Below, piece after piece: positions 1-64,000 of a stretch of DNA of 64,000 nucleotides (position 1 is its first letter; each line of letters starts with the position of its first letter). This DNA is from Erodium maritimum (lineage: Eukaryota; Streptophyta; Magnoliopsida; Geraniales; Geraniaceae). The notes under the pieces are model-generated. The model was not told the DNA's origin and did not search any database. It was given only the letters and a program-made list of their open reading frames with translations. The DNA lies in contig OY997594.1 in assembly GCA_963921825.1 (NCBI GenBank), positions 1,183,001 through 1,247,000 of the forward strand, read 5' to 3'. Both the position numbers and the translations under genes were made by a program.

Positions 1-309
1 CTTCAGGTGATAACTGATGCTAAGGATGTAGAGATCATGGAGAATGAAGAAAATGCCAAGGAAGATGATATGGTTAATGTTGATGAAGCAGTTAAAGAAA
101 ATTCTGAAAAGGGTCACAAAGAAGAGAAGGAGAACTCTAAGGATACTATAGAACTTGAAGACGATGAGCCAATGGAAGATGTTGAAGAAAACCCAGTTGA
201 AGAAAATTCTGAAAAGAGTCACAAAGAAGAGAAGGAGAACTCTAAGGATACTATAGAACTTGAAGACGATGAGCCAATGGAAGATGTTGAAGAAAACCCA
301 GTTAGTTGA
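1..309 (+). CDS. 3' end of an acidic, Glu/Lys-rich repeat protein (partial)
   Basis: The frame is open from the window edge to the TGA at 307-309, so only the C-terminal ~100 residues are visible. The sequence is extremely rich in Glu, Asp, Lys and Asn, low-complexity and probably disordered. It contains two nearly identical 35-residue units (91-195 and 196-300), each ending in the acidic motif EPMEDVEENP. The first bases (CTTCAG before GTGATAAC) also fit a splice acceptor, so this may be just the last exon starting at base 7. Acidic tails of this kind occur in many nuclear and chromatin proteins. I do not recognise the family and assign no function. Confidence 0.55.
   Translation, partial: LQVITDAKDVEIMENEENAKEDDMVNVDEAVKENSEKGHKEEKENSKDTIELEDDEPMEDVEENPVEENSEKSHKEEKENSKDTIELEDDEPMEDVEENPVS
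91..300 (+). repeat. Two-copy 105-bp in-frame coding repeat
   Basis: Copy 1 (91-195) and copy 2 (196-300) are almost identical at the nucleotide level, differing at a few bases near the start. The unit is 105 bp (35 codons), so duplication keeps the reading frame. The near identity points to a recent event. Confidence 0.85.
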
Positions 310-2570
310 TTTTTCGATTCTTTAATCAGATGTGCATAGAATTCGGTTGACTTGGTTTTTGGAATTGGGTTTCACACTGATTCATCATTTTTGAACTGTG
401 CCTGCGTACTGTCACACCGCGAGGACCTCAGCTCACAGTAGTCCTAACCTCTCCTATATATTGGCAGCTCAAAAGTAGTTTAGAAGGCAAAACTTGCGTG
501 GTTTTTACCAGCTAAAGTGGCTCGGGTTTGGAAGCTCTTTTTTGTTAAGCATCTTCAAGGTGAGCGATGTATATCCTCTATCCTTGTTCGAACATGTCGT
601 TTTGAGTTGGAGCTCGTCCATTTCAACTGTTTTTCTTCCCTTTTGAGATGCTCGTTTTCTGATCTTATATGTGACTTGCAGAATTGCACTTGCTTTCAAA
701 TTGTATGTGAGCATGTACTGTTGTTGATTATGATCATAGATCAAGTAACAGTTCAGATTTAGAGTCTCAGTTGCTTTTATCACTTGAACTATGCTACTGA
801 TATATCTTCATCCTTAATAGTCTGGTTTTGGAGTCCTGAGTGAATGGATATTTTTGTACAAGAGATTTGTTCTTTAGGTGCTTAAGTGCATTGATATGCT
901 TAAAGGGTAAGAGCCAAAACTCTTAATCAAGGCCATACTTGTTATTTTAACCATCAGGGTAGTTTATAGTATTTAGAAAGGGTTAGAGCATATGTTACAC
1001 GGGCGTTGGGAGGCGCTAGTGCTAGCGATGTGACGCCCGTTGTTTGTAAGGGGAGGTGGCACTCCACCTCTTTCTTTTTGCTAAATGGCTGCTTGCAGGC
1101 CACGATGGTTGGTGGCGCTCCTCTAAGTGCTAGTGCTTAACAGTCATACGCCCGTAGCCCCTACCTCTCCTTAGGTCAGGATCAGGGGATGGTTGGTGGC
1201 GCTCCTCTAAGCGCAAACGCTTCCTCTGCCGCTCTCCTTGATAGTGTGTAGGTTACACCGGCTCTAGGAGGGCTACCATTAACGTCGGCATGATGCCCAT
1301 TGCTGGGGAGGGGACGGTGCTCCATGGGCGATCATGCTGCCCTACGCGCTAGCGCTCAACGTTTGAGGCCCTGACCCTCACTCTCCACCTCTCTCCCTGT
1401 GACACGTGTCCTAATTTTTTTTGTTGGTTTTGTTTGTTGATATATTTCTAACAACTTTCTTGCAACTCCTCAATGGGGGGAAAATGTATATCATGAAGGT
1501 GCCTACCTTCATTGATCCTCACCCCCAAGACCAAGAGTGGTCTCTCAGTTGTTTGCTTCTGATCTGATAAGTGATAAGGATATGTAAGAGGGACTTGAAC
1601 ATGGACTGTTACTCATCACTTTTTGGGTTTCTGGGCCAAGGCCCGTCATTGCTAGAATGGGCTATGTGTAGGTAACGATTCGGAGGCCCACATATGAAGT
1701 CAACGGCCCAAGAACAAAAGACACTTACCGTCCCTTGAAATTCAATCCTGCCGCCCACCGCGTTGACGGTCAGTCTACTTCACGCTTGCTTCGAAATGAA
1801 CCATAATCAAGTCTTTGTCCCAAAAAGACCCCACTAGATATAAATTTGATGAGATAAATATTATATGTTAATAACAAGTGTACAGTACATATTTGAGTGT
1901 CATCCTATGAAAAGAATTGAGGTAAAATTAATTTAATGGTTGAAAACTCTACAAACCTTAGTTGTCGTTTTCGACGGTATCTAATTTCCTCTAATCTCCT
2001 GTTATTTGTGAATGGCGATTACTCTCTCTCATGATATTGTTGTCGTTATATTATTTGGGGCTTCTTCGATCTGTCTACCGATTTAGAGTTGATATGTTCG
2101 ATTTTTTTCGTTTTTGTAGGGTTTCCTCATCTTTTCCCCAAGTATCTTCTCGGCTATCTGAAGTACTCTCCTCCTCTTCCCACGAATCTTCACCCAGGAG
2201 AAAGGTACAACTCAGACAAAACATGATAACTTGAATCGAGACGAAAAAACGATCTACACGTCTCTTTACTAAAATAGAGTCATTTCCTATATATACACAT
2301 GGGATAGCCACAAAAATATTACAGATTTTAAGAGATATCTCTCAAACCATGTATTCCATACTTCCTATCATTTTTCATCAATAAAATTGATATTGATTTG
2401 CTCTCTTTTTTGTTAAACTATGATTTGAAACCTGATTATAATTGTAATCCTGTGTAAGCTCGTTGTTAAAGTACATCACAACCAATCAGATGCGTCCTCG
2501 TGTCACGCATGATGTGGTGCAGCCTTTCAAAAACTTTGGTTGTGACACAGCTCGGGGATTCTATCAACAC
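310..2570. other. Intergenic region between the acidic protein gene and RAMP4
   Basis: No supported gene. About 995-1400 is a GC-richer block with repeated phrases (a 'ggttggtggcgctcctctaag' type motif occurs near 1105 and 1190), which looks like a repeat-derived segment of unknown class. The rest is ordinary AT-rich spacer that probably holds the 3' UTR of the upstream gene and the promoter of the downstream one. Confidence 0.4.
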
Positions 2571-2573
2571 GTT

Positions 2574-2581
2574 TATATAAA
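2574..2581 (+). promoter_or_regulatory. TATA box of the RAMP4 gene
   Basis: TATATAAA lies about 150 bp upstream of the RAMP4 ATG at 2732. Transcription starting ~30 bp downstream would give a leader of roughly 125 nt. Confidence 0.6.
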
Positions 2582-2731
2582 GCGAGAGAGACCGTTTCTC
2601 GAACTAGCAGGTCCGAAGTTGTTGAGAGAGACGACGAGCTCGACGGGAGGGATCGAGAAGAAGAACCTCTCGCATTTATCACTCTCTTTCGAGCTCCGAT
2701 TCGGTTCCGGCGACCGGATCTCTCCGTAATC

Positions 2732-5278
2732 ATGGTACTCCGACGCTTCCTTCCGTTTAGCTCTGAGATGATTCTGATTTCGATCCGATTTGATGTTCTG
2801 TTTCTGAAATTAATCGTTTATGCGCTGTGAATGCTGATGTTTAGGCTCTAGGATTTAGTTTTTGGATTCTGATTGAATGATATTGGATTAGGAGACATAC
2901 ATATCTCATGTTCTGGATCTGAAATGGGATCCATGTTTAGTGTAGATCCTGTAGTATCATACTGGATTGAGCTGAATCTTAGCTTTTTTATTAGCCCAGG
3001 AGTGTTATTTGATGATGAATTGCTCGTTTGCATACTCAATTTTGTACCAGAAGTTGAAAATTTGGTATATTTGCATATGAAATTTGCTTATTTGAAACTA
3101 GCAGCTGTATATGTTTGACAGTTAAGTTTATGATTAGGATTTAGAATAGAATTATGATCTACTAAACATTTCTAGGATCTGGAGAAATTGCTAGGCATTG
3201 TTTGTTTGAAACCGTTAAAGGGTGTGTCACACAACGGAAGCATGTGATGTATTGACCACTTGATAAATATATTGATGTCTCCATCTATCAACTTGAGCTT
3301 TTGGATTGGATTAACGTGGTATGAGAGCTGGTTTGGGCCTGATTTATGGAACCTCCCCTTGATGCCCGAATGTGCCACGTGCAGGAGGGGAGTGTTAAAG
3401 TGTGTGTCCCACAACGGAAGCATGTGGATGTATTGACCATTTGATAAACATATTGATGCCTCCACCTATCAATTTGAACTTTTGGGTTGGATTGGGCTTT
3501 ATTAGAAACTAGCAGATGTATATGTTTGCCAATTAGCTTTTTGATTAGGATTTCGAATAGAATTATGATCTACTAAGAATTGCTAGGATCTGGAGAAATT
3601 GCCAGGCATTGCTTGTTTGGTACACTGGTAGAATAGAATTATGATCTCCTAGGCATTGCTTGTTCGGTACCTGTGATGTGTGTATGGTCTTATGAAAATT
3701 CCGCCAGTCATAGAATGGGAAGGATTGCAATAGATGCAGTACTTAGTGAAAGTATTTTGGTTCTATTGTTTGAAGTTTTTTATGGCACGGTCTCTAGTTA
3801 TTAAGGTTAAAGCGGAATTCACCATCAACAGTGTAAAAGTGATTCCATTTGTATGAACTGAAGTGTGAGAAGAGAATAAAATTGGGATTTACACATTTCC
3901 TCTAAATAGCGTTTATTTGTGTTTATGTTGAGCCCGGGATATGTTTGTGTTCCATTCCTTTCTCTGTTCACAGTTTTTCTTTGGACAAAGTTGCATTAAT
4001 TGGACTGTTTTTTCCTCGTAGACAACGTCAAGGCGTCTTGCGGATAGGAAGGTGTACAAGTTTGAGAAGAACATCACTAAGAGAGGAGCTGTGGTCGAAA
4101 CAACCGCTAAAAAGGGAAAGGATTATCCTGTTGGCCCTATTATGCTCGGGTTCTTCATCTTTGTTGTCATCGGATCATGTAACCCTCTCTCACCCTCCCT
4201 CCCTCTCTGGTTCCTTATTTCATTTATAGTTATGTGGTTTCCACAATGATACGACCTATTAGTTATATACCTATACGACAGTACGACTAAATCGTATCCA
4301 AGTAGAGATCATCATCCATAATTGGTCTCAAATATCTACTAGATGATGAACATTTTTTTTTCTTGAATAATTATGTTAGGGACATGAAATCCATAATTGC
4401 TGCCGGATATATAATAGGATAATGAATGTTTTTTTCTTGAAAGAATTGGGTTAGTGACATGAAACCCTACTTGGTCTTTCCATATTTCACCCTTTGTTGC
4501 AATAGTTCCATAAAGGTGTATTTTATAAGATAAATGTAGAGAGTTTCTTGGCTTTTACCTTCTGCGGGAGTGAAACTTACAGAACCAAATCGACTGGTAC
4601 CCTTAATTAGAGGACCAACTCAACTAAAAGCTCAAGCTGATAGTTGAAGGTCCAATTATAATTATATTCTAACACGCGCCCGCCCTCACGGACAAGCCCG
4701 TTTACGGGTTTGGAGGTGAATTATTCAGAAGAGGATAGTTATATTCTAACACGCGCCCTCACGGACAAGCCCGTTTACGGGTTAGGTGGTGAATTATGTA
4801 GAAGAGGAGATAAGCCCATTGAGAATAGAGATATAAGGGCTGGCCCATTGGGGCAATTTTGATAAATTGAGAGAAATTAGAAATTTTTGTAGAGAGTGGG
4901 GTTTGAACCCAGGTCCGTGAGGTGTCAGGCTCTGATACCATATTAGAGAACCAACTCAACTAAAAGCTCAAGCTGATAGTTGAAGGTCCAATTATAGTTA
5001 TATTCTAACACCTTTAAATTTGCCGGGTCAAATGAGTGAAGTAGTTCATATTCATTTTGCCCTTTAGTTCGTTAAGACACTTCTATCTCCTAATTGCATC
5101 TTCGTATTATCAATGAGGATCAAGGCCATGGCTTTGTAAAATTGGAGTCGGGTTTCAATTAGTTTCTTTCTGATTCTCATTCGCATCATTTGACGGTTTT
5201 CTTATGGTGTTCTTTTTTTCCTTTTTGGCAGCTCTGTTTCAGATAATCAGGACAGCAACGACTGGAGGCATGGCTTAA
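2732..5278 (+). CDS. RAMP4: RAMP4/SERP-like stress-associated ER membrane protein
   Basis: A 68-residue protein from three coding exons: 2732-2734, 4022-4178 and 5232-5278 (3 + 157 + 47 nt = 69 codons with stop). All introns are GT..AG. Exon 1 supplies only the ATG, directly followed by GTACTC. Exon 2 encodes TTSRRLADRKVYKFEKNITK through KKGKDYPVGP and most of the membrane span IMLGFFIFVVIGS. Exon 3 adds SSLFQIIRTATTGGMA. This is the whole usual length and layout of the RAMP4/SERP1 family: a basic cytosolic N-terminus plus one C-terminal tail anchor. Family members sit beside the Sec61 translocon and stabilise newly made membrane proteins during ER stress. A TATA box and a poly(A) signal bracket the gene. 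Both introns are enlarged by TRIM elements. Identity is secure from the sequence match; the role is from family knowledge. Confidence 0.93.
3094..3622. repeat. ~115-bp direct repeat flanking a mini retrotransposon in RAMP4 intron 1
   Basis: Segments 3094-3212 and 3505-3622 are close copies, each running from GAAACTAGCAG to GGCATTG(t/c)TTGTTTG. The TRIM at 3213-3504 lies exactly between them. A shorter third copy (AGAATAGAATTATGATCT) starts near 3630. Confidence 0.75.
3213..3504 (+). mobile_element. TRIM-type non-autonomous LTR retrotransposon
   Basis: Two ~100-bp terminal repeats (from ~3213 and from 3393) share GTTAAAG, GTGTGTC, CACAACGGAAGCATGTG and TTGATAAA blocks. A degenerate initiator-Met tRNA primer-binding-like motif, TGGTATGAGAGC, lies at 3317-3328. 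A purine tract (GCAGGAGGGGAG, 3381-3392) directly precedes the second repeat. The 5-bp sequence GAAAC occurs on both sides (3208-3212, 3505-3509) and may be the target-site duplication, although it also lies inside the longer flanking repeat. There is no coding capacity. A relative with a perfect 5-bp duplication is at 40089-40370. Confidence 0.75.
4606..5010 (-). mobile_element. Second TRIM family element, reverse orientation, in RAMP4 intron 2
   Basis: Terminal repeats of about 70 bp lie at ~4606-4674 and 4941-5010, and both carry CCAACTCAACTAAAAGCTCA. Read on the minus strand, the 5' repeat begins TGTTAGAATATAAC and is followed at once by TGGTATCAGAGCC (plus strand 4928-4940), the perfect initiator-Met tRNA primer-binding site of plant LTR elements. 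Flanking CCTTA (4601-4605) and CCTTT (5011-5015) look like a 5-bp target duplication with one change. The internal part contains a direct repeat around CACGCGCCC...CCCGTTTACGGG and no ORF of note. Confidence 0.85.
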
Positions 5279-5376
5279 CTGCACTCCCATCTACTAGCAT
5301 GTAGTTAACTTATAGCACTACATTTATTAGTTCAGTGATTAGTTATTTACTCGTGTTGTGAACAACTTGGCATCTG

Positions 5377-5382
5377 AATAAA
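5377..5382 (+). terminator. Poly(A) signal of RAMP4
   Basis: A canonical AATAAA about 100 bp after the RAMP4 stop codon. Confidence 0.55.
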
Positions 5383-5849
5383 AGACACCCCAGATCTGTT
5401 TCAGTATTTTTGTTTTGTTTTAAAATTGGTGGAGGGTACAAAAATATGTATTTGAGGCCAATCGGAAAATCTTGTTTTAAAAATGATGATTTTATCCTCT
5501 AAATAATAATAAAAGGAAAACATGGAATATTAATTTTTATCCGTCTTATTTTCTTTCTCTTTATTCGATATGAACATTTCTAGTTTTTTCTTTCTCTTTA
5601 TTCGATATGAACATTTCTAGTTTTTTTTTATTTGCAACTTCTTAACTTAGGGGTAGGGCTATCCAAATTGGACCCGGAATCCGGCCTAACCGGTCATTGG
5701 GTTTCCCCCAATGGATTATTAGGGGGCGGTCTATTTTTTTATAATTAGTGTCCTTAAAATTGAATTTCAGACGGTCTATTTTATTCCATCTAATGATTCT
5801 TTGAGAATCCACAGTGGGCTGGATGGGAGCCGACTGGGAACAAAAATGG
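5383..5849. other. Spacer between RAMP4 and the tandem array
   Basis: No gene. There is a short tandem duplication around 5564-5625 (TTTCTTTCTCTTTATTCGAT twice). 5645-5720 holds a GC-richer segment with AACCGG/CCGGAATCCGG motifs like those in dispersed repeats at 20460 and 32290. Confidence 0.4.
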
Positions 5850-8800
5850 ATGGAGAACAAGAATATGCATATCTACGCATACCAAGTATTTTTAGGCTAA
5901 TCCGAGTTCGTTATGCCCGTGAAAAATAGATTTTTCGTTTTTCACTGTTTTCGGCATACTAGTATGTCAGAATCGGCAAAAAAATGGAAAAAAATTGTTA
6001 TCGGGTTAAAACACGCATGGAGAACAAGAATATGCATATCTACGCATACCAACCATTTTTAGGCCAATCCGAGTTCGTTATGTCAGTGAAAAATAAATTT
6101 TTCGGTTTTTCACCGTTTTCGGCATAGTATGTTAGAATCGGCCAAAAAGTGGAAAAAAAATTATTATCGGGTTAAAACACGCATGGAGAACAAGAATATG
6201 CATATCTACGCATACCAACCATTTTTAGGCCTATCCGAGTTCGTTATGTCAGTTTAAAATAGATTTTTCAGTTTTTCACCGTTTTCGGCATACCATAGTC
6301 TGTCAGAATCGGAAAAAAAGTGGGAAAAAATTATTATCGGGTTAAAACACGCATGGAGAACACGAAGATGCATATCTAAGCATACCAACCATTTTTAGGC
6401 CAATCCGAGTTCGTTATGTCAGTGAAAAATAGATTTTTCGGTTTTTCACCGTTTTCGGCATACTATAGTATGTCAGAATCGGCAAAAAAGTGGAAAAAAA
6501 ATTATTATCGGGTTAAAACACGCATGGAGAACAAGAAGATGCATATCTACGCATACCAACCATTTTTAGGCCAATCCGAATTCGTTATGTCAGTGAAAAA
6601 TAGATTTTTCGGTTTTTCACCATTTTCGGCATGTCAGAATCGGGAACAAAGTGGAAAAAATTATTATCGGGTTAAAACACCCATGGAGAACAAGAATATG
6701 CATATCTACGCATACCAACCATTTTTAGGCAAATCCGAGTTCGTTATGTCAGTGAAAAATAGATTTTTCGGTTTTTCACCGTTTTCGGCATATTATAGTA
6801 TGTCCGAATCGGCAAAAAAGTAGAAAAAAATAATTATCGAGTTAAAACACGCATGGCGAACAAGAATATGCATATCTACGCATACCAACTATTTTTAGGC
6901 CAATCTGAATTCGTTATGTCAGTGAAAAATAGATTTTTCGGTTTTTCACCGTTTTCAGCATACTATAGTATATCAGAATAGGGAAAAAAGTGGAAAACAT
7001 TATTATCAGGTTAAAACACGCATGGAGAACAAGAATATGCATATCTACACATACCAACCATTTTTAGGCCAATCCGATTTCGTTATGTCAGTTAAAAATA
7101 TATTTTTCGGTTTTTCACCGTTTTTCGGCATACTATAGTATGTCAGAATCGGCAAAAAAGTGGAAAAAAATTATTATCGGGTTAAAACACTCATGGAGAA
7201 CAAGAATATGCATATCTACGCATACCAACCATTTTTAGGCCAATCCGAATTCATTATGTCAGTGAAAAATAGATTTTTCGGTTTTTCACCGTTTTCGGCA
7301 TACTATAGTATGTCAGAATCGGCAAAAAAGTGGAAAAAAAATTATTATCGGGTTAAAACACTCATGGAGAACAAGAATATGCATATCTACGCATACCAAC
7401 CATTTTTTGGCCAATCCGAGTTCGTTATGTCAGTGAAAAAAAGATTTTTCAGTTTTTCACCATTTTCGGCATACTAAAGTATGTCAGAATCGGCAAAAAA
7501 GTGTGAAAAAATTATTATCGGGTTAAAACACGCATGGAGAACAAGAATATGCATATCTACGCATACCAACAATTTTTAGGCCAATCCGAGTTCGTTATGT
7601 CAATGAAAAATAGATTTTTCGGTTTGTCACCGTTTTCGGCATACTATGTCAAAATCGGAAAAAAAGTGGAAAAAATTATTATCGTGTTAAAATACGCATG
7701 GAGAACAAGAATATGCATATCTATGCATACCAACCATTTTTAGGCCAATCCGAGTTCGTTATGTGAGTGAAAAATATATTTTTCGGTTTTTCACCGTTTT
7801 CGGCATACTATATAGTATGTCAGAATCGGCAAAAAAGTGGAAAAAAATTGTTATCGGGTTAAAACACGCATGGAGAACAAGAATATGCATATCTACGCAT
7901 ACCAAGCATTTTTAGGCTAATCCGAGTTCGTTATGTCAGTGAGAAATAGATTTTTCGGTTTTTCACCGTTTTCGGCATACTATAGTATGTCAGAATCGAC
8001 AAAAAAGTGGGAAAAATTATTACCGTGTTAAAACACGCATGGAGAACAAGAATATGCATATCTACGCATACCAACCATTTTTAGGCCAATCCGAGTTCGT
8101 TATCTCAGTGAAAAATAGATTTTTCAGGTTTTCACCGTTTTCGGCATACTATAGTATGTCAGAATCGGCAAAAAAGTGGAAAAAAATATCATCGGGTTAA
8201 AACACTCATGGAGAACAAGAATATGTATATCTACGCATACCAACCATTTTTAGGCCAATCCGAGTTCGTTATGTCAGTCAAAAAAAGATTTTTTCGGTTT
8301 TTCACCGTTTTCGGCCTACTATAGTATGTCAGAATCGGCAAAAAAGTGGAAAAAATTTATTGCCGGGTTAAAACACGCATGGAGAACAAGAATATGCATA
8401 TCTACGCATACCAACCATTTTTAGGCCAATCCGAGTTCGTTATGTCAGTGAAAAATAGATTTTTCGGTTTTTCACCGTTTTCGGCATACTATAGTATGTC
8501 AGAATCGGAAAAAAAAATGGAAAAAAATTGTTATCGGGTTAAAACACGCATGGAGAACAAGAATATGCATATAAAACACGCATGGAGAACAAGAATATGC
8601 ATATCTACGCATACCAACCATTTTTAGGACAATCCGAGTTCGTTATGTCAGTCAAAAATAGATTTTTCGGTTTTTCACCGTTTTCGGCATACTATAGTGT
8701 CAGAATCGGCAAAAAAGTGGAAAAAATTATTATCGTGTTAAAACACGCATGGAGAACAAGAATATGCATATCTACGCATACCAACCATTTTTAGGACAAT

Positions 8801-10360
8801 CCGAGTTCGTTTTGTCAGTCAAAAATAGATTTTTCGGTTTTTCACCGTTTTCGGCCTACTATACTATGTCAGAATCGGCAAAAAAGTGGAAACAAATTAT
8901 TATCGGGTTAAAACACGCATGGAGAACAAGAATATGCATATCTACGCATACCAACAAATTTTAGGACAATCCGAGTTCGTTATGTCAGTCAAAAATAGAT
9001 TTTTCTGTTTTCACCGTTTTCGGCATACTATAGTATGTCAGAATCGGAAAAAAAGTGGAAACAAATTATTATCGGGTTAAAACACGCATGGAGAACAAGA
9101 ATATGCATATCTACGCATACAAACCATTTTTAGGCCAACCCGAGTTCGTTATGTCAGTTAAAAATATATTTTTCGGTTTTTCACCGTTTTCGGCATACTA
9201 TGTCAGAATCGGCAAAAAAGTGGAAAAAAATTATTATCGTGTTAAAACACGCATGGAGAACAAGAATATGCATATCTACGCATACTAACCATTTTTAGGC
9301 CAATCCGAATTCGTTATGTCAGTGAAAAATAGATTTTTCAGTTTTTCGGTTTTTCACCGTTTTCGGCATACTATAGAATGTCAGAATCGGCAAAAAAATG
9401 GAATTTTTTTTATCGGGTTAAAACACGCATGGAGAACAAGAATATGCATATCTACGCATACCAACCATTTTTAGGACAATCTGAGTTCGTTATGTCACTG
9501 AAAAATAGATTTTTCGGTTTTTCACCGTTTTCGGCATACCATAGTATGTCAGAATCGGCAAAAAAGTGGAAACAAATTATTATCGGGTTAAAACACGCAT
9601 GGAGAACAAGAATATGCATATATACGCATACCAACCATTTTTAGGCCAATCCGAGTTCGTTATGTCAGTGAAAAATACATTTTTCTGTTTTTCACCGTTT
9701 TCGGCATACTATAGTATGTCAGAATCGGCAAAAAAGTGGAAAAAAATTATTATCCGGTTAAAAAACGCATGGAGAACAAGAATATGCATATCTACGCATA
9801 CCAACCATTTTTAGGTCAATCCGAGTTCGTTATGTCAGTGAAAAATAGATTTTTCGGTTTTTTCACCGTTTTCGGCATACTATATAGTATGTCAGAATCG
9901 GCAAAAAAGTGGAAAAAAATTATTATCGGGTTAAACACGTATGGAGAACAAGAATATGCATATCTACGCATACCAACCATTTTTAGGCCAATCCGAGTTC
10001 GTTATGTCAGTTAAAAATAGATTTTTCGGTTTTTCACCGTTTTCGGCATATTATAGTATGTCAGAATCGGCAAAAAAATGGGGGAAAATGTTTATCTGGT
10101 TAAAACACTCATGGAGAACAAGATTATGCATATCTACGCATAACAACCATTTTTAGGCCAATCCGAGTTCGTTATGTCAGTGAAAAATATATTTTTCGGT
10201 TTTTCACCGTTTTCGGCATACTATGTCAGTATCGGGAAAAAAGTGGAAAAAAAAATTATCGGGGTAAAACACGCATGGGGAACAAGAATATGCATATCTA
10301 TGCATACCAACCATTTTTAGGCCAATCCGAGTTCATTATGTCAGTGAAAAATAGATTTTT
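5850..10360 (+). repeat. Tandem array of ~28 copies of a ~170-bp satellite-like monomer
   Basis: The block starting ATGGAGAACAAGAATATGC recurs at 5850, 6017, 6183, 6353, 6524, 6683, 6853, 7022, 7193, 7364, 7534, 7698, 7870, 8039, 8208, 8379, 8550, 8582, 8749, 8919, 9088, 9253, 9429, 9599, 9769, 9941, 10111 and 10275. Spacing is 159-176 bp, mostly 169-171, apart from one 32-bp partial duplication at 8550-8582. Each monomer holds CATACTATAGTATG (a perfect 14-bp palindrome in most copies) and ATATGCATAT (also palindromic). Copies differ mainly by point changes and A-run length. The apparent ORFs of 60-135 residues here are the monomer translated and are not genes; 170 is not a multiple of 3, so frames drift. 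Confidence 0.95.
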
Positions 10361-10381
10361 TTTTTACTGTGTAAGAGAAGT

Positions 10382-11725
10382 ATGAGCTCTTTCCTCTCGT
10401 TTGGATCTGAGCTTCTATTTCTCTATGGAGAGTACTGTAAGATCGTGTCCCGTTTGCCCCCAGCCAAGAAGAAAGCACTAGGGAAGAAGGGAGAATCTCG
10501 TACTCGGCCGGCTCGGTTTGCTACCAACGATCTGAAGACTGCTGCTGCGAGATCGACGTCCCTGTCTTAGAAGTAGAAGGTCGCGCAGTCGAAGTCCCTG
10601 TCTCAGACGAAGGTTGCGCCGTCGAAGTCCCTGTCTCAGACAAAGGTTGCGACGTCGGTGGTGGAGGTTTCAAGATGCACGACTTCGAATCCTGACGCTG
10701 TGGCCCCAGGTATGGCTGCTCCGGTGAAGGAAAGTCGGAGTCTGTCTTCTTCAGGTCCTGTTTCAACTCGTTTTGATTATAGTGAATCTGAGATTTACAT
10801 TCGTAATCTCCCTTACGCTACGTCGGAGGAATGGGTTAGAGGACATTTCTCATCTTTTGGCGAAATCGATTCTCTATCCCTACCTAAGAAGACAAATCGA
10901 TCGGGCCTAGCTTTTGGGTTCGTCCATTTCTTTTCGTCGACAGCAGCCCTTCAAGCAATTGAGGCTTATAATGGATACAAGGTGAATGGATATAGGTTGT
11001 TTGTGGCCTTGTCCCGGAGTAAGGTCCAAAGTATAGAAGCTCCGGCGTGTATTCCGGCGTTGGACGCAAAACATAGCATATGCTCTATTTTGGGTGATTT
11101 AGGTGCAGCATAGGGTACTAGCAATGGAGCAGCCACGAGGGTGTCCTCTAAAGCTGCTTCGGTTCGTCTGGAGGGTGTTTCTGGGATTCGGATTGATTGG
11201 GAAGGCTTTCAGGTCCGGTTGGACATGGCTTCCATGCCGAACTCCGGCGAACTGACCTGGCGGCTTCTCGACTATCTCACGTCGAACCCGGAGTTGATTG
11301 AGGCGTCCATGGATTACGGGATGGCGAAATCGCTGAATTTGATTTTGAACGAGCGTGATTGTAGGGATTTGCTCTCAGACGCAATTCTTCCCTCTTTTGA
11401 CGAAGTACAGGTTGAAGACGAGGACGGTGCTGGGCTTTCACAATCCGGCCCAGGTGTTGGGCCTGCAAAATCCGATCCAGTAGGTGCAGCTGGGCTGGTT
11501 AACAAGGACCCTTGCTTGTTTGATATTTTCAAACGCATTGATGTTGACTTGGACCCGAAAGTGAGCTCGGTTACACTCAAAGCTGTGGAGGGGGCCCGTG
11601 TTGAGGGTTGTTCTCCGAGTGAGCTTGCGTTAGGTTTGGCTAAGGATGGGTTCGCAGGTATGACTCAAGTTCTGACGTACTATAGTATGCCGAAAACGGT
11701 GAAATACCAAAAAATCTATTTTTAA
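10382..11725 (+). pseudogene. Decayed intronless ORF with an RNA-recognition motif, between the inverted arrays
   Basis: One frame stays open for ~1.34 kb apart from three TAG codons (10568-10570, 10574-10576, 11111-11113). It then runs into the inverted array and stops at 11725. Around 10785-11030 it encodes an RRM: RNP2-like IYIRNLPY at 10793-10816 and RNP1-like GLAFGFVHF at 10904-10930, followed by NGYKVNGYRLFVALSRSK. The downstream part (after 11141) is acidic and unrecognised. RRMs of this style, without introns, occur in ORF1 of some plant LINEs, and gene fragments are also captured by foldback, MULE or Helitron elements; I cannot decide between these. With three in-frame stops it is unlikely to make a full protein. 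Confidence 0.6.
10558..10656 (+). repeat. 33-bp minisatellite, three copies, inside the RRM pseudogene
   Basis: Copies at 10558-10593 (36 bp, variant), 10594-10626 and 10627-10656 share GTCCCTGTCT.AGA..AAGGT. The unit is in frame and encodes a KSLSQTKVA-type peptide. The first copy has TAG where the others have CAG. Confidence 0.8.
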
Positions 11726-12640
11726 CTGACCTAACGAACTTGGATTGGCCTAAAAATTGTGGGTATGCATAGATATGCATATTCTCAGTCTCCATGCATG
11801 TTTTAACCCGATAATAATTTTTTCCACTTTTTTGTCGATTGTGACATACTATATAATATGCCGAAAACGGTGAAATACCAAAAAATCTATTTTTCATTGA
11901 TCTACCGAACTCGGATTGGCCTAAAAATAGTGGGTATGTGTATACATGCATATTGTTGTTCTCCATTCATGTATTAACCCGATAATAATTTTTTACATTT
12001 TTTTTCCGATTCTGACATACTAAAGTATGCCGAAAACGGTGAAATATCGAAAAATCTATTTTTCATTGACCTAACGAACACGGGTTGGCCTAAAAATTGT
12101 GAGTATGTGTAGATATGCATATTCTCATTCTTCATGCATGTTTTAACCCGATATATTTTTTCCACTTTTTTGCCGATTGTTACATACTATAGTATGCCGA
12201 AAACGGTGAAATACTGAAAAATCTATTTTTCATTGACCTAACGAACTCAGATTGACCTAAAAATTGTGGGTATGCGTAGATATGCATATTCTCATTCTCC
12301 ATGCATGTTTTAACCTGATAATAATTTTTTCCACTTTTTTTGCCGATTGTGACATACTATATAGTATGCCGAAAACGGTGAAATACCGAAAAATCTATTT
12401 TTCATTGATCTATCGAATTTGGATTGACCTAAAAATAGTGGGTATGCGTATATATGCATATTGGTGTTCTCCATGCACGTTTTAACCCGATAATAATTTT
12501 TTCCATTTTTTGTCAATTCTGACATAATATAGTATGCCGAAAACGATGAAAATCCGAAAATTCTATTTTTCATTGACCTATCAAATTTGGATTGACCAAA
12601 ATATAGTAGGCATGCGTAAATACGAGAATATGCATGGAGA
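11680..12640 (-). repeat. Inverted, diverged array of the 170-bp monomer (~5.5 copies)
   Basis: The reverse complement of the 5850-10360 monomer recurs here with a ~170-bp period: the CATGCATGTTTTAACCCGAT-type block is near 11793, 11963, 12133, 12300 and 12472. This subfamily has its own diagnostic changes (for example GTGGGTATGCGTAG where the left array reads as AACCATTTTTAGG context). Both arrays point inward toward the RRM ORF like long inverted repeats. The outer edges of both arrays fall near the same monomer phase, at the ATGGAGAA / AGAATATGCAT motif. Confidence 0.92.
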
Positions 12641-12783
12641 AAAGCTGGTTGCTGGCTGACAAGCAAGGCCACACACGTGGAGAGTGTGTCTATGATTGTC
12701 CGTACATATCCACGTGTCTCGCCTTCGAGGCTCCGATTCGAAACGAGAATGGGATTATTTAATTTTAATTTTAATTTATTTCT
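12641..12783 (+). promoter_or_regulatory. Probable proximal promoter of the SPL gene, squeezed against the array
   Basis: Only ~140 bp separate the array end from the likely SPL leader exon. The stretch holds two ACGTG-core elements (CACACGTGG near 12671 and CCACGTGTC near 12711, G-box/ABRE-like) and an AT-rich run near 12757-12780 that could serve as a TATA region. The assignment is inferred from position. Confidence 0.4.
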
Positions 12784-14687
12784 GTGACGAATCCGAAAGC
12801 TCAGCTACTTCGTCTTCATGAGTCTCGCATTTCCCGAAGTCGTCGTCGTCGTAGTCGTTTCTGCGAAGCTCTCAGAATCACAGTGCTTCAGAGCTCGCTT
12901 CCAGTTTTCGCTTTCAGCTTCAAACGAACCGGAAATCGAGGAATCGCAGTTTCGCTCCTCAGCTTTTTCGCTTCTTTGTCCTCCGGAGATTCCTTCTTTC
13001 CCGATTGGGAGAGGCAAAGGCTCGGCTCGGACTGATAGGTAACGATCTCGCATTTTGCGAGAATTCGTGTTTCCTTCTCTGATTTTCTCGGGATTGGCGA
13101 GGAAAATGAAAGCGTTTGTGTATTTATTTTTCGTAATTCTCGTCGCGTAGGGATGGTTTTGATTTTCCTCTTCCTGATTTTGTTTGGATTGATACGGAGG
13201 AAGCAATGGATCATGAATTTTCTGGTTTCAGAGAGCAATCTGTTCTGAAATTTAGGCTCAGATTGGAGCATTTTGTTTGTTAGCTTACCTTCCATAATGT
13301 GGAGTATGGACTGTGGAGTGTTTGGATGTTTCTTTTAGAATGTCCTCATTTTCTCGGGAAAGTGGAGGTGCAAGTAAGCGGACGGCACCGTTTGGTTACT
13401 TGGAAACTCGTTGAGTTTCTCCTCCATTTTCCATGGAAAATGTTTTCCTTCGTTTGGAATCAAAACCTAGAGTACAGTAGATGGGGGACCAAAATTTCCC
13501 TAAATCCTTCACAAACCCTAGGATGGGGACCATGACTTACCTAAGACTTGGTTGGCAATATTTATGACAAGTTTAGCTTCGATGACAATTTGTCCTTGTT
13601 AGCTTCCATTGCAGAGGGAAATTAAATAGATGAAGAAAATAACATTTTTGTAATGATTGTTTCAATAGATAGGACAAATCATTTTTTCTTGATTCCCTTT
13701 ATATTTATGTATTGATGATTTGGGCGACCTTGTTGGTTAATTTGGTAGTTGATTTTGATTATTTGTTTGTGTATATGTGATTTGTGCATATTTGTTTATT
13801 AGGTTCCGAGGTGGTTGTGTTGGCAAATCAACATACCATGGCTTCAAGGGAATGTGGGATCTGTGGGTTGGTTCTAGGAACTGTTGGGTCTTTGGGGGTC
13901 TTGTGATTAATCGAGCTTTTAATGTCTGTTGTATGGTTGGTGTGAGGCGCATTTGATCACCGACTTTGAGCTTGCCCTGATATTTAGTGCTTAGTGGTGT
14001 GTATTATTGGTGTTGAAGTGAAAGCACTGAATAATTGTAAGTGAATGCATGATGTTAAAAGGTGAAACATATCAATTCTATATTGGCAGTACTTCCTAGG
14101 AATTATTGAGAGAGAGAAAGTGATGGCCTTGGAGAAGTGTGGTTAATGTCAATTTGGTAGATAGATAGCAGTAAAATTTCAAAAGGAGTTTGGCCAAACT
14201 GTTGTGGGATCTCCGGGAGAGTTCATTTATCTTATCTGGGACTAGAGGTTATTGTTGTTTCTTTGAATTGTGGGGATGGGACAGAGAACTTTGGGCATGT
14301 GATGTGTAAGGCTCCGAGGGCAATGGAGGTCGCGTAGATTTAGATGTTCTACCTTGAATATTCTTCTGTTGTAGTGTTACAGTGATTTACGGAACCTGCT
14401 GAGCCAGAGAATCTGAGATGAATAATCATTTGATCGTGTGATCTTTAAAGGCAAGTTTTTTCTTGATTCGCTATACCTTTGCTCAATTGGTTCTTTGCTG
14501 TATTCATATATTTTTTATCTCATGCTAGTGGGCGGTCTATTTTCTGTTTAGCTCTTAATTGTTGCTTTCTTCGATCTCCATAGATCCAAGACTTTATCGG
14601 TTCCTGTCTGTAATTTTGTTAGTTATTTGTCATTCAATGTTTGAAGCATTGGATTTGCAGGATCTGGTCTGCATTTTCTTGTTCATG
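12784..14687 (+). other. SPL 5' leader: predicted non-coding exon and leader intron
   Basis: A CT-rich, stop-poor stretch ends in GATAG|GTAACG, giving a donor at 13038/13039. A good acceptor TTTGCAG ends at 14660, 27 bp before the SPL ATG. The inferred leader intron is 13039-14660 (~1.6 kb) and contains no gene I can support. The exon carries an upstream ATG at 12818 that opens a 74-codon frame. A leader intron is common in the SPL2/10/11 group. Transcript data would settle the boundaries. Confidence 0.5.
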
Positions 14688-17600
14688 ATGGAGTGGAATG
14701 CTAAAAGCCCCTTGCAATGGGACTGGGAGAACCTATTTATGTTCAATTCAAAAGCAGTAGAATATCCTAAGAAGTCAAGGCCATCGGACTGGGTAATTGA
14801 TGGCGAGGGATCCATTGATTTTGGCTCTTTCTATGGATCTGCTGGGGGTAGGGTCGGTAGCGGTTCTTGTTCTGACGTGGGACATGTTTCTTCGAAGAGC
14901 TCAAAATCAGCTTCCATCAATTCTTCATCAATCGGGGAAATGAAAACTTCCAATTTCATTCATGAGGCTTTCGATGACATTCCTGAAGATTTTAGTAACA
15001 AAAAAGATTTCACCAAGCCCCACATGACTGATGCTTCTCCCACATTCGACACTTCAGTCTGCTCTGGTGAGCCACTGCTTGGTTTGGAGCTTGGTAGACA
15101 GACATACTTCGAAGATGTTTGTGCGGGAAGTAGTTCGAAGACCTCTTCATTATCTGTGATTCCAATGTCATCCGAGACACCAACTAAGAAATCCAAGACC
15201 AATTGTCTGAGTACACACAACCAACGCTGCCAAGTTGAAGGATGTAATCTGGACCTCTCATCTGCTAAAGACTACCATCGCAAACACAGAGTCTGTGAAA
15301 CTCATTCCAAGTGCTCCAAGGTCATTGTAAATGGTCAAGAGCGTCGGTTTTGCCAGCAGTGTAGCAGGTAAAGCTCTTATGAAATGAATAAACCTGTTTT
15401 ACTATCTACTTTATTGATCATTGAAGGGAGATTTTATAAACAATGGATTTTCATAGGTTCCATTGCATCTAATATGAAATTTAAATTCAATTTTGAATAA
15501 CACATAGAGGTTTTAATACAACCGATACGTGGTCTTTCATGTAGGTTCCATGGGTTGTCGGAGTTTGATGAAAAGAAGAGAAGCTGCCGAAGGCGTCTTT
15601 CTGACCATAATGCTAGGCGCCGCAAGCCTCAGCCAGAAGCTGTTCGATTAAGTCAGGGAATGCTCTCTTCATCATTGAATGGTAATTTTCTTTGTACATC
15701 ACACACTCCCTCCTTTTACTTCTATATCATGGCACCAAAGCTTGATATTTAGTTGGAACATCATTGAATCATTCATAATATAGTGAGACACCACCTTAAT
15801 GCTGCACAGTTCCCATAATAGTACACGTTTTTGCAGACTTCAGTCTGTACCTTCCTAAGTCCTTCTAAAGACATATCTGCCTTATGGTACAACATTTTAG
15901 TCTTCCAAAGAGATACTTTATGAATTTGTTTTATTCTTGTTCCCTTTTAATTCTAACAAATATCTTCTGAGTTTAATACTATTTCGATTTATGAATAGCC
16001 CTTTCCCATCTAGCTTTCAACCAATGGTTAAATCTATTGTTGCTGTAGGAAGCACTATTTGGTTGGATAGGAACTTCTTTATTTTCTGTGGTTAGGACTT
16101 AGAAGTAGAAATAATCCAAGCATAGCCATCCGTCCTTGCACAGATGTGTTTTCATTTAGCTCAACCGAAGTAGAAGCTGGGGTAGGATTAGTAGTGCACT
16201 GTAAAGTCAGAACATTTGTACTTGGAGCATGAATTGGTATTCTCTATTACTTCATTTTTAAATATAGCATTCAAGTTTTACAAATATGATCTTGCTTAGT
16301 AGAAGTAAGGATTATGATAGTACGAGGTATTCTCTATGATATTTGATATATTCTCCTGACATAGATTCGGTTTTAGGGACCAGTATTTTTAATCCAATAG
16401 AGCTCTCTCTCCAGTTTCAATCACGTTGCAAAAGAAGAAGAAAACGACATCCAGCTTCATTTAACTGTTGGTTACTGCTAGCATAGCTATTATACTTATT
16501 CCACATTACTTCAAGTCTTTCTTTCGTATTCATGGAAGTAAATATGGTAGAAATACACCAATCCAACTGGTCAATCACTTGAAATTAGGTCTTGGGACCT
16601 GGGTTTGTGGCTCCCATCCCGGACCCACGCCCTTTTATTTATGTATTCATTCCTTTCTAAGAAAAGTTAACTATGTTAGCTAACGTTTAAGTACACTAAC
16701 ATATACGCATATTAGAACGCACACATCAACCTTTGGAAATTACGGATACCTACACTAACTTTTATATATTTTCAAGATTTTAACAGATGCCTACACTAAC
16801 CTATCTGTTATAATTACAGATGCATACACTAACATGCATATCAATTGTAAAGGTTAGGGTAGGTATGTGTAATTTCCAATAGTTAGTGTGTGCATGTGTA
16901 ATATGTGTATAGGTTAGTGTAGGTAAACGTAATTAACTCTTCTAAGAAAGAGGTCTTGGGACCTGGGTTGAAGTCCCCGCCACGGTACCTCACTTAGAGC
17001 TCATGCTCGATACATCAATCTTAAAAACTTCTTTAAGAATAAAAAATGTTTGGTGCTTCCTTGCTTGATACACTTGTGTTTTAGTCGATCAAAAATATGT
17101 GCATAATTAGATTTGTTCTGTGCAGATATGAGGCAACAGATGAATCTGGTCCTGAATAGAGCACCCATGGTTCAAGCAAGAGCAGCTACAACTCTGTCAT
17201 GGGAGAGCACGTGCTTACCCACCTTTACACAAGCAAAAGGGTATCAATTTAAGCCAGCAAAAGCAGGAGTCATGGACGGACAGATGATCAATTTTTCCAG
17301 CAACGAGCTCTCAGTCACTAGTGGCTCTCATGATCATCCCAATAGGCTCTTACCCAGCAAGGCGACCACCGCTGAGGTTTTGAAAGGTATGTCTCTCATC
17401 CTTCCTAACAAATTGAACCACGTGATTATTTCATTTTGCTTGTTTTAGAAAAAAAAACATCATTCACACATCCACTTTGACATTTTATTGTCAATAACAC
17501 ACCATAAACTAAAGGTTAATGCATATTAATAACACGTTGTCACTTTATGATATCATCAAAAAACCACTGACCAAGTGGGTTTTGCATTAAAACCCAATTC

Positions 17601-19452
17601 TTGAGTCGGTTTTTGACGATAGGAAAAGGTGATAGTGTGTTATTGATAAACGAAGGTCAAAGTGTGTTAATGAACTACCTACTTACCCTTTTGTTTTATA
17701 AGTATTTGCTGACATCTTTAGCATCCAACGTCAAACACATATATTCTCTGGTGACTGATCTTCAGTAGCCAGAGTTCTGATTGTTTATCCTTTTTTTTAT
17801 CCCACATTGACTAACAACCCTAACTCTACCCTACGCCTTGGAGTGTTCGCCACCAACCTTTACATAATTACATAGAAGAGTGGAAGTGGACTAGTATAGT
17901 TAACTAGTCAAGGAAAACTCTACAGATTGCATGGAAATTTTCATACAGTTGACTTCGTCATAGAAGTTACTTGCCTTTTGTTGGTTGACTGTATCGACAA
18001 TTAAAATTTAGCGTGGCAAGATCGACCAAAATTTACATCAATGTTGTGTGAGATATCACACACTACCCTTTTTATGGACTAAATTACGTGTGTATCAAAA
18101 TATTTGGTTTATGACCTTGCTTTATGTATAAGCAAGGGAGTACCAAACATTTTTTTTAATCATTATTCTCAAACAACTTAAGACTGATTTATTTGAGTAT
18201 GAGTTCCCCTAGAGCATCCCACAGATATCATTACCCAATTTGTTCAAAAGATATCTAGATTAGAGAAAAAGATGCCATATAGGAAAGAGGAGAGAAACTG
18301 TAAGTATCCATGCTATATTTTCCCCTTAGAGCATTCCCGGTCGTTGGCGGATAGTTGACAAATCTGTGGCGGATGGGTGCATCGGTTATGTTACTGACGA
18401 CACTATCCGCCGGTGCCAACGTCTTGAAAAATATATTTTGACCAATGGTTGACCCTTAAAATATATATTTTTTATTTATAAAATATGTTGTAGTTTTAGA
18501 AAATGTTTTAAATTATTTTTAAATTTTAGTAATATTGAATTATTATTTAATATATATTTAATTTTAATTTAGTATACATTTAATGTTTTTTATTTTATTT
18601 TAGTAATTAAATTATTTTATATTTTTATCAAAATAAAAACACCCTGAAATTCTTTTATAATATTTATTTATTCTATATGTCAACAGGAAAAATACGATTG
18701 GAAATGAAATTCTATTAGTTTGGCTGATAAAATAGAGAAATAAATTTATTATTTTTTATTCTATCGACCGTCAACTTAGTTAATGACTAGAGACGCTCTT
18801 AAAATAATATTAACTAGTTAAAAAGGAATACAACGACAGAAAGACAGGACACATTGCATGTTGCGGCTGATTGGAGCAAAAAAAGAGGGGAGCAGTGCTA
18901 CGGCGGACATCGTTATGGCGCTGCCTTCCCATCAGAGACGTTATCGCCCACCTCAATGCCACCCTAGGAAGTTGCCCGACAAGGACTGAATAGAAAAAGA
19001 AGCCCAATAGTTACATAACTAAAAATAAACGAGCAAAGTTCCGGAACTTGAACCGATACCACAAGCAAGTTGAAGTGCTTGACCAATGCGATTTAATAGA
19101 TATATGCATTATGTAATTTATGTAAGCATCTTTACTTATCACAAGTTGTGCCTAATTACCTGACTTCATTTTCGCAGGTTTTGAAGAATCAGGCATGTCT
19201 TCCTCGAACATGGAAGGAACGCAGGACCTCCATCGTGCTCTCTCTCTTCTGTCAACAGATTCGTGGTCGCCGAAAGCCTCACTTCCTACGACAATGCACG
19301 GAAGAGGCTTGGAATGTTGGTACGCTGTTCAAGAGTCAACCAAATCGGACATGCATGTGTTGACTTCACCCACTGATCACAGCACCACCAATCACTTTCA
19401 AGAGTTCCAGCTGCTCAAATCACCTTTCGAAGGTGGGTTCTATCCACAGTAA
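14688..19452 (+). CDS. SPL: SQUAMOSA promoter-binding-like (SBP-box) transcription factor, SPL2/10/11 type
   Basis: Four coding exons, 14688-15367, 15545-15681, 17126-17386 and 19178-19452 (1353 nt), encode 450 residues. All junctions are GT..AG and phases match. The start [16 protein letters not shown] matches the conserved N-terminus of the SPL2/10/11 group, so the in-frame upstream extension to 14559 is rejected as leader or intron. The SBP domain spans ~179-256: zinc site 1 C181, C186, C203, H206; zinc site 2 C222, C225, H229, C241; then a basic nuclear-import stretch ([16 protein letters not shown]). As usual in this family, an intron splits the SBP box between the two zinc sites. Family members bind GTAC-core promoter sites and drive the juvenile-to-adult transition and lateral organ development. 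Exon 4 carries a miR156 site encoding ALSLLS. The introns hold MITEs. Exact paralogue assignment needs a tree. Confidence 0.93.
16664..16939. mobile_element. Foldback MITE in SPL intron 2, Mutator-like 9-bp target duplication
   Basis: Inverted arms of nearly 100 bp: the left arm runs from AAGTTAACTATG through GGAAATTACGGATACCTACACTAAC, and the right arm reads the same way on the minus strand (GAGTTAATTACG...GGAAATTACACATACCTACCCTAAC). TTCTAAGAA lies on both sides (16655-16663, 16940-16948). No ORF. Confidence 0.8.
17465..17690. repeat. Imperfect inverted repeat in SPL intron 3
   Basis: ATTGTCAATAACACACC / AATAACACGTTGTCACTTT on the left is echoed inverted by AAAGGTGATAGTGTGTTATTGATAAA on the right, with GTTAATGCATATTAATA-like ends. 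Probably a decayed MITE; no clear target duplication was found. Confidence 0.45.
18329..18798. mobile_element. PIF/Harbinger-type MITE in SPL intron 3
   Basis: Termini GAGCATTCCCGG and (minus strand) GAGCGTCTCTAG are flanked by TTA at 18326-18328 and 18799-18801, the 3-bp target duplication of this superfamily. The interior is very AT-rich with no ORF. Confidence 0.65.
19235..19254 (+). promoter_or_regulatory. miR156/157 target site in SPL exon 4
   Basis: The 20-nt stretch reads GTGCTCTCTCTCTTCTGTCA, the standard miR156-complementary site of plant SPL mRNAs, and encodes the core of ALSLLS. It implies that transcripts are cleaved or repressed by miR156 in juvenile tissue. Confidence 0.93.
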
Positions 19453-21388
19453 GTTGACACTTCACAGCACTGGCTTCACAGTTAAGTTCAGATTCTAAGT
19501 TGACACTTCACAGCACTAGCTAGTAGCTTCACAGTTGAGCTCAGATTCTAGTTCTATATTAAGCTACGATGTCCCATTCGGTAATATTTGTTTTTCCATA
19601 ATTGATTTAGTGAATTCCTCGTGCCTCTTGAAATCGCCTACATGATATATCCCCTGATTTGAGGACGAAAAAAATGGATTGACAGAATAGGCTTATTTTA
19701 AAGACTAATTGACCGTTTTAGTCCTTTTTATCCTTGAAAATAAAGGCTCAGATCTCGAAAAAAGTCCACCCATATTAAGATTTGGTCAGTAAACATTGTT
19801 CATCCATACAGTTATTTTACAAATTACCCCGAAAAACAGTAACGAAGATTCTCAAGTGCTTTGTACCTCATGTTTGAAAACGTTAATAAAAAATAAAAAA
19901 TAAAATAAGTTCATATACTATCTTTTTTACAAGTTGCAGCTCTCTTTTAATAATCACAAAACAAATATTACTATCCTTTTGTTATGGCATGTAAACTCAT
20001 TTCAAAACGACAATTTTACTGGTTAAAAATAGTAAGAAAAAAATGTAGAGGTGAAGATTCTAGATTTTTGTATCCTTTCTCAAATTTACAATTTTCATGG
20101 TTAAAACCGTCATCTTGAAACAAAGTTAAATTGCAATAAAGATACAATTGAAAACATTTTTTACAACTACGAAAGGAGGATAACTACAACTGACAAAGAG
20201 CGTTGCAATTATCTGTATGAATTGTTACCCACCTTTCAGATGAGTTCTTCCAAAACGCACTAGAGTTATAACACGAGCTAAAAACAATGGAACAGCAAAA
20301 GCTCTACGCCACACAAGAGTATATATACAAACCTTCTTCTAATTCCACACACAATTTTCTTATTTACTTATGAACCAATGGATATCAATCTTCTCAATTC
20401 AAATATTGACTGCAATACAGTAGACAGTAGAGGGCACAAATGCTACACATACTACTAGGGGTGTAACCGGTCCAGATAACGGGACCGGTGTCTCCGGTCT
20501 TCTAAAAATGAAAACCGAACCAGAGCCATTTCGTAAAAGAGGACCGGTATTTATTCACTCAAATCTGGATAAAATCCGGACCAAACCAAAAACAAATGAT
20601 CAAAATAGAAATGAAAGTTTTGAACTTATTAAATCGGGTCACCAAATAGTTAGTAAAAAGGGATTACTGAGAAAGTATGACAAATATGTTATTACTCCTA
20701 TTATAACCCCAAAACCCAGTTCTCAATTGCTAACACACTTGTCAGTGTTAACATAATTCCATAAAATAAACACGACACTACCACACATTATTAGTGTAAT
20801 CACGCTCAATTCCATAGAAGAAACCCGACACTACCACTCATTATCAGTAATCATGCTAAGTTAAATAAAAAGAAACAGAGTTATTTAGGAAGTGGGAGAC
20901 CACCATATTTCCTAACTCCAATAACAAACTCATTAAGCGATAAGTCACAACTAAACTTCATATGAATAACAAAATAAAGTAGCATGCAGTTTACTCTCCG
21001 CTGCAAGTAGATTAATAATCTAGAATGCAATTCAACATAATTTAAACAAGTTACAAAACCCTAAGTACCATAAACCAAAACCGAGTTGGAGAATCTTTGC
21101 CAGACAAACACCGGCTGAAAGTGACAAGACACATGAAACACCAGAACCATCCACAATGACCGTTAAATACAACTGACAAGAACGATAAGAAGGCAAGAGT
21201 GACAGGACAACCGCAGCAACATGAGGGACGACAAGACTGACTTTCAGACACCCATACTGAGCAATGCTTGACGACGACGACTCTGGACCTTCTCAACCCT
21301 CAAATAAGTCCTAGTACTCACTGGAACAGTACACAATTGCAAATTAAAGGATACCCAAGGACATAATAGAAACAGGACAAATAATATA
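19453..21388. other. Intergenic region 3' of SPL
   Basis: 19453-19560 is likely SPL 3' UTR and contains a ~45-bp direct repeat (TTGACACTTCACAGCACT twice, 19454 and 19499). 20460-20600 is a dispersed-repeat type segment rich in ACCGGT. No gene is supported. 21050-21300 is GC-richer and might include the last or 3'-UTR exon of the minus-strand zinc-finger gene. Confidence 0.35.
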
Positions 21389-21928
21389 GGGGTAATTACA
21401 TATTGCAACGGTTTACTATTGACTGAAATTATGTTGCATAAGTGAACTTCAAAACGCATGAATTTGAAACGGTGAACCCCTTTGTATCACCGCAAACAAA
21501 ATCCATCCTAAAATAAATGACAACCAGTTTTTTTTCCGGAAATGACAAATTTTCCCTTACAATTACTGCCAGGGGTAATTTATAAAAATCCTAACTGTCC
21601 TTGACTTTTGTTTCACTTCCTAACTGTGATTTTTTCAAAAACTAATAGTTCCTAGCATAAAGGTGACGAACAATTCGTAGAAACTAACATTATTGTATGT
21701 AAGATTCACGTTACCGTACGCTTGGAACTATCAATAGTTGAAAAACTTACAGGTAGGAAGTAAAACAAAGGTCAAGGACAGTTAGGATTTGTGACACAAA
21801 GGTGAAGACATAGTTAGGAAACAAAGTTACCCCAAAAATTAACATGGCTGTTGACGATGATACAAAAAAAAATCACCATTGTAACATGATGTGTTTTGAA
21901 GTTCATACTAGCAACATGTAATTACCCC
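21389..21928. mobile_element. Mutator-type MITE with perfect 9-bp target duplication
   Basis: The ends are GGGGTAATTACAT(a/g)TTGC in inverted orientation, with a second inverted block GAACTTCAAAAC further in. AATAATATA is found intact on both sides (21380-21388 and 21929-21937). The element is 540 bp with no transposase. The intact duplication and ends suggest a fairly recent insertion just 3' of the RanBP2-type zinc-finger gene. Confidence 0.88.
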
Positions 21929-22137
21929 AATAATATATACACACTCAGCATGATCAATTAAATAAAGGGAAGGCGAAGAGAAGAACCCTTTTTGCCACCG
22001 ATCTTTAGCCAAATAGTGGTTTGAAGTTCATGAATTAGGACACTAATCGAGTGCGCAGCATTTACAAAGATGATTAGCCAAAATATTAATTTCAACAGGT
22101 GTATGTGCATACAGCTAAAGTACATCACACAACAAAC

Positions 22138-25100
22138 CTGATCGTTCTCGTCAGCTGTCGGTGAAGGCGATTCCGTTGATTCGACCGGCTTGTCAGCTCC
22201 ACAGTTCTGCCTATTGCACTTAGTCCTGAATGGATAGTTTATGTTGTTGCATTTCTCGCACTTCCAGCTCCCCTCTGGCATTTTTTCTGAAACACATGAG
22301 ATGATATAACTATGTAAGTACATAACTAAAGCAGTTCATTCATATAATTGTTTGGTATTGGGAGGACTTACTGGAATTCTTATCGGATTTTGGAGCCTGC
22401 GCATTCAAGAGGACAATTAGTATATATTTTGATCATAACACCAAATTGAGAATGTTGATGGTTCATAATAATAAATCAATTCAAACTTCAGCTCATCAAC
22501 CAGTAACTTGCCGGGTGTGAAGGGACAACATATGTAATGATTCTAAAAATTTCCCATATACCCAAGAACTCATGAAACTCAACCTCCAAATTTGATAAGT
22601 GAAAAGAGGTCCAATACTTGGTCAAAATTGGTTAACTCGCTACAACTTGGTCAACTCAGTCAAAACTCAATCAGACCTTGTTCAACTATTTTGAGTACGC
22701 AATTCAAAAATGAATATGAAAACTCATCAAATATAATCCAATTCCACGTAACATGAATAAAATTGTGTTCGGGACTACCTTAATTTACTAACTAATGTTA
22801 TTTTTTATCTTTCATGCATGTATTAGTCAAAACAAGTTTCTTATTTTAATACCCCAAGGTTATTATTGTAATACAAAATGAGTTATGCCGATATCTCTGA
22901 TTTCTTCCCGATTAGTGAAAAGAGGCTTATTTGTCGGCTCCCCGAGTTTTGGCTGATCCCAAATGGCTAAAGAACTTGGGCCAACATTCTGACTTTGTCA
23001 TGAGAAGGCCAACAATGCCAAAGGCCTAGTGTCTACTTCCTTTAATAGAGAAAGTTAACGATATCACACCGTAATGCTACTAAAAAGAGCAGTAGCAATG
23101 TAGCATACAAACCTGAGAACCTGGCTTTGGCGTATTGCACTTTCTCATGTTACAAACAGTTCTGAAAGAGAAGTTCATATTTCCACATTTTGGGCACATC
23201 CAGTCGTTATCACGAGTTGCATCTACAGTCACAATAAAAGGAAATACGAGATAGTGTATCAGAGTTGCTAACTTGATACCTATTATTCAACTTGAAGATT
23301 CATATGGGAAAAAGAGCTGTAGCAAGATAAATGCGCACCCTTCTTTTGTGAATTATCTTCTGGATAAAATCCTGGCCTTAGACCCTGCAAAGACAGTACC
23401 CTCATCAATAGCATTCACACAGTAGGCATAAGAGTGTGGTTACATGTTAATATAACTAAAAAAAAGTGTATGTTAGTATGTCAAAACCCCTCTAAAGGAA
23501 GATATTGACCAACTATAACCCATATGTTATTATCACGGTCACGCTATGTGAGCTGCGTGCAAGCACTTCTTTGCATTTATGTTCAAGTTAGAACAAAATG
23601 AGATACATAGATAGACTAAATAGAGAAGTCACATGAATGTGAAATCAGATAATTTAAAATATACTTACCAATGGAGCATGCCCCATAGGCAAAGCCATGC
23701 CACCATACCGGTCCATGAGAGCAGGAGGCATGCCATACATTCCACCTGGAAAAAGGATTATCAGGCCATCAAACATCACCATAAGGATACAGGATAGATT
23801 GCAGGCAAATGTTAGTATAACCATTTTTAAAAATCATCAACAGAAAGTATCTATGAAATAAAAAGAAACCAACTTCAATACATTACTACCACTGTCCAAA
23901 AATAACAAATAAACCTTCAACTAGAAAATAAAGATAAAAGTGCATAACCACTGTAACAAAAAAAAACAGAACAAACCATTGCCCATCATGGATCCACCAG
24001 AATAAGGTGCTGGTGGTGGTAAATGCAGAGGACGATAGGGGCTGCCAGCAGATAGGCGGCTTCCATAATTGTAATGATAAGCCGAGCCCCCGGGAAACGG
24101 AACATCATAAGGGGGGATAGATGATCCATAAGGTGGTACACCAGAACCAAGATGATACATTGAAGAGGGTGCACCGGGACTTAAGTAAGGTGCTGTAGTT
24201 GAGTAATTCTGGGGAGGCTGCACAGGCTTTGCAGCAGATTTCTGAAAATGAAAAGGGGGATCACTTATTGCCATATACATTTTGAAATATGCTGACGCAA
24301 CCTACTTAAGACTATAAGAGACATTAAGGAACTGTGAGAAATTTACCAATAAAAACTTCACGTAAAAACTTGTTGAGACTAAACTTCAAACAACTATCAA
24401 AATATAACAGGATGGAATATATGGTGCACTTGTAAATTAAAAACCTGGCCCCAATTCCTAAAAATAAACAAAACACTGTATCTTACCGCAACATGATCAG
24501 CTGGCCTCGGTTGAGTGCAGTTACGCATATTGCAAGTTGTCCTGAATGAAAAGTTAACATTGCCACAGCTCGGGCAGGTCCAGTCATCTTCCCTTCGACT
24601 ACCTACAAAATACAAGAAACGGCCATTCTCATCTCAAAATTCTCAACAAGATAATAACGAGGTAAGAAACGCCAAAAGGAACAAGGAACGTGTAAGAGTG
24701 CTACAGATCGCTGTATAATTTGTTGTTTTAATTCCGGAAATCAATATACAACATAAAAGCAAGCAACTAGACATTCATACAATGGGAATGATCTGAACTT
24801 AATTTAGTTGCTGTCTCCCAGGCACTAGAGGTAGTGTTGTTGTTGACAAGATCAAGTGAAATCTAAATGCAACCAATTTAAGGATAGGTTATCCTTCCCA
24901 GTCCTGATTAGATATTTGCCTCCATTCTAAGAGGTTCTTTGACACATTAAAAAAGGCACATCTTCAATTATCTGACAAAATTTTCTCAAAAACAAATTAT
25001 TAACCTAAATCTGGTATGCTAGTCTTTTTGTTAATTAAGTTCCGTTTCAACATGGGATATCTGGATGTTTTACTCTAACCAACAAATTACATGAAAGCAA

Positions 25101-26119
25101 AAAGGAGATTCATAATATTTGAGAAGGGTTCCTAATCCCAGAATTCACAAGCTAGCCAACAAGATGATCCATCCCTTCTCCTCTTGTTCACAAGACCACT
25201 ATATAGTATTTGTAACAACACACAAACAAGTCCAAATAGACATATCAGAGGAGACAGTGTTAAGATATCATACCATCTGTTCTAGCACGCTTGGCTGCCG
25301 AGGAGTTTCTGTTATCCACCTAAACACCAAACATAAAAGCTCATTCATCAGCTATGCATTACTATTGATGTGTTTATATCTCGTTCAAAATGAAATTCAT
25401 GGACCAATTCCTTCAAACTTAATCAATCATACACTAGGATTTGAAATTGAGGCCCCTTAACTGAAATTCCCTAGAGCTAGCAAATCATCTCACCTAATAC
25501 ACTACGGTTTAAGATAACACACGATAATGCAAAATCTTCAAACTACAACATCCAAATGAGAAACCTAAACCTAATTTTCCACCAGCCAGATCATTACATT
25601 ACAAAAACAGGTAAAAAAACAACTATTATCTATTATGCAGGCGATAGTGCAACATAAATCAAATCATTCCAATTTTAACATGAATCTCAATTTCCAACCT
25701 CTTCCTTGGATCAAACAGTCATTCAGTAATTTTTTTAAAATACAACTATTACATGCAACATAAATCAAATTCTCACAGCTAATGCACTACGGTTTACAAT
25801 AACACACACATGATAATGCAAAATCCTCAAATTACAACATCCGAAGGAGAAACCTAAACCTAATTTTGCAGCAACCAGATCATTACGTTACAAAAATACA
25901 ACTATTACGCAGGCGATAGTGAAACATAAATCAAATCATTCCATTTCTACTACTAATCTCCATTTCCATCCTCTTCCCTGGATCAAACAGTAAATCCAGT
26001 CATTCCAAGAGAAAAACATGACGAACAAATGAGATTGCTAGATCTATCGTGGCTCGAAATCAATCGAGTATCAGTAAATTGAAATCGCACTCGTGGAGCA
26101 GATTATTCACCTGAGACAT
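22138..26119 (-). CDS. Protein with three RanBP2-type zinc fingers
   Basis: Nine coding exons read on the minus strand: 26111-26119, 25274-25319, 24487-24602, 23977-24241, 23669-23745, 23339-23384, 23113-23222, 22372-22396 and 22138-22286. All introns are GT..AG and the phases join to 281 codons. Finger 1 (C28, C31, C42, C47; DWTCPSCGNVNFSFRTTC), finger 2 (C196, C199, C210, C215) and finger 3 (C241, C244, C255, C260; SWKCEKCNNINYPFR) are separated by a Gly/Pro/Tyr-rich linker (58-171). I recall Arabidopsis At1g67325 with the same order. Such fingers bind single-stranded RNA or ubiquitin; which applies here is unknown. Exon 9 ends ENDQ|GTTTGT without a stop, so a further short exon with the stop is expected; reading through would stop at 21958. 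The first exon encodes only MSQ. Confidence 0.88.
25500..26008. repeat. 285-bp-period tandem duplication in intron 1 of the zinc-finger gene
   Basis: Copy 1 starts at 25500 (CACTACGGTTTA) and copy 2 at 25785. Shared blocks include GATAATGCAAAATC, GAGAAACCTAAACCTAATTTT, GCAGGCGATAGTG and ATAAATCAAATCATTCC. The copies have diverged by point changes and small indels. Confidence 0.8.
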
Positions 26120-26255
26120 GGCGGCGGAGACGACGGCGATGACGAATCGGGCGAGGAGAGAACGGAGAGGTCTTGGATTCAGAGCTCCGGGGCTTCTTCC
26201 TCGGCTTTTAGGGCTCCGAAAGAGGGCTCTCGATATAATGACATGTTTGGGAGTC

Positions 26256-26263
26256 TTTTATAT
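26256..26263 (-). promoter_or_regulatory. TATA box of the RanBP2 zinc-finger gene
   Basis: ATATAAAA on the minus strand, ~137 bp upstream of the ATG at 26119. Confidence 0.6.
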
Positions 26264-26264
26264 T

Positions 26265-28380
26265 GTACGGCTATTCACGTGATAGGCTTCACCTTGCCGC
26301 GCTTTGTGCCTCTGATTTTATCCTGCTGCGTTTGATCGGACGGTCAAAAAGATGGCGCGTTCTATGTAGCAAAAAACTAGGACAAATTTTGAATTAATCC
26401 TATTGTGTTTATAGTATATCTTAAAATAATCTTATTGTAATTAAGATCTATTTCAAAAGAATGTTCTTTAGAGTCGGTCTTAACAATTCTTTTCATTCAC
26501 GGAATTCTTCCCGTTGTCACTGTCATCACCGCATCAACTTCTCTTATCTTCTCTACTACCTCCACCGCAATTGTTGTGTATGAAGGACTCAATCGCCGTA
26601 ATGACCAAAGCTTTCTCTACGGTCCGTCATAGCCTCTCACGACGAAGTTGCTCCCCTTCACCACCACCACTTACTGTTACGCCACCACCACCATCCTTTC
26701 CACCCTCACGCCATCGTCTTTACTCCGAACCTCTCGGATTGGTAAGAAAAAAGAATTTATGGGGAGCTCTGTTATGGTTCTACCAACGTGTTCCTGGCCT
26801 TCCTCCGCCACCAGTGATGTGCCCTCTGGTCCTGTACCGGTCCCCCTACAATCCTCATGGTTGTTGGCTAGTTTCTCTCCTCAACGCCGATTGATCCCAC
26901 CACTATCATCGCCTCTGCCGTCTCAAATATCTATTCCTGGTCAACCTCCACTACCCATGACTCCGCCACTATCGTATTCACCTCCTTGACCGACATCAAT
27001 GCATCCTAGTTGATCTCTCTCTCTCTCTTGATTCTGGATCAAGTTAATCGTTTGGCTTTATTTTATTTTGTCTGTTTTCCTTTTTGCAAGATCAATAATT
27101 AGTGAGTAGATATTCATGAACTTTTACCAGGAGGGAACCTTGAATCACATATACCCTCCCATTGTTGTTGTTGAGTTCAAGTTGGGTCGCGCTCCTCACG
27201 GCGAAAAAAGTCCTCTCTATGGGATCAAACAGCGTTAAGGCACCATCTTGAGCGGTTCTCTTCAATTTATTTGTTTAAACTTCATTAAGCTATCATGCTT
27301 TCAAAACGAGAGACTAACTCTCAAATTTGTTAGAGAATTACGAACAAGGCTTCTCTTGGTTCAATAAGCAGACTCGTTCTATGTATGTTCTTCAGTGGTA
27401 AGGGAGTCTTATCCCTAAGACACTTCTTTGTATTGTCCTCTTAGACGATTAATAAAATTGCAACTTTTACTCAAAAAAATCATCCAATAATTAATAGATT
27501 CAATTATAAGTACAGAGTCAAGGACATCGGCTATGGTTAAGTTTTGGACGTCGATGAATGATAGATACGCCGCCTCTTCCTATCTGACCTCTCCGTCATC
27601 TTCTATAACCGATTATGATGGTCATTCTATCGATCTGGTAGCAATTCAGTCAAAATAAGAGGAAGTCGTCATCGGGCATGTGTCGGATTATGTTGCCAAA
27701 GATGAGAGTCGGTGGTGGTGACACGGGACTCTGGGTTGGAGGCCACATCACACGAGAACTCGGGAAGACTCTGACGAAAAAGCTTTAGACACGTAAGGAG
27801 GGTGTTATAAATGAGAGTTACTAGATATCGATGTTATGGTGATCGAAGAACTAGGAAGACCGACACAGATATAAATACTCCAACTCATACGAGGATTACT
27901 CTAGGGGAGGCGGCACTCTTGTCTCAGTGCAGGGGACATGCCCTAGCAACCCCATCGGGGGCCAGCCACCATGGAAACCGAGAAGAGATGCGCAGAAGCC
28001 CTAGGGGCGACAGTGCCCTTATCTCGCATCTCCGCTCTACTTGTCGAGTTATGGAGTAAAAACCGAATCACATCTCATCTTCAAAGTCTATCTACTTTTT
28101 TTGATATTTCTTAAATAAATTATACTAAATGCATAAATACGCGAAAAAAGTGTAGCAAAAGAAATCATCGGACGAGTAACCTTTTCTAGTTCGGGGTAGT
28201 CAAACGTAATTTACCCTTCTATTTAAGACCATTTCATTTCCATGAGAATAGCTTCATTACCAATGATTAATCCATTACAACATTTAAAATTGGAAGTCCC
28301 TTGTGAAACAAGGAAAGGATAATAAGACAATTCGATCCTAAAATCTCACCAAAAGTACATCAAAATATCAATACAAATGC
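26265..28380. other. Intergenic region with relics
   Basis: 26510-27000 has TC/ACC-rich runs that create spurious proline-rich frames. 27160-27480 ends with ATTAATAAAATTGCAAC then A-rich sequence, resembling the 3' end of a plant LINE; this is weak. 27900-28060 is GC-rich with no recognisable product. No gene is supported. Confidence 0.35.
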
Positions 28381-30995
28381 TTAGAAAGAATTGTAATAAC
28401 TCGTGAAGACCATAACAACGATTGCTATCAATCCGGTGGCCGTGAAATGGGGGCTAACATTGTAGGAGCTGCTGCTCTGGTCGGCGGAAGTGGTCGGCGT
28501 TGCATTGGACGACGTGGTTGGAGCCGAAGGGGTAGTTGTGGAATTTGTGAATATGGCCGCATCCGGAGAGTTTGCGGCCAGACCTAGTAGACCTGTTCAT
28601 CCCAAAAAAACACATGTATTAGATTTAATTCGTCGTATTTTCAACGATTATTTATAAAGAAAATAAACCAAAGACCACCGAATAAATAAAGTTCGAAGCC
28701 CTCTAGAATTATGTGCCAATGATATAATGTGATATGTTATGATGTAAGAATGACATATTCTAGTTATAACTTGATTGTAAACGGTTAGAATGTGATGATC
28801 GGAAGACAAAATATGAGTTGATACTACAAATCTTTGATAACTTATGCTCAATTTGTTCGGGTTGCAAACCCTGTAATTATAAGGGTGTTTCAAATGTAAA
28901 TAGTCAGAGTCGGGTTTATGAGAGGTAAAAAAAATATTTCACGTTAGAGTGAGTGTTAAAATTGACCTGATAAAACTAGTCAAACAACCGAATTAATCTT
29001 GGGCTTTGATGAATCGTTTTTTAAACGATTAGAACATGCGGTGTCCAGATACATGAATCAGGTTGGGCTATCACCCGATCTTATGTTATCAAAATCGTTT
29101 CTGTCCATTCCTCCGTTCATAGGAGAAATCACGTCACATTCAAACAAATCCGCTCTAGTTATAATTGCTTTAAGCCTTTAACAAACATCATGCGTGTACT
29201 AGTTTGGTGCTAACAAAATGTGACAAAGACCAGTTCAATAGTATGACACATAGAGAACGACACGTCCCACCGAGCCCTACCACAGCTTCTAACCCAACCA
29301 GTCGATAAATAAAAGTACACTGTCAATAAATGAACTTCAATCTCAAATCAATAATGCAATGTAAATACATTCCTTACTAGGCACCAAATATTCCCTCTAC
29401 CCACATTTAATAGCGCCCTACCGTCTTCTCTCGGGTAATACATAAACATCGGGTTTGAAGTTGTATCGGTGAGATACCAAACTCTAGCATCAAATCAATA
29501 AAAAGACTAATCTGGTAATTAAATACTCAATTACGGTCCTATATTCTAACACGCGTTCTCATAAAAAAATCGTGTGGGATTTAGACAGTGAGACTTGACC
29601 CGTGTTTCGGAGGAATCTGATTGCAATATCATATTAAAAAATCAATTCAAATAAAAAATTAAATTGATAATTAAAGGTTCAATTATAATTATATTAAAAG
29701 TATTTTTGTTCCCTAATAAGTGGTTTTGCAAAGAATAGACTTGGGTAAAACAATAATAATGATAATAAAATCGGAGAGAACTCAAATGTTAAAATTTTGT
29801 GTTTTTAGAAAAAATAGGGTTTTAATTTTAAACTTTTAAAACATATTATGTTGAAACCATTAATCTATATATAATAGTAATTAATATCGTTAACTTTTTT
29901 ATATAGAATATCTAAGTTATTATTTGTTACCTTAAAAAGATTGAATCCTCGATTGTAAGAGCATCCCCAACCATATAGATGGTTGTTGGCGGTGAGGTGC
30001 TGACGGGGACAATAAAAAATCATTCTTTCTTCTTACGGTCAGCTCTCTCAGCCAGCACCCTACTATGGTAGTCCTTTTTGTTGGCTTTATGATAACTTTT
30101 TCCTTTCATTTTTTTGCTCTCAGCCAGCGATAAGGGTTGACGGTGAGCTAGCTACCAGCCAACACTCTTAGTCAACAATATTAAATTATTTTCTCTCTCC
30201 TTTTTGGACTCTCTCCTCGTTTTTCTCTCAGTTGGATGCTCTAAGGTTATGCATTTTAGATTTTGAGAGGTACAACATCATTACAAGCATGTGATCAATT
30301 TTCAAACAGATTTCGCTCATTTATACGACACCGATAGGAAATACAGGTAAGGGTCACATCATGCAATTACCACTAAAAACTTAGACTAATTAAGAATTAA
30401 TCAAATTAATCGGATCAGCCAACATAAAAATGAGATCTTGGCGGACGCCTAAACGGAACGCGATCGAGATTTTTAAAACACTACATGGAGTGATGTTTTT
30501 AGGTTTTACTTTCCGTTTCGTTTTTTCGCCTTATGTCGAGTTTGTGGAGCCGACGTTTATGTTTCCGAACCAAGACGCTAGGTCTGCCCAAACATTATAA
30601 CATCTATTTATACTCAAAAAATGAATAAATTAACGGGAGTACTCACCGGGACAATCACTGACGCTGGTGTTCTTAAGCTGACAAGCCTGAGGAAGCTGAA
30701 GCAGCTTCTCGGTTTTAATCCCGAGCTGCTTGATCTGCACGCTCCCATTTTTGCTCTGCAACGTTATAAAACACATGCACTTGGGGCTCTCCGTCCTCAT
30801 CTCCGTCACCGACGCGCAGCACTCCTTCGTCGGCGTCGACGCCTTCCCCGTCGCGAAGCTCAAGCACCCTATCACCTTCTGGAAGTCCTCGCTGCACTCC
30901 TCCGACAGCCCCGCGTCCGTCGCACGCGCCCCCTCCCGGAGCGTCGCCAAGACAACGACCATCGCGAACACAACCGAAACCGCTCTCCCTGCCAT
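28381..30995 (-). CDS. LTPG1: GPI-anchored non-specific lipid transfer protein, LTPG1 type
   Basis: Two exons, 30647-30995 and 28381-28592 (349 + 212 nt), give 186 residues; the donor is CCCG|GTGAGT and the acceptor GAACAG. The start at 30995 gives a signal peptide (MAGRAVSVVFAMVVVLATL). A longer in-frame extension upstream lies across the TATA box and is rejected. The eight-cysteine motif is complete: C34, C44, C59-C60, C73, C75, C105, C115. After it come a Ser/Thr/Pro/Asn-rich linker and a hydrophobic tail (TGLIAIVVMVF), as expected for GPI attachment. The segments EECSEDFQK, LSFATGKA and NSPDAAIFTN match Arabidopsis LTPG1 as I recall it. Family members sit on the outer plasma membrane and help move wax lipids to the cuticle. 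The 2.05-kb intron contains a Harbinger-type MITE and a TRIM relic. Confidence 0.93.
29503..29697 (-). mobile_element. Decayed TRIM relic in the LTPG intron
   Basis: Related to the element at 4606-5010: TATATTCTAACACGCG near 29541 and, near 29665, AATTGATAATTAAAGGTTCAATTATAATTATAT-like sequence in the same order. Much diverged, with the primer-site region reduced to GCAATATCATATTA. Confidence 0.55.
29959..30241. mobile_element. PIF/Harbinger (Tourist-like) MITE in the LTPG intron
   Basis: Inverted ends GAGCATCCCCAAC and (minus strand) GAGCATCCAAC are bounded by TAA on both sides (29956-29958, 30242-30244). 283 bp, no ORF. The ends begin like those of the full element at 55677-57810. Confidence 0.82.
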
Positions 30996-31066
30996 CGTGT
31001 CTCGTCGTTTAATTGCCAAATCCGTGTCGTTTCGTAACCTGAGAGAAGTGGTAGCTCGGCTCGGTG

Positions 31067-31076
31067 TTATATATAA
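31067..31076 (-). promoter_or_regulatory. TATA box of the LTPG gene
   Basis: TTATATATAA on the minus strand, ~70 bp upstream of the ATG at 30995. Confidence 0.65.
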
Positions 31077-31324
31077 ACTTTTTTCTCTTTTCCTTTTGAC
31101 GGCTTCATAAAGAGTGGGTCGATCTCGGCCGTTGATGGGTGTGGTGGGACCCACTTTAGGACGGTTGTGATGAAACTGTGGCGAAGTAAATGCAGTTGGG
31201 TGAGCTGGAAGATGTGTGAAGAGGGTGGTGGTTGAGGGCGTAGTAGTTATGATACCTTGAAAGAAACGACAGGTCGATTTAATGAAGGTGGCTTCGACTT
31301 TGCCGCCGTCGTGTTCAGGGGAGA

Positions 31325-31361
31325 CACGTGGCGGCAAACCACCGTAAGGCCGTGGCACGTG
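31325..31361 (-). promoter_or_regulatory. Pair of G-boxes upstream of LTPG
   Basis: CACGTG occurs at 31325-31330 and 31356-31361, 31 bp apart and ~260-290 bp upstream of the TATA box. The contexts CACGTGGC and GGCACGTGC are ABRE/G-box-like. Binding by bZIP or bHLH factors is inferred from the motif. Confidence 0.5.
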
Positions 31362-31376
31362 CTGGGCTAGTGGTGG

Positions 31377-33038
31377 TGTGTGGATGCATTTATAACTAAC
31401 CTATAATCACCCAACCGACCAATCGTCCGATATTAAAACTGTAGAAAGTCAAACTTTGATTTCAGTTGGTGATTAAGAGTTAAAGACCTTTAACAAACAA
31501 TACACGGATCAAAATCTTTAGAAGTGGTTTTTTATTTTCATATAAATATGAATATGATTGGGATTGTTAAAAAATATTTGATGATCTGTTCCGTTTGTTT
31601 ATCCGTCTGACTTGATGTTTACATGTTATTTATCCGCATATAAATGGGTTGGATAGTGGATCAGATTATATAGATTCATAATGATATACGGTAGATTACG
31701 AATTAAGGTAGATAGATCCGTGGATGATCTATGCGTCCGTACATAATACCGAAGCCAATTTAATACATAGAGTTCAATCAACGATATTACAAAACTCATT
31801 ACCATTCGACTCAACTACATGTATAAAATTGATATTTTTATAATAAAAAATCAAGTGTAATAGATTTTTAATGTAATCAAGTGTTTGGAAATTGTTTGAA
31901 TCAAAATTGTTGTTTTATTTTAAAATAATAATAATTTCTATCTTAAGTTTTGGTATAGTTACGGAAAAATTACACTATTGTACCCAATCCACCCGTATAT
32001 TTTACGGATGAAATCCTCGACGCTGAAATTTCCTCCGAAACGGATATATGCCTATGAACACCTTCCTATGACTATTGTTGTTAAACTTGGAGGAGGGACA
32101 GGACATTCGAATATACACGTGTCGTTGTTTAATTGGATGAAAGTACTGTACTTTCTAATGAAGCTGGTGTATCATGCATTTATCACCATTGTAAGCATCC
32201 CAACCGAACACTTCATGCAAAACCAAACCATGAAGAGTCAAACTTTGAAATTTTGAAATTAGTAAGTTGGTAGCTAGTAACCGGTCAGGCCGGTTCGGGT
32301 CTGAAATCAAGACAAATCCAAATCCGGTTTGTTAAAATAGTGGGTGTTTGAATCCGGATCGGGTTTTCCAAAAGAACTAGGGTCAAATTGGTTAGCGTAA
32401 GATAGTCTGTGGTAACTCGTTGTCCAATGAGAAACTCGTATTTGAACATTAATTTCTTTTTTATTCTAAAAAATGTAGTAATTTTCGACGTGTTTTTAAT
32501 AAGAAAGCTTCAATATAGGTTGGCGGGGGATAGAAAAATCTAATTTTTAAGTGAAGTTGTTCGGATGAATCTTCGGTGGCTAGACAAATGAAATATCGGT
32601 TATAAGTTATATGATAATCTTATCATCCAGACAGATCATTCAGTATTGAGCGAGAGCCCAATGACTCTTTGCTCAAAAATCTCATAGCCAAATGTTCTCT
32701 TTTTTTATAAATTTTGTAGCCTAGCCTGGAATATAACCAATGTGTTACAATTTCAGACAACTTGGTAATTTTATATTTCCCAAAATAACAGTTATTCGTA
32801 ACCAAATGTTAACTCGATTTGAATTAATACCATTAAAGATGATTTTACCGTGTCGGGTTTATTACGTTAAATTCCTAATATTATGTTTTTAAAATCCCAC
32901 ATGTTTTATTAAATTATTATGTGTATCAAAAGTAGTAGTGCAAAAATATGGAGTTCTAGAGTGCATGCCAAATATGTTTAAATGTTTAAATATGTAAAAC
33001 TAATGAAATTAAAAACAATTTAACTTAAATCATAAATA
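31377..33038. other. Intergenic region between LTPG and tRNA-Val
   Basis: AT-rich with no supported gene. 32275-32380 carries ACCGG-rich dispersed-repeat sequence similar to 20460-20600. Confidence 0.4.
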
Positions 33039-33112
33039 GGTTTCGTGGTGTAGTTGGTTATCACGTCAGTCTAACACACTGAAGGTCTCCGGTTCGAACC
33101 CGGGCGAAGCCA
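33039..33112 (+). tRNA. tRNA-Val (anticodon AAC)
   Basis: 74 nt. The acceptor stem GGTTTCG pairs with CGAAGCC, followed by discriminator A. The D-arm holds TAGTTGGTTA. The anticodon stem TCAGT/ACTGA closes the 7-nt loop CTAACAC with AAC at 33073-33075. The T-arm holds GGTTCGAACC. A TTTT run at 33117-33120 can end Pol III transcription. No intron. Confidence 0.95.
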
Positions 33113-36100
33113 CATAGTTTTACATGTTACGGGCTCGGACCACGTTGCACATTGATGTTTTGACTATTGGGCTTCAAGTTTCATTCAGATCATGGGTTTG
33201 TAATTGTAGCATCTGGGCTTGGGCTTACCGTGGTCCAGTTGGGCCCAATATGAACACAGATGATTCAACTCAATACTTCACCTTTTTTCTTTATTATCAG
33301 TTGTATCAAAATTCACTCGAGTAATGTCAACGCAACCAACCATCATTTTCTATGAATTTCCATGTCTATACTTATCCTCAACCTGATGGCCACCAGAAGA
33401 AAAGTAGTAAGAAAACACTTTCATGTAATGAATGTTTTGACAGGAACATAATATAGTTAGATTAACTCAATCATGTACAAGTTGATTCTTAGTTGACCAA
33501 TTATTGTTTAATGGATTACTGAAAATAGGGTTAAATATAGAAAAAAAATCTGATGTATATGCTATGAATAATAAACTAATCAAAGTTTTAATATGTAAGA
33601 TAAAAGATCTTATGTTTTTTTTTATTAAAAGAGGTACGAAGTAGTATGTAATCAAAGGTACAACAAACGGTGTCAACTCAAAACGGCACCAAAACATACT
33701 TTGCACTTTAATGATTACATCATTGCTTCATCTCTTCACCTTTTCTATTGCGCCGCCTGTACCTCTTCGAACACGTATGCCGTTCAATCTCAGGTGGTAT
33801 CATCTTTCTCGTCCGGAGGTTTCGTGCCTTGATGGATGGACAAGGGCTTTTTATGGAACTCGATGCCTCTCTGATCGTGACACCACTGGTTCCATTCATT
33901 TTTTTTACTTCACCTCCACACTTATGGGTATAAGCGAGTCTATTGTCGCTATGGCCAGGGCTCTCTATGCAACCCAACCGCCACTACAATAATCATCTTT
34001 TGTTGCTCCTCCACAAGCTTCATCCCTTCATCCTTTACAGGCACCGTCATTCATCTAGGCAACCTCTCGGATTAAATAGGAGATGGGACCCACAATGATC
34101 TATCCTCCCTTTCGTATCATCTACTGTTACGCCTCTACTACCTTCATCCCTGCATCCTTTAAGAGCACCACCCTTCCTCTAGACAACCTCTCGGATTAAA
34201 TGGGAGATGGGATCCACAATGCTCTATCCTCCCTTCCCTAGTTGTGAAGAGCACCGCATCCGTTTCGGGGGTTTCTGCCCATCCCCATCTCGTGGATTAG
34301 GACTATTTGCTGGTGAGAAACAGACCTTATTTAAGGATGAGCACAAAACAAGAAGTCCATAATATACACATTGACCACCACACTTGACCCGAAAGACTAA
34401 CATGTTAGGTCATGGATCCAAGGTGTATATTAAGTATTTTTTTATTCCTTAAGTATCCGATAAGGGGCTCCTGACTCACATGTGGACACACCTAACACTA
34501 TCGTCCTCGACACCTACGCTCGGTGATCGCAACCATCACAATTGTCCAAATACGAGCGACAAGGGTGGTGGTCATGTTGTCGGCGTCCCGCCCTCAGCCT
34601 CTTGTCCCACTTGAGCCGGCCAGATCATCATACCCTCGCAACCTAAGTCTCATCCCTCCAATTGTCTCGGAGTAGGGTATCTGCCACCCATAGACACCAC
34701 TCCAACCTCGTTTTTGGGGGAGGGTACCCTCTCATACCCTACTTTGGTCACACCACCGTGGGGTAGAAAGGGAAAACCCCCATGGGATGGGATGAAGGGC
34801 TGGATGGCCAACACCATTCTCGGATTCCCCTTGTTGCTCGGCTTCCCACTTTGGGTCAACCATCATGCCTAAGGCATTAACATCAGGTGGGACGTCCACT
34901 CCAACCTATCACCTCGATCGCGTTGTGTAGACAAAGTGGGGGTTTGGTGACGTCTGCCATCCTGCCTAATCCACGGTGGGCCCACCCTTCAACTATTGTC
35001 CCCAAAATAATATTTAGGGCTTCTCCTGGGACCACATGAGTACGAAATTGCCCCCACTCAGAGGAAGAGCGGAGAGGACGGGGTAGAGGAATGAAGGGAA
35101 TTGAGGCGGGGGATGAACAACAGCCGTACCGGGGCCCAGGAGGCCCTTTAACGATCGATTGCTCGGAGAAAGGGTAGCCCTTCCCACTTTGGGGTCTTTC
35201 TCCCATATCATTTGATCCTTCAAGGTCCCAGTTGACGAATCCACAAGTTTTCGGACTATGATGGTGGACTCAAGTCAAGCTGGAAATTATTTTTGGTTTT
35301 AATTTTTTTCATGAGTCTAGTTTCTGTGTCTTCAACTTTTGTTCTTAGTTTTGATTTGCTTTAATTTTTTCCGTAGTAAAACAAATGTCTGGTCACTCAA
35401 AAAATCCAGGTATACAATTGATTCCTTTGAACGATTAATTATAATTCATCTTCAGATACACTATTCTTTTTTATTCCTTGTTCTATGTAATTTGCTTTTA
35501 ATGTATATATTGAACTGGGCCTAGGCATGGGCCGGAGTTTGAGGGCAAACGCACGTCAGGTCTGGGGAACTTGGCCGGTCTAGAACCCAAAGGCTGGCAT
35601 GGGCCCGAGGAAGGTAGACGGGCTGAGAATGATCGGGCCAGAGGAAGGTGGGCCGGAGCGTATCGGGGGCCCGGATCCAAGGGGAGGTGTACTGGGTCGG
35701 GACTCTATTCCGGTGTCCGATCCGAGTGGGGTGTACAAACAGGCCGGGTCTGGATCGGATGGAGCATCACATGCAGCGACGGGGGGCTAGGAGCACCCTC
35801 GACTCAAGGAATTAGTACTCTAGGGTCTAGGGAGGGGTCGGTCGGCTGCACCTCCTTCCTAGACGTAAGGTGGCAATAGTTCCACCAACAGCCAACAAGT
35901 TTCTCCTCTGCTAGTTCGGGGTCAGCAATCATGCGTTCAGGTGCCCTACCACTATCATTCAAGGAAGGACGACGCACGCTAACATCCCGGGGGCGTTATC
36001 GGTCCATCTCTACAAAAATCCACACTAGATTCGCTCGATCAGTGCCCCTTTGATTGGTTTATTCTGTATCGGTGTCGACAGATGCTACCACAGTTCTCTT

Positions 36101-36461
36101 GTCCAATCAATCTTTAGGTCTAAGAGCACATTTAATTTTCAGATATTGTCCTTCTAGTTTCGATGTACTTTCATTTATATACTTAGATGTTGGCATTTTG
36201 CGAACATATTTAAAGTTATAATATCATCCATTTTCGCTAAAAAAAAATAGTAAACCGAAATAGAAATCCTCCACTTTTATTGGAGGAGGACCACGCCGAT
36301 GATCTCCACGAGTCGTCAATCAAAGGTTGAAAATCATTCGTTTCAGGCATCTAATCATGACACAACACGTACACACGGAGCAACACTTCGTACTCACTGA
36401 TAAAACCTTTATTTTTGAAAAGTCTCACTGATAAAACTTGAACACCACTCACGAGCATATC
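33113..36461. other. Intergenic region, partly GC-rich and repeat-like
   Basis: 33700-35900 is unusually GC-rich and yields several short frames in all directions, none recognisable. 34020-34240 has a tandem duplication (period ~124 bp; AACCTCTCGGATTAAAT at 34061 and 34185). 35520-35880 is G-rich (GGGCCGGAG, GAGGAAGGT repeats). This looks like decayed transposon DNA, class unknown. Confidence 0.35.
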
Positions 36462-36468
36462 TATATAA
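36462..36468 (+). promoter_or_regulatory. TATA box of the DUF579 methyltransferase gene
   Basis: TATATAA, ~90 bp upstream of the ATG at 36556. Confidence 0.6.
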
Positions 36469-36555
36469 CATTACACTCCACAAGCCGTGACAAAGATTCT
36501 CGCCCTTTCCTTCATTTTCCTCGGAAACAAACACTCCACAAAAATATCTTCACCC

Positions 36556-37407
36556 ATGAAGGGACGTCAGCTCTTCGCCGAGAAGCCATGCTTCCTCGCC
36601 GCGGCTCTCGCCGGCCTCTTATTCGGCGCGCTGCTAATCGCCACCGTCGTACGGTCCTCCGACAACAACCTACTCTGCTCTCTCGCGTTCTCGAAGCCCC
36701 GACCCGGGTCCGCACCATACGACCCGACTCCGACCCAGCTCCGGGCGATCCTCCATTACGCCACGTCACCGGTGACGCCGCAGCAGAACTTCAACGAGAT
36801 CAGCATCTCGTTCCGAGTCCTCAACAAGCTCTCGCCCTGCAACTTCCTCGTGTTCGGTTTGGGCCACGACTCGCTCATGTGGAGCTCCTTCAACGCGCGT
36901 GGGACCACGCTCTTCCTCGAGGAGGACCCGGAGTGGGTCAAGGCGGTCCTGAAGGACGCGCCTGAGCTACGCGCCAGGACGGTGAAATACGAGACCCAGC
37001 TCCAGCAGGCGGACCAGCTCCTGGCTCACTACCGGTCCGAGCCGGACTGCGAGCCGGGGAGGGCGGTCCTGAAGGGGAACCGGCGGTGCCGGCTCGCGCT
37101 GAGCCGGTTACCAGAGGAGGTGTACGCGCGCGAGTGGGACCTGATCATGATCGACGCGCCGAGGGGGTGGTTCGCGGAGGCGCCGGGGAGGATGGGGGCG
37201 ATATACTCGGCGGCGGTGATGGCGAGGAACAGGAAGGGATCGGGTGTGACGCACGTGTTCCTCCACGACATTAATCGTAGGGTGGAGAAGCTCTACGCCG
37301 AGGAGTTCCTCTGCCGGAAGTATCTGGTCAACGGGACCGGCAGGCTCTGGCACTTCGAGATCCCGCCGGCGACGAACGCCACCACAAACGGCTATAGATT
37401 TTGCTAA
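36556..37407 (+). CDS. AGM1: DUF579 glucuronic-acid O-methyltransferase (AGM/GXM family)
   Basis: A single intronless ORF of 283 residues; the first ATG after the TATA box is used. Residues ~11-32 form a type II membrane anchor (LAAALAGLLFGALLIATVV), as in Golgi enzymes. The DUF579 core follows: SPCNFLVFGLGHDSLMW (93-109), TLFLEED (118-124), WDLIMIDAPRGW (194-205), EAPGRMGAIYSAAVMARNRK (208-227), THVFLHDINR (232-241) and FLC (251-253), ending RFC. Family members transfer methyl groups from S-adenosylmethionine to O-4 of glucuronic acid on xylan (GXM) or arabinogalactan (AGM). FGLGHDSLMW rather than the IRX15-type FGLTHETLLW, plus my recollection that At1g27930/At1g67330 (AGM1/AGM2) lie near the LTPG1 and RanBP2 neighbours, favours AGM; a phylogeny should decide. 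The coding region is strongly GC-rich against AT-rich flanks. Confidence 0.88.
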   Translation: MKGRQLFAEKPCFLAAALAGLLFGALLIATVVRSSDNNLLCSLAFSKPRPGSAPYDPTPTQLRAILHYATSPVTPQQNFNEISISFRVLNKLSPCNFLVFGLGHDSLMWSSFNARGTTLFLEEDPEWVKAVLKDAPELRARTVKYETQLQQADQLLAHYRSEPDCEPGRAVLKGNRRCRLALSRLPEEVYAREWDLIMIDAPRGWFAEAPGRMGAIYSAAVMARNRKGSGVTHVFLHDINRRVEKLYAEEFLCRKYLVNGTGRLWHFEIPPATNATTNGYRFC

Positions 37408-37576
37408 GCTATTTCTTATGTCGGAGATGGTGGGCCCGGTTGGACTTATCAGCCGTTGATTGAGGAGATAGATATATTTAGTGTACGGCTGTGTTTCAAT
37501 GAGGTGAGATGATTTCACCCTATTCTACGTGCTAGGAGTGCAATTTTGTGGTGTCGACTCTCAAATACATTTATAG

Positions 37577-37582
37577 AATAAA
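37577..37582 (+). terminator. Poly(A) signal after the DUF579 gene
   Basis: AATAAA about 170 bp after the stop, followed by a second AATAAA-like run. Confidence 0.45.
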
Positions 37583-37999
37583 AAATAAATACCTCCCATT
37601 TCTTTTTTTTTCTTTTTTGAGCGAAATGGGCAATTGTATTAACTTTATATTACACATTGATGTGCATCAGGGAAACGCTCTTAGACCACTAATAAGATCA
37701 GATAGAACGAGTAATAACTTATTGAACCTTTTAACACTATAACCGTCACGTACGTTTTTTTAAAGATATATAGGCAAAGACAGAATACGAAGAGGGGGAA
37801 ATAGGGTGTCGTAAATCTAGGATCCCAACAACGGTGATGGCGGGAGGCAAAGCATCTACATGGACCCCTCCCAGGGCCAGTCCCTGATGATCGTCCTGAT
37901 GTTCTCTAGCTTTCTGGTCTTTGAGTGCTCCAGTTCAATCTCCAAACTTGTGCCCTCCACCTAATATCGGATTAGAGTGGGGGGGAGCCGGAACCCTAG

Positions 38000-38367
38000 C
38001 AATTGTGCCGCCCGGGGGAGGAGGGGCCATAGCAAAGTCTTGGCAAACCCTAGAAACCGCGCCGCACGGGGGAGGAGGGACCAGAGCGAGGTCTTGACAA
38101 ACCTTAGAAATCGCGCTGCCCGGGGGAGGAGGGGCTAGAGGAAGGTCTTGACCAAACGGTTGGGTCGGCGGAATAGGCCTTAGCAATTGTGCCGCCCGGG
38201 GGAGGAGGGGCCATAGCAAAGTCTTGGCAAACCCTAGAAACCGCGCCGCACGGGGGAGGAGGGACCAGAGCGAGGTCTTTACAAACCCTAGAAATCGCGC
38301 TGCCCGGGGGAGGAGGGGCTAGAGGAAGGTCTTGACCAAACGGTTGGGTCGGCGGAATAGGGTTTGG
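38000..38367 (-). repeat. 184-bp duplication built from ~54-60-bp GC-rich sub-repeats
   Basis: AATTGTGCCGCCCGGGGGAG recurs at 38001 and 38185. Each 184-bp unit has three sub-repeats with a C/GGGGGAGGAGGG core. On the minus strand the sub-repeats encode peptides such as LAPPPPGSAISRVC. 184 is not a multiple of 3, so the frame changes between the two copies. Confidence 0.85.
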
Positions 38368-38730
38368 AGGGGGGAAACCGAGGAGGACGTTGTGTGAGAA
38401 GGACTTAATTGGGGGACGTCGCAAGGGCCGCCCTCGTCTCGGCTCCGCCGCGGGGGATGGAGCAGTTGCTCCCACGGAGAAGGAGGCCACGTCCAGCGAT
38501 GCTCCCGGGCTAGGGAGTGTGAGAACCGACAACACCGACGTAGAGGAAGACAAAGCCAGAACCGAGGGTTTGACTTTTCTCTGTCGACGACTCCTATTCC
38601 CAGCACCGGGAGCGGCCTGCGAGGGACATGACGGTAGCAGAGAGGCATCACCGGCTGGGACACCGACAGTAACAACCGGAGGAACCACGACAGAGGACAC
38701 ATCGACGGTGAAGGCAAGAGAGAACAACAT
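38104..38730 (-). CDS. Unrecognised Pro/Ser-rich ORF containing PPPPG repeats
   Basis: 208 codons from an ATG at 38730. The N-terminus has a short hydrophobic stretch (MLFSLAFTV), then a Val/Pro/Ser-rich body, a basic segment, and three ~18-residue units with PPPPG/PPPPC and RVC(K/Q)DL/F. The next 184-bp repeat copy shifts the frame, so the C-terminus is probably artificial. No family recognised; no TATA box or introns are evident. It could be a pseudogene or a frame forced by GC-rich repeat DNA. Confidence 0.25.
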   Translation of the reverse strand: MLFSLAFTVDVSSVVVPPVVTVGVPAGDASLLPSCPSQAAPGAGNRSRRQRKVKPSVLALSSSTSVLSVLTLPSPGASLDVASFSVGATAPSPAAEPRRGRPLRRPPIKSFSHNVLLGFPPPNPIPPTQPFGQDLPLAPPPPGSAISRVCKDLALVPPPPCGAVSRVCQDFAMAPPPPGGTIAKAYSADPTVWSRPSSSPSSPGQRDF

Positions 38731-38770
38731 AGCTAGGGTGGCTCGGGTTAGGAGAGAGCTCTCAAGTGAC

Positions 38771-39599
38771 GAGAGAGATACCTCCCATTTTCTTACATCA
38801 AATTTTTTTTTAAAAAGGCATTTATTGGTTTGCTATTTTTTTTTTTATTATTAGGAATTTCATTTTTTTTCAATCGTCATATGTTTTTTTTATAAAAACA
38901 ATTCATCGTAAATTTGTACAAAATATAGCTAATTCACCACAAAAAATTTACAATTATCTCATTAAATTATTAAGGAAATACGAGGAATTTAACAGAATTT
39001 TCTAAGAAGTCATTTATGATTAGTGCAAGATGATATAATAGAATAGACTTGGAGACATTTATGATTAGTGCAAGATGATATAATAGAATTGACTTGGCAG
39101 TTGCTGGAATGATGAGGAATATGAAGGATGAAAGTTTCATGGTCGTTGGGGACTGAAAACGACCTGTCGTTTGGGGACTTGGTATGACTAATTGGGAGTT
39201 GCTTACTAAAATAACACAACTTGGTAAACCCCAATTGCTATGTAATGACAATACATTACACTTTGACTACCTATAATTAGCATCAGTCAATTGAAGAAAT
39301 TAGTCAAGTCAAACTTAAGAATAGTACTATCAAAATAATAAGAGCATCTACAACAAACAAATTGTGAGTCGTGAGTCATACCGTTGTAGAAGCAAAAAAT
39401 GTGTGACTCGCGATTCACAATTATGGTTTGATGATTTGCGAGTCGCGTGCATAACTTTTCATCGTTATACTTTCATCTGATTTTCCATCAAAGATAGGGA
39501 AAATGATAATTATACTCTTCATTAACAACCAAATTTAGGATAAAGTTAACGGTGAAACTAAAATGAAATTAATAAAAATTTATAATATTGAGGAGACAA
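38771..39599. other. AT-rich intergenic stretch
   Basis: Contains a short direct duplication (ATTTATGATTAGTGCAAGATGATATAATAGAAT at 39011 and 39058; period 47 bp) and GAGCATCTACAAC after TAA near 39352, which may be one end of a Harbinger-type MITE. No gene. Confidence 0.4.
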
Positions 39600-39961
39600 A
39601 AAAAATAAGGTATTCAAAATGAATTTATAAAAATTTAGAGTATTGAAATGATAAAAAAAAATTAAACTACTCTAAAAAAATAAAAATAAATAAGACATTG
39701 AAGTAGAATTATTCCATTTCAACACGAAACAACTTGGACCATCGATGCACATGTAAAAAGTGGACAGTACGTGTACACAAGAACAACAGTGGTCTGAACC
39801 GCTTTTACAAAACAAAAAAAAACAAAGTATTCAAAATGAATTTATAAAATTTAGAGTAATGAAATGATATAAAAATTAGACTAATCTAAAAAAATAAAAA
39901 TAAATAAGACATTGAAGTAGAATTATTCCATTTTAATATGAAACAACTTGGACCACCGATG

Positions 39962-40437
39962 CAGTGGCGGAGCTAGGTAGGGCCCAGGAGGCACGTCCCC
40001 TCCTCAAATATTTTTTTTGTTGAAATTTTGCTACTAATTTTCGTTTTTTTTGAAAAATATCCCTTGCATTCTTATAATTTTTTGACGTTGTTGAAGTGTG
40101 TGTCCCACATCAAAAGTGTGTGGATAAATTAAACCCTTGATATACATCTTGATGCCTCCACCCATCAGTTCGAGCTTTTGGGTTGGATTGGGCCTACGAC
40201 CTGTTTGTCGCCTCCACCCTGTGGTCTCCGGCCCATATGCAGATGTCTAGTCCATAGTAGATGTCCAGTCCTACATGTGAGGGGGAGTGTTGGATAAATT
40301 AAACCCTTGATATACATCTTGATGCCTCCACCCATCAGTTCGAGCTTTTGAGTTGAATTGGTCTTTATCAGACGTTGTGTATTATTATTGAAATTTTTTG
40401 GTGCTCCTCCTTACCAGAAAAGCTAGCTCCACCACTG
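39962..40437 (+). mobile_element. hAT-type MITE (family CAGTGGCGGAGCTAG) with a nested TRIM
   Basis: Ends CAGTGGCGGAGCTAG and CTAGCTCCACCACTG are inverted repeats. The flanks CACCGATG and CATCAATT are a worn 8-bp target duplication. Without the nested element the MITE is ~190 bp, close to its relatives at 46975-47200 and 61614-61785. Confidence 0.82.
40089..40370 (+). mobile_element. TRIM element nested in the hAT-type MITE
   Basis: Begins TGTTGAAGTGTG and ends TTTATCA, with perfect GACGT duplications at 40084-40088 and 40371-40375. Terminal repeats share GGATAAATTAAACCCTTGAT and CATCAGTTCGAGCTTTTG; a GTGAGGGGGAG purine tract precedes the second repeat. Same family as 3213-3504. Confidence 0.85.
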
Positions 40438-40709
40438 CATCAATTGCACGTGTAAAAAGTGGACAGTACGTGTACACAAGTACAACAGTGGTCTGAACCG
40501 AGTAGCTTTGTGTTACGTCCGTGGAAAATAAACCAAGTGCCGCCACTACAACTGGTAAGAACCAATTAAATCATTAAATAAACAAAATATCAAAAGAAAA
40601 AAAATACAAATAAAAACATCTCCACAAGCCTCCAAACCTCTCCACTCCACCGATCACTCACGCGTCTACGTGTACAATTCCCTCTTCTCCACTTCTCTCT
40701 CTCCGACCT

Positions 40710-40717
40710 TATAAAAA
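40710..40717 (+). promoter_or_regulatory. TATA box of the small CxxCxGxG protein gene
   Basis: TATAAAAA, ~90 bp before the ATG at 40800 and after a CT-rich stretch. Confidence 0.6.
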
Positions 40718-40799
40718 TCTCCGAAACATTATTCAAATCAAAATCAAAACAATATCTCCTTCTTCTTATTCTCAGTTCTGTTCAGAGATCTAAGCAGTT

Positions 40800-41084
40800 A
40801 TGGGACCGATCGTGTTGACTCAGCTGAGCGCACTCGCTGCCGGAGCGGTCCTGCTCAAGTCATTGATGGACCAGAAGCCCATGACGGGTCAGTACCCGAG
40901 GTGCTCCTCTTGCAACGGGACGGGTCGGGTCAGCTGTTTCTGTAATCGTTGGTCCGACGAGGACTCCGGCTGCCGGAGCTGCTCCGGGTCGGGTCGTATG
41001 GCGTGTAAGAGTTGCGGTGGAACGGGTACGGGTCGGCCGGTTCCGGTTCAAGTTTCGGTGCGCCGGCCTAACGGTCGGTTGTGA
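40800..41084 (+). CDS. Small DnaJ-type cysteine-rich (CxxCxGxG) protein
   Basis: 94 residues, intronless. The N-terminal segment VLTQLSALAAGAVLLKSLMD (5-24) is mildly hydrophobic and could be a targeting or anchor sequence. Residues 35-76 hold paired motifs CSSCNGTG (35-42), CFC (46-48), CRSCSGSG (58-65) and CKSCGGTG (69-76), typical of the zinc-binding cysteine-rich region of DnaJ and of small plant proteins such as the BSD2/LQY1 group. No J domain is present. In the family such domains bind zinc and act as thiol or protein-folding helpers, often in chloroplasts; the compartment here is not shown. A TATA box and clean leader support a real gene. Confidence 0.8.
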   Translation: MGPIVLTQLSALAAGAVLLKSLMDQKPMTGQYPRCSSCNGTGRVSCFCNRWSDEDSGCRSCSGSGRMACKSCGGTGTGRPVPVQVSVRRPNGRL

Positions 41085-44000
41085 CGGCGGTTGGTTCGTT
41101 GACTCCGGTGACTATTGTAATATATATTTTATTTTTATTCACACGAATATTACTCGTTATTTGTTTGATAATTTTGTCATTTAATTATTCCATTTTTTTT
41201 GTGGTTGGTATTTTCTTCTATTTATTCCTTGGGTTTTGACCTTGTGGTTGGTGTTGTTGTTACTTGGCAGCAAAATGATAAATGAGCTGAATTTTCAATG
41301 TTCAAGCTCAATTGTTCAAATTCAGTTTAGGAAATTCGAGTCAAATTAGTCAGGAAAATAATTTATATTTATTCGAGTGCGGCAAATGTTTCTGATTGTA
41401 AATAATAAGACTAATATATATGAGCAATTCCCTCTCACACGATTATAGTTTCATGTGTTCTTATTCTCGTGGCGGTATCGATTTCTAGAGTCTACCGTCT
41501 CTCCGATGCACTACGGAAAGAGTATATAATTTCACCGACGGATAAAGGCATCCGTTGGCGAAGCTCCAACCTAGTTAATTGATTAATGTCCGACTATGAA
41601 ATTAATGTATCTATCGGTTAGCTACAACTCCGAAACGGCAGGCAATATTTTCGTAGGTCAAGAATCTGTATACGTGGCTGAATATTAACACTTAACCGAT
41701 GGATACAATATCTGTTGTTGAAGATGAAATTGTAATCTACCAATCAACGATACCAGTTTGTATAAAGACGAACCATAATTTCTTGAATTGCCTATTTGTC
41801 GGACTGGTGAAATAATTTATCAATAGACTATATTTGTCGAAGTGGTGAAATAGTTCACCAACAGATACGATCCATCAGATGGTGATGTTGTGTCCTACCC
41901 AACGAATATATCCGGACGTCAAAATAATTCTTGGGCTACGAGAATTTGACGACGGAACATACCCAACGCGTGTGTCTAATGGTGAAATGTTGTATAGATG
42001 GATAACACGTAATAGACAACGGATAAGATCTATTGCCCATTAGTGATTCAACAATTATGATGGCTAGTGTTTCAAGTGATCGACATTGTAAAGCAACTGT
42101 ATCGGATCCATGAATACCTAAAACGGGTCGGCGAGGTAGTGGTATGCACTCATCGGAACATTGGTGGATAAGGTCGCTCATGTCGCATCCCCTGTGGCTC
42201 TCCCTCTCCAAATCAATCGTTCATGTAATACACCGGACGCACATCATTGATACCTCTCCCCACGCATAAATCCGGACTTCTTTGTAATCCCCTAGGCTTA
42301 CCATAGGGCAAAGCGGGAAAGGAATGTGCATTAGACGATTTGTTTGGAAGAAGAGTTGTCTCTTGCTACGTGGTACCTATGAAGCTTATGAAGATTCCGG
42401 TATTTTTCTCTCGAGATACAACTTTCGATTATTAAAAATGGTCTATCAACGGGCGTTCCTAAAACATTATTCCCTTTCCCTTTACTTCAGTTTCCACTAA
42501 ATATGAGTTTGTAGTTATATGAGGCCTCTGTTCAGGACAAGCCCATAATTCTTCGTCTTGGGCTATGGGTTTGTATTTGGGGCCGCAAATAACCCAAATC
42601 TAACTCGAAAATGATACACGTCAGCTATAAGCCCAAACATAGAGTCCATATTTCAAAAGGCCCATCTGACATCATGTATTGATAAGAAACTTTGAAACTT
42701 GATATGTTTAACAAGTGCATTAATGTAAAATTCTAAATTATGTGAGAAAGACTACAGTATAAAATAAGGGTTATGTTTAAATACAAGTATCTTCTTCAGA
42801 TAATTTAGAATATATTATTTAGTGATGTGAATAGTAAATATGGATAACCTTGAATTTATTTTTTATTACAAAAACACCTTAAAAACATGGGTCATTGTAT
42901 ATCAATTTATTTTAATACGCAGATATTTTATGACAAACTCGATTCTGAAGTAAAAATGAGAGCCAATGTGACTCGCACCGTCGCATGCGACCTCCGCACC
43001 CGAGACCGAGAAGTCTGGTTATCAGGGTAGAGGACCAGGGAGAAATTATGTAGGTATGCAACATAAGGGAGTCTCGGATTAACAATGACGGTATCATGGA
43101 ACAAAAGAGGGGCCACATACACTCCATACGACACGACGGCGGGAAAGAACCAGCAGCGATACCAGGACACGACAAAGGTAGACAAAGTTGCAACCAACGC
43201 TTCATACGACCCGGTCTAAAAGGACGACGTGGCTTGACAGCGTACGACGGTGGGACTCCGCAACGGCAGATGGCGGGGCTTGGCGACAAAGGGCGACGAG
43301 CTCGGCAAGACAAGAGGAGGCGAAAGCTCGGACGGAGGTCTGGAGGCGACAAGGGACTCTGATGACTGACGCAACAAGGAAGGCTGGGGCGGGGCAGGGC
43401 GGAGGTCGGGGCTCAATGGAGGTGGAGGGTGGGCGAGAATCCTGTGAGAACCAGTTCACACGAGGTCGGAGAAAAAGACAAAAAGAAGAAAGGGAGAACG
43501 AGACAAGATGATAGGAGAGAGGAGTAGGTAGGACCGACGGTCCCCCAAAAAAATTCCGCTGATGGAAAAAAGAGAGAAAAAGAAAGAGGGAGGAAGAATA
43601 GAGGCGACGGTTTAAAAAGAAAAATAGGATTACACTATAATCTGTTTGTTAGTTTAGATAGTTTTTAGTTTATATTAAAACAATATTTGTTTAATAAATA
43701 TTGTCATTTCATAATAATCTTCTAATACACATATAATTGTTTTGTAAAGAGTTACTCAATCTAGTGGCATGATTATGTTCTTCCTCTTTGTTTGCTTTGA
43801 AGACAGAGATGAACATGACAACACTTACATAATTATAAACTTTAATAATCTACAAATTACTCCAAACGTTAAAAGGGGCGACCAAGGAGTATGATTTGGT
43901 ACCATAATAACGTTCACGGCGTGCTTTTGCTCAACTCAAAGTGGTGCAGCTCTTCACATGCTTCATGGCCCTAACAACAATTTTAAACAAGACCGATCTT

Positions 44001-44417
44001 GTGCCTTTTTAAGGAAGCAAATGTGGTGCTCAATCTTAATCACCACCTTTTTGTGTCGTGTAATTATAATGTGGTTCCAAGTCCAACACCATCACACGAC
44101 AATGTTTAACTTCATAATCAACTCTCGTTTGAGATCGGGATCTCTCGAGATTACTGTTGTAGAAGTTTCCGTCTAGTTCGTTTAGGGCCCTATTTAAGTT
44201 TTAAAATCTGTGTTTGATTTGCCCCGAGGATGCTTGGAGAAATAAAATTCTTTAATGCATTGCTCTTATAATGTTAGTTACATCCTTGAAAATCTCATCG
44301 GATGAAGGTCGTCTATCGACTGTTTTGTTGTCCACCTAAAATATAACTTCGAGGCGTTTCGGAATAAATGCATCCGTACGAGATTAATCCGAAACATCTC
44401 AAGTTTTTTTTTTCTTT
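41085..44417. other. Intergenic region
   Basis: 41511-41950 repeats CCGACGGAT / ATCCGTTGG-like words after CACTACGG, which recalls CACTA-element subterminal repeats, but no matching right end was found. 42930-43640 is GC- then purine-rich with overlapping spurious frames on both strands. No gene is supported. Confidence 0.35.
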
Positions 44418-44942
44418 TTACAAAAAGAGGAACACGTGGTATGACTTGAAATGCCTCAGAATACAAGTCAGTGCATCCGGTATTTGCATACCAGACCACG
44501 TTAAAAAATGCACAGAACGGACTTCCTTAGCAAGGCAATGTATAGTCCCGTTCGCAGTTCTAGAAATAAACTCGAGTTTAACATAATCGAGAGACATAAT
44601 GAGAGACCTACATTTTTTAATAATGCGGCCTACTGGAGAGAAAAGTGGGGTGACTCCATTAACTAGGCCTACCACAAAGTTGGCATCGCTCCGGACAATA
44701 ACACACGATCGTCCTGTCTCATTTATCCAAAGCAAGGCCTGATATATAGCCACAACTTCAACCATTTCGGGCCCCGGGGTGCCCTTCCACAACCCATTCC
44801 TCCCTTCCACTACAGCCGCTCTACCGTCCCTACATATAAAACCCCATCCCAATCGAGAAGTATCGACAAAGACCTCCCCATCCACATTTAGCGATAACCA
44901 GAGCGGTGGTGGTGGCTTCCACCCCTTTGTGCAAGGGTCCAT
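44418..44942 (-). pseudogene. RNase H domain fragment of a LINE-type retrotransposon
   Basis: 174 codons read on the minus strand. The order matches the plant RVT_3-type RNase H found at the end of LINE ORF2: WLSLNVDGE (first Asp), GWGFICRDG, EMVEVVAIYQAL (Glu), VIVRSDANFVVGLVN (second Asp), then a degenerate FISRTANGTIHCLAKE block where HRxxNxxAHxLA is usual. No reverse transcriptase lies upstream in frame, so this is a detached 3' piece. Alternatively it could be a host RNase H-like gene, but the lack of a defined gene structure argues against that. Confidence 0.75.
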
Positions 44943-45386
44943 CCTCGATTGGGTCTGCGGGGTGTGATGTTGTGTGCTTCCTTCCAGCCATGTACATTAC
45001 ATTTAACTGCTATATCGACCGAACGTATATCCGTAATACTAAAAACGACACAAAGTTTCGATATAGATTAAGTCCATTGGACTCACTTGTCTATTAATCT
45101 TGCATGCAAGCATGTGATACTGCAATTGGTACCAAAATCACGGCTCGTGACGATTATAGAATCAAATTAAGCTGTCTTAATTATGTTTCTCAATAATTAG
45201 ATTAACCTTAACTTAGTGAAAAAAATAGGTGGTAGGGTCAAAGAGTTTCTCTAATTATTCGTTGCGGAGTCAACAAGCGAAGACCGAGTCCCTGGCATGA
45301 TTGAGTAGACCTCTTCAAGCGATGATCGGTTATTTTATTTTGCTATAATTACTATTTACATTTTTACACAAAAATCATTAGAAAAA

Positions 45387-45410
45387 GGGGGGGGGGGGGG
45401 GGGGGGGGGG
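45387..45410. repeat. Homopolymer run of 24 G
   Basis: 24 consecutive G bases in AT-rich DNA. The length may be imprecise because homopolymers are error-prone in sequencing. Confidence 0.9.
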
Positions 45411-45666
45411 AATTATAGTGGTCGGGTTTGGACTATTGTGCATTACTACTTATTTTGGAGTTCACATTCATGTTTTTTTTCACATGCATGTAGGGTTATT
45501 TTTGTTCCTAAAATTAGAGGTCAATCTGAGTGACATTATTGTTGAAATAGGGCACTTCAGAAGACTAATGTTTTGGCTGGTTTGACATTATTCTTCTTTT
45601 TTTTGTTTGTCCTTATTACTAGGAGTGTCTCATTTTCGAAACGGTTTGGTTGTCTCTTTGTTGCTT

Positions 45667-46063
45667 GGGATAATTCCTTCTCAATACTTTTAAAATTTTC
45701 ATTTTTTCTGTGTCACTTCAGTACTTAAGCTTGTATTAGTTTATTCAGAATACCTTAAATCTTTGTTGTATCACTTCAGCACCCTAATTTTTTTATTAAT
45801 TTCATTAAAGTACCGATTATTGACTTTTCATCTAAAACAGATAAAATGACCAAAATACTCTTCAGTGACAACCAAATTTAAGGTAAAATTAATGATGAGT
45901 ACTAAAATAAAATTAATGAAAATTTAGGGTACTGAGGAGGTGACACAAAAAGAATTAAGGGTACTCTAAATGAATTAATGATAGTTTATGGTACTAAGGT
46001 GACACCAATTTTTTTAAGGTTCTTTGAATGAAAGATTTAGGGTACTGAGGTAAAATTATTCTT
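45667..46063. mobile_element. AT-rich palindromic MITE, family 'GGGATAATT'
   Basis: Starts GGGATAATTCC and ends (minus strand) AGAATAATTTTACC. The two halves are inverted copies built from repeated words such as GTGTCACTTCAG, TTAGGGTACTGAGG and ATGAATTAATG. Related to 48641-48957; partial relatives are at 39480-39720 and 58650-58790. Confidence 0.65.
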
Positions 46064-46974
46064 TGTTTTTTCGATCTTTCCATGCCTTGTAGACCTTTTT
46101 TTGGATATTATCGTTGTTTTGTGGGTTTCTATCCCGAAACCCACGTCAATTCTTTAATTCATAGATTTTTTTATTAAAAAAACACTTCATTGTCGTCATA
46201 ATAGAGTAAAAATGTCGTTCTCTTTTTTTTTTGGAAATGAAAAATGTCGTTCTCTAATTAAGAGACATCTAAGTTTTGAATTATCAGCATAACTTAATCC
46301 AACATAAGCAAACATTTTAATCTGGGATATATAAAATGACAAACACAATTCTTCAAATGTTTTTACAAAAGAACAATGGGCTAACTATAAAAATGTGTCT
46401 ATCCAGAAAAAATAATAAATGGTTTAAATCAAAATTCCCACCTAAAAGTGCTTATAGTTAATCAAAAAAATATGTAGTTTGGTTATCTTTTTGAGTTGAC
46501 TCAGACTGTGACATACACAGCGACGCATATATACTTAGCGCCAAGAACAGGTTCAAAATTACATCACCATCTTAGCAACTAATTAGAATTATTATGGTTC
46601 GATTGTGACATCTCGATTAATTATCACCATATTAATTATAAATGTATATATTGAATATTGCAGGCCATGTTTGATTATCTAATTAATTATTCAATCAATT
46701 CAGATTACGATTAAGGCAGACACCGACCACACATCACATGTTTTTTTATATTGATTTGCAAATGTTGTGGATTCTTTTAGTTTGTTTTTGTTGATTCTAA
46801 TTAGCGGAAACTACAAAACATAACGGTAGACAGAGGCGGTTTTGGACGTCACATTACTAGCCGATTTTTTCTTTATGTTCAAAATTAACGAAGTCTAGAA
46901 CAATATTGAGGTGAGTCAGGCGACAACCACCAGAATTATAGGAGGAGACCCGAACAAAGTCGGAGGCACGTCCT

Positions 46975-47200
46975 CAGTGGCAGAGCTAGGTAGGGCCCAG
47001 GGGGCACGTGCCCCCCCCCCCCCCCCCAATTTTTTTTTGTTGTTGAAATTTTGCTACTAATTTTTGATTTTTTTGAAAAATACCCCTTAAATTCTTATAA
47101 ATTTTTAGTTGTGCCCCTCCTCAATTTTTTTTTAACATTATGTATTACTATTGAATTTTTTGGGTGTCCCTCCTCACAAAAAAAGCTAGTTCCGCCACTG
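46975..47200 (+). mobile_element. hAT-type MITE (family CAGTGGCGGAGCTAG)
   Basis: Ends CAGTGGCAGAGCTAGG and AGCTAGTTCCGCCACTG, flanked by CACGTCCT (46967-46974) and CACATCCT (47201-47208), an 8-bp duplication with one change. Contains a run of 17 C at 47011-47027. Confidence 0.85.
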
Positions 47201-47208
47201 CACATCCT

Positions 47209-48640
47209 TAGTGGCAAGAGAGAGTAAGTGGTTAACAACAACGCGAAAAAAGTCTTAACAGAAAAAGAAACCCTAACATAACTCAATGGAAACTCACGGG
47301 AGAATTTCCGCTTCTGTATCAAAGATAATTAATTATAGTTCTTATATAAAATTTATTTTAATTTAATTTGTGTCCAATAAAGATTAAAATACATGAAATG
47401 GAGCTATCGAACTACGTTCATTTAGCAACTTTTATTCTCCTCTAATGGTTGAATTAGGGTAGTTAATATGTGTGTATAACTTGACATGAGCTCATCCCCT
47501 CTAAAAAACATATGTTACGTTTAAAAACGATATCGTATGTTCACTTCTAGAACATGTCACATCAGAGCGGAAGTCGATTATTGAAAATTTCATTATTGAA
47601 AAAAATTGGTGACCCCTTATGAGAAAAAAATGGACTCCGTCACTAATGGAAAGAACTATTAGACCACTCAGAGGGGAAGTCGATTCCTCATGTCGGATCT
47701 ATGGGTCTAAAGCAAGTCGAATTTGACAGATTTTACAGTAGAGTGTCGGATTCGGAGGATCAAATCTTACCAAATCATACGTGTAACGAGAAGATTCATC
47801 GAGGGAAGAGAGAGAATCGCGAGGAAGGAGAGAGACAGAGAGAAGAGTGAATCGGAAGAGAGAAAATTGATGTCGATAATTCTACAGATTCGGAGGACGT
47901 CGAATCGTCAAGAGAGAGAAAATGAAACCGAAAGGTTAGCAATTCTTATTTTCCGTCACTTTCTACTATCACTTTAGACCTACACTATCAGTGGTCTTAA
48001 GGCACTGGCGGGGAGAAAACGCCGGCGTTTCGCTGACGTTTTGCCCACGGTAAGCCATCATTTCGTCGTTGGCAGTGAGGGATGGTGGTAAGTCCACAAT
48101 CCATTCGAACCGCCGATGGTTGAAAATTTGTGAAGAAAATGACACAAACAACCAGTACAAATAGGCTAACATTGAAAGTTGCTAACTGTTTATATCAGTT
48201 GATGATTGAAAAATGATTGAAATATTAATTAATATAACAATCAATACGGACGGACTGCTCCAACAGACTGACGTTGTAGATGCTCTTAACACTCAAAAAA
48301 AAAGTTACAAGAAAACGAAAAGGGTTAGATCTTTTCACCTTTTTGCTGAGGTAACAAAAACGAAAAGGTGTCCAAATCATTTGGTGAGGCTGATGTTCTA
48401 TGAGTGGCCGTCCAAATATAAATATGAATAATAGGTGGGTTTCGAAAGATTTAGTGTGTTAAACAACAACCAGCTTAAGAACAAAACACTCAGTAGAAAC
48501 GACGGGATGGTTTAGTTCAAATTATTTGTCATTTGTGGCTGTATAGTTTTGATTGCACAAAGTCTACTGATTCGGTGTCTACTCTCTGCCTAAATTTTGG
48601 ATCATCCAAGAACAATTAGTTGAAACTATTTGTATTCTGA
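47209..48640. other. Intergenic region
   Basis: No supported gene. 47800-47940 is purine-rich (GAGAGA runs). Near 48265-48290 GTTGTAGATGCTC followed by TTA looks like the right end of a Harbinger-type MITE, but a convincing left end was not found. Confidence 0.35.
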
Positions 48641-48957
48641 AGGGGTAAATCCACTTATGTATCTTAATTTTTTTATATTTCATTTAGAGTTCTTTAAAAA
48701 AAAAAATTGTCATCTCAGCACTCTTAACTTTTATTAATTAATTTAGAGTACCTTAAATATTTTTTGTGTCACTTCAATACCCTAAACTTTCATTAATTCC
48801 TTTTTAGTATTCACTATTAGGGTGTTGAGGTGACACAAAAAAGATTTGGGGTATTCTAAATGAATTAATGAAAGTTTAGGGTACTGAGGTGACAAAAAAA
48901 ATTAAGGTACTCTAAATAAAAATCAAAGATTTAGGATACCGAAGTAGAATTATCCCT
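48641..48957. mobile_element. AT-rich palindromic MITE, second full copy
   Basis: Inverted halves: the left has ATTTAGAGTACCTTAAAT and CACTTCAATACCCTAAACTTTC; the right is its complement (GAAAGTTTAGGGTACTGAGGTG). Ends GGGGTAAATCCAC and AATTATCCCT. No ORF. Confidence 0.7.
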
Positions 48958-51302
48958 ATTTTAAATCATTAGTATTGTGAACATTTTTAGATTCTATTTA
49001 TTGTTGGTTATATTAAAATATCGATTATTCTAAAATTGTTCACAGATTATCACAAAATCGCGTTTCAACAGTAGTGAACTTTTTATATATTGCATTAATA
49101 CATTGCACTCACATTGGAAAAATATAAGAATACTTAGCTCTTTATAAAGATTGGGAACCCTTTCAACTAACATTGTTAACTTCTTTAGTTATAGAAGCTC
49201 GACTCGATATAATTAAGGGGGCATTTTAAACAAAAAATTACAAAGTATTAGACTTAGGTTTGACCCACAGTCTCCGGTCTATATGCAGATATTTGGTCAT
49301 GGTATGACTCACATGTAAATGTATAATCCTAAATATGCGTAACAAAGCGTGTTAAATTATTAAATTAATATTAAACCATTTTAATTGAGAAAATCCGTTC
49401 TATTATACGTAGTTGTTTTAATAAAATTACATTAGATGTCATTCATTGTTTTTTTATAACCTAGAAATTTATTAGTAAGACCAATTCTAAAACAAGAACC
49501 GAAATATTCTGATTCAAGAAAAACCAAGATAAAAAGCAATAATTACAAATGAGCTCTCGATATCCCTTACTGTTAGAAATATTGGTTTGAGGACGATAGT
49601 AACCATACATTTACCCATGCAAATTAGGGCACACGCATAGTTTTGACTTAAAGAACATTATATACCCTTAAACGTTGAGGCTTTTTTTTCGATGTTTGAA
49701 GTTTTTACTTCGGACGCACATAAAAGGTTGGGTGTCCCAAAACTAGCCGGCAATAAGCAACCCTTCTCTTATTACCACCATATAAATCGTTCCTTTAAAT
49801 TGGCATATATTGCCTCAAATTACACACAATAATTGTATGCTTCACATCGAGCAACGCTTATTACAAGTTACAACACTCCTTATGTTACGTAATTAAATAT
49901 ATCGGCCACGAGCCTATGTTATCTAGAACGTAAAATTGTATTGGTTTGACTCTGACTACAAAAAGACAAGGTAAAATATTGACTTAATGTTTGGATAATT
50001 GCAAACATTGTTTTATAACTTATAGTCCATTTTATAATTACAAAAAATGTATTATTATTTTTTGTAATTTGTATAAAAATAATGATTATATTATTACCAT
50101 TTAGATTTAAAAAATAATAAGTAAAAACCAAGGAGAATAAGACATTTAAGAGATATGAAAAATTATATTTTTCGATATGTTCTTATTATTTTGGAAAAAT
50201 TACATATTACTCGACATAGCTAAAGAAGATTGTTTTACCAAACCTGAGATGTTTTTTTTCGCTTTATTCTTTTACGTTATTTTTTAACGGAAATTGATCA
50301 TAGTTTGGTAGAGTAAAATAAAGAAGAAAAACATCTCAAGATATTGTAAATGTTGGGTAAAGTGGGAAAAGAAACATATCAGGGTAAAGTTAAATATGTA
50401 AAATATAATTTCCCATATTATTTTAAATTTTAGAGGGTAAAATTGTTGGGTTGAAACAAATTCATACAAAGTATAAATAAATAAACAAATTCATGAAAGT
50501 TTTTTTGTAATTATAAAAGAAATGGAAACAAATTCTTACAAAATATAAAAAACAAATTCATGATAGTTTCTTGTAATTATAAAAGAAGTGGATTGAAATT
50601 ACAAAACAAAATGAGTACCTCATGATTTTTTTTCTCATTATAGTTTAAATATTTGAAGATAAAAATACTCAATTTTTTGTGTGTAGGAAATAAATAAATA
50701 AAAGTTTAAGTATACTTCAAAAAAAAAGTTCAAGTGTAGATGGCTTGAAGATTACTGAAGCATAAACATATATTTTAGGGCACTATTTACGAGAGTTTCA
50801 AATGCGTGAAGCAATATCTATCTCCTTAATCCCATTTTTAGTTCGTTACGCTAAATTCTCCCAAATCCCTATTTACTTCAACTAAGAGAATGATAATCGA
50901 TCCTATTTTACGTTATCATTCTCAACGTTAATTAATTAGCTCGCTGCATGTGAACTTCAACCCTAATATTATTCAGTTTCTTAAATTTTTATTTTTATTT
51001 TGTTTGATCATCAACTCTACGTTAGAAGTTCAGTGCATGCATGTGTTTACGAGGAATATTACTAATACAAACCAAACTTAAAATGCAAATTACATATCAC
51101 TTTAAATCAGTATAGACCACCAGATTTAATTGATCAAACCATCCATATTTTGAGACGGTTTTAATAATAAAGGTAAATACCTCAAAAAAAGGTGAATTTA
51201 AAATTTTGAAAATGTACAATTACATCGGTTAATAATTTTATTTAAATTTGAATAATTATTGTCTTTATCATCCAAGGGTTAAGATGGATTTGAAATCGGT
51301 TA
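48958..51302. other. AT-rich intergenic region
   Basis: 49255-49330 matches the interior of the TRIM family at 40089 (CAGTCTCCGGTCTATATGCAGATAT). 50453-50590 is a two-copy tandem repeat of 66-72 bp (AAACAAATTC.TACAAA, period 72). No gene. Confidence 0.4.
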
Positions 51303-51580
51303 TAGCATCTACAATGTTAGGTTGTTGATGTTGGATGTTCGTGCCGGTTGTATGAATAGAAAATTTTAGAATTTCCTATCATTCAAAATCCTTCCGTGGT
51401 AGCCTGTTCGCACAGACGGATGGTTGTTAAGTTCTTCATAATTTCCCAAGCGCCGATGGTGAACAAACCACCAACGAAATGCGTCGTCGGTTGATAGGAT
51501 TATTTAATTTCTTTTTTTGATATATCTATCTTATTTCTATTCCATCAGCCTACACCAACAATCTAGCGTTAAAGATGTTC
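51303..51580. mobile_element. PIF/Harbinger-type MITE
   Basis: Inverted ends of ~32 bp: left TAGCATCTACAATGTTAGG.TTGTTGATG; minus-strand right GAACATCTTTAACGCTAGATTGTTGGTG. TTA on both sides (51300-51302, 51581-51583). 278 bp, no ORF. Confidence 0.75.
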
Positions 51581-51583
51581 TTA

Positions 51584-53053
51584 TATATAGTTTATATTCT
51601 CAGTGTGATCATATTCATATTTTTTTAAAATTGTAGTCATCTCTTTTTATAATTATTAAAAAAATTTAATGCATCTGTATTTTCGTCATACTGTAAATTT
51701 GTTAAAACCAACAATTTCATCTTTAAAACCCCGATTTTTCAATAAAGAAAAGAGTAACGTTCAGATTCTAATTTAAAATTACATATTTCAAAAATAAAAT
51801 CACGAATTACTAATAAATTTATACAAAATATAATGAAAAGGTAAATTCGAGTCTTCTTTTGAGTATCAAATAAAAATCTATAACTTGCAAAATAATGAAT
51901 ACATAGGGCATCCATAGTCGTGGGGGAGCTGGCGCGGACGCGTTGCCGGGGAGTAATTGCCGAAGAGGATGAGGCGGGGAGCTGGCGGGAAGGTCAGCCG
52001 TTGAGGTCCTCGCCAACACTCCTCTCTGACGGTGTGAGCTGGGCCTCCTTGATCGCCGCACCGACCGTTGGCTAGTGACGCGTTGGCTAATTACATCTTT
52101 TGTCTATATGTGTCTCTACTCTCTACTTCTATGTCCTGCAACTTGCTTGCACGGCCAACCACGGACTCTTCCGCCCCTTTTAACTCAACCAATACGGCTC
52201 CGTAACCTCCGTTAATATTACTACTTTTATTTCCGTTTTTAAATTCACGAGAAACAAACAGTCGAGAGAAAATCCATACGCACAGTTCAGAGGATGTTTC
52301 TGTCATTTCAGACCCACCCTCCTAGTTGTAGCTTCACTCATTGAGTTGTCACACATTAGATAGATACGTAGATAGCTAGGGAGGGTCATTTTGTGCTCGA
52401 GTTACGGTCACCGGACGTGACAGCCGTGACCGTGACGGATGGAGAAGGTGCCGTGTCCATTTCCATTCCCAATTTCGAGCCTAAGTCTACGAATACGAAC
52501 AAAAACGTAGAGAGATTCTGAACTGTGTGTTTGATGTGAAGAGACCGGTCAAATGTCTGTCGATCCACTTTGACTCTCTTGAGCCCACCGAGTCGCTCAT
52601 GATGATTCAAGTAGATCCAACGGTTCACGATGCACTAGAAATTAAAGGATTTTAGTTCAAACTCAATATTTCAAAGATTTAACGAAAAAATTGAATATAA
52701 TATCTTGATATTTTTGTATGAGTAAACGGGTAATATATTCCTTTAAAGAGTTTGTACATGCCTGAAAGTCTGTCGGGACAAACACAATAACCCTATCTAC
52801 GGAAAAACGTATGAGACGTTTTGTTGAATTGTTATAAAGGCAACCTACAATTGACAACCAAATCAAATGAACTAGTACAATATTGAAATAACTAAGATAA
52901 ACCAGACTAAAACAGTAGTAAACTAACAACCAAATCCTAAGAACAATAAAAGTAAAGACGACTGACGAAACACTGCTCAAAGTGGGGCCTGAATACCGCT
53001 GGGTCACATGAGCACGATGCTCTGTTACGTTCAACAAACCGAACATGTGATCG
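51584..53053. other. Intergenic region
   Basis: Mostly AT-rich; 51910-52080 is GC-richer without a recognisable product. No gene is supported. Confidence 0.35.
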
Positions 53054-53377
53054 TTAGTGATGCAGGACAGACATGGGCCTGTGGGTAGAGGGTGCAATGG
53101 TGGAGGCCAGGGAGGAGGGAGTAGCGGTTGCAGAGACGAAGGCGGGGACTTCCGAGGCGGCGACGACAACTTCAGATATCCCGGTGAATGCAGGGGCGGT
53201 GGTGGACGCCAGGGAGGAGGCCGGCATGTGGCGGGAAAGGGGAGCCGGACATAAGCCGGGAGACACGATGTTGGTGGCGTAGGGAGCCAACACCGTGGTG
53301 CCGAAAATAAGCCGGTAGCAGAGAGTATGCGGGGCAGAGAGGAGCAAGACCATGGCAAAGGCCACGGCCATAGCCAC
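53054..53377 (-). CDS. Possible small secreted Ala/Ser/Thr/Pro-rich protein
   Basis: 107 codons. The N-terminus looks like a signal peptide (MAMAVAFAMVLLLSAPHTLC). The rest is rich in Ala, Ser, Thr, Pro and Val with a repeated SSLAST(T/I)AP word, somewhat like arabinogalactan-type proteins, but there is no C-terminal hydrophobic GPI signal. GC content is far above the flanks. No family recognised; no introns or clear TATA box. It could be a chance frame. Confidence 0.25.
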   Translation of the reverse strand: MAMAVAFAMVLLLSAPHTLCYRLIFGTTVLAPYATNIVSPGLCPAPLSRHMPASSLASTTAPAFTGISEVVVAASEVPAFVSATATPSSLASTIAPSTHRPMSVLHH

Positions 53378-53420
53378 GACCGTGTTGTTGTTGCGAGAGA
53401 GAGAGGGCTCTAGGGGTCAT

Positions 53421-55169
53421 TGGCGACTAATCCTAACAGGATAAATATTTATTTGTAATATAATATTTGAGATCATTTTTTATAATATAATATCCTAATA
53501 AATATTTATTTTCAGTGCAGTACTTACTGATATTTTTCTATCCGATATTGGATTAAAGAATGGTTATCTCAATTTTTTTTCAAAATACCTATAATATCTT
53601 TAGAAAATAGACAAATATCCTTTAATTTTTTGAATTTTTCCCAAGATTTAATGTGTCATTCTTTGTTATTCAATATGTATCCCAAAGTTAATTGCACCTA
53701 ACCACACAGCTACACTTGTTTTAGCCTAGTTTCCATAACTGTAATATTATTGGAAGATTAATTATTTAAATATAAACCCTCAATATTCTGTTAAATAACA
53801 AATCTTAATTCACAAGGTTCATTCAACTGATTCTATCAGATTCCAAGTGGAAGAAATGAAGACCAGCACATGCAAGTGGACCGACCAAGTCCGAGATCGA
53901 AGGTTTTGACTAACATATGACCATTGTCCAAATTATAAGCTACTTGTATTCTTTGGTCAACCATATAAGTGTTTTCTTTGTTAGGTCATGCAAAAAAATA
54001 ATCAATTAAAAAAAAGGGACTGAAGTCAACCTTAAGCAAATATGTCTTAGATCATACTCAACAGAAGTCACGTGTCGAAGCTTGCAGTGCACGTGACTGA
54101 TAGTTTCACACAAACTGAAGTTGAAAATGAATTTAGAAATTGGCGGACACAGGTAACGAAGCTCTGTTGCTACTACTGAGGAAGGAATAGCAAATGCGTG
54201 AAGCAACATCCTCTGAATTGTCCCCTTCTAATTCTCTGCTTAAACTCATAATTGCACTTTGTACTTTTTAAAATTATATAATATATACATAATATTTGCT
54301 AAATATTTAAATATATTATGCAAAGATATTTGGTTTTTAAGCAAATTCCTTTGAAACCCCAACGTGCGGTACCAGGAATGGGATTGATACGATTCTACGT
54401 TATCTGTATTGACAGTATTGTACTGTACATCCACTGACTACTCAATTTTTTTAATTAAATATATTGGTAAATAAATTGGTAAGTTGGATTCTATATATAA
54501 ATAAATAACTTATTATAATAAATATTTTACTCAAGTAATGCACGAGAGCTATAGATTTAACTATTAACTACGAAAGTATACCATATCTAGTATGCTATTT
54601 TTAATATAAATAGACACAGTTTTTTTTAGAATAGGAAGTAGTTTCATTAATAAAAAAATAGAGGATAAAAAAAACATGATGGAGCATTGATATGTCGATA
54701 AAACTCGGTTTGTGCCTTAGGTTGTGGAGATTTGGCGATGACGAGGCTTCTCCACAGCGAGGCTCATCCACGACGGTTTAAGAGATGACGATGGTGTCGG
54801 GACTCACTGGTGAGGTTCTACAAGAAGGTACTTGATCCCCCCTCTTTGTTTTCTCATTTTGATTCGCGAAGTTTATAGTTGGTTGGGTTCGAGCGTGTCT
54901 CGGGGAAAGAAAGATTGATGTTTTGTCGTCTTTATAGCCCCACTGTGGTTGAATGCTGGTCCCCGGTGGTTGGCGGTTGTCCTTTGCGCGTAGGGTATGA
55001 GATTGTGGCGAAACGAGGAGTGATCTTCTTCATGGTAGGGGCCTTCAATCCTGGAATCGGTCAGGTCTTGAGCAATTGACCGTTGGTAGCCCGTAGGTTG
55101 GGGAAATCTCGATCTCATGTTGGGACTTTCGAGAGACAGTCTCTCGATCTCACGTGTGGAAGCTTCGGA
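53421..55169. other. AT-rich intergenic region
   Basis: No supported gene. 54710-55170 is moderately GC-richer with broken frames that I cannot assign. Confidence 0.35.
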
Positions 55170-55410
55170 GACGGGAGCAATAGTAATGTTCCTCATAAAA
55201 TGTATAAAAGTCAAATAATTAAAGAAAAACGTTATTTTACCATTTATTATATGATACTCAAGGTAATATGACTAACAAAATAGAATATTCAACAAATTTT
55301 TAGTAAGAAAATCGTGTGATTGATACTTAAATAATGTATTTTTTTATTTTAAAATGTTAAGTGATGATGGACAATACTTCATAATGAGATACGATATTTA
55401 ACTCATCTTT
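55170..55410. repeat. Partial copy of the long-inverted-repeat MITE family (see 61448-62096)
   Basis: AATGTTCCTCATAAAATGTAT, ATATGACTAACAAAATAGAATATT, AAATCGTGTGATTGATACTTAA and ATACGATATTTAAC align in order with the right half of the element at 61800-62096. Confidence 0.65.
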
Positions 55411-56036
55411 ATTCGTATCTACACTATGCGAATACCATCAATTAGGTGTCTTGATATGCATGTTGAATGATACATACAAATACATCGCAAGGGAGTGTAC
55501 CTTTGGAAACCACATCACATACATTTTTTAGTAATAATATGAAGATATATACTCGAAATACATAAATGGTGAGAATTAGTTTGAGATTGTAAGAGAAGTA
55601 AGGTATATGCAAAGTTCGCGTGATAAAGAGAAAAAATAAAGTAGCGCGATAATAGCTGCCAAAGTAAAGGCCATTAGAGCATGTACAACATAAAGGACCT
55701 TGGTCAGGGAGTGGGAGTGCATACCTTGTGCTGACTGGACAAAAGTCAGGGAGTGAGAGTGCAGAATAGTGGGTGTTTTGCAACAGTGCTGAACCTTGAG
55801 GTCCTGGGAGTGCAGAACAGTGCTGACTGGATTATTAATTTGTTATTTTCCTGTTTTATTTAATTCGTTATCAGATACCGTTTAATTTAGTCATAATTTA
55901 AAAAAAATTGGAAATAAATAATTAAAGACAACCAATAATTAATAAATAAATTCAACACGAATATAAATGAACTTCTAATTTTATTCAACCCATTTTCATA
56001 CAACCCAAAACAAACCAGCTCCAAGAGCACAAACGA

Positions 56037-57449
56037 CTACTCGTCGTCGTCACGGAAACCAGCTCCAAAGCGATCCCATAAGTGCTCCATAAGATCTTGT
56101 TGTAGTTGATGGTGGATCTCAGGATTTATGACACTTTGTTGAGCATCCACTCGTTGCTGGTATGGCAATGGCCCTGGTCCATGGTGCCATCGTTCCGGTG
56201 GTGTCCAATTCGGCATTTCTGGAGGTTGCGCCCACAACAACTCCTCCTCCCCATACTCGTACCGCTCGCGCTCATCCTCCACAATCATGTTGTGTAGAAT
56301 TATGCAAGTATGCATGATATCAGCCAAAGTGTGTTTGCTCCAACTACGAGCGGGACGGGAGATGATGTGCCACCTTGCTTGAAGTACTCCAAAAGCCCTT
56401 TCAATATCTTTCCGAGCACCTTCTTGGCATCTAGCAAACAACTTCTCGTTGGGCTCGTAGGGATGCCGAATAGTCTTCACGAACCGTGCCCATGCTGGGT
56501 AAATGCCGTTCACCAAGTAATAAGGTCGGTCGTACCGATGGCCGTTGATCTCGTACTCAACAGCAAGTTCTTGGCCGTAGTAAGCGTCTTGGAATAAGTG
56601 GCTGTGGTTGAGGACGTTGATGTCGTTGTTCGATCCAGCCATCCCGAAAAATGCATGCCAAATCCATAAATCACGGGACGCTACAGCTTCAAGCATAATC
56701 GTCTTCTCCCCGTGGTGACTTCCCCGTCCATGGGCTCCCTGCGATTCGGTTGGGCAGTTCTTCCACTTCCAATGCATACAGTCAAGACTCCCCGCTATTC
56801 CGGGAAACCCTCGACCATACCCTTCTCGGAGTAAGCGGTCCATGTCAGCAGCTGTGGGTGTACGCTCGTACTCGGCTCCGAATACCTGAATGACGGCCTT
56901 GCAAAACTTACGTAAACATTCAAGTATGGTGCTTACCCCAATGCGCAGAGTTTCGTCCAATGAATCGGCCGAGGACCCATACGCAAGCATCCGTATAGCG
57001 GCGGTGCACTTCTGCTCCGTTGATAAGCCCGGCCGTGAGGCAGCGTCGGGCCTCCATCCAATGAAGTAAGGGTCGTGAGCCTTCACAGCGTCCATAATCC
57101 GTTGGAAAAGTGGTCTGCACATACGGAACCGACGCCTGAACATTTCAGGACCATAAAGGGGTTGTTCGGCAAAATAGTTCGCCATCAACTGCATGTGGGC
57201 TTCCGCACGATTTCTGTTAATCTCTCGGCGCATTGGTTCCCCACGCATGGCCCTCTGGACCCTTGGCATTACTGCCTGCATCTGCCTCTCCATCATCCGC
57301 CGGAAACGTCGCACATCTGGCTGCATTTGGGCCCTCATCTCCTCATATGTCGGCAGTTGGGCTGCCATCTCCGCATGCGTCGGCATCCGGGGAGCCAGCT
57401 CCTCGTACGTCATCTCCTCAGCGTCGGACTTAACCTCGTCGTCGGACAT
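56037..57449 (-). CDS. PIF/Harbinger transposase (DDE_Tnp_4 type)
   Basis: 470 codons, uninterrupted. An acidic N-terminus with repeated P(T)(H/Y)xEM words is followed by a basic segment and a helix-rich region (YFAEQPLYGPEMFRRRFRM) common to plant Harbinger/ALP1-like proteins. The catalytic core is complete: first Asp in GSLDCMHW, second in GSNNDINVL, Glu in RKDIERAFGVLQARW. HNMIVEDE near the C-terminus is also typical. Family enzymes cut and reinsert elements at TTA/TAA sites, usually with a Myb-like partner protein absent here. An intact frame with all three catalytic residues suggests recent activity or selection; domestication is less likely because the terminal repeats are still present. 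Confidence 0.93.
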   Translation of the reverse strand: MSDDEVKSDAEEMTYEELAPRMPTHAEMAAQLPTYEEMRAQMQPDVRRFRRMMERQMQAVMPRVQRAMRGEPMRREINRNRAEAHMQLMANYFAEQPLYGPEMFRRRFRMCRPLFQRIMDAVKAHDPYFIGWRPDAASRPGLSTEQKCTAAIRMLAYGSSADSLDETLRIGVSTILECLRKFCKAVIQVFGAEYERTPTAADMDRLLREGYGRGFPGIAGSLDCMHWKWKNCPTESQGAHGRGSHHGEKTIMLEAVASRDLWIWHAFFGMAGSNNDINVLNHSHLFQDAYYGQELAVEYEINGHRYDRPYYLVNGIYPAWARFVKTIRHPYEPNEKLFARCQEGARKDIERAFGVLQARWHIISRPARSWSKHTLADIMHTCIILHNMIVEDERERYEYGEEELLWAQPPEMPNWTPPERWHHGPGPLPYQQRVDAQQSVINPEIHHQLQQDLMEHLWDRFGAGFRDDDE

Positions 57450-57530
57450 TTTCGAAAATAACGAGTAGGAAGTGAGAATGAAAGAGTGAAAATAGAGAAT
57501 GGTGTGAGAAAAATGAGAAGTGGGGTTGGG

Positions 57531-57538
57531 TATTTATA
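57531..57538 (-). promoter_or_regulatory. TATA box of the transposase gene
   Basis: TATAAATA on the minus strand, ~82 bp upstream of the ATG at 57449, inside the transposon. Confidence 0.65.
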
Positions 57539-57813
57539 GGAATAAATTGTATCTGATTTTTGAATTAAAAAAAAAAAAAAACTAGTCGTTTGAGGTGCAA
57601 CGGTCGGGACACGTGGCACGCCCACAGGCTGCCAGCGCAGCTGGAGCGCGCAGGCGCATCCAACGCGCTCGGCCAGCGATTGCGGAGCGGGAGCGGGAGA
57701 TCGGGAGCGGGACCGGGACCGGGATTTGGGCGTCTGCAGCGGACCGGCCAGCGGGGAATGTTCCCGGAGCGCGCGAAATGAGGCGCGGGCGCGTATCGTT
57801 GTTCTTGCTCTTA

Positions 57814-58260
57814 TGGCTAAGTGTGGGTTTTTTCTAGGTGGCTGCGCTCTGTTCATCGCCGCCGTGCCGTGTTGATCTCTACAGGTGGCGTGTCTCAGGC
57901 TTGGTGTAGGGTCGGGTCGGGTCAGGCCCAAATCCTATGTGGTCTTACGTGGCGTACACGTGGAAAGTTACCATAATAACTCGAGTATTGGATCAGTAAT
58001 GTAATGCCACGTGTCTAGCTAAGGTTATGGCTGATCAACGGTCGGTATAGCCAAGATTGGGCGAGAGCCTGAATTGTTTTTTTTGGAAGAAAAATAAATA
58101 TATGAACGAAATAAGTACTAAGAAAATGAATTCAAAAACTTGAGTAGAGTTGGACTCAAAGCAGAAGCAGAAAAACTATTCTAGTGATCTCTGGTTCTAT
58201 TGTTACTAATGATGCAAGTGGCTTACCAACCTTCTTGATTTGCATTCGTGTATTGTACAC
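57814..58260. other. Intergenic stretch right of the Harbinger element
   Basis: No gene. Contains ACACGTGG and CCACGTGTC words near 57957 and 58006, with no adjacent gene to assign them to. Confidence 0.35.
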
Positions 58261-58541
58261 GATCTGATGACTTGGTTTGTGTTATCGGTGTTTTGAAGCA
58301 CTGGTTAGAGACCGTAAAATATGAGTCGAACGATCTGATGACTTGGTTTGTGTTATCGGTGTTTTGAAGCACTGGTTAGAGACCGTAAAATATGAGTCGA
58401 ACGATCTGATGACTTGGTTTGTGTTATCGGTGTTTTGAAGCACTGGTTAGAGACCGTAAAATATGAGTCGAACGATCTGATGACTTGGTTTGTGTTATCG
58501 GTGTTTTGAAGCACTGGTTAGAGACCGTAAAATATGAGTCG
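58261..58541 (+). repeat. 71-bp minisatellite, four essentially identical copies
   Basis: GATCTGATGACTTGGTTTGT begins at 58261, 58332, 58403 and 58474, a constant 71-bp period. The copies look identical, the last lacking its final few bases. Such identity means recent amplification or homogenisation, or an assembly artefact. Confidence 0.95.
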
Positions 58542-61447
58542 GACTTGGTAGGAAGGTTTCTACATTATGTTCCTAGCGTTTCTGTTCACAAAAAAGCTAC
58601 GGGGGTGGTGCATAACATTGGGTGTGCTTCATCTCCTATGCCCACACTAAAATTTTATTAATGAAAATTTAAGATATTAATGTGATACAACAAATATTTA
58701 GAGTATTCTTAAAGAATTAATGAAAATTTAAGTTAGACGGAAAAAAACTAGAATACTTAAATTAAATATAAAAATTTAGGATACTGAACTATTTTTATTA
58801 ATTTTTATAGCAGATTGTTATGATTTAAAAAAAGGGTTACTCCATGTCCTAACCTTTACCTTTCGTTTATTACTAAATCATAACCTAAGCAAACGTAAAT
58901 TGTCATGCAGAAACGTTGACCGCATTTTCCGCCCAAAATTTTAACGCTCGTTTAATGACTAATAGGAAAAGTTGATAGTCAGAGTTGTGATTTGAGAATA
59001 ACGAAAAGGTTTACGTTATAATTTAACAATAAACTAAAGGTTTATGTTATGATATGAGAATAAATGAAAAGTTGAGTTTACATTTTAGGAAAGTTTTAGA
59101 GCATGTGACCAACATGTGACTGGTATTTCACGGCGTTAGTCACACTTAACAGATTTTGATACATTTTGAGAATTAATAAGGTAAAAACCGTTACTATATG
59201 ATACGTTTCATGTATGTGGGTTATGATTTGATGTTTGACTCTAATACAACCGGGTGGCATGAAGTTCTTTCTTAAAAAAAATAACCACATTTGAATACCG
59301 TTATATATTGGAAATTATCCTAATAATATAATTTGGATAGCATTTCACAATTTTAAATCAGATATTTCTTTCCAAAATCATTGAGAGGAGAAGTATAGTG
59401 GGATAAGGGAACGTTAGGAGGCCACTTCACACATCTCTCCACCGTTGATTTCACTTACAATTTGTCTTTATTATCTACAAAATATATTAATCTTAGCCAT
59501 TACATTAGCCAACAAATATACCTCATCTCTCACACCTCCACGTGTCACGCCCTGATGAGTCCCTGATCCATATTTCGAAACAAAATCTCCAATACTTTAT
59601 CAAATATCTTTCCCCATCTCAATCCCATGCAAATGGCAACTAGAAGAAACCTCAAGAAGAGTCCATTTCAAACAACTTGCATGATGCCCCAAAATTGTCT
59701 CTATCCATAATATGATATTATAACTTGTCCTTCAACAACAAGGACCCATATCTAGTAACATTTAATTTCCAAATTATGGGAATATATTATAAATAAATTA
59801 TAAGTTATATATGAATTTTATTAATTCAATAATTAATACAAATTTATTATACTAAAGTTAATTGAAACCGTAAATATCAGAGCCTAGTCAGATATAAAGA
59901 AGCCAGTTTTGAACAGGTCGATCTTCTATGACTAAAAAGTTAATCTAAAAAATAAACTAGTTTTAGATGGATTAACCTTATTAATTGGATGTGATGTTAA
60001 ACTTTATAAATAATTATATAATTTGTTTTTATATTTAGTGGACGTGATTTTAATTAATATATTGGTTTAATAAACAAGTTTAAATCAAATATGTTTGTTC
60101 AATACCTGATCAAATCGCATCTCGAGTTGTTTTATATTTGATAATAATATTATTAAAATGTTATATTTTTTTGTTCATTAAGTACATATATATTGTGAAA
60201 ATTAAAGAGTAATGATTTCAACTCATTTTGAATTTAAATATTCATTTTTTGTTAAAATAAAACTTAATTGCATCAACTCAATCGAATATCATATGAACTT
60301 AACTCAATTTGATTCTTTTACACTTCTAAATTCGTATAACAAATGGATTTTTTTTTTTGATCTGCGAATGCAAATTTAAATTAACCTCATGGATATATTA
60401 TGTAGAATCGTATAAATACAATCGAAATCTAACAAAGGAGGTTGACTAAATAGTTAAACAAAAATGCTTCATTTAAGCTCTTCAATCCATAGTCTTTACA
60501 AAAAAGCCGAATAACAATTTTTTATATTAGAGAAGTTTTAAACGGTCTTAATTTCGAAAAGAGATATAGACAGTCTGCACGAGAACAGACTAATAACATG
60601 AATTACTACAGTCAGACAAAATTAAAGTTGGAAAGAATCAGATCAACCACAAAAATAGCTAAAAACAAAACACATAACACAAAAAAGAAAACAGGTCAAC
60701 ACGCCTAAACAGACCCAAAACAATAACAACCCGCAACACGACAACGGATACTAACACCAAATCCACCAAGGAAACAAACTGGAACAAGAAACGAAAATGA
60801 AACTTAATTTCGAATCGAATCCTCAGGAGAAAGAAAAGTCTAGAAATGAAATAATTTAAAGTCCATTTATGATCATAAGATAATGAGGTTTGGCAAAGTA
60901 AGATGTGAGGAGGAAAATAATCCAAACCATACCAAAACCCATCCCATCGAAGGGACACAAAACTAAAAACACAATCGGCTGGAGATCTCCTTTAGTAGTC
61001 TTTTGAAATCGAAAGGCCCATAAAATGAATTAAAGAGCATAGATTTGGTACGTCTTTGACTAGTTTGTAACCATCAAATAAATATAATTAAATTCAATTT
61101 TATGATGATTTTAAATCAAAATCAAAGTCACAAGAGTCTCGATCTCAAGCACAACTACTTGTACCATTCAGCAAACATGTTTAGCTTTGGGGTCAAACTC
61201 AATCACGCTCAAAGGATTAGGCTAACCACATAACTAAACATATCACTAATTAACGTCAAATCACATATTTAACCTCTTGCGCCGCCCAATTTGATTGTGT
61301 ATTTTATCGCCGCTTACTGAGTTTTGATTAGTAGTGATGAGCTTTGTTTCAAATCACTAAATTAATGTGAATGATTTGATTACATAAGTAATCTCAAATG
61401 TGTAATTTAATTATATTTTAATATATGATTATTGTATTTTTTAAAGC
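58542..61447. other. AT-rich intergenic region
   Basis: 58650-58790 is a partial relative of the AT-rich palindromic MITE. 58840-59095 has inverted CTAACCTTTACCTTTCGTTTATT / AATAAACTAAAGGTTTATGTTATGA-like arms and is probably another decayed MITE. No gene. Confidence 0.4.
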
Positions 61448-62096
61448 GCTAAATATCGAAACTTATTTTTAGATGTTGGTCGTGAACATTACTCTACTTA
61501 ACATTTTAAAATGACAAATGCACTATCTTAAGTATTAATCACACGATTTTGTTAGTAATAATAAACAGAATATTTCATTTGGTTAGTTATATGACTTCTA
61601 AGTGTCATATAATCTATGACGCAGCTAACTTTTTTGGTGAAGGGAGGCATCAAAAAATTTCAATGGTAATACACTATGTCAAAAAAAATAAAGGACATAA
61701 TTAAAAAATTATAAGAACTTGAGGGGTATTTTAAAAAAATTGAGGGGGCACGTGCCCCCCTGGGCTCTACGTGGCTCCACTACTGCATATCATGGATGAT
61801 AAAATGATGTTTGTCTGTTAGTATTTGACCTCTATACATTTTATAAGAAACAATAACGAGGATACAATGATAATGTTCATTGCAAAATGTATGGAGGTCA
61901 AAAAATTAAGGGAAAACATCGTTTTATCATTCATTATATAACACTTGAGGTCATATGACTAACGAAATAGAATATTCCGTTTATTTTTACTAACAAAATC
62001 ACGTGGCCAATACTTAAGGTAGTGCACGTCTCATTTTGAAATGTTGGGTAGTGTAATACTTGAGAGTAATTTTCGATATTTAACCCTCTTTGAAAC
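61448..62096. mobile_element. MITE with long inverted arms, carrying a nested hAT-type MITE
   Basis: The left arm (61448-61613) and right arm (~61885-62096) are inverted copies: AAATATCGAAA at both outer ends, CACACGATTTTGTTAGTAATAATAAACAGAATATTTC on the left against GAATATTCCGTTTATTTTTACTAACAAAATCACGTGG on the right. The arms are ~150 bp or more. The centre is split by the element 61614-61785. Confidence 0.75.
61614..61785 (-). mobile_element. hAT-type MITE (family CAGTGGCGGAGCTAG), nested
   Basis: On the minus strand it runs from CAGTAGTGGAGCCACGTAGAGCCCAGG to AAAGTTAGCTGCGTCATAG, the same order as its relatives. Flanks CATATAAT (61606-61613) and CATATCAT (61786-61793) are an 8-bp target duplication with one change. 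Confidence 0.82.
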
Positions 62097-64000
62097 GGTG
62101 TAATATCTTCGTTTATATAGAGAGCTAAATACGAATAATACAAGACAAATCCTTAAAATTGAGAATATAATCCGGGACTTGTTAGGGAAAAGTGTAGCGA
62201 TGCTATAAACCAAGGTGACAAAATCCTAGTAGGCAGCCTGATTAGGAAACATTATAGAATTCAAACTATCGGGAGCAATAAAACAGACGCAAGGGGTTAG
62301 AAATTCTTTCGGGTGGTTGTCTTGAGTTGTTAGGCCGCTTCACGTGGACACCTATGTTTGAGGAAGACGAGCCCAACAAACCACCCCACATCGGGATCCG
62401 ATGAGCTTACCTCCTCCATCCTTCGAAACTCATGACTCTTGGCAAGGTAACATCGGGTCTTCCTCCCCTGTTGAACTAACTGGTAAGAAACGATGTATCG
62501 TTTATCTCGCATTGCCTCCTTTCCTCGTCTTCATTACTAAAGAGTGTGGCCTTATTCATTTTGCCTTTGATTGAGTGAAAACCGATAGACATCGAATCAA
62601 ACAAAGAATGGAGTCCAATCGTAAGGTCGTCCTTAAGGTTGGAGAAAATGCCCTTATCCGACTACGTGAAGGCGGTGGCGGCAATGATTTGATTCCTTTT
62701 TAGAACCCTCAAATCCATTTTGTGATAATAAAATGTGATACGATCAGGGACATGTTGGTTACGACAAAAAATCGATAGAGACAAAATCGAAAGAGCAATA
62801 TGAAGGGCGAGGATAAAAAAGAAGAAGAAGATCGGCCAAAAAAGAAAATACCGGTAACAATATCCAATATATATCTAATTTTGACATAAAAAGAAATGGA
62901 ATTAAATCAAAAATCATTTTTCTCCTACATCTTATGCAAATTATCAACAAATCTCATGTAATTGTCAAGAATCCAAAAGGTAGACATGTTGCATGTGAAA
63001 TGGGCACAAAAGTTATATTTTCCGAAAAAAATAGAAAAATCAAAGTAAAACAAATTGATTGATTTAGATTTGGAGGCTAAAAATGGTAATGTGGAGGTTG
63101 GCAACAAGAGCACGGTCCCTCACAACTTTCTGGCTTCGAGGCTTGCTATATATCATTGTGGGTCCCACGTATTTAGTGGCAGTCCTAGAAAAATGTTTCT
63201 CCTATTCGAGGCTGTGGCCCACATCAGACAGGTAGGGCCCACTCTTCCCTTTCGAATTTGACATGAGTGGTCGATTTTTACTCCTTCGATCCACGTCACA
63301 CCCCTCTACTTATCATCCACCTATGCGTTTGACATTAAACTACTTGGATCTGATAACCTCACCGGGAGTGTGGGTGACAGGCATATGTATTAAGAAAGTA
63401 AAAATGAGTAATTATCATTACACGTCACTGTTGGAGGGTGACGGCAATTGTTAATTTCACGGCGACGTGACAGTTTGCCGGCGGAGGTTTTTACATTCGT
63501 TACGCGACATTACAAAAATCACCACTTATAATTAAATCAAACTAATTAAAAATTGTTGTTAATCATGGACAAAAAAGGAAGGAAAATAATTTAATTTTGA
63601 AAGTATTATTCAATTATTTTTGAAAAATAATAAGCGGAAAAAAGATAGCCGATTCAGCTCGTTGACTTTGAAGCTTGTGACCACTCCACTTTCATATTCA
63701 TGGCGTGAGTGAGCCAATATAACAAATATTGATAATTTTTGAAAATAATTAATTAATTTTATTGCTCCCTAACAGTACACTACACGAAGAATTACCATTG
63801 AGGAAAGAAGAGAGAATACAAAATGAGTAGACTAGAGAAAGACAACATCCTCTAACATCTAGGAAGTTATAACCTTGAAACAAATTGATAGTATTTTTCT
63901 CATCGCAAGACGGCTCGCTTAGCTTTAGATTTTTTACGGAGAAAACGGGATGGTCTGACGTTTTTGGGCAGCGACCTCCTCTCCTCCATTGCCCCCTCCC
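62097..64000. other. Intergenic region to the window end
   Basis: 62290-62520 is GC-richer with a short minus-strand frame I cannot assign. 63060-63480 has ATG-started short frames of no known family. No gene is supported. Confidence 0.35.

Follow-up and report, generated by a model that had tools for sequence, protein, structure and literature searches.

Unequal inverted arrays of a 170-bp monomer around a decayed RRM coding frame in Erodium maritimum: a possible foldback or Mutator-type element

Organization of the locus

The locus lies in a 64,000-nt stretch of DNA, here called the window, whose positions serve as coordinates throughout. It is made up of monomers and one insert between flanks, and its arrays are inverted relative to each other at both edges (Table 1). 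Both arrays share a monomer with a period of 170 bp (about 170 bp on the right) according to TRF, which finds each of them, and the best alignment between the arms extends over 944 columns at 88.0% identity, so that the facing arrays of one monomer reported in the preliminary description are recovered. Its estimate of 5.5 copies on the right agrees with the TRF value of 5.6, but its 28 copies on the left are too many, the TRF count being about 26.5. Anchored segmentation resolves the left array into 27 units (26 near-full and 1 partial), with a 32-bp duplicate piece (8544-8575) set apart and excluded from the unit alignment, and the right array into 5 anchored units and one further outer unit. 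All 33 aligned units (27 left and 6 right) are distinct from one another.

The right array edge is located about 2.0 kb upstream of the start codon of an SPL-type gene. Gene matches around the locus include SBP, IRX15/GXM, lipid-transfer-type and RanBP zinc-finger sequences, and a satellite domain is not evident. At the Rfam gathering threshold the locus has no match; one tRNA occurs in the window.

Table 1. Features of the locus and its neighbouring gene, in window coordinates
Feature	Position	Strand	Remarks
Candidate direct repeat, 14 bp	5857..5870	+	13/14 identical to 12622-12635
Left arm, direct array, 26.5 copies of 170-bp monomer	5850..10360	+	TRF; G+C 35%; more homogeneous, star-like
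32-bp duplication internal to left array	8540..8604	+	
Insert, 1310 bp	10361..11670	+	G+C 50% (arms 35% and 33%)
Decayed coding frame, 429 codons	10382..11670	+	TAG at 10568, 10574, 11111; runs into right array
33-bp tandem repeat, 2.5 copies, inside coding frame	10576..10657	+	
RRM_1 domain	10793..10999	+	Pfam; residues 44-112 of translated stretch starting 10664
Right arm, inverted array, 5.6 copies	about 11671..12621 (TRF 11681-12622)	-	TRF, alignment; G+C 33%; more diverged
Monomer-like remnant, direct orientation, outer right edge	12622..12641	+	
Neighbouring frame, SBP domain, SPL-type gene	14559..15371	+	MEWNAK start at 14688

The insert and its coding frame

A single intronless RRM open reading frame had been described between the arrays. 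The domain is present (Pfam RRM_1, E 7.7e-17), but three in-frame TAG codons interrupt the frame between the ATG at 10382 and the right array, and the RRM frame is thus a pseudogene. A coding origin of this frame is nevertheless well supported by its sequence. More specifically, it carries 3 stops versus 13-32 in the other five frames, and none of 1000 dinucleotide shuffles equals this stop count; the longest open stretch (185 codons) is less striking alone, being reached in 34 of 1000 shuffles. Two scanned pieces of the remainder of the RRM frame yielded no Pfam domain at E 10, and three segments of the frame used as tblastn queries returned only self-matches in the window. The two ends of the insert show no inverted similarity to each other, 120 of 200 shuffles scoring as well.

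Divergence within and between the arms

The left units diverge from their own consensus by 3.6%, and the right units by 7.7% (6.4% without the outermost unit), about twice the left value. The tree separates the 27 left from the 6 right units with support of 95/92, five columns of the alignment satisfy the cut-off for diagnostic positions between the arms, and the two consensuses share 94.0% identity over 168 columns (159/168 without the odd outermost right unit). This outermost unit, R1, was delimited at 12633 and therefore includes part of the odd edge; its inclusion lowers right-right identity from 88.6% to 86.4% and left-right identity from 87.2% to 86.1%. The arms accordingly represent distinct subfamilies, as had been proposed, and the simple recent inversion of one array that the preliminary description had argued against is rejected by the left/right split in the tree.

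Within the left array, unit-unit identity is flat with distance (93.0-93.7% over steps 1-18), which favours one burst or good mixing over stepwise local duplication of the left units. A higher-order period in this array was not significant across offsets 1-20 (756/2000 permutations); at offset 12, 14 unit pairs have 10 shared variants, a value matched or exceeded in 51 of 2000 permutations for this offset alone. Units carrying shared variants do not cluster and, if anything, are over-dispersed (977/1000 permutations gave a distance no greater than the observed one). Folding of one unit as DNA did not support a strong hairpin in the monomer (z -0.95, 35/200 shuffles as stable).

Outer edges and target duplication

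The preliminary description had both arrays stopping near the same monomer phase on their outer sides, and saw in this an argument for a defined terminus. The left alignment begins at monomer phase 169 (window 5842, with 5850 at phase 7) and the right alignment at phase 27 of 170. The edges are thus loosely near each other but at least 20 bp of 170 apart, and by arithmetic two random phases fall within 20 bp of each other about a quarter of the time. The evidence for a defined terminus is weak, since the edge phases differ, the flanks lack inverted similarity and monomer sequence accounts for the edge repeats in direct orientation. Between the 500-bp flanks, inverted similarity is not above chance (72/200 shuffles as good), and an outer TIR domain was not found beyond the arrays. 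When the array edges are taken as ends, arm matching starts about 20 bp inside and the outermost bases mismatch.

A clean target duplication was not found. Within 60 bp of flank on either side, counted strictly from the array edges, there is no 9-bp direct repeat at one mismatch or fewer. The 14-bp candidate repeat is flush with the arms and has a random rate of 3 in 6000 pairs, but it is present 27 times in the left array at one mismatch or fewer, which makes it ambiguous as a target duplication; if it were one, the arm ends would match at 11 of 13 positions, as read off the alignment. The criterion used for MULE target site duplications (TSDs) was 9-11 bp with up to 2 mismatches. By letter the pair ATGGAGAACA/ATGGAGAAAA (9/10) fits, but it is monomer sequence, and 10-bp matches of this quality turn up in about 7% of 400 randomly drawn window pairs; in the background counts for edge direct repeats, sampled pairs less than 200 bp apart were scored as misses.

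Search for relatives

Copies of the monomer or insert elsewhere in the window were not detected, as each of the 193 BLAST pieces obtained at E 1e-3 lies at least partly inside 5800-12700. At E 1 the insert matched one 20-bp stretch (25380-25399, E 0.013), taken as chance. Exact monomer patterns were unmatched in microbial (two patterns) and viral (one pattern) contigs, a result with little bearing on a plant repeat. None of the 65 stop-to-stop frames of at least 95 codons in the window, one of them scanned in its main part only, contains a MULE transposase domain, and no transposase domain was found inside the locus. A PIF/Harbinger-type transposase is encoded at 56040-57533 and is unrelated to the locus as far as can be seen.

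Comparison with known elements

The anatomy of the locus resembles that of foldback elements and multi-TIR MULEs as these are described in excerpts of the published accounts (PMC4079207, PMC3573991, PMC3310237), and the nearest precedents are plant MULEs with tandem TIRs, Tetris, Galileo and Tm1. Relative to known foldback and Mutator-type transposons, the present stack is unusually long and lopsided. Plant multi-TIR MULEs, according to the excerpted account, likewise have TIR-sized tandem units at inverted ends, some with gene fragments, and are mostly non-autonomous; they were, however, chosen by the presence of a TSD of 9-11 bp and of a pair of TIRs at each end, whereas the present arms have 26.5 and 5.6 units and lack a clean TSD.

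Tetris of Drosophila virilis is comparable in its inverted arms, whose tandem units of about 220 bp have expanded to satellite arrays of up to 66 copies, and the excerpted text reports no transposase found for Tetris either; in contrast to the present locus, it is described there with a TIR domain that flanks the arms on the outside, TSDs of 8-10 bp and a middle part in which no coding capacity is apparent (PMC4079207). In Galileo, tandem repeats have expanded independently in the two TIRs to differing numbers, and chimeric copies occur with diverged arms and without matching TSDs, but as excerpted it is an insect element of the P superfamily with few repeats per TIR and a conserved terminal segment of about 40 bp (PMC3573991, PMC3688188). 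Tm1 of root-knot nematodes is portrayed in the available excerpt as a Mutator-related foldback with composite repetitive TIRs and an internal gene; it differs in its internal motif of about 14 bp, its mostly 9-bp TSDs and its average TIR identity of 93.15% (PMC3169594). FARE of Arabidopsis and Tnr8 of rice are likewise plant foldback elements, the likeness here being by citation in the excerpts rather than by structure.

Origin of the locus

The long inverted arms, tandemly repetitive inside and separated by a middle part, as found by TRF and the arm-arm alignment, constitute a foldback-type feature, and a coding pseudogene with an RRM between the arms constitutes a Pack-MULE-type feature. Of the earlier foldback interpretation, the architecture, the unequal arms, the separate subfamilies and the enclosed coding piece stand, while the defined terminus is weak. 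An even chance is accorded to the locus being an old non-autonomous copy of a foldback or Mutator (Pack-MULE-like) DNA transposon with tandem 170-bp terminal repeats and a captured coding pseudogene. Each 170-bp unit would then have been a terminal repeat, or have included one, with binding sites for a transposase and perhaps promoter sites, and extra units would have arisen by slippage or unequal exchange. The RRM coding sequence, which may come from a host RRM protein or a retroelement, would have been captured by the element, and a transposase acting in trans would have moved the latter to its place upstream of the SPL-type gene. Later the left arm would have been amplified in place from one unit type in a satellite-like burst (or homogenised), while the right arm mainly decayed. 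The G+C content of the insert (50% versus 33-35% in the arms) agrees with the bias towards G+C-rich sequence that excerpts report for rice and maize Pack-MULEs; one-sided extra TIRs in MULEs are judged in the same excerpts to be poor at transposing, and arms this unequal therefore count against mobility after expansion (PMC3310237).

Separate arm groups and the lack of a clean target duplication are both marks of chimeric Galileo copies in the excerpted account (PMC3573991), and may alternatively suggest arms from two element copies joined by ectopic recombination, in which case the locus may be an inversion or deletion breakpoint. This is rather unlikely: the arm consensuses are still 94.0% identical, single published insertions are similarly diverged (outer TIR identity of 87-95% among the PM-ZIBP matches listed, in the excerpted source), and unequal local amplification alone also yields arm-specific groups. 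Low probability likewise attaches to an ordinary local satellite-like array that was never a transposon and was inverted, or inversely duplicated, beside or around the coding pseudogene. The locus shows no clean target duplication or matching termini, both inner and outer phases differ between the arms, and the inverted array is followed on its outer side by a monomer remnant in direct orientation, all of which such an array would accommodate; the 95/92 split nevertheless misfits a simple recent inversion of one array, and genes rather than an evident satellite domain surround the locus.

The 5' region of mouse L1 consists of tandem monomers, and some plant LINE ORF1 proteins (the BNR family) carry an RRM. 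The frame, which carries an RRM and shares the strand of the left array, may start at the ATG at 10382, about 20 bp past that array, as in a LINE with a tandem-monomer 5' region and an RRM-bearing ORF1 that lost its 3' part and was joined to the opposite 5' array of an older copy. Such an origin is improbable, as it requires two copies plus a deletion, the right edge has no poly(A), and the scanned insert frames contain no reverse transcriptase or other LINE domain; a plant LINE with such a 5' array is also absent among the literature matches listed, which is a weak test. Inverted repeats are difficult to assemble, but a false joining of two arrays in the wrong orientation is highly improbable given that 33 of 33 aligned units differ, that each arm has its own variants and that a single 1.3-kb insert adjoins both arrays.

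The transposon reading can be taken further, in a form that is possible but doubtful: a plant counterpart of Tetris, in which a gene-capturing foldback or Mutator-type element has one arm turned by an in-place burst into a nascent satellite, upstream of a miR156-targeted SPL gene in a gene-rich stretch, the two-subfamily arms marking arm-specific amplification or an ectopic-recombination breakpoint. Should the locus prove to belong to a mobile family, it would be a plant example of a transposon arm turning into satellite DNA and of the extent that tandem amplification of terminal repeats can reach in one arm only (26.5 versus 5.6 units); as an isolated local relic it would be a curiosity. With its long inverted repeat upstream of SPL, the locus may also be a natural place for small-RNA-directed methylation in the neighbourhood of a developmental regulator. 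Departures from the left consensus are two- to threefold more frequent at C/G than at A/T sites, whatever the context, an excess that is no more than suggestive of methylation-like decay.

Two facing arrays of one monomer

TRF, anchored segmentation and alignment of the two arms agree that the locus contains a single 170-bp monomer arranged in two facing arrays. Segmentation with a 22-bp anchor resolved 27 left units (26 near-full and one partial) plus a 32-bp duplicate piece, with the right-side units inverted, and the best local alignment of the reverse-complemented right array to the left array gave 88.0% over 944 columns. The facing arrays proposed in the preliminary description are thus borne out, with the left copy number corrected from 28 to about 26.5. 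At E 1e-3, 0 of 193 BLAST pieces lay wholly outside 5800-12700, and therefore no further copy is present in the window at this threshold.

The two arrays differ in their internal divergence. When the 27 left and six right units were aligned, mean pairwise identity was 93.3% among left units, 86.4% among right units and 86.1% between sides; with the outermost right unit left out, which as cut takes in part of the odd edge, the latter two values were 88.6% and 87.2%. A maximum-likelihood tree split left from right units with 95/92 support, and the two consensus sequences share 94.0% identity over 168 columns. The mean distance of units to their own consensus is 3.6% on the left and 7.7% on the right (6.4% without the outermost unit), and the right array looks older or less homogenised than the left. 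Because left-unit identity is flat along the array (93.0-93.7% at steps 1-18) and no clustering of shared-variant carriers was found among left units, the left array looks like the product of a single burst or of thorough mixing, with decay afterwards. A hint of a 12-unit period in the left array was lost after correction for the offsets tried.

The pseudogene in the insert

The insert between the arms has a G+C content of 50%, versus 35% and 33% in the arms. One of its forward frames contains three stops, versus 13-32 in the other five frames, and none of 1000 dinucleotide shuffles yielded a frame with so few; the longest open stretch (185 codons) makes a weaker case when taken alone (34 of 1000 shuffles). 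The earliest start ATG of this frame is at 10382 and its end reaches into the right array. Its RRM matches Pfam RRM_1 (E 7.7e-17). With an E cut-off of 0.001, 111 distinct sequences in PDB also match (60 of the 111 among the matches listed). In the two other scanned pieces of the frame, nothing in Pfam matched up to E 10. Because the three stops are TAG codons within it, the reading frame is a pseudogene. Its parent may be a host gene or a LINE ORF1.

Edges of the locus and comparison with known elements

Neither inverted similarity (score 20; 72 of 200 shuffles as good) nor direct similarity (41 of 200 shuffles) of the 500-bp flanks exceeded chance. A search of the 60 bp beyond each array, array bases excluded, found no 9-bp direct repeat with at most one mismatch. 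At the array edges themselves there are two direct repeats. The 8-bp repeat ATGGAGAA, at 5850 and 12634, is identical at 8 of 8 positions, and 6.5% of the 400 random window pairs sampled match as well; the 14-bp repeat (5857-5870 and 12622-12635) is identical at 13 of 14, with like matches in 3 of 6000 random pairs. Being flush with homologous inverted arms, the 14-bp repeat would fit a target duplication; the left array, though, contains this sequence 27 times, and a directly oriented remnant of a monomer is an equally good reading. The earlier argument that both outer edges stop at the same monomer phase is weak, the outer phases being 169 to 7 of 170 on the left and 27 on the right (inner phases, 92 and 132). 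Directly outside the inverted array, 20 bp resembling the monomer (12622-12641) run in direct orientation, with the first and second halves exchanged.

The locus works like a foldback or multi-TIR (terminal inverted repeat) MULE copy in its anatomy, and is a candidate element of that kind. By the precedents of multi-TIR MULEs, Tetris, Galileo and the Mutator-related foldback Tm1 (PMC3169594), the 170-bp unit would be a duplicated terminal repeat, the RRM piece would be captured sequence, and the left arm would have been amplified in place at a later stage. Some of the plant MULEs with tandem TIRs described by Ferguson and Jiang carry gene fragments (PMC3310237), and in Tetris, TIR tandem units of about 220 bp have grown into satellite arrays with as many as 66 copies (PMC4079207). 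Galileo is described as having two independently expanded TIRs, with chimeric copies whose arms have diverged and that have no matching target site duplication (PMC3573991), and Galileo tandem repeats as carrying additional transposase-binding sites (PMC3688188). Multi-TIR MULE candidates without such a duplication are reported to have truncated termini, and elements bearing a one-sided extra TIR to have hardly amplified (PMC3310237), which, as far as that account goes, is a point against the mobility of such unequal arms after expansion. The out-of-ordinary features of the locus are its copy number and asymmetry, and both may reflect late local amplification.

Neighbourhood of the locus

A Pfam scan covering all 65 stop-to-stop frames of at least 95 codons in the window, with one frame represented by its main part, gave no match to a MULE transposase. 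The PIF/Harbinger-type transposase and the RVT_3 fragment both lie more than 30 kb from the locus, and no relation to it was seen. Given the likely SPL start codon, the locus is upstream of that gene, with its right edge about 2.0 kb from the coding start. Besides this SBP gene, an IRX15/GXM gene likewise lies in the window; on these two the sequence is read as plant DNA.

Features of the locus and of the surrounding window
Feature	Position	Strand or orientation	Details
105-bp duplication in an acidic reading frame	89-304		97%
Left array	5850-10360	direct	TRF: period 170, 26.5 copies, 87% matches
Insert	10361-11670		
RRM	about 10793-10999	forward	
Right array	11681-12622	inverted	TRF: 5.6 copies
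SBP-domain frame (SPL)	14559-15371		likely start codon 14688
Match to miR156 target motif	19235-19254		perfect match, downstream of SBP-domain frame
Lipid-transfer-type domain frame	30633-31400	-	LTP_2, E 1.2e-13
Nested tandem repeat	37992-38361		54-bp units within 184-bp duplication, 98%
RVT_3 (reverse transcriptase-like) fragment	44421-44996	-	E 1e-14; presumably RNase H type
PIF/Harbinger-like transposase	56040-57533	-	open 498-codon frame, no internal stop; Plant_tran E 6.8e-92, DDE_Tnp_4
Very homogeneous tandem array near PIF/Harbinger-like frame	58259-58541		71-bp unit, 4.0 copies, 100% matches
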